Source of the DNA: Commensalibacter papalotli (ex Servin-Garciduenas et al. 2014)
GTDB taxonomy: Bacteria; Pseudomonadota; Alphaproteobacteria; Acetobacterales; Acetobacteraceae
NCBI RefSeq assembly: GCF_000527695.1
Contig: NZ_ATSX01000002.1
Span: 1-64,000, forward strand
Reading direction: 5' to 3'
DNA: 64,000 nucleotides
A program made the position numbers and the translations under genes. This document shows, in pieces, positions 1-64,000 of the stretch. The notes under the pieces were generated by a model that was not told the origin of the DNA, ran no database searches, and worked only from the letters and a program-made list of their open reading frames with translations. Every line of letters starts with the position of its first letter. The stretch's first letter is position 1.

Positions 1-160
1 ATCTCTCAGTCCCAAGACAAATACGCTACCAGCATATCCCCTTCTCATCCTATTTACTTGTCAATGAACACCCCAACACTCAGTCGGAAAGTATTTTACG
101 CTAACATCGTCGGCGTGAAGACTTATCTACACAAAAGATTATAACTAATCAACCCTTATT
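1..160 (-). promoter_or_regulatory. rRNA operon leader (boxA-like), reading off the left edge
   Basis: No protein-coding signal. Read on the minus strand, positions 70-59 give TGTTCATTGACA, close to the boxA antitermination consensus (TGCTCTTTAACA). It is followed by a GGGATATGCTGG-type segment that I recall from leaders and spacers just before 16S or 23S genes in acetic acid bacteria. A TATAAT lies upstream (minus strand, 143-138) with only a weak -35. The rRNA itself would begin beyond position 1. This rests on motif memory, without alignment; a 16S leader fits better than a 16S-23S spacer because a plus-strand protein gene sits immediately upstream. Confidence 0.4.
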
Positions 161-258
161 TTTAATTTTTTTAATTTTTTTTCGTTTTTCTATAATTTTG
201 ACAAAATTTTAAATTTTATAAGTTCAGACATTAACCTTAATAAAGGTTTTAATCTTTA

Positions 259-1386
259 ATGAATCTTTTGTTTTCTTATATTGCTCAACCTCATCAAACT
301 TTACACTCGCTGCCGATTGCGATTGAGATAGCACGTAAACACCCTAATATCGAAGTGCATATTGCATGCACTACTCATGAACACTTAAATTATATTCAGT
401 CTATTATTGCTTTATATCCCAACACCAATTTGCATTATCATCTTTTTTCCCTTCCAAGTCTTATTCGTAAAAGAATTAAGCTGCATGGAACCAATGCAAT
501 TTTAAAATTGCTAACATTGTATTTAAACCGTGATCTCTTTCAAAAATTTTCAGCTATTATTGTCCCTGAGAGAACCTCCCTTTACTTAAAGCAATTTGGA
601 ATTACCAAACCGAAGCTCATATGGACTCGTCATGGTGCAGGAGATAGAGCAGTCGGGTTCGCAAAAGATGTGCGTAAATTTGATTTTATCCTGATGGCAG
701 GTGAAAAGATTGAACAAAGATTACTACAACAAGACTCTCTTCATCCTGGACGATACCAAACAGGGGTGTACGCGAAATTTGACATCGTTCATATATTAAG
801 GAAGCAACCTCAACCTGTTTTATTCAACAATGATAAACCTACCATTTTGTATAACCCGCACTTTAAACGACATTTATCCTCTTGGCATAAATTTGGACAT
901 AAAATCTTAAAACAATTCGCTGAGCAAAATCACTATAACCTTATTTTTGCTCCACACTTTAGACTGTTTTATCCCCCATCACCGAAAGATTACGAGGTTT
1001 TTGCAGCTTACAAACAGCATCCTCATATTTTAATTGATCTTGGAAGTGAACGTAGCATAGATATGACATATACAATTGCAGCAGATTTATATTTAGGAGA
1101 TGTCAGTAGCCAATTATATGAATTCCTGATTAAATTAAGACCATGTGTATTTTTAAACGCTCATAATATTCACTGGAAGCGTGATGAAAATTATCAATCT
1201 TGGGCTTTGGGACCTGTTATATCCTCGCCTAATCATATTATTGAAAAAATCAATAAAGCATTTACCTTACAAAAAAACTTTCTTCATTTACAAAAAGATT
1301 ATATACGCAATACATTTGGAACATTAAACTGTCCCACTGCACACATTGGGGCAAAAGCAATTGTTGATTATCTAAAAAAAGCGTAA
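259..1386 (+). CDS. CDP-glycerol glycerophosphotransferase-like transferase
   Basis: A 375-residue soluble protein with no signal peptide, first gene of a plus-strand run into the FAAL-ACP-SPT genes. Features of the Glyphos_transf / GT-B-like family are visible: RHGAGDR around residue 129, ILYNPHFKRHLSSW around 195-210, IFAPHF around 230, and the C-terminal AADLYLGDVSSQLYEFL signature near residue 275. Family members transfer glycerol-phosphate from CDP-glycerol, usually in teichoic acid synthesis, which this organism would not make. Next to sphingolipid genes it could add a phosphoglycerol-type or sugar headgroup; that role is inferred. ATG start with AAAGG upstream. It could also be a generic GT-B glycosyltransferase. 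Confidence 0.6.
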   Translation: MNLLFSYIAQPHQTLHSLPIAIEIARKHPNIEVHIACTTHEHLNYIQSIIALYPNTNLHYHLFSLPSLIRKRIKLHGTNAILKLLTLYLNRDLFQKFSAIIVPERTSLYLKQFGITKPKLIWTRHGAGDRAVGFAKDVRKFDFILMAGEKIEQRLLQQDSLHPGRYQTGVYAKFDIVHILRKQPQPVLFNNDKPTILYNPHFKRHLSSWHKFGHKILKQFAEQNHYNLIFAPHFRLFYPPSPKDYEVFAAYKQHPHILIDLGSERSIDMTYTIAADLYLGDVSSQLYEFLIKLRPCVFLNAHNIHWKRDENYQSWALGPVISSPNHIIEKINKAFTLQKNFLHLQKDYIRNTFGTLNCPTAHIGAKAIVDYLKKA

Positions 1387-1436
1387 GATAAACAGAGTAT
1401 AACAATTGTTTGTATAAACTTGGTGGAATTTTAATT

Positions 1437-3170
1437 GTGGAAATAGCAAATTATCCAACTCCGACTGAATCTGGCTTAAAGCGACGTCTAGGTGAATTTA
1501 CTTCTCTTGCTGAGGCTTTAGATTATGCAGCACAAGGTCAGTCTGGAATTAATTTTTATTCAGCCAAAGGAGTTTTATTAGAATCACTTCCTTATTCTTT
1601 GTTAAAAGAACAAGCCAAAGAAACAGCTGGAAAACTATTAACTCTTGGCCTTAAAAAAGGGGATCGCGTTGCTGTTATTGCAGAAAGCGATAGCGATTTC
1701 AGTCGCATCTTTTTTGCTTGCCAATATGCAGGTCTTATCCCTGCTCCTATGCCTTTACCTGTAGCGTTTGCTGGCAAATCTGCATATATTAATACATTAC
1801 GTGGCATGATACACAATGCCACAGCTAAGGCAGTCATCACCGCACAAACCATACAAAGTTGGACACCAGAAATTATTGATGGGTTCTCATTATGTTTTGG
1901 TGGTACTCCTGAAGAACTTATGGCTATCAAAGCTGATAAAGATATTGAATTACCAATTATTGATAGTGATGATATTTCTTATTTACAATTTTCATCTGGC
2001 AGCACACGTTTCCCAATGGGTGTTGCTGTGACACAAAAAGCGTGTCTGGCAAATGTATATGCCATTGCAAAATATGGTTTAGTGGTCAGAGAAACTGGCG
2101 ATCGCTGCGTTTCTTGGCTACCTCTTTATCATGATATGGGATTAGTTGGTTTTTTCATTACTCCAGTAACCTGTCAACTAAGTATTGATCTACTCCCAAC
2201 AAGAGATTTTGCCAGAAGGCCGCTTGTTTGGTTAGATATTATCAGTCGCAACAAAGGCACTTTATCTTACAGTCCATCTTTTGGATTTGAGCTTTGTGCA
2301 CGCCGAGCACCCACATCAACTATGGAGCTAGATCTTTCAAGTTGGAGAGCTGCTGGAATCGGCGGTGACATGATCCGGTCTCATATTCTAGAACAATTTG
2401 CCATACAATATGCACAATATGGTTTCAGTCCAAAAGCTTTTGTCGCCAGTTATGGTATGGCTGAAGCAACACTGGCTTTAACCTTTGCTCCTTTGGATAC
2501 TGGGGTAAAAACAGATACAGTTGATTTGCATATTCTCGAAACAGATGGAATTGCTAAACCTTGCAACGATCCTCATCAAAGTGTTCGCACGTTTGTATTA
2601 TGTGGCCCTATTTTACCTGGCCATGAAATGGAAGTCCGTGATGAGCAAGGAAATATTTTACCAGAACGTCATGTTGGAAGCGTTTTCGTTCGTGGACCCA
2701 GCTTGATGAAAGGTTATTTTCATCAAGAAGAAGAAACCAAACGTATTTTAAGTGCTGATGGTTGGTTGAGAACTGGTGATCTTGGCTATATGTTAAATAA
2801 TGAAATAGTGATTACAGGACGTGAAAAAGATCTAATCATTATTAATGGACGTAATATTTGGCCTCAAGATTTAGAATGGTCCGCAGAGCATCATTTTACA
2901 GCACTCAGAAGTCGTGATGTTGCTGTTTTTTCTGTAGATACCGATGAGCACGAATCCATCGTAGCATTAGTACAATGTCGCTTTCTTGATCCTCAAGACC
3001 GTCAAACATTGCAAGAAGAAATGGTCAATCTATTCAGACGTCAACACGGGGTTGAAGTCTCTGTAATCCTAGTTCCTCCGCATAGTTTACCTCAGACATC
3101 ATCAGGGAAACTGACCCGAGCACGTGCGCGCAAAATGTTATTGGATGGAGAGTTTAATATAAGCGCCTAA
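1437..3170 (+). CDS. Fatty acyl-AMP ligase / acyl-ACP synthetase (sphingolipid locus)
   Basis: ANL-superfamily adenylating enzyme, about 577 residues. It shows the AMP-binding P-loop SSGSTRFPMG (around residue 185), HDMGLVGFF (around 230, typical of FAAL proteins), SYGMAEATLAL (around 340), GWLRTGDLGY (around 441), GRNIWPQDLE in the hinge region and the SSGKLTR lysine motif near the end. FAALs activate fatty acids as acyl-AMP and load them on a carrier protein, here presumably the ACP encoded next. The open frame extends to a TTG at 1410, but I chose GTG 1437 because GGTGGA lies 9 bases upstream. Long-chain acyl-CoA ligase is the alternative, but the neighbouring ACP and PLP synthase favour acyl-ACP formation. 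Confidence 0.8.
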   Translation: MEIANYPTPTESGLKRRLGEFTSLAEALDYAAQGQSGINFYSAKGVLLESLPYSLLKEQAKETAGKLLTLGLKKGDRVAVIAESDSDFSRIFFACQYAGLIPAPMPLPVAFAGKSAYINTLRGMIHNATAKAVITAQTIQSWTPEIIDGFSLCFGGTPEELMAIKADKDIELPIIDSDDISYLQFSSGSTRFPMGVAVTQKACLANVYAIAKYGLVVRETGDRCVSWLPLYHDMGLVGFFITPVTCQLSIDLLPTRDFARRPLVWLDIISRNKGTLSYSPSFGFELCARRAPTSTMELDLSSWRAAGIGGDMIRSHILEQFAIQYAQYGFSPKAFVASYGMAEATLALTFAPLDTGVKTDTVDLHILETDGIAKPCNDPHQSVRTFVLCGPILPGHEMEVRDEQGNILPERHVGSVFVRGPSLMKGYFHQEEETKRILSADGWLRTGDLGYMLNNEIVITGREKDLIIINGRNIWPQDLEWSAEHHFTALRSRDVAVFSVDTDEHESIVALVQCRFLDPQDRQTLQEEMVNLFRRQHGVEVSVILVPPHSLPQTSSGKLTRARARKMLLDGEFNISA

Positions 3171-3172
3171 GC

Positions 3173-3214
3173 TTTTGATCAAAAGGCTGGTTGTAGAATT
3201 AAAAATAATCAGCC
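3173..3214 (+). repeat. Intercistronic palindrome and hairpin between FAAL and ACP genes
   Basis: The 81-base gap holds the perfect 12-base palindrome TTTTGATCAAAA (3173-3184), followed by GGCTG (3185-3189) that can pair with CAGCC (3210-3214). There is no clean T-run, so it is not a convincing terminator. It may be an mRNA processing or attenuation element that sets ACP expression apart from the ligase. Confidence 0.3.
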
Positions 3215-3251
3215 ATTATTAATATAATCTAATTATAAAGGGTATGCCGTC

Positions 3252-3494
3252 ATGACTGAAACGATTGAAAGCGTTTCTCAAACGATTATAGAAACACTCA
3301 TGGAAAATCCAAAAGTTCCACGTAATATAACTCCAGATAGCAAAATTATCGAAGACCTAGAATTCGATTCGTTGGCTGTTATGAATTTTGTTATGGAAAT
3401 TGAAGACAAATTGGATGTCTCTGTTCCTTTGGATCGTTTAACAGACGTTCGCACAATTCGTGATCTTGCCGAAGCCATTATTTCATTAAAGTAA
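3252..3494 (+). CDS. Acyl carrier protein dedicated to the sphingolipid locus
   Basis: An 80-residue acidic carrier protein. The phosphopantetheine site is FDSLAVMNF with Ser at about residue 40, followed by the helix-II pattern VMEIEDKLDVSVP. It differs from the housekeeping AcpP at 18285-18527, whose site is GADSLDTVE, so the window has two distinct ACPs. Placement between the fatty acyl-AMP ligase and the serine palmitoyltransferase-like gene (15 bases to the latter) matches the Caulobacter and Sphingomonas arrangement, where a dedicated ACP presents acyl chains to Spt. AAAGGG precedes the ATG. Confidence 0.85.
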   Translation: MTETIESVSQTIIETLMENPKVPRNITPDSKIIEDLEFDSLAVMNFVMEIEDKLDVSVPLDRLTDVRTIRDLAEAIISLK

Positions 3495-3508
3495 AAAGCT
3501 CAATTTTT

Positions 3509-4714
3509 ATGGATATTTTTACCAAATTTAAAACGCTTGAAACTGCCTTTGCACATCTCTCATCTATATCAGAACATAATCCTTTTGGTACTACGATTGA
3601 AAAGATGATTTCGGCTACAATCGGAATCATTAATGGTAAAGAAACTTTGCTGTTTGGCACAAATAATTACCTTGGCCTCAGCCAATCAGATGCTGCACGT
3701 CATGCTGCTGCAGATGCAGCAATGCAATATGGGGTTGGCACGACAGGTTCACGAATCGCTAATGGTACTTATTCTTTACATCAAGAATTAGAACAAGATT
3801 TAGCAAAATTTTTTAATCGTCGTTCTTGTATGGTGTTCTCTACAGGATATCAAGCAACTTTGGGTATGGTCTCTACCCTTGCAGGAAAAGACGATTATCT
3901 GTTCCTAGATGCTGATTGTCATGCAAGTATTTATGATGGCAGTCGTATGAGCCAAGCTCAGATTATTCGCTTTCGCCATAATGACGCTGATGATTTGCGC
4001 AAACGTATGCGCAGGCTTGGCGATATTCCTGGCATTAAGCTGGTTGTCGTCGAAGGCGTTTACTCTATGTTTGGTGATGTTATTCCACTAAAAGAATTTG
4101 CCCAAGTTAAAAGAGAAGAAAATGCTTATTTAATGATTGATGAAGCACATTCTTTTGGTATTTTTGGTGAACATGGCCGTGGAATTGCTGAACGAGATCA
4201 AGTAGAAGCGGATATTGACTTTACCGTTGGTACATTCTCTAAAAGTCTAGGTACCGTTGGTGGATATTGTGTTTCAGATCATCCACAAATGGATCTGTTA
4301 CGCCTTTGCACTCGACCTTATATGTTTACAGCGTCTTTACCTCCTGAAGTAATTGCTGCAACCAAAGCTAATCTGGAGATTATCAAAAATCATCCTGAGT
4401 TAATGCATAAACTAATGGATAATGCATCTCGGTTCTATCATGCATTACAAAGTGCGGGATTCTTAACAGGACCTGATATTAGCTCTGTCATCTCTGTAAT
4501 TTTAGAAGATCTTGTTCAAGCCTCTCGTTTTTGGAATAGAGTGTTAGAGTTGGGGGCATATATAAACCTCAGCCTGCCTCCTGCAACGCCTGACAGTCGC
4601 CCATTATTGCGCGCAAGTATTGCTGCTGCACATACAACTGAACAAATTGACAAGCTTGTACAAATCTATATCCAAGCCGCTCAAGATGTGGGCGTTCCTT
4701 TGAAAAAAAATTAA
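3509..4714 (+). CDS. spt: Serine palmitoyltransferase-like PLP acyltransferase (AOS family)
   Basis: A 401-residue alpha-oxoamine synthase of fold-type I. Visible landmarks are GTNNYLGLSQ (around 49-58), GTTGSRIANGTYSLHQELE (around 76-94), FSTGYQATLG, the PLP Asp/His motif DEAHSFGIFG (around 211) and the Schiff-base lysine in GTFSKSLGTVGG (around 240). The family includes Spt, BioF, Kbl and HemA. BioF and Kbl are less likely because the upstream genes are a FAAL and an ACP and the downstream convergent genes encode a lipid kinase and a cytidylyltransferase-like protein. Predicted reaction: serine + acyl-ACP (or CoA) to 3-oxo-sphinganine, the first step of ceramide synthesis. Its stop overlaps that of the convergent gene by 3 bases. 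Confidence 0.8.
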   Translation: MDIFTKFKTLETAFAHLSSISEHNPFGTTIEKMISATIGIINGKETLLFGTNNYLGLSQSDAARHAAADAAMQYGVGTTGSRIANGTYSLHQELEQDLAKFFNRRSCMVFSTGYQATLGMVSTLAGKDDYLFLDADCHASIYDGSRMSQAQIIRFRHNDADDLRKRMRRLGDIPGIKLVVVEGVYSMFGDVIPLKEFAQVKREENAYLMIDEAHSFGIFGEHGRGIAERDQVEADIDFTVGTFSKSLGTVGGYCVSDHPQMDLLRLCTRPYMFTASLPPEVIAATKANLEIIKNHPELMHKLMDNASRFYHALQSAGFLTGPDISSVISVILEDLVQASRFWNRVLELGAYINLSLPPATPDSRPLLRASIAAAHTTEQIDKLVQIYIQAAQDVGVPLKKN

Positions 4715-5643
4715 CGGTTAAAAACACCCTGGCGATAAAGTTTTATTAGAATCCAGGGTGCGTTGATTAAAGGATGTTTCTTTTGAAACGGTGTTAAATT
4801 CAAATCTATTCCTTGATGTCGCTTGATTTTCCAAGCAATATATTCAGCACCACCTTGAAATGTAAATGCTGCCTTCATAAGTCGTGCAATATTCAAAGGA
4901 CGACCCATTTTTTTCCTAAAGTTCCATTTTTTATAAGCAGTTTGTCGCTCTTTATCCGAAATATTTACTGTAAAATAGTTTGTTTGTGAGTGTTGAAAAG
5001 GAATCGATAACCCTTTCCAACCGACTTCTAACAACTGAATAAAATAATCTTCTCTATTCTCTAAAATAGACATAGGACGATTTTTTGCTTCTACTCGTAA
5101 TTCTGCACTATAGGTATGCGCAAATAAATTACACCAAAATTCTTCACCGTTTGCTTCTTTGGGACCCAAATATGCAGCCCACCAACTAGCGGTTGCGACA
5201 GCACGAACGAGACAGCCAAACAAATCTTGGCAAGCTTGATCATTCCTGCTCCACATAATTTTAACAGGTTGGCAAAACCGTGCCCACATAGTGGTATCAA
5301 TGGATTGCAATCCTGTTGCTTGCCTTAACTGCTTTAACGATAGAATCGCTACTTTAGCCCTTAAAACAACCTCGCCTTCTTTATATTCATGATATTCGAT
5401 ATTAGGAGGTAACAGCACATTAGCAAAATAGCGGCCCGTTTTGTCATTATACCAATCACTTAGATCTTCACATACAATATAAAAATCTAATAACCCTGTT
5501 AAATCTTGCTTCCACAAACTCGACCCATAATACAGAACTCCTATAGGGTTCCTCTCTTTTATAATGGATTTAATAAAATTAAAGACACATGTGGGTATAG
5601 TATTCAGTTGAGTAACGATATCTGAAAGTATGGTCATCGACAT
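4711..5643 (-). CDS. Tam41-like phosphatidate cytidylyltransferase homologue
   Basis: About 310 residues, soluble, second gene of a two-gene minus-strand unit after the lipid kinase. The N-terminus has a nucleotidyltransferase core: YYGSSLWKQ around residues 38-46, then LLDFYIV about 10 residues later, then DLSDWY. A later stretch ends in ARFCQPVKIMW. This order and spacing resemble mitochondrial Tam41 (YGSG..Q, IDFI.GV, WH, and LAGRLHKPV), which makes CDP-diacylglycerol from phosphatidate and CTP. Next to a GGDGT kinase and Spt, a substrate such as ceramide-1-phosphate is an attractive inference. The frame opens at TTG 5652; ATG 5643 (or 5637) is preferred. A generic nucleotidyltransferase remains possible. 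Confidence 0.5.
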   Translation of the reverse strand: MSMTILSDIVTQLNTIPTCVFNFIKSIIKERNPIGVLYYGSSLWKQDLTGLLDFYIVCEDLSDWYNDKTGRYFANVLLPPNIEYHEYKEGEVVLRAKVAILSLKQLRQATGLQSIDTTMWARFCQPVKIMWSRNDQACQDLFGCLVRAVATASWWAAYLGPKEANGEEFWCNLFAHTYSAELRVEAKNRPMSILENREDYFIQLLEVGWKGLSIPFQHSQTNYFTVNISDKERQTAYKKWNFRKKMGRPLNIARLMKAAFTFQGGAEYIAWKIKRHQGIDLNLTPFQKKHPLINAPWILIKLYRQGVFNR

Positions 5644-5652
5644 AAGGAACAA

Positions 5653-6627
5653 CTATAAACGTACAAAAGAAAATTCAGGGCCAACCGAGAAATAAACCTC
5701 ATGATTATCCCCTGTATCATAATGCTCGCCATCAAGAATAATCTCTTGTTGAATATTCATAGCGATTCGCTGTGCAACTCCACTTTGATAGGAAGGGCTA
5801 TTACGCAACCACATTGGAGTCTTTCCACGCAATAACGTAAAACATGCAGATATAAGTTTAGAAGGATAAGCGTTCACATTTAGATAATGTAACCGTTGAT
5901 CATCATATTTCCCTCCCCAAAAAGGCCACATACCACTGGAAAGGCTTTGTAATGTTGTCGCTAAAAATAAAAAACTATTCTCTTTAGTAACTTCCTGTTG
6001 GTCATATTGTATCTGGCAAGGCTCACCTTTTAACCACAAGTCCCGTGTTTTAGGCGCAAATAACTTTAGCAAGGCAAAAAGAATTGTAATACCAACAGCC
6101 CAATCATGAGCAAAATTCTTAAGAATTTTTGGATCATGGGCTATATTAATCGCTCTCGTAAAAGCAGCAGTACCTGAAAACATCCCTAATACAGCTGGCC
6201 TTGAAGAGTCTAACCATTCTATTTTTAATGCATGACGATGTTGTACAGAGTTAATTAAACGCTCTCTTTCCGATAAAATTTTAACTCGTTGTAATGCTTC
6301 CATTCCACGAATCCCAAAACCTATATCTTTGGCAATTAAATTAGTATTACCCGAAGGCAAAATAACCAGTTTCGGTAACTTATCTGGTGGATAAGCATGA
6401 TAAATAGCCGTCATCACCTGACTGATCGTTCCATCCCCACCATCAACAATAATACATTCTATATTCTCTGATGCATATTGAGACAGCATACTATTTAATT
6501 GTTCTATGGTGTTTGGCACACAATAGCGATGTCCTAGCCAACTTGACGCAAATTCCGAGAAATCTGGGTTTTTATTTTGATTTAGTCGACTGGTTGGATT
6601 TCTAATCAAAGCAATTTTTTGGGTCAC
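5653..6627 (-). CDS. Lipid kinase, DAGK/sphingosine kinase (LCB5) family
   Basis: A 324-residue kinase with the diacylglycerol-kinase catalytic domain: IRNPTS at residues 8-13, GGDGT at 63-67 and PSGNTN at 91-96, and a C-terminal beta domain with ILDGEHYDTGD. Members phosphorylate diacylglycerol, sphingosine or ceramide. Its position directly upstream of the Tam41-like gene, and back-to-back with an Spt operon, points to ceramide or sphingoid base as substrate, similar in kind to the Caulobacter ceramide kinase CpgB. Substrate is inferred from context. GTG start at 6627. It shares a 191-base divergent promoter region with the metallophosphoesterase gene. Confidence 0.75.
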   Translation of the reverse strand: MTQKIALIRNPTSRLNQNKNPDFSEFASSWLGHRYCVPNTIEQLNSMLSQYASENIECIIVDGGDGTISQVMTAIYHAYPPDKLPKLVILPSGNTNLIAKDIGFGIRGMEALQRVKILSERERLINSVQHRHALKIEWLDSSRPAVLGMFSGTAAFTRAINIAHDPKILKNFAHDWAVGITILFALLKLFAPKTRDLWLKGEPCQIQYDQQEVTKENSFLFLATTLQSLSSGMWPFWGGKYDDQRLHYLNVNAYPSKLISACFTLLRGKTPMWLRNSPSYQSGVAQRIAMNIQQEIILDGEHYDTGDNHEVYFSVGPEFSFVRL

Positions 6628-6818
6628 AAACTGTTTCCAACATTCTATAGATCTTGTTTTTCAGACAGAAGCATCGTAATAAAACATTCGTATATATTAA
6701 ACGCTTTATATATACTTCTTTTGTCTTTTATGAAAAATTCAATAAAAAAATCAACTATATTCTGGCAAACTTATATATTATTATGATTGAAAGATCATCA
6801 GCTAAAGGATAGTTACTT

Positions 6819-7703
6819 TTGAAACGCTTTACGATTGCTCATATTTCTGACCTTCATTTACCTATAGAGACGCTTCAATTTTCAAAGCTATCCCTTTGTA
6901 ATAAACGTTTTTTAAGCTTCTTATCTTGGCAAAAGAGGCGGTTAATTTTACAAAAGAAGAATCTTGATCTTGTCATTCAAGATATGCAAGCCAATCAGCC
7001 CGATCTTGTTTTAATTTCGGGAGATTTAACTAATCTTGCTTTGCCAGAAGAATTTAAACAAGCCGCAGACTGGTTACATCAATTATCTTTTCCGAATATT
7101 CGCGTTGTGCCAGGAAATCATGATTGTTTGGTTCAAACACAATGGTATAATACACATGCCTATTGGACCCCTTGGACAAAGGCATATCGTCAGGATGATT
7201 ATCCAACCATTACAAAAACAGATACAACGGCGATTATTGGAATCTCTACTGCTGTTCCAACATTACCTTTTTTTGCCAGTGGATATATTGATCAAAATCA
7301 ATTAGAACGTATTAAAGAAGCTTTACACAAAGCAAAAGAAGAGAAATTATTCCGTATTGTTATGTTACACCACCCCCCTGTCTCTGGTATTACCAAAGAA
7401 AGAAAAGCTTTGAGAAACAGAAGTAAATTAAAAGAAATCATTCTTGAAGAAGGCGCAGAAATGATTCTGTATGGCCATACTCATAAAACTACGACGCAAA
7501 AGTTTCTTAATACCAATATTCCAATGCTGGGGATTGCCTCGGCGTCATCAAATGCAGTTCGTATGCAAAGACAGGCTGCATGGCGAAAAATTGTTATCGA
7601 CTCCCATAATGATCACCTTCACGTTAATTTTTCAGTCAGATCTATAGATAAAAACCAACAATTTATCGAAAAATCTTGCTTTTATCTAAACCACCAACTT
7701 TAG
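6819..7703 (+). CDS. Calcineurin-like metallophosphoesterase (CpdA-type)
   Basis: A 294-residue metallophosphoesterase with the full metal-binding set: ISDLHLP (residues 9-15), SGDLTN (around 67-72), PGNHD (around 98-102), LHHPP (around 184) and YGHTHK (around 217). Relatives are cyclic-nucleotide phosphodiesterases (CpdA) and lipid-headgroup phosphatases or pyrophosphatases. As first gene of the LptF/LptG-hydroxylase-transferase operon it may trim a lipid phosphate; that is inference. TTG start at 6819 with AAAGGAT about 9 bases upstream. It ends 9 bases before lptF. Confidence 0.7.
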   Translation: MKRFTIAHISDLHLPIETLQFSKLSLCNKRFLSFLSWQKRRLILQKKNLDLVIQDMQANQPDLVLISGDLTNLALPEEFKQAADWLHQLSFPNIRVVPGNHDCLVQTQWYNTHAYWTPWTKAYRQDDYPTITKTDTTAIIGISTAVPTLPFFASGYIDQNQLERIKEALHKAKEEKLFRIVMLHHPPVSGITKERKALRNRSKLKEIILEEGAEMILYGHTHKTTTQKFLNTNIPMLGIASASSNAVRMQRQAAWRKIVIDSHNDHLHVNFSVRSIDKNQQFIEKSCFYLNHQL

Positions 7704-7712
7704 TTTCTCCCC

Positions 7713-8954
7713 TTGTCAAATAATAACTCATCCTCACATCATAAAAATTTTTTTTGGTCTCGTCCTATTCCTGGAACTTTGGATCATTATTGTATATATC
7801 TGGCATTACCGACATTTCTAATTGCACTTGGGATTATCCTTGCAGCATTAATGCTTGCACGGTTACTTGTATTGCTTGATCTACTGGCTTCAGATAACAG
7901 CCCTCTTAGTACTTTTTTAGGATTACTTGCTGATCTTGTTCCCCATTATCTAGGATTAGCTATTCCAGCAGCACTTTGTGTTGCTGTTTTCTCCAGTGTG
8001 CGGCAAATGAGCATTAACAACGAAATTGATGCTTTATTGAGTTCTGGGATTTCCTTGTTACGTTATTCGCGCCCTTATATCTTAAGTGGAATCGTGGTTA
8101 GTATTTCATGTATTATTTTATATGGTTACATCCAACCTTATGCACGTTATGATTTTCGTGCTGCTTATTTTTACGCGTCGCATGCTGGTTGGGTTCCCAA
8201 TATACAAAGCCATACCATTGTTAAACCAAGCGATAATCTTGTGATGGTTGTAGACCAAGCTACAGATCACGGCACACACTTATCTGGTGTTTTTATTCGT
8301 CAAAAAACATTTAATGAGAAAAAAAAACCAATCGAACATATTATTATTGCTAAAACAGGTACATTTTATACAGCTGACAACCGTTCTAAAATACAGCTAA
8401 ATTTATACAATGGGCAAAACTTGACTTTAACCTCAAACGGTAAAAATAATATTACTGATTTTACGCAGGCAGAAAAACAACTAAAACAAGAAGGAAAGAA
8501 GGTTATCTTTCGCAATCGTGGAGATGATGAAAGAGAACTAACTATTGTCGAGCTTTATCAACGGTTACGACATCCTACTAATTTTGTTGACGTATCGACG
8601 GGCAAAATTAAAATATTAGATATTAAAGCAGAATTTCACTTTCGCCTTGTAAGGGCATTATCAATTTTATGCATCCCCCTTCTAGCAACAGGGTTAGCCA
8701 TTATTAAAAAACGTAAAAAACGTAATTGGGGGGCACCATTAATTGCTGCAGTAACTTTAGTAACATATGATCATATTCAACAATTAGGATCTGAATTGGT
8801 TGCATCTGGGCATCACTCAGCACTGATTGCTTTATGGCTGCCTTTGTTCCTTTTTTTCATTCTTTGTTGCGCTATATTACGTTTTAAAAGTGGTTCTTTA
8901 GGACTTTCTTTCAACTTTTTATTAAAACGTCCCGCTAGTCTTATAGGTAAATAA
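7713..8954 (+). CDS. LptF/LptG-family permease (LptF-like)
   Basis: A 413-residue inner-membrane protein of the YjgP/YjgQ (LptF/G) family. It has three membrane spans in the N-terminal 130 residues, the cytoplasmic coupling segment NNEIDALLSSGISLLRY that contacts the LptB ATPase, a periplasmic beta-jellyroll domain (about 150-310) and three C-terminal spans. In LPS export LptF and LptG form the transmembrane part of LptB2FG. Here the pair is embedded between lipid-synthesis genes, whereas the housekeeping pair usually sits beside lptD or pepA, so this may be a paralogous exporter. TTG start at 7713. The stop overlaps the next start (TAATG). Confidence 0.75.
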   Translation: MSNNNSSSHHKNFFWSRPIPGTLDHYCIYLALPTFLIALGIILAALMLARLLVLLDLLASDNSPLSTFLGLLADLVPHYLGLAIPAALCVAVFSSVRQMSINNEIDALLSSGISLLRYSRPYILSGIVVSISCIILYGYIQPYARYDFRAAYFYASHAGWVPNIQSHTIVKPSDNLVMVVDQATDHGTHLSGVFIRQKTFNEKKKPIEHIIIAKTGTFYTADNRSKIQLNLYNGQNLTLTSNGKNNITDFTQAEKQLKQEGKKVIFRNRGDDERELTIVELYQRLRHPTNFVDVSTGKIKILDIKAEFHFRLVRALSILCIPLLATGLAIIKKRKKRNWGAPLIAAVTLVTYDHIQQLGSELVASGHHSALIALWLPLFLFFILCCAILRFKSGSLGLSFNFLLKRPASLIGK

Positions 8955-10054
8955 TGAAAAATATGTTTAAACAACATCAGTTGATTATTTATCTTTCTGC
9001 ACGACTATTAAGTACAGTTTTAGGGTCTGCACTGATATTAACCATAATTATGGAAGCCTTAACCCTTCTTGAACAAATGTCTCCTATTTTAGAAAGACAT
9101 TTAGGATGGAAAGGAATAGTCCATTATATGGGGCTCCATTTACCTTTACTTTTTAGTTCTGTTCTACCTTTAAGTATGTTAATTGGATCCATTGTTATGT
9201 TAACGCAGCTGACTTTAAACAGTGAGATCACTATTTTACGTTCAGCTGGATTATCAACTGTGGGGCTGATAAAAAAACTATTACCTGCAACTTTGTTACT
9301 TGGTGTCATCTGTTTTATTTTTCATAACTATATTACACCGAAAACAGAACTAAATTTAGCAATTTGGTGGAATAAAACCAACCTAACTCCTCAGCAGGAT
9401 AAAGAATTTTATTTTTATCAAGGTTTAGATATTATAAGTGTTAATTATATTGCTTATGGTGGTAGTACCATATCTGGTTTAACAATTTATAAACGTAAAG
9501 ATTTATCTCACCTCGAAGCTATTTATACCGCGGAGACAGCAGAATATAAAAATAAACAATGGACTCTTGTTAATGCCAAAGTACTTCATATTGCACCAGG
9601 AACACCTCTTGAATATACAGATCTTACCAAACCAGAGGATAAAATCTGGGAAACTTCTTTAACACCTCGTACTTTGATAAACCTTTCTATGCCCTCATTG
9701 CCACAAACTCTCCATAATATGTTTTTACAATTATCTGATAAGGCCGAACCTTTTCGTACCCCAACAAATATAATTAAAACAACCATATGGGCACGATTAT
9801 TTTTGCCTTTTACATTTATAATAATGTTAATCGTCGCCATACCAGTCATATTTATCCCACCGAGAGCTGGATTAAAAAGTTGGTTGCCTATATATTGTCT
9901 AGGAGCAGGATTGTTATTTATTATTTTTCAGGAAGTTCTACGAGCTTTAGGTAAAGCTGGGACATTGCCTGCACCGTTAGCAGTCATTCCTTCGCTCTTA
10001 ATATTCATCTTTGCAATGAGTGCTATTATTTTAATGATTGAAGAAAAACCATGA
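8954..10054 (+). CDS. LptF/LptG-family permease (LptG-like)
   Basis: A 366-residue partner of the preceding gene, same fold: N-terminal spans, coupling segment LNSEITILRSAGLSTVGLI (around 88-106), a periplasmic domain (about 130-265), then C-terminal spans including IIMLIVAIPVIFIPPRAG. It is translationally coupled both upstream (TAATG, 1 base) and downstream (ATGA, 4 bases), so exporter and hydroxylase are probably made together. Whether it works with the general LptB and moves LPS or another lipid cannot be told from this window. Confidence 0.75.
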   Translation: MKNMFKQHQLIIYLSARLLSTVLGSALILTIIMEALTLLEQMSPILERHLGWKGIVHYMGLHLPLLFSSVLPLSMLIGSIVMLTQLTLNSEITILRSAGLSTVGLIKKLLPATLLLGVICFIFHNYITPKTELNLAIWWNKTNLTPQQDKEFYFYQGLDIISVNYIAYGGSTISGLTIYKRKDLSHLEAIYTAETAEYKNKQWTLVNAKVLHIAPGTPLEYTDLTKPEDKIWETSLTPRTLINLSMPSLPQTLHNMFLQLSDKAEPFRTPTNIIKTTIWARLFLPFTFIIMLIVAIPVIFIPPRAGLKSWLPIYCLGAGLLFIIFQEVLRALGKAGTLPAPLAVIPSLLIFIFAMSAIILMIEEKP

Positions 10055-10875
10055 AAAACCAATCTATTCTCGAAATCATGCGCAATAAAGATCTCAAATC
10101 TGGGCGCAGCTACGATCTAGGTAAAATGAACTTAAAAGAATTATGGGTCGCCTATCTAACACACGGCACCATTTTGCTTTATTTTGGCCTTATTCTCGCC
10201 AGTATTGTGGGTGTTTACTATACATTCACAGGATGGGTTCCCGTTATTAGTGCCGTTTTGTTAATGATTTTTGGCTTCCCTTTGATTTGGTATATTATCC
10301 ATCGCTGGATTATGCATGTTTCTATTTTATATCGTATCAAATGGACAGCTTCATTATGGAAAAGAATCCATTTTGATCATCATCAAGACCCACATCTATT
10401 AAATGTTTTATTTGGCTCTCCTTTGAATACACTTCCAACGATTTTAATTGTTCCAGGTGGACTGGGATACCTTGTTGGTGGATTCCCTGGCTTTTTTGCT
10501 GCAATAGGAACTGCTCTTTACATGTCTTGCTTTTATGAATTTTTCCATTGTATTCAACATCTTGGGTATAAACCAAAATCAAAATATGTTCTTCATATTA
10601 AACAAGTCCACGTTTTACACCATTTTCATGATGAAAAAGGCAATTACGGGATTACTAATTATTTTTGGGATAAGCTATTTGGGACTTATTATGAAGATGC
10701 AAAAAGTCGTACTCGTAGCCCAACCGTATTCAACATGGGATATGATATAAAACAGGCTGAACACTATCCTTGGGTAATGCTTAAAACGGGTGCCCCCCCT
10801 CGTGATCGCCCTGCAGGCTCTAATTTTCGTGGTCAGAAAAAAGCCGCAGCTGAAGAAAACCAAAAGGCTGCTTAG
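10051..10875 (+). CDS. Membrane fatty acid hydroxylase (sterol desaturase superfamily)
   Basis: A 274-residue membrane diiron hydroxylase with the histidine clusters HRWIMH (84-89), HFDHHQDPH (107-115), HCIQH (166-170) and HVLHHFH (187-193), interspersed with about four hydrophobic spans. The superfamily includes yeast Scs7 and animal FA2H, which 2-hydroxylate the N-acyl chain of ceramide, and sphingoid-base hydroxylases. Acetic acid bacteria are reported to make ceramides with 2-hydroxy acyl chains, which fits the neighbourhood; assignment to the acyl chain or the base is inference. The C-terminal 30 residues are Ala/Lys/Glu-rich and disordered. Start overlaps the previous stop. Confidence 0.75.
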   Translation: MKNQSILEIMRNKDLKSGRSYDLGKMNLKELWVAYLTHGTILLYFGLILASIVGVYYTFTGWVPVISAVLLMIFGFPLIWYIIHRWIMHVSILYRIKWTASLWKRIHFDHHQDPHLLNVLFGSPLNTLPTILIVPGGLGYLVGGFPGFFAAIGTALYMSCFYEFFHCIQHLGYKPKSKYVLHIKQVHVLHHFHDEKGNYGITNYFWDKLFGTYYEDAKSRTRSPTVFNMGYDIKQAEHYPWVMLKTGAPPRDRPAGSNFRGQKKAAAEENQKAA

Positions 10876-10883
10876 GATAAAAT

Positions 10884-11648
10884 ATGAAACGTGAAACTGT
10901 TAATGTTTTAATTTTAGCTGGATCCAGAGAAGGCAAACAAGATCCTCTGGCAAAACAAGCCCACGTTTCTCACAAAGCTATTCTTCCTATATTGGGACGA
11001 CCAATGATTCATTACGTCGTCCAAGCTTTGTCTCAAATCAGCCAAGTTGACAAAATTGCTGTTATTATTGAAAACAAATCAATTGTCAAAGATATCCTAC
11101 CTGAATATATTCACTATTTACCTGCGGCTCTTGGCCCCAGTGACAGTGTAATTGAGGCTATTAAGGAATTAGGGACTCCTTTACTAGTAACAACAGCCGA
11201 TAATCCGTTATTAAAGCCTGAATGGGCTGATTTTTTCTTAAAAGAAGCAGAACGGGCACAATGTGATGTTGCTGTTGGTGTTGCATTAAAAGAGCAAATC
11301 GAAGCCGACGTGCCCGATACAAAAAGAACTTATATCAATCTTGCTGATGGTTCTTTTTCAGGATGTAACTTATTCTTATTCAGAACACCCCAAGCCATAC
11401 AAGTCGCACGATTATGGCAAAAACTTGAGCAACATCGTAAAAAACCCATCAAAATGGGATGTTTGTTAGGATACCCAATTATTTTACGGTATCTATTAAA
11501 ATGCCTTACGCGCAATGCACTTAAAAAAAGAATTTATAAATTAACCAAAGCGAAAACACATTTTATATTTATGCCTTGGGGGCAAGCCGCTGTTGATGTC
11601 GACAAACCCGAAGATTTAATTCTCGTAAATAAACTTATTCAAGATTAA
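10884..11648 (+). CDS. MobA-like NTP transferase (GT-A fold)
   Basis: A 254-residue nucleotidyltransferase. The N-terminal signature is VLILAGSREGKQDPLAKQ with the lysine-containing KAILPILGRPMIHYV, followed by TTADNPLL (around 108-115, metal-binding Asp) and a late VDVDKPEDL. This is the NTP_transf_3 / MobA / IspD type, which makes nucleotide-activated alcohols or sugars. Molybdenum-cofactor work is unlikely given the setting. It could provide an activated headgroup donor for the glycosyltransferase next door or the CDP-glycerol-type transferase at 259. Eight bases separate it from the hydroxylase gene. Confidence 0.6.
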   Translation: MKRETVNVLILAGSREGKQDPLAKQAHVSHKAILPILGRPMIHYVVQALSQISQVDKIAVIIENKSIVKDILPEYIHYLPAALGPSDSVIEAIKELGTPLLVTTADNPLLKPEWADFFLKEAERAQCDVAVGVALKEQIEADVPDTKRTYINLADGSFSGCNLFLFRTPQAIQVARLWQKLEQHRKKPIKMGCLLGYPIILRYLLKCLTRNALKKRIYKLTKAKTHFIFMPWGQAAVDVDKPEDLILVNKLIQD

Positions 11649-11656
11649 ATGCTTTG

Positions 11657-12745
11657 ATGCGCATCGCATATATTATTAACTCTCTTGAAGGTGGTGGAGC
11701 AGCCTTTCCCGTCCCTTCTATTTTGTCTTTGATGCGTGACTATGGCGCTGAGGTGAAAGTCTTTGCTTTGACGCAAAAAAATGGTAAAGCTTTACCTGCT
11801 ATACACAAAGCAAATATACCTGTCTCAATAAGAGAGGGTGGTATCAAAGATCACTTTCAAACATTACTTTGGCTTAACCAGCAGATTCGCAACTATAAAC
11901 CTACTCACTTATGGACCTCTTTAACCAGAGCCACTTTGTTAGGGCAACTTGTAGGATTGAGACACAATATTCCAGTTATAAGTTGGCAACATGCAGCCTA
12001 TTTAAAACCTTGGAATCTTCGACTTCTCAAAACAACTCGCTCTTTCTCTAAATTATGGTTAGGTGATTCTCAAAGAGTTACACAATTTACACAACAACGC
12101 CTACATATTCCTAAAGAAAAAATAATGACTTGGCCTATTTTCAAGGCAAATCCAAATGTTTTGAAGGCAAAAGTTTGCCAATCAGATCATACTGTAAAAA
12201 TCGTTTCTATGGGACGATTACATCCTGTCAAAGGCTATGATATTTTAATCCAAGCTTGTCATTTATTAAATCAATACTCAAACGTTCCTGCTTATCATAT
12301 TTCTATTTATGGGGAAGGGATTGAATATAAAAATTTATATAATCTTATCCATCAATATCAATTACAAAACCATATTGAGTTAATGGGATTTACCTCTTGT
12401 GTGGCGCAAACTCTCTCCCAATATAACCTTTATGTTCAGCCTTCTCGTTCAGAAGGTTTTTGTGTTGCTGCTCATGAAGCTATGCAAGCTGGGTTACCTG
12501 TCGTAGCCAGTGCTGTTGGTGAGTTACCTTTTACTATTGAAAACCATAAATCAGGCCTAACTATTTCTCCAGAGAATCCGTCTGCGTTAGCTGATGCGTT
12601 ATACAAGTTGCTTCTTCAACCACAAGATCTTTATGCGATGGGACAGCTAGCCAGAGAAACCGTAATCACACAATTTTCAACAAAACGTTTTAATACGATC
12701 GGATTTGAAGTTTTTAACCGTATGCAAAGTTTTACATCTACATAA
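11657..12745 (+). CDS. Glycosyltransferase family 4 protein
   Basis: A 362-residue GT-B retaining glycosyltransferase: N-terminal INSLEGGGA acceptor-domain loop, SMGRLHPVKGYDILIQA (around 190) at the start of the donor domain, and the EX7E signature SEGFCVAAHEAMQAGLPVVAS (around 272-292). Soluble, probably membrane-associated through its acceptor. The last gene of the operon that begins at 6819, so it likely adds a sugar to the lipid or headgroup made here. ATG 11657 chosen over the TTG three bases earlier. Donor and acceptor unknown. Confidence 0.75.
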   Translation: MRIAYIINSLEGGGAAFPVPSILSLMRDYGAEVKVFALTQKNGKALPAIHKANIPVSIREGGIKDHFQTLLWLNQQIRNYKPTHLWTSLTRATLLGQLVGLRHNIPVISWQHAAYLKPWNLRLLKTTRSFSKLWLGDSQRVTQFTQQRLHIPKEKIMTWPIFKANPNVLKAKVCQSDHTVKIVSMGRLHPVKGYDILIQACHLLNQYSNVPAYHISIYGEGIEYKNLYNLIHQYQLQNHIELMGFTSCVAQTLSQYNLYVQPSRSEGFCVAAHEAMQAGLPVVASAVGELPFTIENHKSGLTISPENPSALADALYKLLLQPQDLYAMGQLARETVITQFSTKRFNTIGFEVFNRMQSFTST

Positions 12746-12787
12746 AATATGCAATATTAATAACGCTAATCTTTTATTTGCTCAAAA

Positions 12788-13699
12788 TTATAAGCCCCGC
12801 AATAATCCCAATTTCTTTTTTACGTGATAACCAATATCTATCTTTAATCGCTCTATTGGAGATACTGCCATCTTCTTGGCATCGATCAAAGTATATTCCC
12901 CCATAGCACTTAATGTATGAACACCTTGGCAGTAATCTTGAAATATTGAAGCCTGTGGAAATAATTGATTTATAACATGAGCTTCAAAATCATCTGGTGT
13001 TAATTTTGATATTCTCAGAAAAGATAAACTTCCTCCATAAGTCTTTGTACAATCTTGGGTTGGTAAAATAATGTCACCATTAATTACTAAAACACTACCC
13101 CCTGGTCGAGAGCTAGAGGGTGTTATTCGAACAGGATTACATGGATGTAACTGCCATGGACCTACTAGACTTTCAGAATACGCAACAGATAATACACTTT
13201 GACGACTATAACCTGAATCGGCAGGCGTATAAAACATCCACCAAAGACCATTATGGAAAAAGACACTCGGATCAATAACAATGTCTGGGAAAGAAAATTC
13301 TTGAACTGGTTGCCATTGATAAGGAAATAAAGTCGCTTTGTATAATGTCGTTTTTCCAGATTTAAATGCCTCAGGCAACATATAGATATTGCCTTTATCT
13401 TCTATTAAAATTGGATAAGACAAGTGCCAAGCTTCCTCAAGAACCAAGGCTCTATCTAACAGCTGCATTGATTTATTATAAACCAGGACTTCTATACGTC
13501 CGTGCCGATCCCTGTAATTATAACTTTCTGCAAAAACGTAAAGTTTTTCATCTAAACATAAACCAAAAGGATCTGCTAAAAACTGAAAGGCTGGTTCTTC
13601 ATCCAGCCAATGCACATGATCAACGCCTTTTGTCACGACCTCAGCCATTGGCGCTTTGATAATGCCTAAACGCCAGATATCTGTCTCATAAATCGACAC
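12788..13699 (-). CDS. Beta-propeller protein resembling the N-terminal domain of GINT1
   Basis: A 303-residue soluble protein with GH43-like propeller repeats: FLADPFGLCLDEKLYVFAE (around 39-57), AWHLSYPILIEDKGNIYMLPE (around 89-109), VIDPSVFFHNGLWWMFYT (around 141-158). The phrases ADPF..LY.F.E and WHLSYP....G.IYM.PE match my memory of the N-terminal domain of plant GINT1, the glucosamine inositol-phosphorylceramide transferase. Here the domain stands alone, without the GT64 half. Given the sphingolipid genes nearby, a role in headgroup glycosylation is plausible but inferred. GTG start; 14 bases after the monooxygenase gene. Confidence 0.55.
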   Translation of the reverse strand: MSIYETDIWRLGIIKAPMAEVVTKGVDHVHWLDEEPAFQFLADPFGLCLDEKLYVFAESYNYRDRHGRIEVLVYNKSMQLLDRALVLEEAWHLSYPILIEDKGNIYMLPEAFKSGKTTLYKATLFPYQWQPVQEFSFPDIVIDPSVFFHNGLWWMFYTPADSGYSRQSVLSVAYSESLVGPWQLHPCNPVRITPSSSRPGGSVLVINGDIILPTQDCTKTYGGSLSFLRISKLTPDDFEAHVINQLFPQASIFQDYCQGVHTLSAMGEYTLIDAKKMAVSPIERLKIDIGYHVKKKLGLLRGL

Positions 13700-13713
13700 G
13701 CTTAATAACCCTA

Positions 13714-14013
13714 TTACTCTTTAATCTCGGTTAAAAACAAAATTTGCATAGGACGCTCTAAGTAAGGCTCAACCGTTTTAGAAAGATTTAAAAAATGATC
13801 TGTTTGCATATGTAAATCAAAAGCTTCTTGATTGGCCCAATGCTCAATAAATACAACACGATTTTGATTGCCTCGTTCAAAATGAGCTGCATAAAATTGG
13901 TTACCCTCTTCTTGACGGGTTAAAGCAACACATTCATTAACAACAGCAGAGATCTTTTCCCATGCATCTTGTTTTAAATCTAGCGTGGCGATTAATTTAA
14001 ATTCTTGTGACAT
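13714..14013 (-). CDS. ABM-domain monooxygenase (YgiN-like)
   Basis: A 99-residue single-domain protein of the antibiotic biosynthesis monooxygenase (dimeric alpha/beta barrel) family. Typical features are the N-terminal ATLDLKQDAWEKI helix lead, GNQFYAAHFE and FIEHWANQEAFDLHMQTDHF (around 75-84). Family members are quinol monooxygenases, heme oxygenases or enzymes without cofactor; substrate unknown. It is first in a two-gene minus-strand unit with the GINT1-like gene, which may be chance. Confidence 0.7.
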   Translation of the reverse strand: MSQEFKLIATLDLKQDAWEKISAVVNECVALTRQEEGNQFYAAHFERGNQNRVVFIEHWANQEAFDLHMQTDHFLNLSKTVEPYLERPMQILFLTEIKE

Positions 14014-14258
14014 TATTTATTCCTTCTCAATATTTAATTTAACACAGTGTTTTTCTATTAAACACCTATCTTCTATTGATATCCAACTTTAAAAAGCATA
14101 AACTTTATGTTTAAAATTGATATACGCCATCATTTATTCAAAATGAACTTGTAAATTTCATTCACTTTTAACATTTTTTTAGCATAACAGAAACTATATA
14201 TAATGATTACTTCCATTCTATATTTTTTTGAAATGCTCATCTTGAAGGTTAACTTATT

Positions 14259-15053
14259 ATGACGGACGCCCTTTCTCATCGCTTTGAAGCAGCACAAGCT
14301 ATTGTTCAAAAAGCCGCTGAAATGGCCTTGACAATGCGCCCTCCTCCAGGAGGCCCTCAAGGATCGCTGAAACATGCACAAGACTGGTTAACTGAAACTG
14401 ATGGCAAGGTTGAAGCCTTTATTTCTGCTGAAATAAAAAAACTTTTTCCTGAAGATGGGTTTCAAGGTGAAGAAGAAGGTGAAACAAGAACTGGTGCTTT
14501 AAGATGGATTGTTGATCCAATTGATGGTACATCGAATTATGCCAGAGGCCGTAACCGATGGTGTGTTTCCTTGGGGCTCATGGAAGGCAATACCCCAATA
14601 TTAGGTATTATTTCAGCACCACCTGTAAAAGAATTTTACACTGCTAGACTTGGACATGGTGCCTTTATGAACGGTAAACAAATCCACGCTTCACCAGTTA
14701 CCGATCCTAAAATATCTATGGTGGAATTAGGTTGGAGTCACGTCAGTAAAAAAGAAGATTTTTTAAAATACGCCAATGCTATTCTTGAAACAGGTGCTAT
14801 GATCCGCACCCTAGGATCAGGAACAATGTCTTTGGTCGATGTTGCAAGCGGCAGGCTGGATGGGCATTTTGAAATGTCTATTAATTTATGGGACGTTGCT
14901 GCGGCACTGGTTTTACTGCAAGAAGCAGGAGCAAAAGTTTCTCCATTCTTAAAAGACGGGGGATTACATCAACCAACACCTTTATTAACCGCAGCCCCTG
15001 GTTTAGCTGATTTACTATCAAGCACCATAAATATGCCATTAAGTTCTTCTTAA
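14259..15053 (+). CDS. Inositol monophosphatase family protein
   Basis: A 264-residue Mg-dependent, Li-sensitive-type phosphatase: LTETDGKVE (around 44-52), GEEEG (around 70-74), the metal motif WIVDPIDGTSNYARG (83-97) and the C-terminal WDVAAALVLLQEAG. Members dephosphorylate inositol-1-phosphate, histidinol phosphate, or bisphosphonucleotides. The sequence fits SuhB or HisN equally well. It lies beside the sphingolipid island and transcribes away from it, so inositol supply for a headgroup is conceivable but unsupported. Single gene with AAGG 14 bases before the ATG. Confidence 0.8.
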   Translation: MTDALSHRFEAAQAIVQKAAEMALTMRPPPGGPQGSLKHAQDWLTETDGKVEAFISAEIKKLFPEDGFQGEEEGETRTGALRWIVDPIDGTSNYARGRNRWCVSLGLMEGNTPILGIISAPPVKEFYTARLGHGAFMNGKQIHASPVTDPKISMVELGWSHVSKKEDFLKYANAILETGAMIRTLGSGTMSLVDVASGRLDGHFEMSINLWDVAAALVLLQEAGAKVSPFLKDGGLHQPTPLLTAAPGLADLLSSTINMPLSSS

Positions 15054-15092
15054 TTCATATTATCTTGAACCTTATTTACGTTATTTTAAAAG

Positions 15093-15938
15093 ATGAAACA
15101 CATTAATTCTTATAAATATCTTTCTCTTTGCTTTACCGCAACCCTTGGCCTGATGTTGGGAAATGGCGCATATGCAAGCACAAAATCAGAACAATCCCTA
15201 GTTGATCATGCAACCTTGGCCGTTCAAGACATTTATAGTGGTGTCTCTACTGATGACAAGCTTTATAATAGACTTAAAGAAGCAAGAGCTGTCATGATAT
15301 GTCCATCTATTACGCATATTTCTCTAGTTTTTGGTGGCTCTGGTGGAAAATGTGTTCTTTTATCCAGAGATGCGCAAGGCTCTTGGTCTAGCCCTGCATT
15401 TTATCAGATGTCCAGTGGGTCTTTTGGAATACAACTAGGTGTCGAAAATACAGAAATTATGCTGTTTATTATGAACGAGACCAGCTTACGCTCTCTTTTA
15501 GATAGCCAATTTACAATGGGTGCCGCTGCTGCTGCAACGGCTGCAAACGCCAATAGCAGTGCTGATAGTGGTGCATCCAATATTTATACAATTCAAAAAA
15601 GTTCTGGATTATTTGCCGGTGCTTCTTTGAAAGGGTCTAAGCTTAAAATCAACAGTAAATCTAATCATAATTATTACAATGAAACTGTAGGGCCAGAAGA
15701 CATTGTAATTGCTATGCGCGTCAATAATTCTGGGGCAGATCCGCTGCGTCGAATTTTAATGAAACTGAGCAGCGAAGCAACTACATCAACAAAAGCTACA
15801 AAAACAAACGTAAGCAAAAAAAATGATAGTGATAACAATGACATAGATTCTGGTGCCATTAAACTGGCACCTAGCGGAGGTAGTGGCAGCATAAAATCAG
15901 AAAATCTAGCACCACCCCCAGCTACAAAAAAATATTAA
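15093..15938 (+). CDS. Secreted SYLF-domain (YSC84-like) lipid-binding protein
   Basis: A 281-residue protein with an N-terminal signal peptide ending around ANGAYASTKS. A SYLF/Ysc84 domain follows (about 50-215): LKEARAVMICPS, FGGSGGKCVLL, SSPAFYQMSSGSFGIQLG and VIAMRVNN, with an Ala-rich insert TMGAAAAATAANANSS. A low-complexity Ser/Thr/Lys tail follows. Eukaryotic SYLF domains bind phosphoinositides; bacterial ones are periplasmic or outer-membrane proteins of unknown role. Alone on its strand and followed by a strong terminator. Confidence 0.8.
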   Translation: MKHINSYKYLSLCFTATLGLMLGNGAYASTKSEQSLVDHATLAVQDIYSGVSTDDKLYNRLKEARAVMICPSITHISLVFGGSGGKCVLLSRDAQGSWSSPAFYQMSSGSFGIQLGVENTEIMLFIMNETSLRSLLDSQFTMGAAAAATAANANSSADSGASNIYTIQKSSGLFAGASLKGSKLKINSKSNHNYYNETVGPEDIVIAMRVNNSGADPLRRILMKLSSEATTSTKATKTNVSKKNDSDNNDIDSGAIKLAPSGGSGSIKSENLAPPPATKKY

Positions 15939-15946
15939 TTTGATCG

Positions 15947-15976
15947 ATAGCCAAGGTAGTCTTGGCTATTTTTTTT
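15947..15976 (+). terminator. Rho-independent terminator after the SYLF gene
   Basis: Perfect 9-bp stem ATAGCCAAG / CTTGGCTAT (15947-15955, 15961-15969), loop GTAGT, followed by a run of T to 15976. It overlaps the 3' end of the convergent mltG gene. Confidence 0.9.
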
Positions 15977-16928
15977 GCTTACGCAAAGCAACATTATGAT
16001 TATGTTCACTTAAAGAACTTGAAAAACTATGCCCTCCTGTTCCATTAGCAACAAAATATATCATATTCCCATCTGCAGGATGCGCGACAGCCTCTAAAGC
16101 TGCTTTACCAGGAGAGCAAATTGGAGTTGGAGGTAAGGCATCCGTCCAATAAGTATTATAAGGACTTTCTATTTCCCAATCTTTTCGCGTCAACAATCGA
16201 TCTAGTTTACCATGACCATCAGTTAAAGCATAAATTACTGTAGGGTCAGACTGTAACCGCATCTTTTTTTGCAAACGATTAATAAAAACACGTGCAATCA
16301 TTGGTCGTTCCCTAGAAACAGCTGTTTCTTTTTCCACAATAGATGCAATGGTTAATAAATCTTGCGGCGTTTTAACTGCCTCTAAGGGCTTTCTATCTTT
16401 CCAAACCTGATTTAAAGTTTTTTGTAGAGCATCTTGCATATGTGCCAATAGCTTTTCTCTAGAATAGCCAAACTCATATGCATATGTTTGTGGTAAAATA
16501 CTCCCCTCCGCTGGAACCTCTATCTTTCCTACTAAAAAAGGGGCTTGATTGATTAAATCTACAACTTGATATCTAGTTAATCCTTCAGGAATCATTAATT
16601 CATGTTGTACAGGCTTTGCATGACGCAAAATTTGTAAAATTTGTTGTATAGAAGCTTGCTTAGGAATAGAAAATTCAGCTGCACGTAATGCACCCTGATC
16701 CGCCGTTATTCGAACAGCGGCTTGAAAAACAAATTTATTAAGAAAACCTTGAGCAAGTACACGCTCTTTTTGCAAATGGCTTAAAACAGTATTAGTATTT
16801 CCTTTTGGAATAACAACATTTTTAGTTGCTTCTAATATTCCTGGTTTAGAATAAATACTTTTACCAAAGACAAAAACAACCCCAAGGAAAACCAGCAACG
16901 CGCCCAAAACAATGACGAATTTACGCAT
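15966..16928 (-). CDS. mltG: Endolytic peptidoglycan transglycosylase MltG
   Basis: A 320-residue YceG-family enzyme with one N-terminal transmembrane anchor (about residues 4-24), then a LysM-like domain and the catalytic domain. The catalytic Glu lies in IASIVEKETAVSRERP (around 212-227), with RLQSDPTVIYAL and the NTYWTDALPPTPICSPG signature near the C-terminus. It cleaves nascent glycan strands to set chain length. It is last in the fabD-fabG-acpP-fabF-mltG run, 27 bases after fabF, an order common in alphaproteobacteria. Confidence 0.95.
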   Translation of the reverse strand: MRKFVIVLGALLVFLGVVFVFGKSIYSKPGILEATKNVVIPKGNTNTVLSHLQKERVLAQGFLNKFVFQAAVRITADQGALRAAEFSIPKQASIQQILQILRHAKPVQHELMIPEGLTRYQVVDLINQAPFLVGKIEVPAEGSILPQTYAYEFGYSREKLLAHMQDALQKTLNQVWKDRKPLEAVKTPQDLLTIASIVEKETAVSRERPMIARVFINRLQKKMRLQSDPTVIYALTDGHGKLDRLLTRKDWEIESPYNTYWTDALPPTPICSPGKAALEAVAHPADGNMIYFVANGTGGHSFSSSLSEHNHNVALRKQKK

Positions 16929-16955
16929 ACTGATTATCCTTGAAGTAGTTATTTT

Positions 16956-18236
16956 TTAAACTTTTTTAAACAACAAAGAAGCATTTGTTCCACCAAAACC
17001 AAAGCTATTTGATAAAGCAATATTCACTTGGCGTTGTTGAGCTTCATGTGCGACACGATCGATAACAGTTTCCTGTGATGGGTTATCAAGGTTCAACGTG
17101 GGCGGCACAACATTATCACGAATAGCAAGTAATGAGAAAATTGCTTCTACTGCCCCTGCTGCACCTAATAAATGACCCGTAGATGTCTTAGTGGATGACA
17201 TTGCTAGTTTTTTTCCAGCATCACCAAAAAGACGTTCAACAGCCTCTAGCTCTAAATCATCAGCTTTGGTAGAGGTTCCATGAGCATTAACATAGTTAAT
17301 ATCTTCGACTGAAATCCCTGCATTTTTAATAGCTGCACGCATTGCTCTATAAGCACCATCATGACCCTCGGCTGGTGCAGTAATATGGTAGGCATCACCA
17401 GACATTCCATATCCAATAACTTCTCCATAAATCTTTGCACCACGCGCTTTGGCATGTTCATATTCTTCTAGTACAACAATGCCTGAACCTTCACCCATAA
17501 CAAAACCATCTCTGTCCTTATCCCAAGTACGAGAAGCTTTTGTTGGGGTATCATTAAATCCCGTTGATAATGCCCTTGCAGAAGCAAAACCAGCGATTCC
17601 CAACGGACACACTGCAGCTTCGGCACCACCAGCAACCATTACATCAGCATCACCCAAAGCAATTAATCGGCTCGCATCCCCAATAGCATGAACACCAGAA
17701 GCACACGCCGTTGCAGCAGCATGATTAGGACCTTTAAAGCCATATTTTATAGAAACATAGCCTGAAACTAAATTAATTAAAGAAGATGGTATGAAAAACG
17801 GAGAAATTCGGCGGCTTTCTCCTTCATGAACCTTCACTGAGGCTTCATAAATCGTTTGTAATCCACCAATACCAGAACCAATCATTACGCCTGTCGCACA
17901 ACGTTCGTCTTCTGTTTGTGGCATCCATCCAGAATCCTCAACAGCTTGCATCGCTGCAACAAGACCTAAATGAATAAAACGATCCATCTTTTTTTGATCT
18001 TTAACGGGGATCCATTCCCCAAGATCCAGCTTACCTTCACTTTTCGTCCCGACAGGCACTTCACCCGCAACACGGGCAGGAAGGTTAGATGCGTCAAAGC
18101 TGGAAATAGCGTTAATACCGCTTTGACCAGCAATCAGACGATTCCATACGTTATCAATACCAATTCCAAGAGGACTAACGATCCCCATACCAGTAACTAC
18201 TACTCGACGCTGAAAAATTGATTTATTTTCTGCCAT
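16956..18236 (-). CDS. fabF: Beta-ketoacyl-ACP synthase II
   Basis: A 426-residue condensing enzyme of fatty acid synthesis. Active-site Cys in AAATACASG (around 175), the two histidines in NAHGTSTKADD (around 315) and TGHLLGAAGAVEA (around 352), and the C-terminal NSFGFGGTNASL glycine-rich loop. Extends acyl-ACP with malonyl-ACP. Full length for FabF. It follows acpP by 48 bases on the minus strand. Confidence 0.97.
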   Translation of the reverse strand: MAENKSIFQRRVVVTGMGIVSPLGIGIDNVWNRLIAGQSGINAISSFDASNLPARVAGEVPVGTKSEGKLDLGEWIPVKDQKKMDRFIHLGLVAAMQAVEDSGWMPQTEDERCATGVMIGSGIGGLQTIYEASVKVHEGESRRISPFFIPSSLINLVSGYVSIKYGFKGPNHAAATACASGVHAIGDASRLIALGDADVMVAGGAEAAVCPLGIAGFASARALSTGFNDTPTKASRTWDKDRDGFVMGEGSGIVVLEEYEHAKARGAKIYGEVIGYGMSGDAYHITAPAEGHDGAYRAMRAAIKNAGISVEDINYVNAHGTSTKADDLELEAVERLFGDAGKKLAMSSTKTSTGHLLGAAGAVEAIFSLLAIRDNVVPPTLNLDNPSQETVIDRVAHEAQQRQVNIALSNSFGFGGTNASLLFKKV

Positions 18237-18284
18237 CTGGTTAACCTATACGCCTCTTGAAATTAAGTGTAATTATCTTGAAAA

Positions 18285-18527
18285 CTAAGCTGATTGCTTT
18301 TGTTTTTCGATATAATCAATAGCATCTTTAACAGTTGCAATTTTTTCAGCTGCATCTTCTGGAATTTCAACACTGAATGCTTCTTCAAAAGCCATAACTA
18401 ACTCAACTGTATCCAAGCTATCTGCGCCCAAATCATCAATAAAAGAAGCTTCTGGTGTTACTTTTGCTTCTTCAACACCAAGATGTTCAACAACGATTTT
18501 TTTAACTTTATCGGCGATATCGCTCAT
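18285..18527 (-). CDS. acpP: Acyl carrier protein (fatty acid synthesis)
   Basis: An 80-residue housekeeping ACP with the canonical phosphopantetheine site [16 protein letters not shown] (Ser around residue 36) and [18 protein letters not shown] helix IV. It carries growing acyl chains for FabD, FabG and FabF, all encoded beside it. The 238-base upstream gap (18528-18765) is the largest in the cluster and probably holds a promoter that lets acpP be transcribed above the rest; I saw no other feature there. Confidence 0.97.
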
Positions 18528-18765
18528 CTAATTTAATTCCTTCTGCTTGTTATAAGCAATGATTATAGTGGTCTTAACTCTGTTATATTTCAAAGGCTTG
18601 CTGTCATAGCAAATCTTTATTATGCAACATATCAGCAAGGGGCATATCACATTAATGATAAATAGCCAAGCCAAACTTAATATTTACATATCCTTAGTCT
18701 ATAAGTAACCCAATAATTCTTTATTAAGATAACGTCAATATATGATTTTTACAACACCTGGTTGC

Positions 18766-19512
18766 TTAAATCATTGCCATCCCTCCATTCACATGAAGTG
18801 TTGAACCTGTAACCCATTGTGCTTCATCAGAAGCCAAGTAAATAACAGCTGCAGCAATATCTTCAACTTTACCCATACGCGTACAAGGAATTTTTTCCAA
18901 TAGTTTGTCGCGTTGTGCTTCTGCCAATTGATCGGTCATGGCCGTTTCAATAAAGCCAGGGGCTACCACATTTACTGTGATTCCACGACTGGCCACCTCT
19001 AAAGCCAAAGATTTACTCATCCCAATCAGCCCTGCTTTCGCAGCAGAATAATTAGTTTGCCCTGCATTGCCTGTTACACCCACAATAGAGGCAATATTTA
19101 TAATACGTCCATAACGACGACGCATCATCCCTTTAACCGCAATCTGACTTAAACGAAAAGGAACTGATAAATCCACATCTAAAACAGTTTGCCAATCAGC
19201 CTCTTTCATTCGCAATGCCAATGCATCTCTGGTTAATCCCGCGTTATTTACCAAAATATCAATAGGAGCATCAAAAAGAGTTTCAGCGTTGGGGATTAAC
19301 GCAGCGACAGATTCTGAATCTGTCAAATTCGCCACTTGGATTTTAGCTTTTTCTTCGCCACCCAACTGTTGTTGCACCTCTTTAAGCACACTTTCTCTGG
19401 TGCCTGACAAAACAACTTTTGCCCCTTGAACAATCAATGCTTTTGCAATAGCACTACCAATACCACCAGATGCCCCGGTAACTAATGCAACTTTATCTTC
19501 TAATCTAAACAT
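18766..19512 (-). CDS. fabG: 3-oxoacyl-ACP reductase
   Basis: A 248-residue short-chain dehydrogenase: NADPH-binding TGASGGIGSAIA (around 14-25), NNAG, catalytic Ser in NIASIVGVTG, YSAAKAG (Tyr and Lys around 155-159) and the C-terminal GSTLHVNGGMAMI typical of FabG. Reduces 3-oxoacyl-ACP to 3-hydroxyacyl-ACP. It lies 14 bases after fabD in the same operon. Confidence 0.96.
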   Translation of the reverse strand: MFRLEDKVALVTGASGGIGSAIAKALIVQGAKVVLSGTRESVLKEVQQQLGGEEKAKIQVANLTDSESVAALIPNAETLFDAPIDILVNNAGLTRDALALRMKEADWQTVLDVDLSVPFRLSQIAVKGMMRRRYGRIINIASIVGVTGNAGQTNYSAAKAGLIGMSKSLALEVASRGITVNVVAPGFIETAMTDQLAEAQRDKLLEKIPCTRMGKVEDIAAAVIYLASDEAQWVTGSTLHVNGGMAMI

Positions 19513-19526
19513 AACAATTCCTCTGA

Positions 19527-20489
19527 TTAGCTTTTAGAATTTGAAAAAATAGAAACAAATTGATCAATATCAGCAGGTTCCCCTATGGAATATACTTGAC
19601 GATCTTTGGCAGTACGGCGCATCAGATTGGATAATACTTTACCTGACCCTATTTCAAAAAAAACTTCTACCTCTTTATCGATCATAAACTGCATTGTCTC
19701 GGCCCAACGAACTGGTGCTGTTACTTGCTTAACCAATAGTTCTTGAATTTCTGGAAGGCTCGTATAAGGTTGAGCAGTTACATTTGCCAAAACAGAACAA
19801 TTATACGGTTTTAACAAAGTATCAGAGAGTGCCTCTTGCATTTTTTCTGCTGCTGGGCGCATCAAGGGACTATGAAAAGGTGCTGAAACGGTCAACTTAA
19901 CGACTCTGCGAATCCCTTGTTCTGCTGCAAAAGTTATTGCACGATCAATCGCATCAATATGCCCAGAAATAACCACCTGACCTGCACCATTATCATTTGC
20001 AACAGCAACTATAGAATTAGGTTCACTACTATGAAGGCAAATCATTTGGGCTTGCTCCATATCTGTACCTAGTAGCGCTGCCATTCCGCCCGTACCTTTG
20101 GTAAGCGCATTTTGCATGGCATCTCCGCGCAAACGTAACAAGGATGCTGTTGTCGCAAAATCTAATACACCTGCCATACATAAAGCAGAATATTCTCCCA
20201 AAGAATGCCCTGCTGCAAAAGCTATATTTTGAGCAAGATTTAACCCTGCCTCTTTTTCCAAAACACGAATTACAGCCATTGAATGCGCCATTAATGCGGG
20301 CTGAGCATTTTGCGTCAGCATCAACTCATCCTCTGGTCCGTCCATCATTATTTTAGATAAAGGTTGTTTTAAAGTTTCATCAAGCTCTTGAAAAACCTCA
20401 CGTGCTATCGGAAAAGCTTTAGCAAGCTCTTTACCCATTCCAACATATTGGCTACCCTGACCAGGGAAAAGAAAAGCACAAACCGTCAT
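19527..20489 (-). CDS. fabD: Malonyl-CoA:ACP transacylase
   Basis: A 320-residue acyltransferase with N-terminal FLFPGQGSQYVGMG, nucleophile elbow GHSLGEYSAL (Ser around 96), catalytic His in SAPFHSPLM (around 207) and the C-terminal FFEIGSGKVLSNL. Loads malonate on AcpP. First gene of the fab run. The upstream DUF218-methyltransferase operon ends 50 bases before it on the same strand, so read-through is possible. Confidence 0.96.
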   Translation of the reverse strand: MTVCAFLFPGQGSQYVGMGKELAKAFPIAREVFQELDETLKQPLSKIMMDGPEDELMLTQNAQPALMAHSMAVIRVLEKEAGLNLAQNIAFAAGHSLGEYSALCMAGVLDFATTASLLRLRGDAMQNALTKGTGGMAALLGTDMEQAQMICLHSSEPNSIVAVANDNGAGQVVISGHIDAIDRAITFAAEQGIRRVVKLTVSAPFHSPLMRPAAEKMQEALSDTLLKPYNCSVLANVTAQPYTSLPEIQELLVKQVTAPVRWAETMQFMIDKEVEVFFEIGSGKVLSNLMRRTAKDRQVYSIGEPADIDQFVSIFSNSKS

Positions 20490-20539
20490 TAATTATTCCT
20501 AAATTCAACTATAAAATAATAAATTATTAAAAACCAAAA

Positions 20540-21037
20540 TCAATAAAGTAAAATACGAAAACTATTCCATACTATTGCAGGAATTTCACGTAAACGCCAG
20601 CTCCAGCATTTATAAAAATTTCGAGAAGCATTTCCTAATGCTGCCACAGAGCGCGTACGCCACCCTGATAAATAGAGCAACCAACAACATCGAGGCAGAT
20701 GATATGCATTTGAAACAACAACAATACGCGTTTTCTTTTGTGAGAAACCCAATTTAATTAATAAAGCACTGCACAAAATAACAGATTCAATTGTTTTAGC
20801 TGCTTTATCTTCACAAATAATCTGATCTTCATTTACGCCACTTTGTATCAAAAGACGCTTCATCATTTCTGCTTCAGTTATTCCTTGTTTTGGATTTCCA
20901 CCAGTGACAATATATAAAGATGACAAGGATGAATTTCCATAGGCAACCGCAGCCTTAACCCTGGCAATCAAAACATTTTGTGGCGTTCCATCCGCTTTTA
21001 ATGCTGCACCAAAAACAAGGATCGGCTGCCTGTTCAT
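20540..21037 (-). CDS. DUF218 (YdcF/SanA/ElyC-like) family protein
   Basis: A 165-residue DUF218 domain: N-terminal LVFGAALKADGTPQ, then VTGGNPKQGITEAEMMKRLL, the AAKTIESVI motif and VVSNAYHLPRCCWLL. The family is linked to envelope biogenesis and possible SAM or polyprenyl binding, with no settled reaction. Unlike ElyC or SanA there is no membrane anchor, so it appears cytoplasmic. Start overlaps the methyltransferase stop (ATGA), indicating translational coupling. Confidence 0.75.
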   Translation of the reverse strand: MNRQPILVFGAALKADGTPQNVLIARVKAAVAYGNSSLSSLYIVTGGNPKQGITEAEMMKRLLIQSGVNEDQIICEDKAAKTIESVILCSALLIKLGFSQKKTRIVVVSNAYHLPRCCWLLYLSGWRTRSVAALGNASRNFYKCWSWRLREIPAIVWNSFRILLY

Positions 21038-22287
21038 TCAGAAACTCTGACAAATAATTGGTTAATAGATCGTAATTTTTCAAAGGTTTCTTGCCACAAT
21101 GGCAATATTTTTTTCTCTGGCACACCTCTAGCTCGAACAACTTCTATAATTTCACCCAAAGAACGCTTCCCATCAATGAGGCCCAAAAATCCCCTGGCTT
21201 GAGCAGGCAATGGAATCATCACTGTTAATGTACCAAAAGAAAATGGCAGTAAATTAGAGGGTAATATTTGATTGGCCAAGATGTCTCCTGGCATTTCCCG
21301 CATAAAAGGAATCGATTCTAGATCTAATGGGTCCACAAAAGATAACTCATCTTCAGACCTACGAATATAAACAACATGTGTTGCCATATTGCCTACCAAC
21401 CCTTCGGCAACAACCGCTTGCGTACGCAAATCAAGTTGTTCTACTCTTTCACGGAATTTAGGATCGGTAATGAGATATTTGGGATCATAACGAGCAGGCT
21501 CAATAAAGGCATTAATTTCAAAACCCGTTTGCTGAATAAGATCCCACAACGCATCAACAGTATAAGCACGATCTCTTGGATTAAGGAGCAAGTCATACAA
21601 CCCAGCATCACCACCTGTTAAATGATCGCCAAAATTTTGATTAGCACGCAACCACGCTGTTTGCGGAAGATGACGCATAATCCGTTTCGCCATCTCTAAA
21701 CGTTGAGCTGGTTTTTCTTGAATTGGAGCAAGATATGAAAGCGCATCTTGAAGCATATATACGCCAGTACGACCATGTGGAGCATAAACCATTAAACCTA
21801 TGCCACCACCAATATTCAATGTCCCTTTTAAAATACGTAATGCTTTGTCAGGATCAGGTAAATGGTGCAATACGCCGCAACAATCAATATAATCAAACTT
21901 GCCCAGATCAAGACTAGGCAAATCAAAAATAGACCCCTGCACAAAGCGTAAGTTTGTTAACTCACGCACCTTAGCACGTTCTTTGACAATATTTAAAACA
22001 GCCTCGGCACGATCAAGACAAACTACTTCACCAGCACAATTTTGACGGCTTATTTGTTGAGCCATCATAATGGCTGCATCCCCAGTGCCACATCCAGCAA
22101 CTAATATTCTCAATGGGTCTGTTGCTTTTCTGTAACCACCAAAAACCCAATAATCAATCTCGTTCAAATGACTAGGACTGCCAATAAATAGACGTTTCTT
22201 CTCATCTAGTGGATTACGTTCTGGGTAAGGATACGCTTCGTATTGTTGTGCAAGACTGATATCTTGTTGATCATGTTCTGTTGTCAT
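21034..22287 (-). CDS. Class I SAM-dependent methyltransferase with extra C-terminal domain
   Basis: About 417 residues. A family-typical N-terminus (YEAYPYPERNPLDE) precedes a Rossmann core: motif I ILVAGCGTGDAA (around 58), acidic loop VVCLDRAE, and YIDCCGVLHHLPDPDKALRIL (around 122-142). The C-terminal third (about 290-417) is a separate domain ending in a wHTH-like segment (LIDGKRSLGEIIEVVRARG). Substrate unknown. ATG 22287 is chosen because it overlaps the preceding gene's stop (TAATG); the frame extends further upstream inside that gene. Confidence 0.8.
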   Translation of the reverse strand: MTTEHDQQDISLAQQYEAYPYPERNPLDEKKRLFIGSPSHLNEIDYWVFGGYRKATDPLRILVAGCGTGDAAIMMAQQISRQNCAGEVVCLDRAEAVLNIVKERAKVRELTNLRFVQGSIFDLPSLDLGKFDYIDCCGVLHHLPDPDKALRILKGTLNIGGGIGLMVYAPHGRTGVYMLQDALSYLAPIQEKPAQRLEMAKRIMRHLPQTAWLRANQNFGDHLTGGDAGLYDLLLNPRDRAYTVDALWDLIQQTGFEINAFIEPARYDPKYLITDPKFRERVEQLDLRTQAVVAEGLVGNMATHVVYIRRSEDELSFVDPLDLESIPFMREMPGDILANQILPSNLLPFSFGTLTVMIPLPAQARGFLGLIDGKRSLGEIIEVVRARGVPEKKILPLWQETFEKLRSINQLFVRVSE

Positions 22288-23054
22288 TATGTTCTTACTA
22301 CCAACTTTCCACGTTGCCAAGCTTCTGCAGCTTCATGTGCATCCATACCATCAACACGCATTGCTTGTTCCATAAGTTTAATCACTTGATTTCCCAGAGT
22401 CATTTCTTCAAGCTCATCAATCAAGTCAGCCCCCAAAGAATCAATAAGATCTTTTTTAACCAAAATTACGGCCTTTTGTTCCTCACTTAATAAATTCTTG
22501 GGATCCTGCAATTTATACATCATATCGGAATCTTCGATAAAACTTGGGGAGTATAAGGCTATTATTTTATTCTCTTGAGAACTCATAATATCTTTATATT
22601 GACTGATCGCCTCTTCATCAGGGATGGCTTTTAAACTATACCCTGCATTTATTAACCCGTAACTTTCAAAAACCAACTGTAAACGATTATAAATAGTTTC
22701 TGGCACAGTAACCTGTCGATCAATTTCAGAGAGTAACCCCAATTGGTCAATAAAAGTCGCTCGATCTTTGAATTTTGTTGGTAAAGCAAGGAATAAAGAG
22801 GGTTGATATAAATTTCCAATAGCTTTCATAGAAGAAGCAGAATTTAGCGTATCTTGATGCACATCAGGTGTCCATAGCGTCGTGAATATATCTATCCCTC
22901 CAGAACTCAACTCTTGGAACATAGCTGCATTTTCACCTGTGATCAGCTCTATATCCATAATGCCATGAGCCTCTAATACACGCAAAACAGCTGCTGCTGC
23001 TGCTTCATGAACAGGAATATCAAAAAAACCTAATGCCAAACATTCTTGATCCAC
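22287..23054 (-). CDS. Leaderless OpuAC-type (glycine betaine-binding) protein
   Basis: A 255-residue protein with the fold of betaine/choline ABC-transporter binding proteins: ALGFFDIPVHEAAAAAVLRV at the start, GGIDIFTTLWTPDVHQDTL (around 52-70, typical of OpuAC), PETIYNRLQLVFESYG and LYSPSFIEDSD. It has no signal peptide or lipobox, and no permease or ATPase gene is nearby. It therefore appears cytoplasmic and may act as a small-molecule sensor, carrier or enzyme partner for the coupled methyltransferase; that is inference. Its stop overlaps the methyltransferase start. Confidence 0.65.
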   Translation of the reverse strand: MDQECLALGFFDIPVHEAAAAAVLRVLEAHGIMDIELITGENAAMFQELSSGGIDIFTTLWTPDVHQDTLNSASSMKAIGNLYQPSLFLALPTKFKDRATFIDQLGLLSEIDRQVTVPETIYNRLQLVFESYGLINAGYSLKAIPDEEAISQYKDIMSSQENKIIALYSPSFIEDSDMMYKLQDPKNLLSEEQKAVILVKKDLIDSLGADLIDELEEMTLGNQVIKLMEQAMRVDGMDAHEAAEAWQRGKLVVRT

Positions 23055-23094
23055 TGTGTCTCTACCTCGCTTTTAAAATTGATACTTATGGACT

Positions 23095-23922
23095 TTAAAC
23101 TAAGCCCGAAATTTGTTTGGAATATGATTTATGCTGAAACTTTATGATCGTCATCATCACTTTGGCAAAAAATTCTTGAAACTTTGTCGAAGGCATCCAG
23201 CCAATTGTTTTAAACACCATATTCACGACACGCGTTACGTGATGACGTTGATATAATGGCGCCGCTTTATCCATATAAAGTGCTATACAACGTTTATGAT
23301 TATAGGGCATTCCCTCGGGTTCATTCGTAATATGATATGCTGATGCTAATTCATCATCTTGACTTTCAACGATACGCCCCAATGCAATTTTTGCACGCGC
23401 CCATTTTGATAAATTATCTTGATACAAAAATCGTTTCATACAATCATAGAATAATTTATAATGACGAAACTCGTCCCCTGCAATTTTACGACAAATTTCC
23501 TTTAATACGGGTTCCTTTACATAATCTGCCAAAGCACTATAATATGATGATGTCCCAACCTCTACCATTGCACGAGCAATGAACTCTCCAGTATAAGAAC
23601 CACGAATAGAGTTATCGGTGTTCAGGTCAATTTTATAAAAATCTTTAAATCGATCAAAGCTTTTATGATAATCCCAATTTGGATCAGCCATCATCGCCCA
23701 TCGACCCAATACCTCACCATGTTGAACTTCTTCTGTTTCCCATTGTTGGAACAGTTCCATCAACTCGGTATCATGGGCAAAGACATTATTTAAATAAACT
23801 GTATAATCTACGCTGTTGCGCTCAACCACCGAAGCCGCTTTGATTAAAGGCACAATTTTTGGATCAATAAGAGACGGATCAAACCGATCCCATTTGATTT
23901 GCTCAATATCCCAATGTTTCAT
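23095..23922 (-). CDS. Ferritin-like diiron protein
   Basis: A 275-residue mostly helical protein with paired EXXH metal motifs: EEVQHGE (around 63-69) and DEFRHYK (around 150-156), plus extra acidic helices (VVERNSVDY and ARAMVEVGTSSYYS) that would complete a diiron site. This pattern matches the ferritin-like / acyl-ACP desaturase-like superfamily: an oxidase, oxygenase or desaturase is possible. First gene of a four-gene minus-strand operon with the betaine-binding-type protein (40-base gap), methyltransferase and DUF218. Confidence 0.65.
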   Translation of the reverse strand: MKHWDIEQIKWDRFDPSLIDPKIVPLIKAASVVERNSVDYTVYLNNVFAHDTELMELFQQWETEEVQHGEVLGRWAMMADPNWDYHKSFDRFKDFYKIDLNTDNSIRGSYTGEFIARAMVEVGTSSYYSALADYVKEPVLKEICRKIAGDEFRHYKLFYDCMKRFLYQDNLSKWARAKIALGRIVESQDDELASAYHITNEPEGMPYNHKRCIALYMDKAAPLYQRHHVTRVVNMVFKTIGWMPSTKFQEFFAKVMMTIIKFQHKSYSKQISGLV

Positions 23923-24011
23923 AATTTCATACCTTGAAAATTAATGATATTTTTATTCTTTAAACTATATAATTTTGAAAGCTATAGGGCAAAAGAAAAT
24001 ATCGAAAATAA

Positions 24012-25019
24012 TTAAGCGTATAATTTATAAGACGAAACAAAGCAGGTCTCAACTTTTTGAGGGGAAACAGGCGTTTTATCCCACTGGGGGCAACGATCTT
24101 TATCGATAACGCTAGCCCTGACCCCTTCTATAAAATCAGGACACCATATTAAATGACTGATAATATTTAAATCTTGTTGCAAAGCATTCCTTAAATTAGC
24201 AGGTTTTTTATGCCAAGCTTGATAAGTAACCTGTAAAGAAAAAGGACAAGCTTTCAAAATTTCTTTTAAATCTTCTTTAGCCCAAGACAGCTGGCTTCGC
24301 TTTAATCTAGCAATAATAGTTTCAACATCAGGGGAATTATAAATTGTATTAATTTCTTGCAATAAAGCTGGTTTGTATTCTTTATCACGTTTTAGAGAAC
24401 CAAGAACATCATCAACCTCTCTTTTTTCAAGCTGTGTTAACAAAACCTGAATAATAGAGGAAGAAACTATATAATCCGCAAAACCAAGAATAACAGCTTC
24501 TTCTGCATGAAATGATTTTCCTGTTAACATCATACGCAACCCAGAATAACCAGGTGATTTAGCAAATAAACAATTACTGCCTGCATCTGGAGTAAGACCT
24601 ATTTTAACCTCTGGCATAGCCAAAACAGCACGTTCTGTAACTATTCGATGAGAGGAAAAACAACCAATACCAACCCCTCCCCCCATCGTAATACCATCCA
24701 TTATACTAATAATAGGTTTGGGGTAATGAGCAATATAATCAACCAATTGATAATTATGTAAAAATATATCAACAGCCTGTTCATACTGACCTGCTTTTAC
24801 GAAAGAAGCTACTTGGCGAATATCACCACCTGCACAAAAAGCTTTTGAATGAGAGCTGTTAATAACAACAGATTTTATTAAACGATTAGTTTTCCAATCT
24901 TCTAACTTGGTAATAATCTCTTGCTGAAGCTCTGCATTGATTGCATTCAATGTTTTAGGACGATTTAAGGTTAAAATCCCTAAACATCCTTTTTGCTGAA
25001 TTATAATCAACCGATTCAT
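24012..25019 (-). CDS. 3-hydroxyisobutyryl-CoA hydrolase-like (enoyl-CoA hydratase superfamily)
   Basis: A 335-residue crotonase-fold protein. Features of the HIBCH branch are LNRPKTLNAINAEL, AFCAGGDIRQ (oxyanion hole, around 60-70), GITMGGGVGIG (around 109-119), MPEVKIGLTPDAGSN (around 134-148) and the C-terminal FIEGVRASVIDKDRCPQW. HIBCH hydrolyses 3-hydroxyisobutyryl-CoA in valine breakdown. Single gene; no other valine-degradation genes in the window. Confidence 0.8.
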   Translation of the reverse strand: MNRLIIIQQKGCLGILTLNRPKTLNAINAELQQEIITKLEDWKTNRLIKSVVINSSHSKAFCAGGDIRQVASFVKAGQYEQAVDIFLHNYQLVDYIAHYPKPIISIMDGITMGGGVGIGCFSSHRIVTERAVLAMPEVKIGLTPDAGSNCLFAKSPGYSGLRMMLTGKSFHAEEAVILGFADYIVSSSIIQVLLTQLEKREVDDVLGSLKRDKEYKPALLQEINTIYNSPDVETIIARLKRSQLSWAKEDLKEILKACPFSLQVTYQAWHKKPANLRNALQQDLNIISHLIWCPDFIEGVRASVIDKDRCPQWDKTPVSPQKVETCFVSSYKLYA

Positions 25020-25248
25020 ACAACCCTCTGCCCGTTTTATTACTAACTTTATATATCTTAGTCATAAAACTAGCCTTATATAGAATGAATTAAATTTTAC
25101 TATCCCTTAGCCTATAAAAACATATATTTTATATTTTACTTTATTTTAGCTATTTATTTTAATAAATATTTTCTTAAGTTATCTTAAAACCATATAAAGC
25201 ACTATTTGATCAAAGCAAATCAACATCATATCATTTAAGGATATCCCA

Positions 25249-26262
25249 ATGCTTGCCCACGAACCCCCCTCTGACGATCTTACAACCACAGAGGCTTTTC
25301 CTATTCGCCATGATTGGACCAAAGAGGAAGTAACCGCTCTTTTTGCTTTACCTTTACCTGAATTAATGTTCAGAGCCCAATCGGCACATCGCCTTCACTT
25401 TGACCCTACAAAAATACAAGTATCGACTCTGCTTTCTATTAAAAGTGGCGGATGTCCTGAAGATTGTGCTTATTGTCCCCAGAGTGCAAAACATGAAGAA
25501 AAAATCAAAGCTGATCGTTTAATGGCCGTTGATGAAGTTCTAAAAAGAGCACAAGAAGCAAAAGCCGAAGGCGCAACACGTTTTTGTATGGGTGCCGCCT
25601 GGCGTTCACCCAAAGATCATGATCTTGAAACTGTTTGTGCAATGATTGAAGGGGTCAAAGAGCTCGGCCTTGAAACTTGTGTTACCTTAGGCATGTTAAA
25701 TCTAGAGCAAACATTAAAACTTAAAAAAGCTGGGCTAGATTATTATAACCATAATTTAGATACTTCCGAAGAACATTACGAAAAGATTATCTCTACACGC
25801 ACCTATCAAGATCGTTTGGATACGTTGGCTTTTGTTCGAGATGCAGGCATCAAAGTCTGTTGTGGTGGAATATTAGGAATGAACGAGGATGAAATTGATC
25901 GTGCCAGCATGATTAAAAGTCTTGCAAATCTGCCTAAACATCCAGAAAGCGTTCCCATTAATTTGCTTATCCGAGTAAAAGGGACACCTTTGGAAAATGC
26001 CGAAACCATTGATCCTTTGGATTTTGTACGCACCATTGCAGTCACTCGCATCGTCATGCCAAAAAGTTACGTACGCCTTGCTGCTGGGCGCACAGAAATG
26101 AGTGCTGAAATGCAAACATTATGTTATTTAGCTGGCGTTAACTCGATCTTTCTTGGACAACGTCTATTAACCTGTCCTAATCCAGAAAAAAGCAGTGATT
26201 TAACACTGTTCAAGAAACTGGGATTACAAATCGCGGATCAAAACGTTAACGCATCTGTTTAA
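25249..26262 (+). CDS. bioB: Biotin synthase
   Basis: A 337-residue radical-SAM enzyme. The [4Fe-4S] cysteines are in [14 protein letters not shown] (around 63-76), with [23 protein letters not shown] (around 165-177) and the second-cluster residues [12 protein letters not shown] and RLAAGR downstream. Converts dethiobiotin to biotin. It stands alone, with no bioA, bioD or bioF adjacent. The 230-base upstream gap is AT-rich and shows no obvious BirA palindrome. Confidence 0.97.
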
Positions 26263-26267
26263 GTTAG

Positions 26268-26303
26268 AGGATCTTGATTAAAACCAAGATCCTGTTATTT
26301 TTG
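26268..26303 (+). terminator. Terminator after bioB
   Basis: 9-bp perfect stem AGGATCTTG / CAAGATCCT (26268-26276, 26285-26293) with an 8-base loop and a T-rich tail, starting 6 bases after the bioB stop. Confidence 0.85.
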
Positions 26304-26371
26304 TTATGGCTTGTTATTATGTGTTGATTATGAGTTATACCGCATTAATATATAATTATTTCTTTTAATAA

Positions 26372-26846
26372 ATGAAATTTGTCATGAAAAAAACTATACT
26401 TATTTTATCTTTTATTTCTCTTCCACTCACTGCGATAGCTACTGATAAATCAGAAAAGATGATTGATACAACTATTGATGCTGTTGTAAAGAAATTTGGC
26501 CCTAGTTTCTGTGATAAAACGATCAAAGGGCTTAGAGTAACAGCAAACCGTATACAGAATTGTTATCAACAAACCCCTAAAGACAGTAATGATTATGAGC
26601 AATGTATCTTGGGAGATGAAGTGCTTACCTCACATCATTCAACCAATGCGCGCCATCTCAGGAGCAATGGGGCAACCAAAGCCTCTTGATGATATGGCAT
26701 TTTACTCGACCGAAGCAATTCTTAACAGGGCCGACGAAATCAATGCTTATCCTAAATATAAAAACTTTACTGACAAACAAAAAACAGATTATCAGGAACA
26801 ATCTGTAAAAGCATTTTTTGATAAAGCAAATGCGAGTTGTAAATAA
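26372..26846 (+). pseudogene. Frameshifted small secreted protein
   Basis: Two overlapping frames make one gene. The first (from 26372, or ATG 26384) starts with the signal peptide MKKTILILSFISLPLTAIA and runs to about ILGDEV. The second carries on from about LPHIIQPMRAISGAMG to stop at 26846 (ending KAFFDKANASCK). A +1 step near 26622-26635 would join them into about 157 residues. After the break the first frame loses its sense and stops at 26689. Four cysteines across both halves fit a periplasmic protein. Either a real frameshift mutation or a sequencing error; no slippery run is visible. Family not recognised. Confidence 0.65.
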
Positions 26847-26853
26847 AGCCATT

Positions 26854-27330
26854 TCAGTTATTAATCGCAATGATACGAACCACTAATTTTTTAGGGTCTC
26901 TACAACTTTTATCTAAACAAATCCCAGAAAGCCAAATTTGACCACTGCCAAACATAATCCCTTGATAATTGGCAAATATCCCAACAAATTGTTGATCAGT
27001 CACAGCTTGCTTAATCTTAGGCGTTATGATTTTATCGTAATATTGAATAAATTGCTGTTGGTTTTGAATTGCTATGCGCTTGCCTTGGATATCTACTTTT
27101 AAAGGATATTTGACAACACCTGCCACAGCTTTTTTATTTTCTTGTGCAACATCTTTCTTTAATTGATCAATAAAGGCATGATATTTATCATGAGATCCAT
27201 ACAAGAAATCCAATCGAGCATTCATTTGCTCGGTTGTTTTAATCTCATCAGGTTGAAGCGCGAAAGCACTATAAGACAGTATTAACATACCTAAAAGTGC
27301 AAGAATTACTAGAGCAGTTTTTCTGATCAT
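26854..27330 (-). CDS. Secreted protein of unknown function
   Basis: A 158-residue protein with a clear signal peptide (MIRKTALVILALLGMLILSY, cleavage near SAFA). The mature part is helix-rich, then ends in a beta-strand segment YQGIMFGSGQIWLSGIC with two cysteines (GICLDKSC) that could pair. I do not recognise the family; the layout resembles small NTF2-like periplasmic proteins. Convergent with the frameshifted gene, 8 bases apart. Confidence 0.6.
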   Translation of the reverse strand: MIRKTALVILALLGMLILSYSAFALQPDEIKTTEQMNARLDFLYGSHDKYHAFIDQLKKDVAQENKKAVAGVVKYPLKVDIQGKRIAIQNQQQFIQYYDKIITPKIKQAVTDQQFVGIFANYQGIMFGSGQIWLSGICLDKSCRDPKKLVVRIIAINN

Positions 27331-27441
27331 TATCTTAGCCTACCAATCATACGCTTTATCACCTTTGCTATTTGCCAAAATATATTGCTATTAATCACTT
27401 TCATTATCGTTTTACCATGCTCTTGGCAAACTTCTGATTGA

Positions 27442-29667
27442 TTAAATATGGGCTTTCCAACGCAACAACCGCAAGGCATTCATTACAACACAGACACTAC
27501 TAAGCGCCATAGCTCCACCAGCTACCGCGGGACTGAGTAATCCAAAGACCGCCAAAGGAATACCGATAATATTATAGAAGAAAGCCCAAAACAAACCCTC
27601 TTTAATCCGCTTACGGGTTTTTTGAGCAATGTCTATGGTAGCGGCAACTAATCCTGGATGGTTACGCATTAAGACAACGCCTGCGACCTCAGCAGCAACA
27701 TCCGTGCCCTCTCCAATCGCAATACCCAGATCCGCAGCAGCCAAAGCAGGTGCATCATTAATCCCATCCCCAACCATTGCAACCGAGCGTTTTTGACCGT
27801 TTTTTTGACCTAATTTTACAATATAAGTCTGTTTATCTTCAGGACTTAAATTAGCATAAAATTCGTGTATCCCCACCGCATCAGCCACTTTTTGCGCGGC
27901 CTGTGCATTATCTCCTGTTAAGATGACAGCTTCAACCTGCTTGGCTTGTAACTCAGCAATAGCTTTTTTTGCCCCTTCACGAAGATGATCTTCAAAAGCC
28001 ACCCCGCCCAATAACTCATACTGGTTATTATGATAACGAACGAGCCAAGAAAGCGTTGCCCCTTGAGCATCCATAGGCAATAAATTTGCCGCCAGACCAA
28101 AACTTTCCAGCATTTTTTGGTTACCAAAAAGATAAGGGATTCCATCTATTAGGCCACTAATACCTCTACCTTGCTCTTTGATCACTCGAAAAGATTCTGG
28201 AGTAATTAAGCTTAAATTTTCCTCTTGTGCTTTATGAAGTAATGCCTTAGCCAAAGGGTGCTCACTACTTAAAGACAAACTGGCAGTCCACTTTAAAACC
28301 TGTAGTTCATTAAAATCTTTGGCTGGGACAACCAAAACAACCGATAATTTTCCTTGGGTCAGTGTTCCTGTTTTGTCAAATCCTACAACTTGAATATGCG
28401 CTGCTCTCTCTAAGGCTTCGGCATCACGAATTAAGATTCCCGAACGCGCCGCAGCCCCACATCCTGTAGCCAGTGCTGTTGGTGTCGCTAACCCCAAAGC
28501 GCAAGGACACGCAATTACTAAGACTGCTGCACTATGTAATAATCCTTCAACCAGATACCCATTCGCCCACCAACCAAAAAAAGTAATCAAAGCTACAATG
28601 ATAACAATAGGTACAAAAACAGCACTAATACGATCAACCAGTTTTTGAATAGGAGCTTTAGATGCTTGGGCATTTTCAACCAATTGGACAATGCTTGCTA
28701 GGCGCGTTTCTTTACCTGTTTTTTCCACCTGAATAACTAGTCGACCATTTGCATTCAAAGATCCCCCTGTAACACCATCTCCTTTGACTTTTTCAACAGG
28801 AACAGCCTCACCCGTCAACATTGATTCATCAACCGCACTTTCCCCTTCAGAAACAATACCATCACAAGGAATACGTTCACCTGGGCGCACAACAACAAAA
28901 TCACCCACCATCATTACATCACTGGATACAATTACCTCCTCATCATTCACAAGTTTACAAACAGTATCAGGACGCAATGCTTGTAATGCTCGGATAGAGG
29001 ATGCCGCTTTGTGACGGGCCCTTTTTTCCAACCAGTGACCAAACAGAATAAAAGTAATAATTAAAGAAGAACTCTCATAATATAAATGAGGCTCCATGTG
29101 CGTTGTGGGGGAAAAGTAATAATTTATTAGTAAAACTGTACTAAGAATCCAAGCAGCACTAGAGCCCAACGCAACCAGCAAATCCATATTCCCCGCACCT
29201 GCTTTAACTGCACGGAACCCTGCAACGTAAAAATGCCTGCCCAACCAAAACTGCACAGGGGTCGCCAACGCAAACTGTATCCAGCCCGGCAACATCCATC
29301 CTGGATGAACCATATCCATGATCATAGAAATGACCAAAGGCAATGAAAATGCCCCAGCTATCACCCATTGCCAAAAATCTTTGTTTTGATCAGATTCTGA
29401 ATGATCTTCTAATTTTTGTTCTGGATTAATCCATGTTGCTTTGTAGCCCGCATTTGTAACAGCAGTTTCTATTTCACCGATTTTTTGTTGCAATAACTTG
29501 GGATCATGCAAACCAACTCTGGCTTGCTCTAATGTTAAATTTACACTGACCTCATCTATCCCCTCAACTTTTTTGATTACTTTTTCAACACGCCTTACAC
29601 ACGAGGCACAGGTCATTCCTGAAATTGAAAAGTCAACCATTTGTGTCATAGAGGATTCATCAGACAT
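27442..29667 (-). CDS. copA: Copper-exporting P1B-type ATPase
   Basis: A 741-residue transporter with one N-terminal metal-binding domain (GMTCASC at 17-23), eight predicted spans, the TGE actuator loop ([11 protein letters not shown]), CPC in the membrane ([19 protein letters not shown]), the phosphorylation site [10 protein letters not shown], the SEHPLAKAL His-Pro motif, [11 protein letters not shown] and [20 protein letters not shown]. The CPC motif with the N and MSS residues of the last spans ([24 protein letters not shown]) indicates Cu(I) export. Divergent from copZ across 82 bases; no CueR-like palindrome was evident there. Confidence 0.95.
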
Positions 29668-29749
29668 CTTTACTTCGTCCCGTTTTTATAGCTTAATATA
29701 CAAATAATTCTTATTATCATATTTATAATTTAATAACGGAGTTAAGATA

Positions 29750-29941
29750 ATGCAAACATATAAAGTTGAAGGTATGACCTGCCAACATTGTGCCAAAGCA
29801 GTTAAAGAGGCTGTTGAAGATCTTCCAAATGTTGATGAGGCAACTGTTAACTTAGATGCAAAAACCGTTACCGTAAAAGGAAATCCTGATCATGCAGCGC
29901 TTAAAGCTGCGATTGAAGAAGAGGGATATGAATTAGTTTAA
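29750..29941 (+). CDS. copZ: Copper chaperone, heavy-metal-associated domain
   Basis: A 63-residue single HMA domain with the metal-binding loop GMTCQHCAKAV (residues 8-18) and the usual beta-alpha-beta-beta-alpha-beta pattern. It would deliver Cu(I) to the CopA encoded divergently. A good Shine-Dalgarno (GGAG) precedes the ATG and a terminator follows at once, so it is a monocistronic unit. Confidence 0.9.
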   Translation: MQTYKVEGMTCQHCAKAVKEAVEDLPNVDEATVNLDAKTVTVKGNPDHAALKAAIEEEGYELV

Positions 29942-29948
29942 GCAAGAA

Positions 29949-29977
29949 AACCTCTTAAACTTTATTAAGGGGTTTTT
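29949..29977 (+). terminator. Terminator after copZ
   Basis: 10-bp stem AACCTCTTAA / TTAAGGGGTT with one G-U pair (29949-29958, 29965-29974), 6-base loop, five T residues. Confidence 0.88.
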
Positions 29978-30017
29978 ATTTCAAAAATAAAAAAATCAAG
30001 CTTTATACAGAACTACT

Positions 30018-30614
30018 TTAATACCTACGCTCTAGTAAACCAATTAAATGTTCTTTGATATTTAACCATTCACCAGCAACCACACTATACATCACTGTAT
30101 CCCGAATAGTACCATCTTTACGCAAAGCATCTCCGCGGATAATACCATCTTTTTTTGCACCTAACCGTTCAATTGCCCGTTGGCTTTTTAAGTTAAAAAT
30201 ATCCGTGCGCCATCCAACCGTTTTTGCTTGTAAATGCTCAAAAGCATATTCCAGTAACAACAATTTACAAATTGTATTCACGCTCGTTTTTTGCACTGAC
30301 TTGGCATACCATGTATATCCAATTTCCAATCGTTGAACATCTGGTAAAATATCATGATAACTAGTCGTTCCAATTACCTGTTTTTTTTCGCTATTAATCA
30401 CTGCAAAAGCAAAGCGTTTTCTTGTTTCTAATGCTGTTTGAATATAATGATTTACTTGAGAATAATGAGGGGTTGAGGTAATTCTTAGATTCCATAACTC
30501 ACCATCTTTACATGCTTGTTGCAATCCTTCTTCATGAACCAAAGATAATGGTTCCAGATGAATATTATTCTTTTGTAATTTTACAAAGGGATCAGGGAAA
30601 AATTGAGAATTCAT
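30018..30614 (-). CDS. GNAT acetyltransferase, RimJ/RimL type
   Basis: About 198 residues. Acetyltransferase_3 features: IHLEPLSLVHEEGLQ, RFAFAVINSEKKQVIGTTSYH, RLEIGYTWYAKSVQKTSVN and FNLKSQRAIERLGAKKDGIIR. Relatives acetylate N-termini of ribosomal proteins or small amines. The open frame reaches 30698, but ATG 30614 with AGG about 11 bases upstream matches family length, and the extra 28 residues are unlike the family. It looks unlike a ceramide synthase. Confidence 0.8.
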   Translation of the reverse strand: MNSQFFPDPFVKLQKNNIHLEPLSLVHEEGLQQACKDGELWNLRITSTPHYSQVNHYIQTALETRKRFAFAVINSEKKQVIGTTSYHDILPDVQRLEIGYTWYAKSVQKTSVNTICKLLLLEYAFEHLQAKTVGWRTDIFNLKSQRAIERLGAKKDGIIRGDALRKDGTIRDTVMYSVVAGEWLNIKEHLIGLLERRY

Positions 30615-30812
30615 AATAAAAGAACCTAATAATATTAAACATGAAATACGACGAAAAAATTTATAATCTTTGGTGCTTAAAACGCAATAAAGCAACAATC
30701 TTAGAAAGAGATTACAAACTCGTTCATTACCTTAGCAAGCAAATAGTTTGACGGCTTGATCTACACTTTATAACGTTCATTACTCTTGATCTTAAAGAAT
30801 ATTAGAATTAAA

Positions 30813-30851
30813 AAAAAGCCCCTTACCTAATACTAAGTAAGAAGCTTTTTT
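30813..30851 (-). terminator. Terminator of the lapA-pyrF-trpF operon
   Basis: On the minus strand the sequence forms AAAAAAGC..CTTAC / GTAAG..GCTTTTTTT, with a stem interrupted by a 2x2 internal loop. It lies 20 bases after the stop of the 119-residue membrane protein. The A and T runs on both sides make it potentially bidirectional. Confidence 0.8.
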
Positions 30852-30871
30852 ATTTGTCTTGATAAAATATT

Positions 30872-31231
30872 TTAAACCCAAGACGGCAAAGAACCAAAAT
30901 AGTACCAAAGCGTTATAACAACAGCTACAAACAAAAATCCTAATGCCATTGTTCCAAAGAATAAAACAGCTTGCACACCATCAGTATTTTTTATCTTTAC
31001 TGTATAGCCTGCTATTAAAAGAGCCCTCTGTATCTCAATAAATTTTTTATCGAACAAAGAATCATCTTTTAATGCAGTTGTAACTTGCCCCGATGAAGAA
31101 TGAACCTCAACAGATATCACCCCTTCTATATTCTTTATTAAGGCATTAACATTTTCAATGTTTAATTTTGAATTTTTACTCTCAATAAAAAACTCAATCG
31201 TTTTTAATGGATGACTAAGATCACTCTGCAT
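30872..31231 (-). CDS. Membrane-anchored HMA-like domain protein without CxxC
   Basis: A 119-residue protein. Residues 10-80 have the beta-alpha-beta-beta-alpha-beta layout of heavy-metal-associated domains (TIEFFIES, ENVNALIKNIEGVISVEVH, SGQVTTALKDD, KFIEIQRALLIAGYTVKI), but the metal-binding Cys pair is absent. One transmembrane span (about 87-111) follows, with a short tail PSWV. A strong Shine-Dalgarno (AAGGAG, 7-base spacing) and a 14-base gap after trpF place it in that operon. Function unknown; the HMA resemblance is from pattern, not search. Confidence 0.55.
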   Translation of the reverse strand: MQSDLSHPLKTIEFFIESKNSKLNIENVNALIKNIEGVISVEVHSSSGQVTTALKDDSLFDKKFIEIQRALLIAGYTVKIKNTDGVQAVLFFGTMALGFLFVAVVITLWYYFGSLPSWV

Positions 31232-31245
31232 TATATTGCTCCTTT

Positions 31246-31872
31246 TTAAAAATCAAAATTATTAATATTTCCAACAAACTCTCGAATTAAAGCATGATCT
31301 TTCTCACCTTTTTGACGTTCTACACCAGAGGATACATCAACAGCTCTAGCACCAGATTGTTTAATTGCTTGAGTAACATTCGTTGGTGTTAATCCCCCAG
31401 CCAATAACCAAGGCCGTGGCGCTTGCCATCCAGAGGTTAATTGCCAATCAAAAGTTCGACCATTTCCGCCAGGATGCAAATCAGATTGATGAGAGGGTGC
31501 TTCGATCACCAACCCATCAACGTCATAATTATCTGGAAGATCACAAACCGTTCGAATGCCCTGAGCCAACCATACAGGTAACCCAAAATGATTCCGAATA
31601 GTCTTAATCATTTGTGTTGATGTATATAACTGCAAAATATCCAAATGCACATGATCCAGCACTTTGGCAATATCGTCCAAAGTGGGTTTGACAAATAACC
31701 CTACTTTTAATAATCCATGATTTTTATAATCAGGCAACTGACGTGCTTGATCCAGAGTAATATACCTAGGTGAAGGTGGATAAAAGACTAAACCTGCCCA
31801 ATTTACATTAAGTTCTAAGAGTAAATCATAAGTTTCAGCTGTTTTGATGCCACAGACCTTAATCGCCGACAC
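31246..31872 (-). CDS. trpF: Phosphoribosylanthranilate isomerase
   Basis: A 208-residue TIM-barrel enzyme of tryptophan synthesis: SAIKVCGIKTAETYD at the N-terminus (catalytic Cys), GLVFYPPSPRYI, LDILQLYTS (QL-hydrophobic strand), LLAGGLTPTNV and ARAVDVSSGVERQKG at the phosphate-binding end. GTG 31872 is chosen: it matches family length, has AAGGG upstream, and lies 4 bases after the pyrF stop. The longer open frame runs inside pyrF. trpB and trpA do not follow here. Confidence 0.93.
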   Translation of the reverse strand: MSAIKVCGIKTAETYDLLLELNVNWAGLVFYPPSPRYITLDQARQLPDYKNHGLLKVGLFVKPTLDDIAKVLDHVHLDILQLYTSTQMIKTIRNHFGLPVWLAQGIRTVCDLPDNYDVDGLVIEAPSHQSDLHPGGNGRTFDWQLTSGWQAPRPWLLAGGLTPTNVTQAIKQSGARAVDVSSGVERQKGEKDHALIREFVGNINNFDF

Positions 31873-31876
31873 ATTG

Positions 31877-32581
31877 TTACCCTTGTAATTCCTGCATAAT
31901 ACGTTTTGCCATAGCCATAGGATTATCTGCTCTGGTAATTGGACGGCCAACCACGATCCAACTGGCACCTGCTTGATGGGCTTGTGATGGTGTCATGATA
32001 CGTTGCTGATCATCAGCAACCGCATCTTGCATGCGAATACCAGGAACAACTAAAATAACTTCCTCGCCCAAATGCTGACGTAAATATGAAACCTCTTGAG
32101 GAGAACATACCAGGCCATCTGCCCCTGCTGCCAAAGCCATTTTTCCCAATAATAACACCTGTTCTAAAGGAGAGGATTCAATTCCAATAGAATTTAAATT
32201 CTCTTGGGTCATGCTGGTTAACACCGTCACAGCCAGTAAAATGGGTTTATTTTCACTTGAGAAATGTTCATTAACTGCTTTTCGTGCAGCAGCAATCATA
32301 TCCTTGCCACCCGAAGCATGAATGGTAAGCATCGCAGGTTTCACAAGTGCCAAACTAGCAATTGCTGATGCAACTGTATTGGGAATATCATGAAGCTTTA
32401 GATCAAGAAAAATCTTTCTGCCTTTAGCTAGCTGCATTATAGCGTCAAAACCACAAGCATAGGTAAACTCCATACCGATTTTGATCATTTGACCCGTAGC
32501 ATCAGCAATTGCTGCCCATTTCTTTGCCTGAGTAAGGTCTTTGGTATCAAGCGCAAGGATTAATCCAGTATCTTTTGCCAT
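31877..32581 (-). CDS. pyrF: Orotidine 5'-phosphate decarboxylase
   Basis: A 234-residue TIM barrel with the catalytic DxKxxD segment FLDLKLHDIPNTVA (around 59-72), the N-terminal LILALDTKDL and C-terminal IVVGRPITRADNPM phosphate site. Final step of UMP synthesis. It lies 8 bases after lapA and is coupled to trpF. Confidence 0.96.
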   Translation of the reverse strand: MAKDTGLILALDTKDLTQAKKWAAIADATGQMIKIGMEFTYACGFDAIMQLAKGRKIFLDLKLHDIPNTVASAIASLALVKPAMLTIHASGGKDMIAAARKAVNEHFSSENKPILLAVTVLTSMTQENLNSIGIESSPLEQVLLLGKMALAAGADGLVCSPQEVSYLRQHLGEEVILVVPGIRMQDAVADDQQRIMTPSQAHQAGASWIVVGRPITRADNPMAMAKRIMQELQG

Positions 32582-32588
32582 TTTTTTA

Positions 32589-32975
32589 CTATTTACTTAA
32601 TGTCAATACTTCTGCATCTTTTTCTGCTGACTGCCCAATCACAGTAACAGAGTCTTGAGGTGCTTGAGCAGGGGTATGCCCAGGAACAGGTTGAGTTAAA
32701 TTATTAATATATTGCTCACGCAACTCATTTAATTTTTTCTCTAACTCTAGTATTTGTTTATTTGCCGCTCTCACTTTGCGCCACTGTTTTACCAGTGAAA
32801 TAAAAATCGTCAAAGCCCCAATCACAAAAGAAGCTAGACCTAATAATAAAGCGAAAATTCCAATAGATATCTTCCAACTTAGTAAAGGAAAATACATTTG
32901 TACAGGTTCTTCATTAAATAATAAAAAAACACCCAGAACCGCTAAAAACGGTACAACAATTATTAAACGCAACAC
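32589..32975 (-). CDS. LapA-domain membrane protein
   Basis: A 128-residue protein with two hydrophobic helices (about 1-20 and 38-64) separated by a short loop with NEEPVQMYFPLL, then a coiled coil (VRAANKQILELEKKLNELREQ, around 72-92) and a Pro/Gln-rich tail. This is the LapA/DUF1049 layout, associated with LPS assembly regulation in enterobacteria. Often precedes pyrF or trpF in alphaproteobacteria. Confidence 0.75.
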   Translation of the reverse strand: MLRLIIVVPFLAVLGVFLLFNEEPVQMYFPLLSWKISIGIFALLLGLASFVIGALTIFISLVKQWRKVRAANKQILELEKKLNELREQYINNLTQPVPGHTPAQAPQDSVTVIGQSAEKDAEVLTLSK

Positions 32976-33147
32976 TTACAAAGATCTCCTTAATTATTCA
33001 ATTAGGTATCGCTTACAAAATAGTATATAATATATCTTTGTAGATATATAAGCAATTTTTTATAAGAAAATTATAAATAGTAATCTTAAACTTTAAGAAA
33101 TCAATTTTAATCTCTATTATATTCAACAAAATAAAGATTTAAAAATT

Positions 33148-33438
33148 ATGAGCAAGATTATCCCCTTCGCAAAAACGATCAGTAAAAATAAACTATGGGC
33201 AACTGCTTTTTATCTTAAAGGGAAAAGATATGTGACAAATATCTATAGCTCTCATCAACAAGCTATAGAGGATTGTATATGGAGACAAAAAGAAGTTCAG
33301 GCCTACAAGCAACTTTTAATCAGTGCTCAACAACCCATCCCTGAATATTACGTTACCACCGTTCATCAATCAGAATTACCCAAGAATTGGAAGCCTTTAC
33401 CTGCTTTAGGTTTTTTATTAAAAACAAAATTATCGTAA
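33148..33438 (+). CDS. Small hypothetical protein
   Basis: A 96-residue basic protein (FYLKGKRYVTNIYSSHQQA in the middle; two Tyr in EYYVTTVHQ). No signal peptide, span or known motif. Supported as a gene by its isolated position before secB, base composition like its neighbours and lack of a better frame. Family not recognised. Confidence 0.45.
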   Translation: MSKIIPFAKTISKNKLWATAFYLKGKRYVTNIYSSHQQAIEDCIWRQKEVQAYKQLLISAQQPIPEYYVTTVHQSELPKNWKPLPALGFLLKTKLS

Positions 33439-33533
33439 AATAAATTCTTTAGTTTTAACTTAAGCGTAATTCTTGCTATATACCTAATAGAGAACAATTT
33501 ATACTACTACTATTATTAAGAGAAATAATTACC

Positions 33534-34016
33534 ATGCCTGACAATGAACAAACACTCCCAAAAACAAAATTATCAGACCTTATTCTTAAAACACAATATA
33601 TCAAAGAAATAAGCCTTAAAACGCCTGATGCTCCTCATATTTTTACAAATATGCCCTCTTCTCCGAATTTAACCGTTACTGTAGATGTCAATGCTCAACA
33701 GCTCATTGAAGGGGAAGCCAATTTTGATGTAACTGTTTTTATCTCTTGTGTTAGTACAAATCAAAATTCTCAAGATGAAGACGCGGTAACTATTTTTTCT
33801 CTACACCTACAATATGCTGCACTGGTTACTTTTCCAGCATTGGAAACTTCTAATCTAGAGGAACTTTTAATGGTGAATACACCTGATTTATTATTTCCTG
33901 AAATCAGAAATATAATTTTAAACACCACCAAAGATGCAAACTTACCCCCTGTTATTTTACAACGTATTGATTTTTACAATATGTGGAAAGAAAAAAAAGA
34001 AACTATCTCTGAATAA
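33534..34016 (+). CDS. secB: Protein-export chaperone SecB
   Basis: A 160-residue acidic beta-sheet protein. SecB signature segments are YIKEISLKTPDAPHIF, VTVDVNAQQL, FDVTVFISCV, LHLQYAALVTF and the LLFPEIRNIILNTTKDANLPPVIL region (around 120-143). It keeps preproteins unfolded and hands them to SecA. Single gene, upstream of a Nudix hydrolase gene. Confidence 0.92.
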   Translation: MPDNEQTLPKTKLSDLILKTQYIKEISLKTPDAPHIFTNMPSSPNLTVTVDVNAQQLIEGEANFDVTVFISCVSTNQNSQDEDAVTIFSLHLQYAALVTFPALETSNLEELLMVNTPDLLFPEIRNIILNTTKDANLPPVILQRIDFYNMWKEKKETISE

Positions 34017-34067
34017 AATTTTTAGGTATACCCCTCCCTTCTTATCATCATGACAGGATATGTAATT

Positions 34068-34652
34068 ATGACTGCAAACAAGATTATTGGCCAACCTGAT
34101 GCTGGAGGGATTACACCTATATCATCTAGAATTGCGTATGAAAATCGCTGGCTTAAAATACGAGAAGATATTATCAAATATCCTAATCATTTAGACGGAA
34201 TGTTCGGTGTTGTAGAGCGCAATGAATTTGCTGTTATTTTACCTTTGAACAATGAAAATAGCGAGAAAATGGTTACCCTTATTCGCCAGTATCGATACCC
34301 TGTTGGTGAATTTATGTGGGAATTACCTATGGGTATGTGGGAATTAAAACCTGATGCCACTCCTGAAATGGTTGCTGCTGGAGAATTAGAAGAAGAAACA
34401 GGACTTCGTGCAAAAAACATGATTCACGCAGGCAGTTTTTATCAAGGTGCTGGTTATTCTACCCAAAAAGGTCATGTATTCTTGGCAACAAATTTAACAC
34501 AGCACACAACAAAACGTGAAGCCACTGAACAAAATATGACTTGCCATACGGTACCATTAATACAATTTGAAAAGATGATAGAAACTGGTGAAATAAAATG
34601 TATGGTCACTATTGCTGCGTTTTGTTTATTGCGTAGTAAAAGATTAATTTGA
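34068..34652 (+). CDS. Nudix hydrolase (ADP-ribose pyrophosphatase-like)
   Basis: About 194 residues with a Nudix box: G then GELEEETGLRA (around 102-112), preceded by the ADPRase-like LIRQYRYPVGEFMWELPMG strand. Probably hydrolyses ADP-ribose or a nucleotide sugar. ATG 34068 is preferred over 34050 because AGGAT sits 9 bases upstream. It lacks neighbours that would indicate a substrate. Confidence 0.85.
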   Translation: MTANKIIGQPDAGGITPISSRIAYENRWLKIREDIIKYPNHLDGMFGVVERNEFAVILPLNNENSEKMVTLIRQYRYPVGEFMWELPMGMWELKPDATPEMVAAGELEEETGLRAKNMIHAGSFYQGAGYSTQKGHVFLATNLTQHTTKREATEQNMTCHTVPLIQFEKMIETGEIKCMVTIAAFCLLRSKRLI

Positions 34653-34712
34653 CATTTAAATTTTAATTTATAGTTTTCTAAGACACTTAATCTTAATAAA
34701 GGTATATAAAGT

Positions 34713-36023
34713 ATGGCAACAGAACAAGCCGAACACACTCCTCCATCTTCATCCAATTCTTTATTAAGACATTCACTTATTATCGGAATTGCTATGATAT
34801 CCGGACTTGTTTTGGGTATTATCTGTCATACTTATGGTAAATATGTCCTTATTACGCAGACTACGGATCTAAGTACTTTTATTATAGAAACTGCAAATCT
34901 AATCGTCCAAATTTTTCTAAGATTAATTGGCATGATTGTTGGACCATTGGTTCTGGCTACTTTGATTTCTGGAATCAGCAATGTTCAAGATACCAGCACT
35001 TTCAAAACTATTGGTATTAAAGTCGTTTTGTGGTTTATAGCAGCCTCTTTTATCTCTTTAGCTGTGGGTATGGTTTATGCCAATATTGTTAAACCTGGTG
35101 TAGGCTTTATGGAAAATCCCCCACCTATTACAGATGTACACTCTAACTATCATTTTAATATTGTTGAATTCATTCTGCATATTGTGCCAGACAGTATCAT
35201 TGGTGCAATGGTTAAAAATGATAAAATCATACAGGTAGTTGTTTTCTCACTATTTTTTGGGCTAGCTCTGGCAAAACTACCTGGAAAATCTGCACAAGTT
35301 TTACGCGATGGTATTGATGCTTTAGCCAAAGTCATGTTAAAAATCACTGATATGGTTATGAAAATTGTTCCTTTGGTTGTTTTTGCTTCTTTACTTTCGA
35401 TTTCAACCAAAAATGGCATACAAATTATTCCACAATATGGTATATTTTTATTTGAATTTTACGTTCTTGTGCTTATTATGTGGGCCTTACTTATTGGTAC
35501 AGGATACTTAATATTAGGCAAAAAAATATTTAGTTTATTGTCTTATATTTCTGAACCTATTATGATTGGATTTGCAACAGCCAGCAGTGAATCAGCGTAT
35601 CCTCGTTCATTAGAACAACTAACTAAATTTGGTGTTTCACCGAAAATTTCTGGCTTTGTTTTGCCATTAGGTTATACATTTAATCTCTGTGGAACAATGG
35701 TTTTCCTCTCTTTTGCTGCTCTTTTTATTGCACAAATTTATCATATTGATATGCCTTGGGATAAACAAATCATGATGTTACTAGTCATGATGATCAGTAG
35801 CAAAGGGATCGCAGGGGTTCCTAGGGCTTCAACCGTTATGCTACAATCCGTTATGCCTGGATTTGGTATTCCCGCATCAGGAATGACCTTAATTATAGCC
35901 GTTGATCAATTCCTTGATATGGCAAGAACAGCGACTAGTGTTTTAGGCAATGGTATTGTTGCAGGAATTGCGGAAGAGTGGGACCAAAAAGAACAAGCCA
36001 AAAGAAACAAAAAAACAACATAA
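34713..36023 (+). CDS. Dicarboxylate/amino acid:cation symporter (DAACS family)
   Basis: A 436-residue transporter with about eight helices and two hairpin loops. The serine-rich HP1 motif ATASSESAYPRSLEQL (around 287-302), LPLGYTFNLCGTMVF (TM7 NMDG-equivalent region) and SSKGIAGVPRAS HP2 are present. Transports C4-dicarboxylates, glutamate or aspartate with protons or sodium. Monocistronic, with a long stem-loop after it. Confidence 0.88.
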   Translation: MATEQAEHTPPSSSNSLLRHSLIIGIAMISGLVLGIICHTYGKYVLITQTTDLSTFIIETANLIVQIFLRLIGMIVGPLVLATLISGISNVQDTSTFKTIGIKVVLWFIAASFISLAVGMVYANIVKPGVGFMENPPPITDVHSNYHFNIVEFILHIVPDSIIGAMVKNDKIIQVVVFSLFFGLALAKLPGKSAQVLRDGIDALAKVMLKITDMVMKIVPLVVFASLLSISTKNGIQIIPQYGIFLFEFYVLVLIMWALLIGTGYLILGKKIFSLLSYISEPIMIGFATASSESAYPRSLEQLTKFGVSPKISGFVLPLGYTFNLCGTMVFLSFAALFIAQIYHIDMPWDKQIMMLLVMMISSKGIAGVPRASTVMLQSVMPGFGIPASGMTLIIAVDQFLDMARTATSVLGNGIVAGIAEEWDQKEQAKRNKKTT

Positions 36024-36053
36024 TTTCTCATAAAATTGTAATCTTAGAATATA

Positions 36054-36090
36054 ATAAATAACTGATAATGTTTCATTATCAGTTATTTAT
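36054..36090 (+). terminator. Perfect 17-bp stem-loop after the symporter gene
   Basis: Left arm 36054-36070 and right arm 36074-36090 are exact reverse complements with a 3-base loop (TTT), 31 bases after the stop. The tail GATTTTTATT is T-rich. Read as a terminator; it may also stabilise the mRNA 3' end. Confidence 0.8.
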
Positions 36091-36253
36091 GATTTTTATT
36101 AATAAAACTCTTGATACTTTAAGAGAGAAAGCTGTATTAAAGTAAAAATGTTACTATAACTTTTAATCAAAAATATAAATAAAAACAAAGCCATTTCTAA
36201 GACATAATTACTTTTTATATTAAATTCTTTAAATTTATTAAAGATTAAACATC

Positions 36254-37144
36254 ATGAATACACCTATAAAAACACAACTAATTGACGGCAAAGCTTTTGC
36301 AGAGAAAATGACAAAAGATGTCGCATCCAAAGTCGCAGAGTTACAAAAGACGACTGGCATAACCCCTGGCCTTGCTGTCATTCTTGTTGGTAATGACCCA
36401 GCCAGTGAAGTTTATGTTCGTAATAAAACAAAACAAACACATAAAGTGGGTATGCGTTCTTTTATGCACTTACTACCAGAAACAACGACCCAGCAGGAGT
36501 TGTTAAACCTGATTCATAGATTGAATAATGATCCTGATATTCATGGTATTTTGGTACAATTGCCGCTCCCTAAACATCTAAATCCAGACCCTATTATCCA
36601 GGCAATTTTACCCCAAAAAGACGTTGATGGATTAACCGTTTATAATGCAGGGAAAGTAAGTCTTGGACATATGGATGGATTTATCCCATGCACCCCCTTA
36701 GGATGCTTACTGTTATTACAACAAGAGTTACCTAATCTACGCGGATTAAATGCCTTGGTAATTGGTGCTTCTAATCTTATGGGAAAACCGATGGCTCAAC
36801 TACTTTTAAATCAAGGGTGTACGGTAACTATAGCCCATATTGATACACGTAATACCGCTGAACTTGCTCAACAAGCAGATATTCTAATTGTTGCGACAGG
36901 ATGTAAAGAACTTGTTAAAGGTTCTTGGATTAAAAAAGGTGCAGTGGTTATCGATGTAGGAATAAATCGTATTATTACAGAGAGTGGAAAACTAAAATTA
37001 GTTGGAGACGTTAATTTTCAAGAGGCTTTAGGCATTGCCAGCAAGATTACCCCTGTTCCAGGAGGCGTGGGACCAGTCACAATATCATGTTTATTACACA
37101 ATACGTTAAGTGCCACTGAAAAGCATATAAAATGCATTTCGTAA
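36254..37144 (+). CDS. folD: Methylenetetrahydrofolate dehydrogenase/cyclohydrolase
   Basis: A 296-residue bifunctional enzyme. Signatures are [17 protein letters not shown] (around 44-60, catalytic Lys), [33 protein letters not shown] (NADP site; FolD more often has GRSNIVGKP) and the C-terminal [12 protein letters not shown]. Interconverts 5,10-methylene- and 10-formyl-THF. Single gene. Confidence 0.95.
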
Positions 37145-37265
37145 TAAAAATTATACAAACTGACGTCGAAAACCTTGTAAAGTAATATTACGCTATCCAT
37201 CTATGAACCAACAAAATTAAATTAATCGTTACAACTACAACTTTATTAACGGATCAAAAATAGCG

Positions 37266-37802
37266 ATGTCTGAAATTGAAACTCTCTCTCTTTTATTTGA
37301 CTCTGCTTGGTATTTAGCCACTTACCAAGATGTAGCAGCAGCCAATTGTGACCCTTTAGAACATTATCTGGCCTTTGGATATAAAGAAAGGCGTAATCCT
37401 AATCGTTTTTTTGATACTGATTTTTATTTAACAACTTATCCTGATATTGTATCATGCCATTTAAATCCTTTCGTCCATTATATTCTGTATGGCGCTTCAG
37501 AAGGAAGATTACCTCGTCCTTCTCATCAACCGCCTCAACCCGCTATTATATTTGATATCTTTCTTCAAGACGAAAATAAAGATCTTGAAACTGAGTTAGT
37601 TGAAGAAGAATATTCAGAAACTGAACTTTCACAAGATATTGAAAGCACAAAAGAGGAATTGGTTGCCCCTGATCTAAAGGAAATTATTAAAAAAGAAGCC
37701 AAACCTAAAACCGAAACAAGTAAAAAGTCAGTTAGAAAACCCGCTCCTCAGACCAAAGCTGCTGCTCTTGCTCAAAAAAGAAAAAAAGCAATAAAAGTTT
37801 AA
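37266..37802 (+). CDS. Protein with two YLxxYPDV-type repeats and a charged tail
   Basis: A 178-residue protein. Residues about 8-50 and 49-90 hold two copies of a repeat of the form FD..WYL..Y.DV......PLEHYL.FG..E.R.P, seen in proteins fused to glycosyltransferases. After a Pro-rich linker the chain is strongly acidic (100-140), then Lys/Ala-rich to the end (KKAIKV), probably disordered. No enzymatic domain. It may be a scaffold, or a remnant of a larger glycosyltransferase-type protein. Function unknown. Confidence 0.6.
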   Translation: MSEIETLSLLFDSAWYLATYQDVAAANCDPLEHYLAFGYKERRNPNRFFDTDFYLTTYPDIVSCHLNPFVHYILYGASEGRLPRPSHQPPQPAIIFDIFLQDENKDLETELVEEEYSETELSQDIESTKEELVAPDLKEIIKKEAKPKTETSKKSVRKPAPQTKAAALAQKRKKAIKV

Positions 37803-37815
37803 CAATTATTACAAC

Positions 37816-37866
37816 CAAACAAACATTATGATCGTTTTTTTATCTTTCGATTATAATGTTTGTTTG
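37816..37866. terminator. Bidirectional terminator between convergent genes
   Basis: 19-bp stem with one G-U pair: left arm 37816-37834, right arm 37848-37866, loop of T-rich sequence. It starts 14 bases after the repeat-protein stop and covers the 3' end of the transglycosylase gene, including its stop codon. Confidence 0.8.
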
Positions 37867-38329
37867 ATTTTTGTTTAGCTTTTAATAAGCGTCTTTGATA
37901 AGGCGATAGATGATTACCCAAAGAAACAGCTGAAGCGTTTGTTTGGTAGGATGCCTTAATAATTTTTAATTGGTATTGATTATTTAAATACGGAGTATGA
38001 GAATGGTAATTTCCAATAGCCTGCATCATATCCCCATTTGTTTCACGAAGATACAACTTCATAATAGCACCTGCCACTGCAATATTATAACAGGTATCTT
38101 CTTTCAATCTTTTATAAATTGTCGCACCAGTTTCCCCTGTGGTACGCTTTAGTGGTTCTATCCATCTTGTATTAATTTGCATTACCCCCAGATCTTGAGT
38201 TCCATTTTTATTCTCGGAAACCAGATTAGGACGCCCCCCTTCCACTTGTTGTATGGAAGGTAAAACATTAGGGGGTAAGTGATGAAATGATGAAACCATC
38301 ATCATACAATGAAGATATGGGGAAACCAT
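37826..38329 (-). CDS. Lytic transglycosylase-like protein (SLT / VirB1-IagB type)
   Basis: A 167-residue lysozyme-fold protein: QQVEGGRPN (Glu around 30, probable catalytic residue), DLGVMQINTRWI (around 46-57) and CYNIAVAGAIMKLYLRE. These match the SLT domain of small IagB/VirB1-like enzymes. No signal peptide can be seen at the N-terminus, unusual for a wall enzyme; the true start may differ or the protein is exported by another route. C-terminal 25 residues are very basic. Confidence 0.65.
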   Translation of the reverse strand: MVSPYLHCMMMVSSFHHLPPNVLPSIQQVEGGRPNLVSENKNGTQDLGVMQINTRWIEPLKRTTGETGATIYKRLKEDTCYNIAVAGAIMKLYLRETNGDMMQAIGNYHSHTPYLNNQYQLKIIKASYQTNASAVSLGNHLSPYQRRLLKAKQKSNKHYNRKIKKRS

Positions 38330-38448
38330 AATAAAAACCTATTTCAATACTCTTTATCATCATTAGTAATAAAAAATAAACTTAATCAAGGTGGCTTGCA
38401 GTCATTATCAAACCTTTATACTATAAATCAAACAATAAAGGATAAAAA

Positions 38449-39192
38449 ATGACACGCATTTCAATTGAATTAATCCCTCGGGACAATGAAAGCCTTTTGA
38501 TCGATACCCAATTAATCAAACAATACTTCCCCGTTGCTGATACGATTAATATTCCTGATTTAATGCGTTTTCCTTTGCGAAGTTGGGAAGCTTTCGATAT
38601 TACAGCACCCTTATACCCTAATACTATTCCTCATATCAGAGCCATTGATATTAATCCTGATGCCCCGTTACCTGGACATAATCAAAACGACCTTAAAGAA
38701 ATTTTGATTATTCAAGGAGATCCACCAGCTGATTTACATAAAGTTACTTATCCCAATACTACAGAAACGATTTTACGCCGTTATAAAAAAGAACTGCCAC
38801 ACTTAACTTTATATGCAGCTTTTGATCCTTATCGCCGTTCTCCCAAAGAAGAGCTGGAATATATTGAATCGAAAGAAGCTTCGGGAGCAACAGGTTTTTT
38901 TACACAACCTATCTTTGATGAAAAATTGCTGGAACTCTGTATGGATTGGCTACACGAAAAAACTGTTTTCTGGGGGTTATCTCCAGTCGTTGGTCCAAAA
39001 TCGAAATCTTATTGGGAAGTCACTAATCGTGTCATTTTTCCCCATCGTTTTGAACCAACCTTAGAAGCTAATATTGCTTTTGCTAAACGCGCATTAACCC
39101 TCATTAAACAAACAAACAATCACACCTATTTAATGCCTTTACGCGTTAAGCTTGAAAAATACTTACCTCCTTTATTAGACGTATTGTTATAA
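38449..39192 (+). CDS. Methylenetetrahydrofolate reductase-like protein
   Basis: A 247-residue TIM-barrel protein of the MTHFR family: SIELIPRD at the start, ILIIQGDPPAD (around 85-95, like the GD motif of MetF), TLYAAFDPYRR and GATGFFTQPIFDEK (around 145-158, substrate loop). Shorter than MetF (about 290) and divergent in the N-terminus, where MetF normally has the E-FFPP motif; here ELIPRD takes its place. Could be a true reductase or a related flavin enzyme. AAAGGA upstream of ATG. Overlaps the convergent peptidase by 6 bases. Confidence 0.65.
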   Translation: MTRISIELIPRDNESLLIDTQLIKQYFPVADTINIPDLMRFPLRSWEAFDITAPLYPNTIPHIRAIDINPDAPLPGHNQNDLKEILIIQGDPPADLHKVTYPNTTETILRRYKKELPHLTLYAAFDPYRRSPKEELEYIESKEASGATGFFTQPIFDEKLLELCMDWLHEKTVFWGLSPVVGPKSKSYWEVTNRVIFPHRFEPTLEANIAFAKRALTLIKQTNNHTYLMPLRVKLEKYLPPLLDVLL

Positions 39193-40572
39193 CTTTACCT
39201 CTTGTAATGCATATAAAATACGTACCCAAGAACGTATCCCCTTGTGAAAAGAACGCAGATTATATTTTTCATTAGGGGAGTGAATACAATCATCCACATT
39301 TGCAAACCCAACCAAAAAAGATTCTATTCCAAATATTTTTTGCAAATCATTCACAACAGGAATAGCCCCACCACTACCAACAATGGCTGTTTCACAATTC
39401 CACTCATCTTTCAAAGCATTGCATACAGTTTCTAGGACAGGGCCATCTAAAGACACCATTCCTGCCCGAGAGGCTCCGTGTGATTCAAATTCCACTGTAC
39501 TGTCTTTTGGGATAATGTTGCTGACAAAATCACGAAAATTCTTTCTAATTTTTATTGGATCTTGTTTTCCTACCAAACGAAAAGAAATCTTTGCTGTGGC
39601 TTTAGCAGGGATAACCGTTTTAAATCCCGCACCTTCATAGCCACCACTTATCCCATTGATTTCACAACTAGGGCGACACCATGTTTGCTCTATAGCATTA
39701 AACTGTTTTTCACCTGCAGGCTCTTTTAATCCTATAGGAGTCAAAAGGTTGTCATTCGTTTTCCCAATTTCTTGCCATTTGGTCCTAATATCAACGGGTA
39801 TTTCTGGAACACCTTCATAAAAATCTGGCACTGTTACACGACCTTGATCATCTCTTAAAGAGGTAATGATCTCTGCTAATACTTGAATAGGGTTACGCGC
39901 GGCATTGCCATAGAGGCCTGAATGTAAATCACGATTAGCTGCATAAATGGTTACTTCTTCACCCACCAAACCTCTCACCATTGCGGTAATGGCTGGCACA
40001 TCAGGTGTTGCCATATCCGTATCACAAATAAAAGCCATATCTGGATGAAGATTTGCTTTTTGTTCAGCAAGAAAACCTGGCAAATGCTCCCCGCCACTTT
40101 CTTCTTCACCTTCTAAAATCACGGTAATACGAACAGGAAACTGACCTGTTTGCTGGTATATTCTGCGACAAGCCTCAAGGAATGTTAAAATCTGTCCTTT
40201 ATCGTCAGAAGAACCTCGGCCATGAATAATTTCACGACCTTCTGAATCTTTACGTAGACAAGGCTCAAATGGAGGTATCTTCCATAACTCAATTGGATCA
40301 ACAGGCTGCACATCATAATGACCATAAAATAAAATATGTGGCGCATTTGTTGCTGAGAGCTCTTGTGCTAAGACAATAGGATGACCTTCTGTTTCACAAA
40401 TTTTAGTTGTAAAATTAAAAGACTCTAAATAGTTTTTAAACCAATTCGCCGCATTTCGACACTCGTGAACATAAGCAGGATCAGCTGAAACACTGGGTAT
40501 TCTTAGAATTTCAAATAATTTATCCAAAGATTGGGGTAGCCCTTGATCAACAACACTTAAAATTGTTTGCAC
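39187..40572 (-). CDS. M20 family dipeptidase/deacylase
   Basis: A 461-residue zinc peptidase of the M20 (ArgE/DapE/CPG2) clan. Metal ligands lie in FYGHYDVQPV (around 80-89), GRGSSDDKGQ (around 115-124), EGEEESGGEH (around 150-159), and the dimerisation-lid region follows. C-terminal HSPNEKY carries the last His. Probably a dipeptidase acting on short peptides in the cytoplasm. Single gene. Confidence 0.88.
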   Translation of the reverse strand: MQTILSVVDQGLPQSLDKLFEILRIPSVSADPAYVHECRNAANWFKNYLESFNFTTKICETEGHPIVLAQELSATNAPHILFYGHYDVQPVDPIELWKIPPFEPCLRKDSEGREIIHGRGSSDDKGQILTFLEACRRIYQQTGQFPVRITVILEGEEESGGEHLPGFLAEQKANLHPDMAFICDTDMATPDVPAITAMVRGLVGEEVTIYAANRDLHSGLYGNAARNPIQVLAEIITSLRDDQGRVTVPDFYEGVPEIPVDIRTKWQEIGKTNDNLLTPIGLKEPAGEKQFNAIEQTWCRPSCEINGISGGYEGAGFKTVIPAKATAKISFRLVGKQDPIKIRKNFRDFVSNIIPKDSTVEFESHGASRAGMVSLDGPVLETVCNALKDEWNCETAIVGSGGAIPVVNDLQKIFGIESFLVGFANVDDCIHSPNEKYNLRSFHKGIRSWVRILYALQEVKL

Positions 40573-40689
40573 AAATATTTCCTTTCCTTATCCACACAAT
40601 CATTTTATCATCGTAGCTGTTTACTTAAAATATAAACTAATCTCTCTTATAGCTATCTTTATAATCAACATAATAATTAAATCGAAGAA

Positions 40690-41922
40690 TTGTGCCTCCA
40701 TAAAATGCCTATTAATAGCCTTAAACCCAGTAAAATTACGCTTAAAATCCTCGCTGTTGTTATTTTTAATTTGATTTGTTACATCAATGTTGGAATGCCT
40801 TTTGCGGTTATTCCTTTATTTGTTAATCAACAACTAGGCTATAACTCTGTCATTGCTGGGATGGCTGTTTCTATTGCATATATTGCAACTTTCCTTAGCA
40901 GACCAGGCGCAGGTAAATGGATTGATACCAAGGGTGCTAAAAGCTCTGTTGTGATAGGTCTTATTGTCAGTGCTTGTGGTGGATTATTTACACTTGGTTC
41001 TTCATTCTTCCTCAGTCAGCCATTAATCGCACTTTTAATTATTATACTAGGACGTTTTTGTATGGGCGCTTCTGAAAGTTGGGCATCCACAGGAACCAAT
41101 CTTTGGAATATTAGTCGTGTCGGTGTTGAAAATGCTACTCAAGTCATTTCTTGGAATGGTGTCACTTCTTATGGTGGAATGGCAATCGGAGCACCTTTGG
41201 GAATTTTTCTTACAAAACTTCCTGGCTTTTGGGGAGGGCTAAATAGTATTGCAATTTTAACGACAGTTCTCGCCGCAGGAGGAGCATTACTAGCATTAAC
41301 CTTTCAAAATATTCCCCCCAACCCATCAACCGCCCCGCGCCTTTCTTTTGCCAAAGTCTTTATGCGCGTTTTACCTACAGGTGCAGGTCTGGGACTAGGA
41401 ACCATCGGCTTTGGCAGTATCCAAGCTTTTATGGCATTATATTTCGTTTATAATGGGTGGAATGGGTCTGCTTATGCTATTTCTCTTTTTGGAGGATGTT
41501 TTGTCCTTATCCGTTTTATCTTTAAAAGCTCTATTGATAAATTTGGAGGATATATTGTTTCTATTGTTTCTTTGAGCGTTGAAACGATTGGATTATGCTT
41601 AATTGCATTTAGTCATTCTGTTGTGGGCACCTATATCGGTGCAGGCCTAACTGGATGTGGATTTTCTTTGATTTTTCCTGCTTTAGGAATTATTGCTATT
41701 TCTACCGTAGGTGCAGAAAATCGCGGTTCGGCACTTGCCTGTTTTGGACTTTTTCTTGATATAGCCCTTTTTATAGCCGGACCATTATTAGGGTTTATTC
41801 ACCTACATTGGGGTTATTATTGGTTATTTCTTAGCGCAGCTGTCTTTACCCTTACAGGAACTATTTTAACCTATATTTTGCACTATCAATCAAAATATCG
41901 TAACCTTCCCCAATCTTATTAA
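40690..41922 (+). CDS. MFS transporter (YfcJ/YhhS-like)
   Basis: A 410-residue major facilitator with about 12 spans: the loop 2-3 motif GKWIDTKGAKSSVVIG (around 77-92) and GRFCMGASESWASTG in span 4. Resembles arabinose-efflux/YhhS-type drug or metabolite exporters. TTG start at 40690, or ATG 40705; no strong ribosome-binding site decides. 25 bases before the LOG gene, likely co-transcribed. Confidence 0.8.
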   Translation: MCLHKMPINSLKPSKITLKILAVVIFNLICYINVGMPFAVIPLFVNQQLGYNSVIAGMAVSIAYIATFLSRPGAGKWIDTKGAKSSVVIGLIVSACGGLFTLGSSFFLSQPLIALLIIILGRFCMGASESWASTGTNLWNISRVGVENATQVISWNGVTSYGGMAIGAPLGIFLTKLPGFWGGLNSIAILTTVLAAGGALLALTFQNIPPNPSTAPRLSFAKVFMRVLPTGAGLGLGTIGFGSIQAFMALYFVYNGWNGSAYAISLFGGCFVLIRFIFKSSIDKFGGYIVSIVSLSVETIGLCLIAFSHSVVGTYIGAGLTGCGFSLIFPALGIIAISTVGAENRGSALACFGLFLDIALFIAGPLLGFIHLHWGYYWLFLSAAVFTLTGTILTYILHYQSKYRNLPQSY

Positions 41923-41947
41923 AACAAATATTAAAAAGTTAAAATTA

Positions 41948-42508
41948 ATGTCTACATATACGCATTCTATTACTGTTTTTTGTGGTTCCCATCTAGGGAA
42001 TCATCCTGCTTATGAACAAGCGGGGAAGGATCTTGGTATTGGGCTAGTACATAATAATTTCCGCCTCGTTTTTGGAGGAGGAAATGTTGGTATTATGGGT
42101 ACAGTTTCTAATACGGTATTAGATTTGAATGGTGCTGTAAAAGGGATTATTCCAAAATTCTTACAAAAAAAAGAAGGACAACATTCTCGCGTTAAAGATC
42201 TTGTTATTACCGAAGACATGCATCAACGTAAAGAAATCCTATATAATGAAGCTGATGCTTTTTTGTGTTTACCTGGAGGTATTGGAACTTTTGATGAATT
42301 CTTTGAAATTTTAACGTGGAAACAGCTTCATCTTCATACAAAACCAATTATTATTATAAACATCCAAAACTGGGCAGAAGCGGTTTGTAATCAACTTAAA
42401 ACTATTGTTGATGAAGGGTTTGCCGACCCCTCTATGCTAGAGCTATTCGAAGTTATTGACGATATTCCAACAACATTAAATCGTTTGACCGAACTATTTG
42501 CAAAATAA
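41948..42508 (+). CDS. LOG family protein (cytokinin riboside phosphoribohydrolase-like)
   Basis: A 186-residue Rossmann-like protein with the LOG signatures FGGGNVGIMG (around 41-50) and CLPGGIGTFDEFFE (around 105-118), and Met-His-Gln-Arg-Lys (MHQRKEILY). Members cleave nucleoside 5'-monophosphates such as AMP or cytokinin ribotides to base and ribose-5-phosphate. Role in this organism unknown. Confidence 0.9.
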   Translation: MSTYTHSITVFCGSHLGNHPAYEQAGKDLGIGLVHNNFRLVFGGGNVGIMGTVSNTVLDLNGAVKGIIPKFLQKKEGQHSRVKDLVITEDMHQRKEILYNEADAFLCLPGGIGTFDEFFEILTWKQLHLHTKPIIIINIQNWAEAVCNQLKTIVDEGFADPSMLELFEVIDDIPTTLNRLTELFAK

Positions 42509-42527
42509 ACTCTCTGAGTAAATAATC

Positions 42528-42582
42528 GATTGAGAATTCTATCAATTTTAATTATCACTATTTAACGACAGAATTCTCAATC
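42528..42582. repeat. 13-bp inverted repeat between convergent LOG and hpnG genes
   Basis: GATTGAGAATTCT (42528-42540) and AGAATTCTCAATC (42570-42582) are perfect reverse complements around a 29-base AT-rich loop. Its position between convergent genes suggests a bidirectional terminator, with a TTTT following on the plus strand. Confidence 0.6.
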
Positions 42583-42624
42583 ATCTTTTAAAATAAAACA
42601 ATAAATGCCTATATTCTAAAAATA

Positions 42625-43287
42625 TTAAACACTTTCAAACATATTTTTTTGGTGAACAAAGTTATTTAATTGCCTATAAGCAAGTCCAGCATCCACCCCT
42701 AATTTAATTAATCCAGAAATCTGTGCTGGATTGACAAGTAAACTCTTAGCCATCTGAGATATTTTTAAATTACCGTCATGAGATAAAGCCAAACAAGCTA
42801 ACGGAGGCAAATCCCTTGCCGCAGAATCACAAACAACTCTTAAAACTGCAAAGGGGATTTTATGATCTTCACAATATTGCGCAACAATACCACTTTCCAT
42901 ATCTAGAGCCACACAACCTGTCTGCACAAAAAGCTTTTGCTTTTCAGCAGATGCCGTAATAATCTCATCGCTGTGCAATAAAGCGCCAACTTTAATTCGG
43001 GATTTTTCGGCACCTAGCTTTAACCGTAAAGCAGGATCCGAAACATAATCTTTACCCCTTACGTGAATAACATTAGGAAGTAAAATCGTTCCAGCTTTAA
43101 TTAACGGATCTAATCCTGCTGCGAAACCAAAAGACACAATCGAGGTAACTTTTGCTGCAATCAAACGCTTTAATGCAGATTTTGCACCTTCTTTGGTTGC
43201 ACCACTTGCTTCAATAGCTGCTGGATATAAATGACGAGCTAACTTCGCCTCTGATTGCATTCCAACCAAAACACCAATACGTTGCAT
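42625..43287 (-). CDS. hpnG: Hopanoid-associated nucleoside phosphorylase HpnG
   Basis: A 220-residue PNP/UDP-family protein: IGVLVGMQSEAKLAR at the start, SFGFAAGLDP, GALLHSDEIITA, VALDMESGIVAQYC (around 125-138) and VVCDSAARDLPP. HpnG removes adenine from adenosylhopane, giving ribosylhopane during bacteriohopanetetrol synthesis. Its start overlaps the shc stop (TAATG). HpnH, which makes adenosylhopane, is not in this window. Confidence 0.93.
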   Translation of the reverse strand: MQRIGVLVGMQSEAKLARHLYPAAIEASGATKEGAKSALKRLIAAKVTSIVSFGFAAGLDPLIKAGTILLPNVIHVRGKDYVSDPALRLKLGAEKSRIKVGALLHSDEIITASAEKQKLFVQTGCVALDMESGIVAQYCEDHKIPFAVLRVVCDSAARDLPPLACLALSHDGNLKISQMAKSLLVNPAQISGLIKLGVDAGLAYRQLNNFVHQKNMFESV

Positions 43288-45251
43288 TAGAAACCAACCT
43301 CGACTTTACCAGTATTACTAGATTGTAGATTACGAAAACGAGATAACGCAAATAAAGGAAAAAATTGACGATATCCATGATAACGTAGGTAAAAGACCCT
43401 TGGGAAACCAATCGCATTATATGGTTTTTCATCCCATTGCCCATCTTCCTCTTGGTTTTCCATCAACCATTGAATACCTTTTTGTACTGCTGGATGGTTA
43501 TGTTGACCTGCTGCCATTAATCCAAGCAAAGCCCAAGCCGTTTGAGAAGGAAGGCTGGTATGATATTGTCCCGGAGTACCACCTTCATAGGATTCTTCAC
43601 CTTCACCCCAACCACCATCAGGACGTTGAACACAAAGCAACCAATCAACAGCTTTCTTTACCGCGGGATCTTGATTAGAAATACCGACCGCATTGAAAGC
43701 ACATAATGCGGACCAGGTTCCATAAATATAATTCGTTCCCCAACGACCAAACCACGCACCAAAACTCTCTTGTTCAGCACGTAAAAAATTCATTCCCCGA
43801 TCAATGACTGCCTTATCCTCTGGATGTCCCAATTGCGCAAGAAAAGAAATACAACGTGCTGCAACATCCACTGTTGGTGGGTCAAGCAATGCACCATGAT
43901 CTGAGAATGGTATATGATTCAACAGCATTTTATCATTATCAATATCAAATGCACCCCAGCCACCATTAGAGCTTTGCATTCCAATAATCCAATGACGCGC
44001 ACGTTCAATTGATTCTTGATGCTCTGGTTTTCCTTCTCGATGTAATAACATCCCAACAACAGCAGTATCATCAACGTCCGGATAATAATCGTTATTATAT
44101 TGGAATGCCCATCCACCAGGGGCAACATCTGGACAATTAATTGCCCAATCGCCCTTTACATCCAAAATCTGACGCTCTTTTAACCACTTAGATGCCTTGG
44201 CAAGCTTATCCATTGTTTTTTCACGATCTTCTGCACGAATACCAGAAGCCGTTTCCATCATGGCATGCCCTGTCAATGCTGTATCCCAAATTGGAGAAAC
44301 ACAAGGTTGGCAATATGCCTCATCATCCTTGACAACCATCAGTTTTTTTACTGATTTCCAGGCAATTACTGCGCGAGGATCATCATCACGCATACCCATA
44401 CAACGAAATGCCATCACAGAATTCGCCATTGCTGGATAAATCGCACCCAATCCATCCTCGCCGTTCAAACGTTTTTCAATAAATTCTACTGTTTTCTTTT
44501 GTGCATGTTTACGTAAAAAACTAGGAAATAGTTTTTCCATAGGACGAACAACTTTATCAAGATATTTAAATAAATATCCCCATTGAGAACGAAATGGACC
44601 TTTAATCCATTCTTTAATTTGATCAGGTGGTGTTATAAAAAGTTCTTGAACATGAATATTATAACGATTAACAGCTCTACCCTTCAAAGAAACCAACAAA
44701 ACCAATGGTGCAATCACTGCTCTGGACCAGTAAGACATATTCCAGACTGAGAATAAAGCCCATTTTGGCATTAACATCAATTCAACAGGCATTGCAGGGG
44801 TTGCATACCAAGGGACTTCACCAAACAAGGCTAACTGAGTACGTGTAAAAACATTTGCCGTTTCCGCGCCACCATGAGCCAAAATTGCCGTTCTGGCACG
44901 TATCATATGCGGTGCATCAACATCATCGCCAATCGCTTTTAATGCAAAATATGCTTTGACAGAGGCTGAAATATCGAATTTACCACCATAATAAAGTGGC
45001 CATCCGCCATGATCCCCTTGAATTCGACGTAAATATACACCGATTTTTTCTTGTAATTCTGTATCAATACGATCAAGAAAATGTTCTAATAATACATATT
45101 CTGCAGGAATTGTTGCGTCAGCTTCTAATTCAAAAACCCAATGTCCATCCTCGTTTTGACGATTTGCTAAGATATTTTGTGCCTGCAAAATAGCACGATC
45201 CAATGCTTCGTCTTTTATTGGCTTTTCTAAAGAGTCAACATGATTCAGCAT
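43287..45251 (-). CDS. shc: Squalene-hopene cyclase
   Basis: A 654-residue class II terpene cyclase. Several QW repeats (GDHGGWPLYYGG, MQSSNGGWGAFD, QRPDGGWGEGEE, NQEEDGQWDEKPYN), the catalytic acid motif DVDDTA (around 370) and GTWSALCAFNAVG. Cyclises squalene to hopene/hopanol at the inner membrane. ATG 45251 is selected by AAGGAAAT upstream; the open frame extends to 45317 with no family likeness. Sixth gene of the operon. Confidence 0.97.
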   Translation of the reverse strand: MLNHVDSLEKPIKDEALDRAILQAQNILANRQNEDGHWVFELEADATIPAEYVLLEHFLDRIDTELQEKIGVYLRRIQGDHGGWPLYYGGKFDISASVKAYFALKAIGDDVDAPHMIRARTAILAHGGAETANVFTRTQLALFGEVPWYATPAMPVELMLMPKWALFSVWNMSYWSRAVIAPLVLLVSLKGRAVNRYNIHVQELFITPPDQIKEWIKGPFRSQWGYLFKYLDKVVRPMEKLFPSFLRKHAQKKTVEFIEKRLNGEDGLGAIYPAMANSVMAFRCMGMRDDDPRAVIAWKSVKKLMVVKDDEAYCQPCVSPIWDTALTGHAMMETASGIRAEDREKTMDKLAKASKWLKERQILDVKGDWAINCPDVAPGGWAFQYNNDYYPDVDDTAVVGMLLHREGKPEHQESIERARHWIIGMQSSNGGWGAFDIDNDKMLLNHIPFSDHGALLDPPTVDVAARCISFLAQLGHPEDKAVIDRGMNFLRAEQESFGAWFGRWGTNYIYGTWSALCAFNAVGISNQDPAVKKAVDWLLCVQRPDGGWGEGEESYEGGTPGQYHTSLPSQTAWALLGLMAAGQHNHPAVQKGIQWLMENQEEDGQWDEKPYNAIGFPRVFYLRYHGYRQFFPLFALSRFRNLQSSNTGKVEVGF

Positions 45252-45335
45252 AGTCAAATATTTCCTTTTTATTGATTCAATACAAAGTGTTGAAAGCGAA
45301 TGAACATCTTTCAACAATTATAATCATATATATTC

Positions 45336-46640
45336 TTAAACGATTTTAGAAGAAAAAACTGCTTCAGCAGCCCCAAACCCAGAACGAATAGCCCCCTCAA
45401 TTGTTGCAGGAAGCCCCGTTGCAACCCAATCACCCGCCAAAAAAAGATTTTGATATGGTGTGTAACAAGAAGGCCTACGATGATTTTGCTCAACTGTAGC
45501 AACAAAGCTTGCCCTTTTTTCCCATAATAAACGATGATTAGGAATGGCTTGAGGTAAAGGTGTTTCTATAACAGGAGATAAAACCTCACAAACTTCTTGC
45601 CAAATTAACGAGGCAAGATTTTCATGCTGACATCCTGTAAAACGATTAGCCGCACTGACCGTAATTGAAATGACACCAGGCCTTACAAAAATCCATTCAC
45701 TTATACCACCAATGACACCCACAAATTTAGCTTTATCTATACTACCTTTAATCCGCAAATTTGGATCTACTGCGTAATGTAGATTTAATATACTTTCAAA
45801 TTGATTAGGAACTTTAACCTTAGGACAAACAGCACCAAGTATTTGCTCTGCGACATGCGCACTTAATGCTAGGATAACAGTATCTTCTGGGCCCACATCT
45901 ATTTTATTATTATTCATAATAAAATAATCAATCTTACCGTCTTGGACATGTAACTCTGAAAGCCTTGATTTAGTATTAATTATACCACCTTGCAAAGCAA
46001 TCAAAGATACTGCTGGCTGCACGAAACTTTCAGAAAGGCCTATTTTAGGAAAATAAGGAATACATCCCTTCCCACCTTTCATCAAAGACTGACGCACCAC
46101 AGAGCCCATTAATAAAGCACTGCCAGCATCACAAGACGTATTTAATGCAGAAACTGCAAAAGGTTGTAATAACCGACGTGATAGCTGTCCATTTACCAAA
46201 CAATCAGCAACAGTTTTTTGAGTATCTGCTTTTAATAATTTCCATAACGCCAACAATTCTGGAAATTTAAAATCTGGCACGCGATGTTTGGCAAAAAATA
46301 ACCACCAAGGAAAACGACCTTTTGATAATAATAAATCCCAACGTTTTCCTTCTTCTAAATCAACGAAAGGAAATAAAGGATACCCAGATCCAGTCAAACT
46401 ATTGGTTGCGTCAATTAAATTCAAATATTTAAAAACAGCGTCATTGCCTGATAAAATCAGATGATTACCATTATCGATCGTACGATCTAGATTAGCATCA
46501 TAAAAAGAACGTGCTCTGCCCCCCAAAGACGGACTGCTTTCATATAGAATAACCTGAGCATCAGATCTTTGAGATAAAGAAACCGCAGCTGCCAGCCCTG
46601 CTAACCCGCCACCAATAATATGAATATGTTTTTTTGCCAT
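45336..46640 (-). CDS. hpnE: Hydroxysqualene dehydroxylase HpnE
   Basis: A 434-residue FAD amine-oxidase-fold protein: HIHIIGGGLAGLAAAVSLSQ at the N-terminus, ESSPSLGGRARSF, DNGNHLILSG and the C-terminal LFLAGDWVATGLPATIEGAIRS (FAD closing motif). Reduces hydroxysqualene to squalene, third step of the HpnCDE route. Nine bases after hpnD. Confidence 0.94.
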   Translation of the reverse strand: MAKKHIHIIGGGLAGLAAAVSLSQRSDAQVILYESSPSLGGRARSFYDANLDRTIDNGNHLILSGNDAVFKYLNLIDATNSLTGSGYPLFPFVDLEEGKRWDLLLSKGRFPWWLFFAKHRVPDFKFPELLALWKLLKADTQKTVADCLVNGQLSRRLLQPFAVSALNTSCDAGSALLMGSVVRQSLMKGGKGCIPYFPKIGLSESFVQPAVSLIALQGGIINTKSRLSELHVQDGKIDYFIMNNNKIDVGPEDTVILALSAHVAEQILGAVCPKVKVPNQFESILNLHYAVDPNLRIKGSIDKAKFVGVIGGISEWIFVRPGVISITVSAANRFTGCQHENLASLIWQEVCEVLSPVIETPLPQAIPNHRLLWEKRASFVATVEQNHRRPSCYTPYQNLFLAGDWVATGLPATIEGAIRSGFGAAEAVFSSKIV

Positions 46641-46649
46641 CCCAAAAAT

Positions 46650-47546
46650 CTATCTCTTCAAACCAATATAACTCATGATTACTCCAATTCCTGCAACTCC
46701 GATTTTTTCAATCAAAGACAAAGAGACTCTCTTAAAGGGTGGTTTCCACCCAACTTTTTTTTGCTTAGCCAGTAAAAATTTATACGTAATTGCCATAATT
46801 TTGGCTGGACGTAAGGCCGTTGGACTACATTGTGCCATAAACTCACGTGATAACCTAAAATGATCCAAAGCTCTATACGCCAAAATATGACATACATGAT
46901 CAACATAAACGCTGTTAACACATTCTTTGGGTGTTAAAGGAAGGTGAAAGCGTTCCAACAACTCTTTTGGTAAATATAAACGGCCACGCTCTGCATCTTC
47001 TTGTATATCACGCAAAATATTCGTGATTTGCAAAGCTCTGCCTAAATGATACGCTACTTTTTGGGCAGCATCAGAGCTATCACCAAAAATACGTACAGCC
47101 AGACGACCCACAGCAGAAGCAACACGATCGCAATAAAGATCGAAAGTCTGTTCATCTGGGGCAACAATAGGATGTTCAACATCCATCTCCATACCATTAA
47201 TGATATCGATAAAATCCTGTTGCTTTAAATTAAAACGCTGAATCGTTGCTAATAATACTCGTTCAACTGCATCTGTAGCTTGTCCTGCGTATAAACCATC
47301 AAGCCTGTCACGCCATTCTTGTAACAAACGATGTTTTGTTGGGACATCTCCGTCTTCATCTGCAATATCATCAACAATACGACAAAAACTATAAAGCGCA
47401 TACATTCCATAACGACGCTCTGGGGGTAATATTTGCATCCCCGTAGCAAAAGAGGTCTTGGATTTGCGAACAACCTTTTCTACCTCAGTCAAATCAAGTG
47501 CGCTGCACCCCATTATCTGTGCTGCTTCAGCTAACGGCTTAGGCAT
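46650..47546 (-). CDS. hpnD: Presqualene diphosphate synthase HpnD
   Basis: A 298-residue all-helical prenyltransferase of the squalene/phytoene synthase family. Two Asp-rich motifs: FCRIVDDIADEDGD (around 53-66) and ITNILRDIQEDAERGRLYLP (around 174-193). Condenses two farnesyl diphosphates to presqualene diphosphate. C-terminal hydrophobic helix. Separated from hpnC by 138 bases of AT-rich DNA that may hold an internal promoter. Confidence 0.95.
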   Translation of the reverse strand: MPKPLAEAAQIMGCSALDLTEVEKVVRKSKTSFATGMQILPPERRYGMYALYSFCRIVDDIADEDGDVPTKHRLLQEWRDRLDGLYAGQATDAVERVLLATIQRFNLKQQDFIDIINGMEMDVEHPIVAPDEQTFDLYCDRVASAVGRLAVRIFGDSSDAAQKVAYHLGRALQITNILRDIQEDAERGRLYLPKELLERFHLPLTPKECVNSVYVDHVCHILAYRALDHFRLSREFMAQCSPTALRPAKIMAITYKFLLAKQKKVGWKPPFKRVSLSLIEKIGVAGIGVIMSYIGLKR

Positions 47547-47684
47547 AATTTGATCAGACCTTTCTTTAATGACAATAAAACTCAGTGCACAACTGTCAAT
47601 TTTGAAAAAACATACAGCTTTAAGCTATATATCCTTTTCTTTTAATTGGATACAAACAAATATCATCTATCTCATCACATATTT

Positions 47685-48572
47685 TTACATAAAATAACGA
47701 AATGACTTTAAAACAGAATATAAAACATTTTTTTTGCTTAATTTAACATCAGCCGCCAAAGGATCTTCATTCCGTAATCTTTGTGCCAAAAATTTGGCTA
47801 AATATACGATGACTGCTGCTTCTAGACGCAAGCGTCGATCTTGTGTTAATCGTGGCAAAAACTCAGCCTCTCTATTAAGCACATCAACATGATCTAATAA
47901 AACGTGAAATACTTTTCTCAAAGAAAAACTCATTTGAGGGGCAAGCAAATCCTCTACCTTAACATTATATTTTTTCATTAACTCAAGAGGTATATAACAG
48001 CGATCTAATTTAATTAAATCTGTCTTGCAATCTTGCAAATGGTTTAAAATTTGTAATGAAGTACATAATGCATCAGAAGCAGGAAAGGTATCTGGTCCCT
48101 CTTTATGTAAATGAAGTAAAAAACGCCCCACAGGATTAGCAGAATAGCAACAATACTGCATCAATTCATCCATAGTTTCATAACGATTTTTTACCGCATC
48201 TTGACGAAAAGCAATCAGCAGATCGGTTGCTGTATCAACAGGAACGCCCGTTTCAATAAAACTGTTATACAAATATCGAGCCGTTAAAACATCAGCACGA
48301 TCAGGCGCAGGGACATCCTTACATACAACAGTTTCCATCGCATTTAAACGGTTAATTTTTTCCTCAGAAGACAACGTTTCTGCATCAGCAATATCATCTA
48401 TAACCCTGGCAAAATCATAATATGCTTGCACATGGGGCCTTAGTTGACGGCTAATTAACAGTGAGCCAACAGGAAAATTTTCATCTTTGGCCGCTTTTCC
48501 AGAGGAAACATCCTTATCCCCCCAAAGAGAAGAATCATATAAATACGATTTACTTTGCTTGGCAGCCGTCAT
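47685..48572 (-). CDS. hpnC: Hydroxysqualene synthase HpnC
   Basis: A 295-residue paralogue of HpnD: FPVGSLLISRQLRPHV, AYYDFARVIDDIADAE (first Asp motif, around 50-65) and QILNHLQDCKTDLIKLDRCYIP (second, divergent motif). Converts presqualene diphosphate to hydroxysqualene. Its start overlaps the hpnB stop (ATGA). Confidence 0.94.
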   Translation of the reverse strand: MTAAKQSKSYLYDSSLWGDKDVSSGKAAKDENFPVGSLLISRQLRPHVQAYYDFARVIDDIADAETLSSEEKINRLNAMETVVCKDVPAPDRADVLTARYLYNSFIETGVPVDTATDLLIAFRQDAVKNRYETMDELMQYCCYSANPVGRFLLHLHKEGPDTFPASDALCTSLQILNHLQDCKTDLIKLDRCYIPLELMKKYNVKVEDLLAPQMSFSLRKVFHVLLDHVDVLNREAEFLPRLTQDRRLRLEAAVIVYLAKFLAQRLRNEDPLAADVKLSKKNVLYSVLKSFRYFM

Positions 48573-49834
48573 GAATTATCCTTTTGCTCTATAGTTTGAT
48601 TATTGTGTTCAGAGCTTACCATATTTTCTAATTCGATTTGTAATTCTTTTTTATCCCCCCCAATCGCAGGGGTAACATAAGCCCGTCCCTTCCACATCAT
48701 TCCTTTGCCAAGGTAATAATTTAACGCAGACCCAATCGTTGCCAGTAAATAAAATAAAGCCACAATTGGCAGTGCAATCATCCATAAAAAGGATAGGTTG
48801 AATCTCGATAAAGTTGGAATAAAAGAGCAAATCGAAATAACATATGTAACAATTGCAAATTTTTGAGCTGTTCCATGGGCTATTAATATTTGTATAAAAG
48901 GAACAAACCACATCAATGACATTAAAATAACTGTCACTAATAGCATAGCAAAAGAATAGCGCAACTGCACATAAGCTGTGCGTGTAATCATATTCCAAAT
49001 ATCACTTAATTTGTCATAAGGTCTTAATGAGCGAGCCAAACTGCTATGCCCTAGGTAAATATTACCACCGTTCCTTTTAACTAAAAAAGCCAAAGTAACA
49101 TCATCAATCAAAGCATTTTTTAATGCTGCAACACCACCAATTTTAGTTAACATACGGCTACGAAGTAAAACCGTTCCCCCCGCACCCGCAGCGACAGGAG
49201 AACTCTTTTTATTCACCTTGGAAAAAGGATAAAGCATACAAAAAAAATAAACAAAAGCTGGGATAAGCGCTTTTTCATAGAGATTCTTACATCTTAATTT
49301 AACCATCTCAGAGACTTGATCTAATTGATCCTTTAACGCCTTACAAGCTAAGGTCGTTAAATGAGATGGCTCATGTTCTATATCTGCATCCGTAAAAAAG
49401 AAAAAAGCATTTTCCGTTGTGTATTTTTTTTTTATATAATCAACCCCAGTGGATAATGCCCATAATTTTCCACTCCATCCTTCGGGACGTTCGGTTGTTT
49501 CAATAACGTCCAAACGGTTTTGAAAAGATGCTGGTAAATTTTGTTTATAATTTTTAACAATATCGCCTGTATGATCAACACTAGCATCATCTACAACGAG
49601 AACCTTATAGTCACCAACATAATCTTGATGGAGCAAAGAGTTCGTAACACATTCTATAGTCTCAGCCTCATCTCGGGCGGGAATAACCACATAAATATCA
49701 GGCCATTTTTCAGGCATTGTCTCTAAAGTTGATTGAGGAAAAGAGTGTAAAATAGGTCCTCTTCCCCAAAAACGTCCATGCAAAAAAAATAAATAAATCC
49801 AAATCACAAAAGAGCAAATAGCAATAATAGTCAT
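48569..49834 (-). CDS. hpnB: Hopanoid-associated glycosyltransferase HpnB
   Basis: A 421-residue GT2 enzyme: N-terminal membrane span, VVIPARDEAETIE, VLVVDDASVDHTGDI (around 79-93), FFFTDADIEHEPSH (DxD-type, around 146) and IDDVTLAFLVKRNGG, then C-terminal spans. HpnB homologues occur in most hopanoid operons; the exact sugar transfer is not settled. Confidence 0.9.
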   Translation of the reverse strand: MTIIAICSFVIWIYLFFLHGRFWGRGPILHSFPQSTLETMPEKWPDIYVVIPARDEAETIECVTNSLLHQDYVGDYKVLVVDDASVDHTGDIVKNYKQNLPASFQNRLDVIETTERPEGWSGKLWALSTGVDYIKKKYTTENAFFFFTDADIEHEPSHLTTLACKALKDQLDQVSEMVKLRCKNLYEKALIPAFVYFFCMLYPFSKVNKKSSPVAAGAGGTVLLRSRMLTKIGGVAALKNALIDDVTLAFLVKRNGGNIYLGHSSLARSLRPYDKLSDIWNMITRTAYVQLRYSFAMLLVTVILMSLMWFVPFIQILIAHGTAQKFAIVTYVISICSFIPTLSRFNLSFLWMIALPIVALFYLLATIGSALNYYLGKGMMWKGRAYVTPAIGGDKKELQIELENMVSSEHNNQTIEQKDNS

Positions 49835-49902
49835 AATTTTAAAATTCTCTAATTAGTAAATTAACTCGTAAACCCTTTATATATAAATAACAAACTCATG
49901 CA

Positions 49903-50892
49903 CTAGCTTACATATCTTTGCTGGCGAAACCAATCAACCGCATCTTTTATTGCCTCATGTGCAGGTCTATGCGTATATCCCAATTCTTTTTCTGCCTTTG
50001 CAGAAGAAAAAAACATTTTCTTATATGACATTAATAACATCTCACGCGTAACGCGCGGTTGAATGTTGAATTGATTAGCCATCCATTCAGAAACCACTGC
50101 CACGGGCCATATAACTTTTTGATTTAACCTTACCAAAGGAGGCCTGACATTCGCAATCTTGGAGGTCATCGCAAATAAATCTCGAAGAGACATATTTTCA
50201 CCTCCAAGAATATACTTTTCACCAATGATACCTTTTTCAAGAGCTAATAAATGCCCCTGAGCAACATCATCAACATGCACTATATTCAACCCTGTATCAA
50301 CATAAGCTGGCATTTTTCCCTTGATACAATCAAGTATCATTTGACCAGTTGGTGTTGGTTTAATATCTCTGGGACCAATTGGTGTTGACGGATTAACAAT
50401 AACCGCTGGCAATTTATTTTCTTTAATTAATTTTAATACCGCTTGTTCTGCTTCATATTTTGATTGTTTGTAAACACCAATAATTTTATGTACAGGTGTT
50501 GTCTCGTCTGCAATACTGCCGTCGCCCACCAATCCCAACGCTGCAACAGAAGAGCAATATACGATCTTCTCAACACCTGCCTGTTGTGCGGCCAACATTA
50601 AACGGCGTGTTCCCTCAACATTAATTTCCATCATGCGCTTGGGATCAGGAACCCACAGACGATAATCTGCCGCCACATGAAACAGATATTTGCATCCACG
50701 TAAAGATTGCGTAAAAGCTTCAGGGTTCAATAAATCCCCCTCAACAATTTCTGCGTCCAAGCCCTGTAAATTTGATTTATTACTGCTGGGACGTGCCAGG
50801 ACTTTCAAACGATGTCCATTCTCAATCAGTTTACGTGCAACTGCTGAACCAACAAACCCTGTAACCCCAGTGATAAAAGTTGAGGTAGTCAT
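49903..50892 (-). CDS. hpnA: Hopanoid-associated sugar epimerase HpnA
   Basis: A 329-residue extended SDR: TFITGVTGFVGSAVA (NAD motif, residues 5-19), VAADYRLWVPDP, SSVAALG, YKQSKYEAEQ (catalytic Tyr and Lys, around 141) and the VNPSTPIGPRDIKPTPTG signature of HpnA. ATG 50892 chosen: GGGGG lies just upstream, and the 19 extra residues of the longer frame are hydrophobic and unlike the family. First gene of the operon. Confidence 0.93.
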   Translation of the reverse strand: MTTSTFITGVTGFVGSAVARKLIENGHRLKVLARPSSNKSNLQGLDAEIVEGDLLNPEAFTQSLRGCKYLFHVAADYRLWVPDPKRMMEINVEGTRRLMLAAQQAGVEKIVYCSSVAALGLVGDGSIADETTPVHKIIGVYKQSKYEAEQAVLKLIKENKLPAVIVNPSTPIGPRDIKPTPTGQMILDCIKGKMPAYVDTGLNIVHVDDVAQGHLLALEKGIIGEKYILGGENMSLRDLFAMTSKIANVRPPLVRLNQKVIWPVAVVSEWMANQFNIQPRVTREMLLMSYKKMFFSSAKAEKELGYTHRPAHEAIKDAVDWFRQQRYVS

Positions 50893-51036
50893 AAAGCCCC
50901 CGATCAAAATTATAAAAATTTCACATAGAACGTTGAATCTGTTATTCAAACATAATAGTAATGGCTTTTATATCATTACTATGCATTCCAATAAATCAGA
51001 TAATAACTTCTCTTTTACAAAGATACACGGTCTATT

Positions 51037-52104
51037 TTGAAAAAAATTTCAATTATTCTATTCTTTTTGGGGCTCAGCCTCATTATTGCTGGTGCAGCTT
51101 GGATAGGTGCAGACAGTATCTTTAAGTCCGTCTTTTCCATAGGTGTTGGAAAGCTCTTAATCCTGTCTTTATGGCAATTAATGATTATTGTAGTCCTGGG
51201 TTGGGCATGGCACTGTATTTGTCCACAATTAGGGTTGGTCAGATTATTTTGGGCAAGAACTCTAAGGGAATCTGCAGCAACATGCTTACCATTTTCACAA
51301 ATTGGTGGCATTGTCCTCGGAGTACGTGCTGTTTGTTTTAAAGGATATAAATATATTAAAAACCCTTCTGATTTATCAGTTTCCCAAGGGATAAGCTCTA
51401 ATATTGTTGATATTACAACCGAAACGCTGGGACAGGTTTTATTTATTATTATTGGAATTATTACCCTACTTATCGGCGGGTATCATACTCATTTACCTGA
51501 CTTCCCTTTGTTCGGTATTCATGTAAACTTAAAATGGTTTATTATTCTTAGTATCCTTTTATTAATATTAGGACTGATTCCTTTCATTTGGACACAAAGG
51601 CAAGGAAGTCTCTTATTTCGAAAAATCTTCAACTCACTCAGCTCTAATATCGCCCAACAATGGAATGGTAAAATCGCATCCAGTGCGGAATCGTTACAAG
51701 AACCACTAGATCAAATTTGGGCTAATCCCACACGAATCATCTATAGCTGTTTTATTCATTTTGCTGGTTGGATGGGTAGCGGTATCGGAACTTGGATATG
51801 TTACCACTTTCTGGGTGCTGATATTAACTTAATGGAAGCCATTACCATTGAAGCTTTGGTCTGTGTTGTTTTAACAATAGGATTTATTGTTCCCGCCAGT
51901 GTTGGTATCCAAGAAGGCGCCTATGTTCTTATTGGTGCCATTTTTGGAATTGATCCTTCATTATCTTTTGGCCTATCCATATTACGCCGAGCAAGAGATT
52001 TAATTATCGGTATTCCAGCTTTGCTTTTGTGGCAATTCAGCGAGATTCAATATTTACGAAAAAATCCTGACAAAAATAAAAAACTTGATGTAACGTCAAC
52101 TTAG
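51037..52104 (+). CDS. hpnL: HpnL-type membrane protein (UPF0104/LPG-synthase TM family)
   Basis: A 355-residue protein with eight or so spans. GIVLGVRAVCFKG, IVDITTETLGQVLF, VVLTIGFIVPASVGIQEGAYVLIGAIFGI (the family's PASVGIQEG signature, around 289-297) and LRRARDLIIGIPALL mark it as the hopanoid-associated HpnL group. HpnL homologues are proposed to move lipids or lipid precursors across the inner membrane. TTG start at 51037. Divergent from hpnA across 144 bases. Confidence 0.8.
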   Translation: MKKISIILFFLGLSLIIAGAAWIGADSIFKSVFSIGVGKLLILSLWQLMIIVVLGWAWHCICPQLGLVRLFWARTLRESAATCLPFSQIGGIVLGVRAVCFKGYKYIKNPSDLSVSQGISSNIVDITTETLGQVLFIIIGIITLLIGGYHTHLPDFPLFGIHVNLKWFIILSILLLILGLIPFIWTQRQGSLLFRKIFNSLSSNIAQQWNGKIASSAESLQEPLDQIWANPTRIIYSCFIHFAGWMGSGIGTWICYHFLGADINLMEAITIEALVCVVLTIGFIVPASVGIQEGAYVLIGAIFGIDPSLSFGLSILRRARDLIIGIPALLLWQFSEIQYLRKNPDKNKKLDVTST

Positions 52105-52145
52105 CCTCTTCGTTCTTTTTAACCTTTTTATATCGATTACTCATC

Positions 52146-53036
52146 ATGACATCTTCAATATTCCATCGTGTTACTGTTATTGGACCAGGGCTCATTGGCT
52201 CTTCTATTTTAAGACGTATCCAAAAAGATCGTTCTCTTGCGACTTATACAGTGGCTTATGATAATAACCCAGATGTTTGTAATCGCGTAAAAGAGTTACA
52301 AATCGCCGATGAAGTTTGTTCTGATCCTGAAACTGCGGTTAAAGATGCTGATTGTGTGATTTTAGCCGTCCCTGTAGGTGTTATGGGAGAAGTGACCAAG
52401 CAAATTGCACCTTATTTACAAAAAGGGGCTATCCTAACCGATACAGGCTCTACCAAAGCATCTGTGATTGCTGCTATTGAACCGCATTTGCCTCCTGATG
52501 TTGTTTTTGTTCCAACGCATCCTATGGCAGGAACCGAATTTTCTGGTCCTGATGCTGGATTCGAAAGCTTGTTTGAGAATCGTTGGTGCCTTATCACTCC
52601 TACTCCAAACACAACCCAAGAGGCGATCGATAAAATTACCGAATTTTGGCAAAAAATGGGTTCTAATACCCGCATCCTGGACATTAAACATCATGATAAA
52701 GTCTGCGCCATTGTCAGCCATTTACCTCACCTTATTGCTTTTACAATTTGTAACACTGCCGATAGCCTAGAAGAGGAAACAAGGTCTGAAGTCCTTGACT
52801 ATGCAGCTTCTGGATTTCGGGATTTTACACGCGTCGCATCCTCGGACCCAACCATGTGGCGTGATGTATTCATTAATAATCGTGAAGCCATTTTAGAAAT
52901 GCTAGCACGCTTTACCGAAGACGCTCAAGCTATGGCCAAAGCAATCAGATGGAAAGATGAAGAGTATATCACTGAAACTATTCAAAAAGGGCGGCGTATC
53001 CGTAAATCCTTGATTGATAACAAACAAGTGCAATAA
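52146..53036 (+). CDS. tyrA: Prephenate/arogenate dehydrogenase
   Basis: A 296-residue dehydrogenase: VTVIGPGLIGSSILRRIQ (Rossmann GxGxxG, residues 9-26), VILAVPVGVM, THPMAGTEFSGPDAG (around 122-136) and ISHLPH/VSHLPHLIAF. Makes 4-hydroxyphenylpyruvate or tyrosine. No ACT domain. A small TAGCC/GGCTA hairpin at 53054-53068 lies just after the stop. Confidence 0.9.
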   Translation: MTSSIFHRVTVIGPGLIGSSILRRIQKDRSLATYTVAYDNNPDVCNRVKELQIADEVCSDPETAVKDADCVILAVPVGVMGEVTKQIAPYLQKGAILTDTGSTKASVIAAIEPHLPPDVVFVPTHPMAGTEFSGPDAGFESLFENRWCLITPTPNTTQEAIDKITEFWQKMGSNTRILDIKHHDKVCAIVSHLPHLIAFTICNTADSLEEETRSEVLDYAASGFRDFTRVASSDPTMWRDVFINNREAILEMLARFTEDAQAMAKAIRWKDEEYITETIQKGRRIRKSLIDNKQVQ

Positions 53037-53126
53037 TAAATAGAATAATAAACTAGCCATTGAGGCTATTTGTCCTGTACTTTGATGTTATAATAATTCA
53101 GTGTTTAAACTCGCAAAGTTATCGTA

Positions 53127-54761
53127 ATGACAAAGACTATACTCATTTCAGAGCCATTAACTGTCAAACAACTGATTAACAGTTTTGACTGGAATAACAC
53201 TTCTTTGGGTGATCCAGATTCTTGGTCACCAAACTTGCAAGCCTTATTATCCTTGATTTTAAATACATCCTTACCAATGGTCATTTATTGGGGAAAGCAA
53301 AATATTGCTTTATATAATGATGCCTATGCAAAACTGATTGGCGTCAAACACCCTGCTTTACTTGGAAGACCATTAATTCAAATGTGGCCTGAACGTAAAG
53401 CACATTTCAATCAAATTGTTAGTGCTATTTATCAAAAAGAAACCATTCGTTACACTACGGATTATCAAATTCCAGGAACACAAAACCCTAATTCTATACA
53501 AACACAAATCGAAGTAGCATTTAGCCCTATTCTGGATAAAAATAACCAAGTGCAGGGAATGTTAAGTATAATCACACAGACACATGAAGCAAATCTTTCC
53601 CCTGCACAAACAATAGAACAACTTATTGGGGGATTAGCCCATGATTTTAATACATTACTGGCTGGAATTATTGGTAATCTAGAGCTTATGCAAATGCGCA
53701 TCAAGCAAAATAAACTTGATATGTTACCCCGTTACATTGAAGCCGCACAAAAAGCCACAACACAAGCTACAGATATTACACATCAGCTCCTTTCTTTTTC
53801 CAGAAGGCAAACGCTTGTCCCACATGTCATTGATCCAAACCACACAATACAGGCTTTACTCGACAGTTTTAATAATCTTATTAAAGAAGATAATATTAAA
53901 CAAACAAGCAATATACAAATACAACTTGAACCCGAAATTTGGTCTATATTCTGTGATCCAGAACATTTAAAAAATGCTATTTTACATATTTTTAAAAATT
54001 CCTGCGAAGCTATTCACGCTTCAAATGGAACAATTTTAATTAAAACACAAAATATAACAATTACGTCTGCTCATCATTTGCGTAAATTTATTAAGCCTAA
54101 TGATTATATTGTTATTACTATTCAAGATAATGGTACAGGGATGTCCCCTGATATGATCAGCAGAGCCACTGATCCATTCTTTACAACAAAACCCTTGGGA
54201 AAACGTGCTGGACTTGGATTATCTATGGCTTATGGTTTTACAAAACAATCCAGTGGACATTTAACCATTGATTCCGACCCAAAAACAGGAACAATTGTCA
54301 GCCTGTTTTTGCCGCGTTATTACCGCCCTTTAATTATTCAAAAACTCTATAATAACCCTGCAAAAACCAATACTCTTAAAACATTATTAATTTCACAAGA
54401 TAATCATTTATGTATGTTGCTAAGTGAAAACCTAGAAAATCTAGGCTATTCAATGACAATCGCACAAACTGAAAAAGAAACTTTTACTTTATTAAAAAGC
54501 TGCAATAATTTTTGTTTTATTGCTGTTGATACACGCTTGCTATCTGACGCACAAACAAATTTCTTGTCCGCTATTAATGAAAATTATCCCGATCTTCCTA
54601 TTTTATTTATTACAGGATATGAGGAAACACCAATTATGTTAAAATCATTTATTAAAGAACAAAGTTTTGTTATTCGCAAACCAATAACCCATACAATGAT
54701 TGCGGATTCTATTAAAGCAATCGAGGATTCCAAACAGGCGAATGCAAAAAGAGAGGAGTAG
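53127..54761 (+). CDS. Hybrid sensor histidine kinase (PAS-HisKA-HATPase-REC)
   Basis: A 544-residue soluble kinase. PAS-like domain about 25-150 (MVIYWGKQNIALYNDAYAKL), phosphoacceptor IGGLAHDFNTLLAGIIGNLEL (His172), N box HIFKNSCEAI, G1 QDNGTGM, F box DPFFTTKP and G2 KRAGLGLSMAYG, then a receiver domain (about 415-535) with VAVDTRLL and RKP but a weak N-terminal acidic pair (SQDNH). No transmembrane segment, so a cytosolic signal. No partner regulator nearby. Target unknown. Confidence 0.85.
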   Translation: MTKTILISEPLTVKQLINSFDWNNTSLGDPDSWSPNLQALLSLILNTSLPMVIYWGKQNIALYNDAYAKLIGVKHPALLGRPLIQMWPERKAHFNQIVSAIYQKETIRYTTDYQIPGTQNPNSIQTQIEVAFSPILDKNNQVQGMLSIITQTHEANLSPAQTIEQLIGGLAHDFNTLLAGIIGNLELMQMRIKQNKLDMLPRYIEAAQKATTQATDITHQLLSFSRRQTLVPHVIDPNHTIQALLDSFNNLIKEDNIKQTSNIQIQLEPEIWSIFCDPEHLKNAILHIFKNSCEAIHASNGTILIKTQNITITSAHHLRKFIKPNDYIVITIQDNGTGMSPDMISRATDPFFTTKPLGKRAGLGLSMAYGFTKQSSGHLTIDSDPKTGTIVSLFLPRYYRPLIIQKLYNNPAKTNTLKTLLISQDNHLCMLLSENLENLGYSMTIAQTEKETFTLLKSCNNFCFIAVDTRLLSDAQTNFLSAINENYPDLPILFITGYEETPIMLKSFIKEQSFVIRKPITHTMIADSIKAIEDSKQANAKREE

Positions 54762-54776
54762 CCCCTCTCTTTTTTA
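54746..54776 (+). terminator. Terminator between the kinase and pyk
   Basis: Stem AAAAAGAGAGG / CCTCTCTTTTT with loop AGTAGCC; the stop of the kinase gene is in the loop. T-run follows on both strands, so it can serve the convergent pyk as well. Confidence 0.85.
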
Positions 54777-54786
54777 ATCTGGTTAA

Positions 54787-56232
54787 TTAATTGATATCAA
54801 TAACACGAATAAGATTTGTACTGCCAGCTTGACCAAAAGGCATACCAGCAATCACAACCATATGATCACCTTTTTTCACCACTTGGTAACTTTCAACAAT
54901 ACGAGAAGCTTCTGATACCATATCTTCAACACTACAAGCTGGATTATCAACTGTAATAGAATGATATGGATGCACACCCCAAACCAAAGCGAGCTTTCTT
55001 GCTGAATCCATTGTAGGTGTTACGCCGAAAATTACTGAATTAGGACGTTCTCTTGACATACGTTGAGCTGTTTTTCCTCTTCTTGTAAAAGCAACAACAG
55101 CAGGTGTTTCCAAAGTATTACAAATAGTTTGAGCAGCAGCCACAATCGCATCAGCAACATTATGACGAGGCTGTTCACGAGTTGCTTCCATTAATTTACG
55201 CCACTCTTCGTCTTTTTCAACACGAGAAATAATACGATCCATAATAGCAACAGCTTCTTTTGGGTATTGACCAGCAGCACTTTCTGCAGAAAGCATCACA
55301 GCGTCCGCCCCTTCAAATACAGCTGTTGCAATATCAGAAGCCTCAGCACGTGTTGGTGTAGGAGAACTAATCATACTTTCCAACATTTGCGTTGCAACAA
55401 TAACCGGTTTACCCAAACTACGTGCTTTACGAATAATTTTAATTTGAGCCAATGGCACTTCTTCAGGAGGCATTTCAACCCCAAGATCACCACGAGCAAC
55501 CATCACACCATCAGTTAATTCTAAAATCGCATCGATATTTTGCATTGCTTGTGGTTTTTCCATTTTGGTCACAATCCACGCACGACCATTGGAAATATCT
55601 TTGGCTTCTTGAACATCTTCTGGACGTTGAACAAAAGAAAGTCCAATGAAATCAACCCCTAATTCCAATGCAAATTTAAGATCTTTATGATCTTTTTCAG
55701 TTAATGCAGGAATTGGTAAAATCATATCAGGAACATTAACCCCTTTATGATTAGATAAAGGACCACCAACGAGAACTTCTGTTTCTAGGAAATCTTTACC
55801 AACTTTACGAACGATCAAACATAGCTTACCATCATCAAGTAATAAACGACATCCAGGCTCTGCGCTATTGATAATTTCTGGATGAGGTAAACAAACGCGC
55901 TCTTCATTTCCCAAGGTTTTATCTAAATCCAAACGGAATGTTGCGCCAGTTTTAAGGATAACTTTACCTTCTTTGAAATCACCAACGCGTAATTTTGGTC
56001 CTTGAATATCAGCAAGAACACCGATAACTTTGCCTGTCTCTTTTTCAAGTTCACGAATAATATGATAACGTGCAGCTTGTTCCTCATGAGAACCATGAGA
56101 AAAATTCAGGCGAAAAACATCCACACCAGCGATAAATAAAGTCTTGATCATTTCTTTTGTTGAAGATGCTGGTCCCAAAGTAGAAACAATCTTTGTACGA
56201 CGACTTCTTAATAAATTAATTTTATCAGCCAT
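54787..56232 (-). CDS. pyk: Pyruvate kinase
   Basis: A 481-residue glycolytic enzyme: KIVSTLGPASS, FRLNFSHGSHEEQ, FIGLSFVQRPEDV, IVTKMEKPQAM (catalytic Lys), DGVMVARGDLGVEMP (around 244-258) and VATQMLESMISSPTPTRAE. Makes pyruvate and ATP. Single gene with its own promoter region of 92 bases. Confidence 0.97.
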   Translation of the reverse strand: MADKINLLRSRRTKIVSTLGPASSTKEMIKTLFIAGVDVFRLNFSHGSHEEQAARYHIIRELEKETGKVIGVLADIQGPKLRVGDFKEGKVILKTGATFRLDLDKTLGNEERVCLPHPEIINSAEPGCRLLLDDGKLCLIVRKVGKDFLETEVLVGGPLSNHKGVNVPDMILPIPALTEKDHKDLKFALELGVDFIGLSFVQRPEDVQEAKDISNGRAWIVTKMEKPQAMQNIDAILELTDGVMVARGDLGVEMPPEEVPLAQIKIIRKARSLGKPVIVATQMLESMISSPTPTRAEASDIATAVFEGADAVMLSAESAAGQYPKEAVAIMDRIISRVEKDEEWRKLMEATREQPRHNVADAIVAAAQTICNTLETPAVVAFTRRGKTAQRMSRERPNSVIFGVTPTMDSARKLALVWGVHPYHSITVDNPACSVEDMVSEASRIVESYQVVKKGDHMVVIAGMPFGQAGSTNLIRVIDIN

Positions 56233-56324
56233 GTATCTAATTCCTTATATATTCTAAATTAATGAATCATAGTTATTTTGTTTTTATAACAATAAACATA
56301 GATAAAAATTGATTCTCAAATAAC

Positions 56325-57146
56325 TTAATGTGCTTCAATCACTTCTTGAGGTGTAATTCCCCAAAAACTATCTCGTGGTATCCAACCATTATATCCTTTA
56401 ATGGCAACATTGCACCACTGTGAACCTGATGGACATGATTTAATATTACCAACAACCCCTGGCTTTAAAACAGCTACAGGTGCTGCTGTATCTTTGGGTT
56501 CAGCTCTGACAATAATACTGTTTTTACCTGGCTGTATCGATTGAGCATCGGCAATATATCCAACAATACGACTGTCCATGTGTTCACTTTTCTTTTTATC
56601 TTTATCCTTGTCCTTGTTTTGGTCAGGAACTTCCTGACCAACAGAAAGGGGCTCTCCTAAAATAATAAAAGAACGGCCTCCAGATAAAATAGCTTGCTGA
56701 ATCCAGCCTTTCTGACCATCAGCATCTTCAACTAAACGCCAGATATCAAACTCTCTTGTGACTTTAACTGGCATATTGCGACGATGATACGTCCAAATAA
56801 TTGGGTAACGTGATCCTGGCCCTGCTCGCATATTGACTTCATCTGCGCGTAGAGACAAAAAATAAGGTATGGGTTTTCCAGAAACAGCACCTTTTTCAGC
56901 AGCATCCCCCGCAGAAGGAAGAATTTGCCCATTACCACTTACCGCAGGTAAATTACCATTTTGTGGTGTTACAGCCTGAGATGATGCAGGGGCTGCAGGT
57001 ATATATTGTTTTTCTTGTTGGGTTTGTGCATGTCCAGAAAAAGGAAAAGTCAAACCTCCAGCTAATAAAGCCAGTACAAAAGCTGCACCAGTTTTATATT
57101 GGGTCACAATTTTAGGTATAGAGTATTTAGAAAAACAATATTTCAT
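56325..57146 (-). CDS. SH3-domain envelope protein
   Basis: A 273-residue protein with an N-terminal hydrophobic segment (TGAAFVLALLAGGLTFPFSG, signal peptide or anchor), then a Gln/Pro/Ala-rich stretch, then two bacterial SH3-like domains. The first has LRADEVNMRAGPGSRYPIIW (around 98-117) and the second NSIIVRAEPKD and YNGWIPRDSFW. These domains bind peptidoglycan peptides. A charged KDKDKDKKK linker separates them. Function unknown. Confidence 0.75.
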   Translation of the reverse strand: MKYCFSKYSIPKIVTQYKTGAAFVLALLAGGLTFPFSGHAQTQQEKQYIPAAPASSQAVTPQNGNLPAVSGNGQILPSAGDAAEKGAVSGKPIPYFLSLRADEVNMRAGPGSRYPIIWTYHRRNMPVKVTREFDIWRLVEDADGQKGWIQQAILSGGRSFIILGEPLSVGQEVPDQNKDKDKDKKKSEHMDSRIVGYIADAQSIQPGKNSIIVRAEPKDTAAPVAVLKPGVVGNIKSCPSGSQWCNVAIKGYNGWIPRDSFWGITPQEVIEAH

Positions 57147-57469
57147 ACGATCCTATCTTTCACAGATATAAATTTTTTTATTTCGAAAAGTGAATAAATA
57201 ATTTTATAGGCCTCTTTACTAATAATATAAAAATGATCTAATGTTAATATTACATCTTAAGATTATTTATATACACATTCCATTATCCTAGAGATCGATT
57301 TTTGTAAAAAGATTATAAATCGTATCATTTTCACCAGAATTACTATAACACTTTTGGTATATATTACTATATCATCCTTTTGATAAAATATATGCTATAC
57401 CATCATACATATTCATTTTATTATAATCGCCACCTTAAAAGATATAACTTTACGCTCAAGGAATACTCA
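57147..57469. other. 323-base AT-rich gap, no gene seen
   Basis: Between the divergent SH3 and DUF2939 genes. Very AT-rich, with TATA-like stretches, presumably promoters for both. No tRNA, small-RNA hairpin, repeat or credible small frame recognised. Confidence 0.6.
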
Positions 57470-58033
57470 ATGTTTTTTTCATTTTTAAAAAAATGGAAGC
57501 TTATTTTTATACTCGCTTTTCTAGGTGGACTTTATATTGCATATCCTTATATGACATTGTGGTCTATTACCAAAGCCATTGAAACGCATGATACAAAAAA
57601 ATTATTAACCTATTTAGATTGGCACTCGATCAAAAACAACCTACAAATTGACCTTGCCAAAGCAATTCAAAACATCCCTTCTTCAGAGGACGATTTGCCA
57701 GATTTTGGAAATTCTTTTGCGGTCACAGCGGTTTCCAACGCTGTTGATCACAATTTGACCCCTGATAATTTAACCAAATTTATTAATCGAATCAAACAAG
57801 ATGCATCTCGACAAAATATATCAACGGCTCGAGCATTATTACAATCTTTTATGGCAACTCAAATCCGTTTTTTATCCCCAACGTCATTGCGTGCAGTGAT
57901 CGTAATTCCAGGAGAAGCAAAGGATGACCCAATTCAAATGACATTACGCCTTGAAGATTGGAAGTGGAAAGTAACCTCCTTTAGATTTTCAGAACAGCGT
58001 ACTTTCCAACTTTTTAAACAATCAGATCAATAA
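57470..58033 (+). CDS. DUF2939-family membrane-anchored protein
   Basis: A 187-residue protein with one N-terminal span (WKLIFILAFLGGLYIAYPYMTLW). The AYPYMTLWSITKAIETHDTK stretch is the DUF2939 signature, with a soluble domain after it. ATG 57470 is chosen because AAGGA precedes it by 8 bases; the longer open frame begins upstream with residues unlike the family. Function unknown. Confidence 0.8.
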   Translation: MFFSFLKKWKLIFILAFLGGLYIAYPYMTLWSITKAIETHDTKKLLTYLDWHSIKNNLQIDLAKAIQNIPSSEDDLPDFGNSFAVTAVSNAVDHNLTPDNLTKFINRIKQDASRQNISTARALLQSFMATQIRFLSPTSLRAVIVIPGEAKDDPIQMTLRLEDWKWKVTSFRFSEQRTFQLFKQSDQ

Positions 58034-58045
58034 AACAAAGTTATC

Positions 58046-58273
58046 CTAAGTCAAATCTTCTTCTAAAACAGTCAGAGAGATCGCATAAGAAACTTCGCCT
58101 TCATCTTCATCACGGTAAATCGTACCAATTGACTCTAAGGCTTTGCTATTTTGAATACATAATTCGACAGGTTGCCCAACACGTTTGGGCAAAACTACTT
58201 TCAAACAATTACTTCCTAATTTTTTTTGTAAATAACTTTCTAAGGTTTCAGCTTCTTTTGGTTGTATAGGCAT
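58046..58273 (-). CDS. DUF3126-family small protein
   Basis: A 75-residue acidic protein matching the alphaproteobacterial DUF3126 pattern: short helix EAETLESYLQKKLG, then beta segments VVLPKR, VELCIQ, IGTIYRDEDEGEVSYAISLTVLEEDL. Function unknown; commonly conserved in the class. Confidence 0.8.
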   Translation of the reverse strand: MPIQPKEAETLESYLQKKLGSNCLKVVLPKRVGQPVELCIQNSKALESIGTIYRDEDEGEVSYAISLTVLEEDLT

Positions 58274-58418
58274 CCCTATTTTACTCCTCTAATTTAGCAA
58301 CAAGAAAAATGGCTTAGATTAAAAACAATCTTTTGCTAAGTTTATACCATTATTCTGCCATTTTTTAATCCAACAATTTAAATAATTTTATTATTCATGT
58401 GATTATATTGAAAAGCTT

Positions 58419-59003
58419 ATGAAAAAACCATTATTTCACTTCGTTCGATCCATAATAATTTTGTTTCCTATAATATTCTTAATAGTTGTACTCACACATA
58501 CACATTACTATACTAATCAAAATAAAAATTTTGCTGCTCATTTCTCTACTAAACAATATCAGCAAAAGCAAACTTTATCCTATAATCAACCTTACAAAAC
58601 GGTAGATCAACAAACTCCACAATTAATCGCAAAGCAAATTACAAATTATTACGAGTGGAAAAACATTATTCATGAAATTTACAAAGGTAACAAAGAATGG
58701 GCTAATTTAATTCCCAATATTCTTCCTCATACCCCTACCAGACTGAAAACACAGCTAAATCATGCAATAGCACATGCGTTATTCATCAATCCTAGTATTA
58801 TCTTACAAAATTTATCCTTAACTGATTCAACATTAAACAATATCGATATGATTTGTAAGGCGCCTAGCCTTGATAAAAATGAAAAACTCCATTTAGCGAC
58901 TATTCTGAAATCAGTACATAATCCATCTTTTATTTATCAACAACAAAGCTGCTTACATACATTATTAGGCACCATAAAACATAAACAACCAAACTTATCT
59001 TGA
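58419..59003 (+). CDS. Hypothetical membrane-anchored protein
   Basis: A 194-residue protein with one hydrophobic N-terminal segment (about 10-28, SIIILFPIIFLIVVLTH), then a Gln/Asn/Lys-rich, mainly helical chain; two Cys near the C-terminus (DMICKAP and QQSCLH) could pair. No family recognised. Likely anchored in the inner membrane facing the periplasm. Confidence 0.5.
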   Translation: MKKPLFHFVRSIIILFPIIFLIVVLTHTHYYTNQNKNFAAHFSTKQYQQKQTLSYNQPYKTVDQQTPQLIAKQITNYYEWKNIIHEIYKGNKEWANLIPNILPHTPTRLKTQLNHAIAHALFINPSIILQNLSLTDSTLNNIDMICKAPSLDKNEKLHLATILKSVHNPSFIYQQQSCLHTLLGTIKHKQPNLS

Positions 59004-59008
59004 ATGAA

Positions 59009-59998
59009 TTAGTTACCTTGTAGATCAATACTCTGAGAAGAATCTACTACAACCAGCTTGTCCCCTGCTAGTGGAGTTGATTGTCGTTGTCTTAACAAAA
59101 CTGAGCTAAAACGCTTATCTTTGTGTGCTGCTTGATTATATAGCACGTCAATGATACCATTCTGATCAATAAATTCATTCATTTTGGTAGCAACTCTTAT
59201 ACAACCCTCGGACGCAGGATGCCCCAGACGTTGCTCTAAATAATCAGGATCTGTTGCATGCATTTCTAAACGAATTTGTCCTTTTTCTCTGTTTGGCAAC
59301 CAACCTTTCTCTGCCCACTGCCATCCAAAATCCCAAACTCGCATTCCTTTGATACCATTACCACGAATACCATTTTTATTCTTGGTGCCCAAAGCACGAT
59401 AACCAATACGCTCAATTGTATTATAAAATACACCCGTTGGTGTAATATAATAAAGCTTGCGCCCAGTATTACCCGTAGAAACCTTTCCTCCACCCAAAGC
59501 TTTCCATTCCCCCTGCCCTTTAGGCAAAGCCAAGACAAAACACAACTCTTGCACTTTGGGATTACGATCAACAACAATCAACAACTGAGCTCTTTTGACG
59601 GGAGGGCCTTTACGCTCCATTTCTTCTTTGGCAAGAGCGACCCATTTTTTATTACGCTGAGCAGAATAAATAATAGCATTCGGCACTGATTTTTTAAGCT
59701 GTGCTGTAATTTTTTCTGCCTCTTGATAGGCTTGTTCTTCAGTTAAAGAAGGTAAAGGAGGCAAGCCATGCAATTCATGATCCTTCTTAAATAAAGAAAT
59801 ATTTGGATCAGCATATTCATAAAAATGAACATAAGAACGATTGGCTTGCGGATCAGGAATAGAACTTTGAGGCAAACTATCTTCCAGACCTTTAATATCG
59901 TCTCTGATATCAAAAGAAGCAGGGACTGCATGCGTTTGTATTTGTGCCAAGATGGCTAATCCACCAATCATACTGACAGCAATAACACTATGCTTCAT
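59009..59998 (-). CDS. L,D-transpeptidase (YkuD-like)
   Basis: A 329-residue exported protein with a signal peptide (ISMIGG-type hydrophobic start, cleavage near AVPA). A YkuD-like region around 165-290 has GRKLYYITPTGVFYN and the catalytic segment HPASEGCIRVA (Cys around 267). The usual S(H/Q)GC(I/V)R motif reads SEGCIR here, a small deviation. Cross-links peptidoglycan or attaches proteins to it. Convergent, 5 bases from the preceding gene. Confidence 0.78.
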   Translation of the reverse strand: MKHSVIAVSMIGGLAILAQIQTHAVPASFDIRDDIKGLEDSLPQSSIPDPQANRSYVHFYEYADPNISLFKKDHELHGLPPLPSLTEEQAYQEAEKITAQLKKSVPNAIIYSAQRNKKWVALAKEEMERKGPPVKRAQLLIVVDRNPKVQELCFVLALPKGQGEWKALGGGKVSTGNTGRKLYYITPTGVFYNTIERIGYRALGTKNKNGIRGNGIKGMRVWDFGWQWAEKGWLPNREKGQIRLEMHATDPDYLEQRLGHPASEGCIRVATKMNEFIDQNGIIDVLYNQAAHKDKRFSSVLLRQRQSTPLAGDKLVVVDSSQSIDLQGN

Positions 59999-60086
59999 CC
60001 CTGCTTCTCCTTAAATCTATTCGGTCAAACTTTAAAAAATGTAGCTTAATAGAATGTAAAAGCAAAGAAAACAATATTCTATAAGA

Positions 60087-61802
60087 TTACATGTGAATTG
60101 ATCTTTTCTGTGTTCCCAAAGCCGCTTCTTTGATCGATTCTGTCAATGTCGGATGCGCGTGACAAGTTAACGCAATATCTTCCGCAGAAGCCCCAAAATT
60201 CATTGCCAATACAATCTCAGCAATTAATTCACTGCAATGAGGACCAATAAGATGCGCACCTAATACTTTGTTTGTACGTTTATCAGCCAAAATTTTAACA
60301 AAGCCCTCAGTTTGATTCATCGCTCTGGCACGGCCATTGGCACTAAATGGAAATTTACCAACACTATATTCAACAGATTCCGCTTTTAATACTTCCTCGG
60401 TTTTCCCGACCATCGCAATTTCTGGGTCAGTATAAACCACACCCGGAATAAGCCCATAGTCAATATGCGGTTTTTTCCCAGCCAAAAGCTCGGCAATTGC
60501 AACACCCTCTTCTTCAGCTTTATGCGCCAACATTGGGCCAGCTATAACGTCGCCAATCGCATAAATCCCAGCAATATTGGTTTGGAACTGTGCATTCGTT
60601 TGAATACGTCCTTTTTCGTCCAAATCCACACCTAAAGCTTCTAATCCTAGCCCTTGAGTAACCGGTTTACGACCCACTGAAACCAAAACTACATCCGCAG
60701 AAAGGGTTTCTTTGTGATCACCTCCAATATTGCTGATCGTAATTTGGGACTCTTTGCCTTTTCTCTCAAGCTTTTCAACTTTATGCGCAAGTTTCAACTG
60801 CATTCCTTGCTTTTCTAAAATTTTGGCAAAACTAAGAGATACTTCTTTATCAAAACCAGGCAAAAGACGATCAAAATACTCTACAATAGTCACCTTGGCA
60901 CCCAAACGATGCCATACACTGCCAAGCTCTACACCAATAACACCACCACCAATCACAACCATATGCTCTGGCACTTTTTCAAGACTCAAAGCACCAGTCG
61001 ACGTAACAACGTGCTTTTCATCAACATCTACGTCAGGCAAAGATACAGATTCACTGCCTGTCGCAATAACAATGGTACGCGCTGTATGTTCTTTACCATC
61101 AATGCTTACTTGACCTGGGGCTGTAATCGTTGCAGAACCCTTTAACCATGTAATTTTGTTTTTCTTTAACAGAAATTCTATCCCAGCAACATTGGCATTA
61201 ATCACAGCATCTTTATGAGATTGCATCTTGGCTAGATCAAGCTTTACATCTTTGACAATGACACCAAGATCAGCCAATTGTTTGTGCGCAGCTTCATATT
61301 GTTCAGAAGCATAAAGCAAAGCTTTGGATGGAATACATCCAACATTTAAACATGTTCCACCCAGTGTTTTCTTTTTTTCAACACAAGCCACCTTCATGCC
61401 TAACTGTGCAGCACGAATAGCCGCCACGTATCCACCAGGGCCCGCACCAATGACAATTAAATCATATTCAGCATCATTATTTTGATTTGCAGTAATAGAC
61501 TCCTGCTTTACTTCAGTAACAGAGGGAACCTCTACCGCAGTATTAATAGAAGCCCCAGCTTCAGCTTTATCTCCAATCGTTACCAATAATGCACCTACCG
61601 CAACCTCATCACCAACAGCGACTTGATGCTGCCCAACGATCCCTGCAACAGGGGCTGGAACTTCAACATTCACCTTATCCGTTTCCAACTCTATCAAAGC
61701 TTCATCAGCACTGATCGACTCTCCTGGTTGCTTTAACCATTTAGAAACAACAGCAGAAGTAATACTTTCGCCTAGAACAGGAACTACGATTTTCTCAGCC
61801 AT
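60087..61802 (-). CDS. lpdA: Dihydrolipoamide dehydrogenase with N-terminal lipoyl domain
   Basis: A 571-residue E3. A lipoyl domain (about 1-80, Lys in ELETDKVNVEVPAP) precedes the flavoprotein: IVIGAGPGGYVAAIRAAQLG, redox disulphide GGTCLNVGCIPSKALL, NAD site VIGGGVIGVELGSVWHRLG, GDVIAGPMLAHKAEEEG and HAHPTLTESIKEA. It reoxidises the lipoyl groups of SucB in 2-oxoglutarate dehydrogenase. ATG 61802 is chosen over the upstream start, with AAGGAA nearby. Fused lipoyl domains are known in some alphaproteobacterial E3 proteins. Confidence 0.94.
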   Translation of the reverse strand: MAEKIVVPVLGESITSAVVSKWLKQPGESISADEALIELETDKVNVEVPAPVAGIVGQHQVAVGDEVAVGALLVTIGDKAEAGASINTAVEVPSVTEVKQESITANQNNDAEYDLIVIGAGPGGYVAAIRAAQLGMKVACVEKKKTLGGTCLNVGCIPSKALLYASEQYEAAHKQLADLGVIVKDVKLDLAKMQSHKDAVINANVAGIEFLLKKNKITWLKGSATITAPGQVSIDGKEHTARTIVIATGSESVSLPDVDVDEKHVVTSTGALSLEKVPEHMVVIGGGVIGVELGSVWHRLGAKVTIVEYFDRLLPGFDKEVSLSFAKILEKQGMQLKLAHKVEKLERKGKESQITISNIGGDHKETLSADVVLVSVGRKPVTQGLGLEALGVDLDEKGRIQTNAQFQTNIAGIYAIGDVIAGPMLAHKAEEEGVAIAELLAGKKPHIDYGLIPGVVYTDPEIAMVGKTEEVLKAESVEYSVGKFPFSANGRARAMNQTEGFVKILADKRTNKVLGAHLIGPHCSELIAEIVLAMNFGASAEDIALTCHAHPTLTESIKEAALGTQKRSIHM

Positions 61803-61855
61803 CAGGATCAATTTCCTTCTTTTACAATAAGAATAATATCGGATATATGAAATGA

Positions 61856-63064
61856 TCAAACATCAAGTAATAAACGCTCTGGATGCTCAATTCTGTCCTT
61901 AATATGGACCAAGAAACTCACCGCCTCTTTACCATCAACAATACGATGATCATAAGAAAGTGCCAAATACATCATGGGACGAATGACCACTTGACCATTT
62001 TCAGCAATAGGGCGATCTTTGATCGCATGCATACCCAAAATACCTGATTGAGGCATATTAATAATCGGGGTAGACATCAACGACCCATATATTCCACCAT
62101 TGGTTATGGAAAAAGTACCTCCTGATAAATCGTCTAACTTTAACTGATTATTTTTAGCTTTTTGCGCAAAACCAATAATATTGCTTTCGATGTCCGCAAA
62201 ACTCATTTGATCAGCATCACGTAATACTGGTACAACCAAACCATTAGGGCCACCAACCGCAATTCCCATATTAACAAAATTGCGATAAATCACATCTTCA
62301 CCATCAATTTGAGCATTAATAGCTGGATATTCTTGTAAAGCAGAAATTGTTGCTTTTACGAAAAATGACATAAACCCAAGGCGCGCACCTTCGTGTTTTT
62401 TATTAAATGCATCTTTATACTGACTACGCAATTTCATAACCGCAGACATGTTCACTTCATTAAAAGTGGTCAGCATCGCTGCTGTCTCTTGGGCATCTTT
62501 TAAACGCCGTGCAATTGTACGACGTAAGCGAGTCATTTTTACACGTTCTTCACGAGGATCATCTCGACGTGTAGAAACCGCCGCAACATTTGCAACTGCT
62601 GGTTTAGAACCACCACCAGCAACAAAATTAACCACATCATCACGCGTAATACGGCCATCTTTACCTGTACCATGCCCAATCTGAGATGCTGCAATTTGTT
62701 TTTCTTCCATCATTTTACGTGCAGCAGGCATAGGTTGATGTGTTTCTGTTATCTGAGCTTCGACCTCTAAGACCTTAGGAGGTTCTACGGACTTTGGTGC
62801 TGTTGGTGCAGCCACAGGTTTAGAACCACCCGCCTCAATTGTTGTCAGTATAGCACCAACCTCTACCTCGTCTCCTTCTGAAACCAAATGATTGCCCAAA
62901 GCGCCTGCTTGGGGTGCTGCCACTTCAACACTTACCTTATCTGTTTCCAGCTCAACAACTGCTTCATCCATTTCAACATGCTCACCTGGTTGTTTCAACC
63001 ATTTAGCAATTGTCGCTACAGAGATACTTTCTCCAAGTTGTGGTACTTTAATTTCTACTGACAT
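61856..63064 (-). CDS. sucB: 2-oxoglutarate dehydrogenase E2 (dihydrolipoyl succinyltransferase)
   Basis: A 402-residue E2: one lipoyl domain with [11 protein letters not shown] (Lys43), a Pro/Ala linker, E3-binding domain [26 protein letters not shown], then the catalytic domain with [32 protein letters not shown] and the active-site [13 protein letters not shown]. Transfers succinyl to CoA. 53 bases before lpdA. Confidence 0.96.
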
Positions 63065-63115
63065 TATTAACTTACTTTCTTATTCTGTCTTGCATAGATT
63101 TTTATCGTAACAAAT

Positions 63116-64000
63116 TTAAGCTTTTTTATGACCTAAGGCCTCATCAATCAGAGTTTCTTGCTCTGTTTTATAAACAGAAGATAATCCTGTTGCAGGACTG
63201 GCAGCAGGCAATCTTCCTGTATATTGTACACAAGGCGATTTATGATTAAGTATTCGTAAAATTTTTTCAATTTTACGATCCACAAAATTCCATGCCCCCA
63301 TATTTTCGGGCTCTTCTTGACACCAAACAATCTCAGCATTCGGATATTGTGACAAAATATCGGATAATTCACGCTCTGGGAAAGGATAAAGCTGCTCTAT
63401 ACGTACCAAAGCTACTTGTTCGAATTGTAGCTCACAGCGCATATCAAGACGACGCATCCATAAATCATAATAAACTTTACCCGAACATAAAACGACCCGT
63501 TTGACTTTGCTCTTATCACTAACCACTGGATCAACCTCGTTAATTACAGGCATAAAACATGTATTATCTGTAAAAGCTGATAAAGGTGATTGTGCCAATT
63601 TATGTCGTAACAAAGATTTAGGAGACATAATTACCAAAGGTTGACGATAATTGCGTTTCATCTGACGGCGTAATGCATGGAAATAATTCGCAGGCGTTGT
63701 GATATTACAAACCTGCATATTATCATCTCCACAAAGTTGTAAAAAACGTTCCAAGCGAGCAGAAGAATGCTCAGCCCCTTGCCCTTCTTGAGAGTGCGGC
63801 AATAACAATACCAGACCAGACATTTGCAACCATTTACTCTCACCTGCACTGATGAATTGATCAATGATGATCTGAGCCCCATTGGCAAAATCACCAAACT
63901 GAGCCTCCCACAGCACTAATGTATTTGGGTTGGTGCAACTATAACCATATTCAAACCCAAGTACGGCAAATTCAGAAAGAAATGAATTATAAATATCCAA
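63116..64000 (-). CDS. sucA: 2-oxoglutarate dehydrogenase E1 (C-terminal part)
   Basis: The C-terminal 294 residues; the gene runs off the right edge. Thiamin-enzyme C-domain features: NPNTLVLWEAQFGDFANGAQIIIDQ, LLLPHSQEGQGAEHSSARLERFL, MSPKSLLRHKLAQSPLS and VWCQEEPENMGAW. First of sucA-sucB-lpdA on the minus strand; 51 bases separate it from sucB. Confidence 0.95.
   Translation of the reverse strand: MDIYNSFLSEFAVLGFEYGYSCTNPNTLVLWEAQFGDFANGAQIIIDQFISAGESKWLQMSGLVLLLPHSQEGQGAEHSSARLERFLQLCGDDNMQVCNITTPANYFHALRRQMKRNYRQPLVIMSPKSLLRHKLAQSPLSAFTDNTCFMPVINEVDPVVSDKSKVKRVVLCSGKVYYDLWMRRLDMRCELQFEQVALVRIEQLYPFPERELSDILSQYPNAEIVWCQEEPENMGAWNFVDRKIEKILRILNHKSPCVQYTGRLPAASPATGLSSVYKTEQETLIDEALGHKKA

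Follow-up and report, generated by a model that had tools for sequence, protein, structure and literature searches.

Next to the serine palmitoyltransferase gene (spt) of an Acetobacteraceae genome close to Commensalibacter (2.33 Mb), a lipid kinase gene is directly followed by a gene for a protein resembling the mitochondrial enzyme Tam41. Does this pair phosphorylate and then cytidylate a ceramide, and would such a route be new to bacteria? The window (the whole stretch of DNA that was analysed, 64,000 nt) includes a sphingolipid cluster spanning positions 259-11648, in which the following genes were assigned:

259-1386 (+): PF04464 protein (CDP-glycerol:poly(glycerophosphate) glycerophosphotransferase family), 23.3 bits, slightly above the cut-off of 22.1
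1410-3170 (+): fatty acyl-AMP ligase family protein in the AasR position, NF006624, 868.5 bits (cut-off 600)
3252-3494 (+): acyl carrier protein (ACP), PF00550, 3.1e-12
3509-4714 (+): serine palmitoyltransferase (Spt), NCBIfam NF047599, 601.6 bits (cut-off 500)
4711-5652 (-): CpgC-like protein, predicted Tam41-type nucleotidyltransferase, 313 aa from TTG at 5652 (ATG at 5643); assigned by fold and active-site match to Tam41 and by co-occurrence with Spt
5653-6627 (-): CpgB-like lipid kinase, probable ceramide kinase, 324 aa, motif VDGGDGT; beside cpgC in 58/61 loci
6819-7703 (+): calcineurin-like phosphoesterase, CC_1158-like by position, PF00149, 1.6e-16
7713-8954 (+): LptF/LptG family permease, LptG2-like by position, PF03739, 1.4e-54
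8954-10054 (+): LptF/LptG family permease, LptF2-like by position, PF03739, 5.6e-59
10051-10875 (+): fatty acid hydroxylase family protein, PF04116, 2.2e-21
10884-11648 (+): MobA/IspD-like nucleotidyltransferase, CpgD- or CC_1153-like, PF12804 1.9e-13 and PF02348 6.9e-8; best solved relative 2dpw

Organization of the gene pair

The Tam41-like and kinase genes are the two reverse-strand members of the cluster, set between the block of PF04464, ligase, ACP and spt genes and the block of phosphoesterase, two LptF/LptG permease, hydroxylase and nucleotidyltransferase genes. The kinase contains a diacylglycerol kinase catalytic domain (PF00781, E 5e-11, 42.7 bits for a cut-off of 23.6) with the GGDGT motif, and the 4711-5652 protein carries YYGSSLWKQ, LLDF and RFCQPVKI. 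The 3' end of the kinase gene at 5653 directly adjoins the TTG at 5652. As the 3' end of spt is at 4714, spt and the Tam41-like gene converge with an overlap of four bases. The initial annotation had described a GGDGT kinase followed by a protein with YGSS..Q, LLDF and QPVKI, back to back with Spt; both reading frames, their motifs and the arrangement with spt are present as it claimed.

The corresponding pair of Caulobacter crescentus

The ceramide phosphoglycerate (CPG/CPG2) pathway of Caulobacter includes the neighbouring genes spt, CC_1161 (cpgC) and CC_1160 (cpgB) (PMC11324152). The C. crescentus locus (CC_1160-CC_1161, CCNA_01218-01219) and the window are alike in Spt, in a Tam41-like or CDP-DAG-synthase-like protein and in a lipid kinase, and in both an acyl ligase, an ACP, a phosphoesterase and LptF2/LptG2 are encoded near the pair (PMC11324152). 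The window genes match cpgB and cpgC by synteny and description, not by sequence comparison, and we use these names in that sense. The same report describes that loss of CC_1160 or CC_1161 abolishes CPG, that four further genes are needed for CPG2, and that after loss of CC_1152 or CC_1153 CPG stays and CPG2 is abolished (PMC11324152). CpgB of Caulobacter is a demonstrated ceramide kinase (PMC10331486) and, by synteny with it, the window kinase is probably one as well. CpgD, a separate phosphoglycerate cytidylyltransferase, makes CDP-glycerate according to a study whose account leaves CpgC open (PMC12275187), and a text of May 2026 still terms the mechanism of CpgC unidentified (PMC13228409).

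An NDP-activated ceramide formed via CC_1161 was already suggested in 2024, in the Conclusions of PMC11324152. The gene pair and the activation hypothesis are thus in print for Caulobacter and the system is not new. The initial annotation had seen here a new branch of bacterial lipid chemistry; this claim is not supported, given the same pair in Caulobacter, the proven CpgB and the suggested NDP-ceramide (PMC11324152, PMC10331486).

Structural relationship of CpgC with Tam41

An AlphaFold2 model of the window CpgC was built with 26 homologues (pLDDT 88.9, pTM 0.86). The top Foldseek matches were 7ecd, the CTP-Mg-bound Tam41 of a bacterium (E 1.8e-8), and the fungal Tam41 structures 6ig4 and 6ig2, followed by aminoglycoside nucleotidyltransferases (E 1.4e-5). 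With VIA, the three Tam41 entries obtained Z values of 17.7, 16.0 and 15.6, against 6.6 for the next match. The TM-score is moderate (0.57 by query length) and the identity in the structural alignment is about 13%. The CpgC profile also matched the two solved Tam41 sequences with hhalign (E 1.3e-4); with gap columns dropped the score was 33.3, and none of 200 column shuffles exceeded 19.8. With the narrower profile A1, the match was weak (E 0.069, probability 0.8).

Sequence searches alone did not recover this relationship for the window protein: no match to PF09139, the Pfam family of Tam41, was found with Pfam or in the search of its own genome, NCBIfam yielded no family for it, and neither CpgC proteins nor CpgC profiles reached Tam41 when searched against the PDB. 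At E <= 0.1, PF09139 matched two of 40 CpgC homologues, with 23.1 bits (below the cut-off of 24) and 28.8 bits (above it). Among sampled genomes, one of 289 from the class and one of 299 from the phylum contained a match, both below the cut-off, and in both the matching protein was a CpgC relative beside a cpgB-like kinase.

The resemblance to mitochondrial Tam41 proposed in the initial annotation, which had recommended structure prediction as a check, is therefore borne out by a fold match specific to Tam41. On its predicted structure, the product of 4711-5652 is a Tam41-type nucleotidyltransferase. A common fold alone does not prove the substrate.

Conservation of the active site

The active site of 40 CpgC proteins was compared with fungal and Firmicutes Tam41 sequences (numbering of the 310-residue form of the window protein). 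In the profile alignment, ten active-site residues kept in 39 or 40 of the CpgC proteins correspond to Tam41, nine of them identical and one similar. Tyr39, Gly40, Asp53, Lys97, Arg122, Pro126 and Arg183 are invariant, Ser41 and Tyr178 are conserved in 39/40, and these nine are identical in both Tam41. Glu181, also invariant in CpgC, is replaced by Asp in both Tam41. The residue two positions after Asp53 is non-acidic in CpgC as in both Tam41, in agreement with the report that Tam41 keeps just one of the three usual acids (PMC11646218). The catalytic residues are thus conserved in the homologues, as the proposal of a cytidylyltransferase had supposed.

CpgC shares with Tam41/TAMM41 (PMC7018664, PMC11646218) and Firmicutes Tam41 (7ecd) the nucleotidyltransferase fold with its following domain, the single catalytic Asp and the motifs YGS, K, RF..P and Y..[DE].R. 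It differs from them by its low identity (about 13%), by lying mostly outside PF09139, by its sphingolipid gene context and by two glutamines found in place of Asp and Lys. At the first of these positions (105), where both Tam41 have Asp, 27 of the 40 CpgC proteins have Gln and four have Asp; the second, Gln125, is invariant in CpgC and is Lys in both Tam41.

These two differences could mean that, in the same pathway, CpgC acts as a nucleotidyltransferase with a different acceptor or donor, such as another NTP, phosphoglycerate or a head-group intermediate; of the lower-ranked structural relatives (12 or more), nine are nucleotidyltransferases with other acceptors. We consider this unlikely, in view of the separate phosphoglycerate cytidylyltransferase of Caulobacter (PMC12275187) and of the coupling of CpgC, in 58 of 61 loci, to the kinase making ceramide-1-phosphate.

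Distribution and linkage to kinase and Spt

CpgC was detected in 54 of 200 Acetobacteraceae. Among 385 genomes of Alphaproteobacteria, 42 contain CpgC and 48 contain Spt: both proteins are present in 41, CpgC alone in one and Spt alone in seven (Fisher p 9e-47, a test that ignores kinship between genomes). In the Spt search (E <= 1e-110) the Escherichia coli control was also positive, and the matches counted had at least 432 bits. In the 41 genomes, cpgC and spt lie within 3 kb in 28 cases (27 on opposite strands), farther apart on one contig in four and on separate contigs in nine. The kinase occurs in the same locus as cpgC in 58/61 loci or, since three genomes are counted twice, in 55/58 genomes. 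The motif [GA]GDG[TS] is present in 57 of the 58 kinase loci; the 58th is cut by a contig end. The association of kinase and Tam41-like gene is real and beyond chance.

Twenty more Acetobacteraceae regions were compared: all of them contain the ligase, ACP, Spt, cpgC, cpgB, hydroxylase and nucleotidyltransferase, and 19 contain the phosphoesterase with both LptF/LptG permeases. The hydroxylase was present in 8 of 10 regions from other families. The initial annotation was to be given up if the Tam41 fold, the conserved residues or the linkage of homologues to kinase and Spt failed to appear; all three were found and none of these grounds applies. The sole CpgC relative recovered by the contig scan came from Commensalibacter communis (75% identity). 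No kinase was recognized near cpgC in three loci (L046, L049 and L050), and the L046 protein is a CpgC relative above the Pfam cut-off for Tam41.

The distribution bears on the idea that CpgC acts on phosphatidate as a second CDP-diacylglycerol synthase, in the manner of mitochondrial and Firmicutes Tam41. This idea has the Tam41 fold in its favour, together with a bacterial Tam41 reported to make CDP-DAG (PMC11646218). We hold it to be very improbable: a CdsA is encoded in the same genome (PF01148, 1.9e-49), CpgC is nearly confined to genomes with Spt (41/42), and in Caulobacter the loss of CpgC removes CPG (PMC11324152). As a main reading, a housekeeping CDP-DAG synthase was rejected because CdsA is present and CpgC follows Spt. 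Like the proposed CpgC, CdsA would join CMP to a lipid phosphate, but it has an unrelated integral membrane fold and its gene is located elsewhere in the genome.

Proposed formation of CDP-ceramide

The best reading is that the pair yields an activated sphingolipid, and we think it probable that CpgC forms CDP-ceramide from ceramide-1-phosphate and CTP. As suggested by fold and active site, CpgC would be a membrane-peripheral Tam41-type enzyme binding CTP through the invariant catalytic Asp53 and Mg2+; the phosphate of ceramide-1-phosphate would attack CTP at its alpha-phosphate, so that CDP-ceramide is formed and pyrophosphate released. CDP-ceramide and glycerate or phosphoglycerate would then give ceramide phosphoglycerate and CMP. 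Since loss of CC_1152 or CC_1153 spares CPG (PMC11324152), the first head group does not require the CDP-glycerate that CpgD supplies, in keeping with activation on the lipid side.

Alternatively, CpgC might join glycerate or phosphoglycerate straight to ceramide-1-phosphate, with no CDP-lipid. Direct attachment was earlier proposed from mass spectrometry and is compatible with the disappearance of CPG upon loss of CC_1161, but the same report terms it energetically unfavourable (PMC11324152), and the fold and conserved residues of CpgC are those of the CTP-binding Tam41. This alternative seems improbable to us. From the route put forward in the initial annotation, phosphorylation and cytidylation of a ceramide thus stand as the best reading, supported by the kinase, the Tam41 fold, the active-site residues and the linkage to Spt; only its novelty is lost.

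Formation of CDP-ceramide would reveal an activated sphingolipid on which our literature search, with this and similar terms, found no paper, and would link a sphingolipid enzyme of bacteria with Tam41, the cardiolipin enzyme of mitochondria. Among the matches listed for the literature on Acetobacteraceae sphingolipids, nothing concerned this cluster.

Candidates for the condensing enzyme in Acetobacteraceae

The scheme calls for an enzyme using CDP-ceramide. CDP-alcohol phosphatidyltransferases form the family PF01066, whose Pfam wording is presumably that used to describe the Caulobacter gene CC_1159. According to its description, the product of this gene displaces CMP from a CDP-alcohol (PMC11324152). 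PF01066 genes were searched in 31 of the 54 CpgC-bearing Acetobacteraceae, taken from the top of the list with a few from lower in it: exactly two were present in 26/31, and none lay beside cpgC in any of the 31. In contrast to Caulobacter, the Acetobacteraceae cluster has no PF01066 gene beside cpgC and contains the PF04464 protein instead. In other families, a PF01066 gene is located within 3 kb of cpgC (by coordinates) in at least 16 of 37 CpgC genomes, and it adjoins cpgB in two of four inspected regions (L090 and L092). The low number of PF01066 genes is not itself tied to CpgC, because 17 CpgC-negative Acetobacteraceae have one to four (mean 2.6); just two are also found in 7 of the 37 CpgC genomes of other families.

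A dedicated PF01066 condensing enzyme was looked for in the cluster of the window and none was found there. The two PF01066 proteins of the genome are PgsA (TIGR00560, above the cut-off) and a PssA-like protein (TIGR00473, 105.3 bits, slightly below the cut-off of 107), adjoined by genes that read as uvrC and psd (a reading, not a family test). The PF01066 pattern suggests that the user of CDP-ceramide in this lineage is not a PF01066-type enzyme of the cluster; candidates would be the housekeeping PssA and PgsA, or some protein with a different fold. The absence of a PF01066 gene from the Acetobacteraceae clusters narrows the hunt for the missing condensing enzyme.

The PF04464 protein (259-1386) is a candidate head-group transferase. 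PF04464 had no match in the Caulobacter control genome, and 11 of the 20 Acetobacteraceae loci contain a relative of the protein, as do two of ten other loci. A wider scheme, which we regard as possible though rather doubtful, is that CDP-ceramide is real and made by the Tam41-type enzyme, that PssA or PgsA of Acetobacteraceae consume it, so that one CDP-lipid scheme serves glycerolipids and sphingolipids, and that the PF04464 protein adds a second head group, replacing the CDP-alcohol transferase found beside cpgC elsewhere.

Additional observations

The 259-1386 product is the sole protein of the PF04464 (teichoic-acid-type glycerophosphotransferase) family in this Gram-negative genome. In locus L090, 14515-15726 (+), between LptF2 and the hydroxylase, encodes a 403-aa protein with PF01066 at residues 213-338 and about 200 extra N-terminal residues, perhaps a fusion of a nucleotidyltransferase with a CDP-alcohol transferase. 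Near the sphingolipid cluster of the window, the product of 12788-13699 (-) matches PF24793 (2.7e-37), the N-terminal domain family of the plant enzyme glucosamine inositolphosphorylceramide transferase, and has relatives in 8 of the 20 Acetobacteraceae regions. Finally, positions 42625-49834 contain a hopanoid-type cluster encoding a squalene-hopene cyclase, a squalene/phytoene synthase, amine-oxidase-family and phosphorylase-family proteins and a glycosyltransferase.
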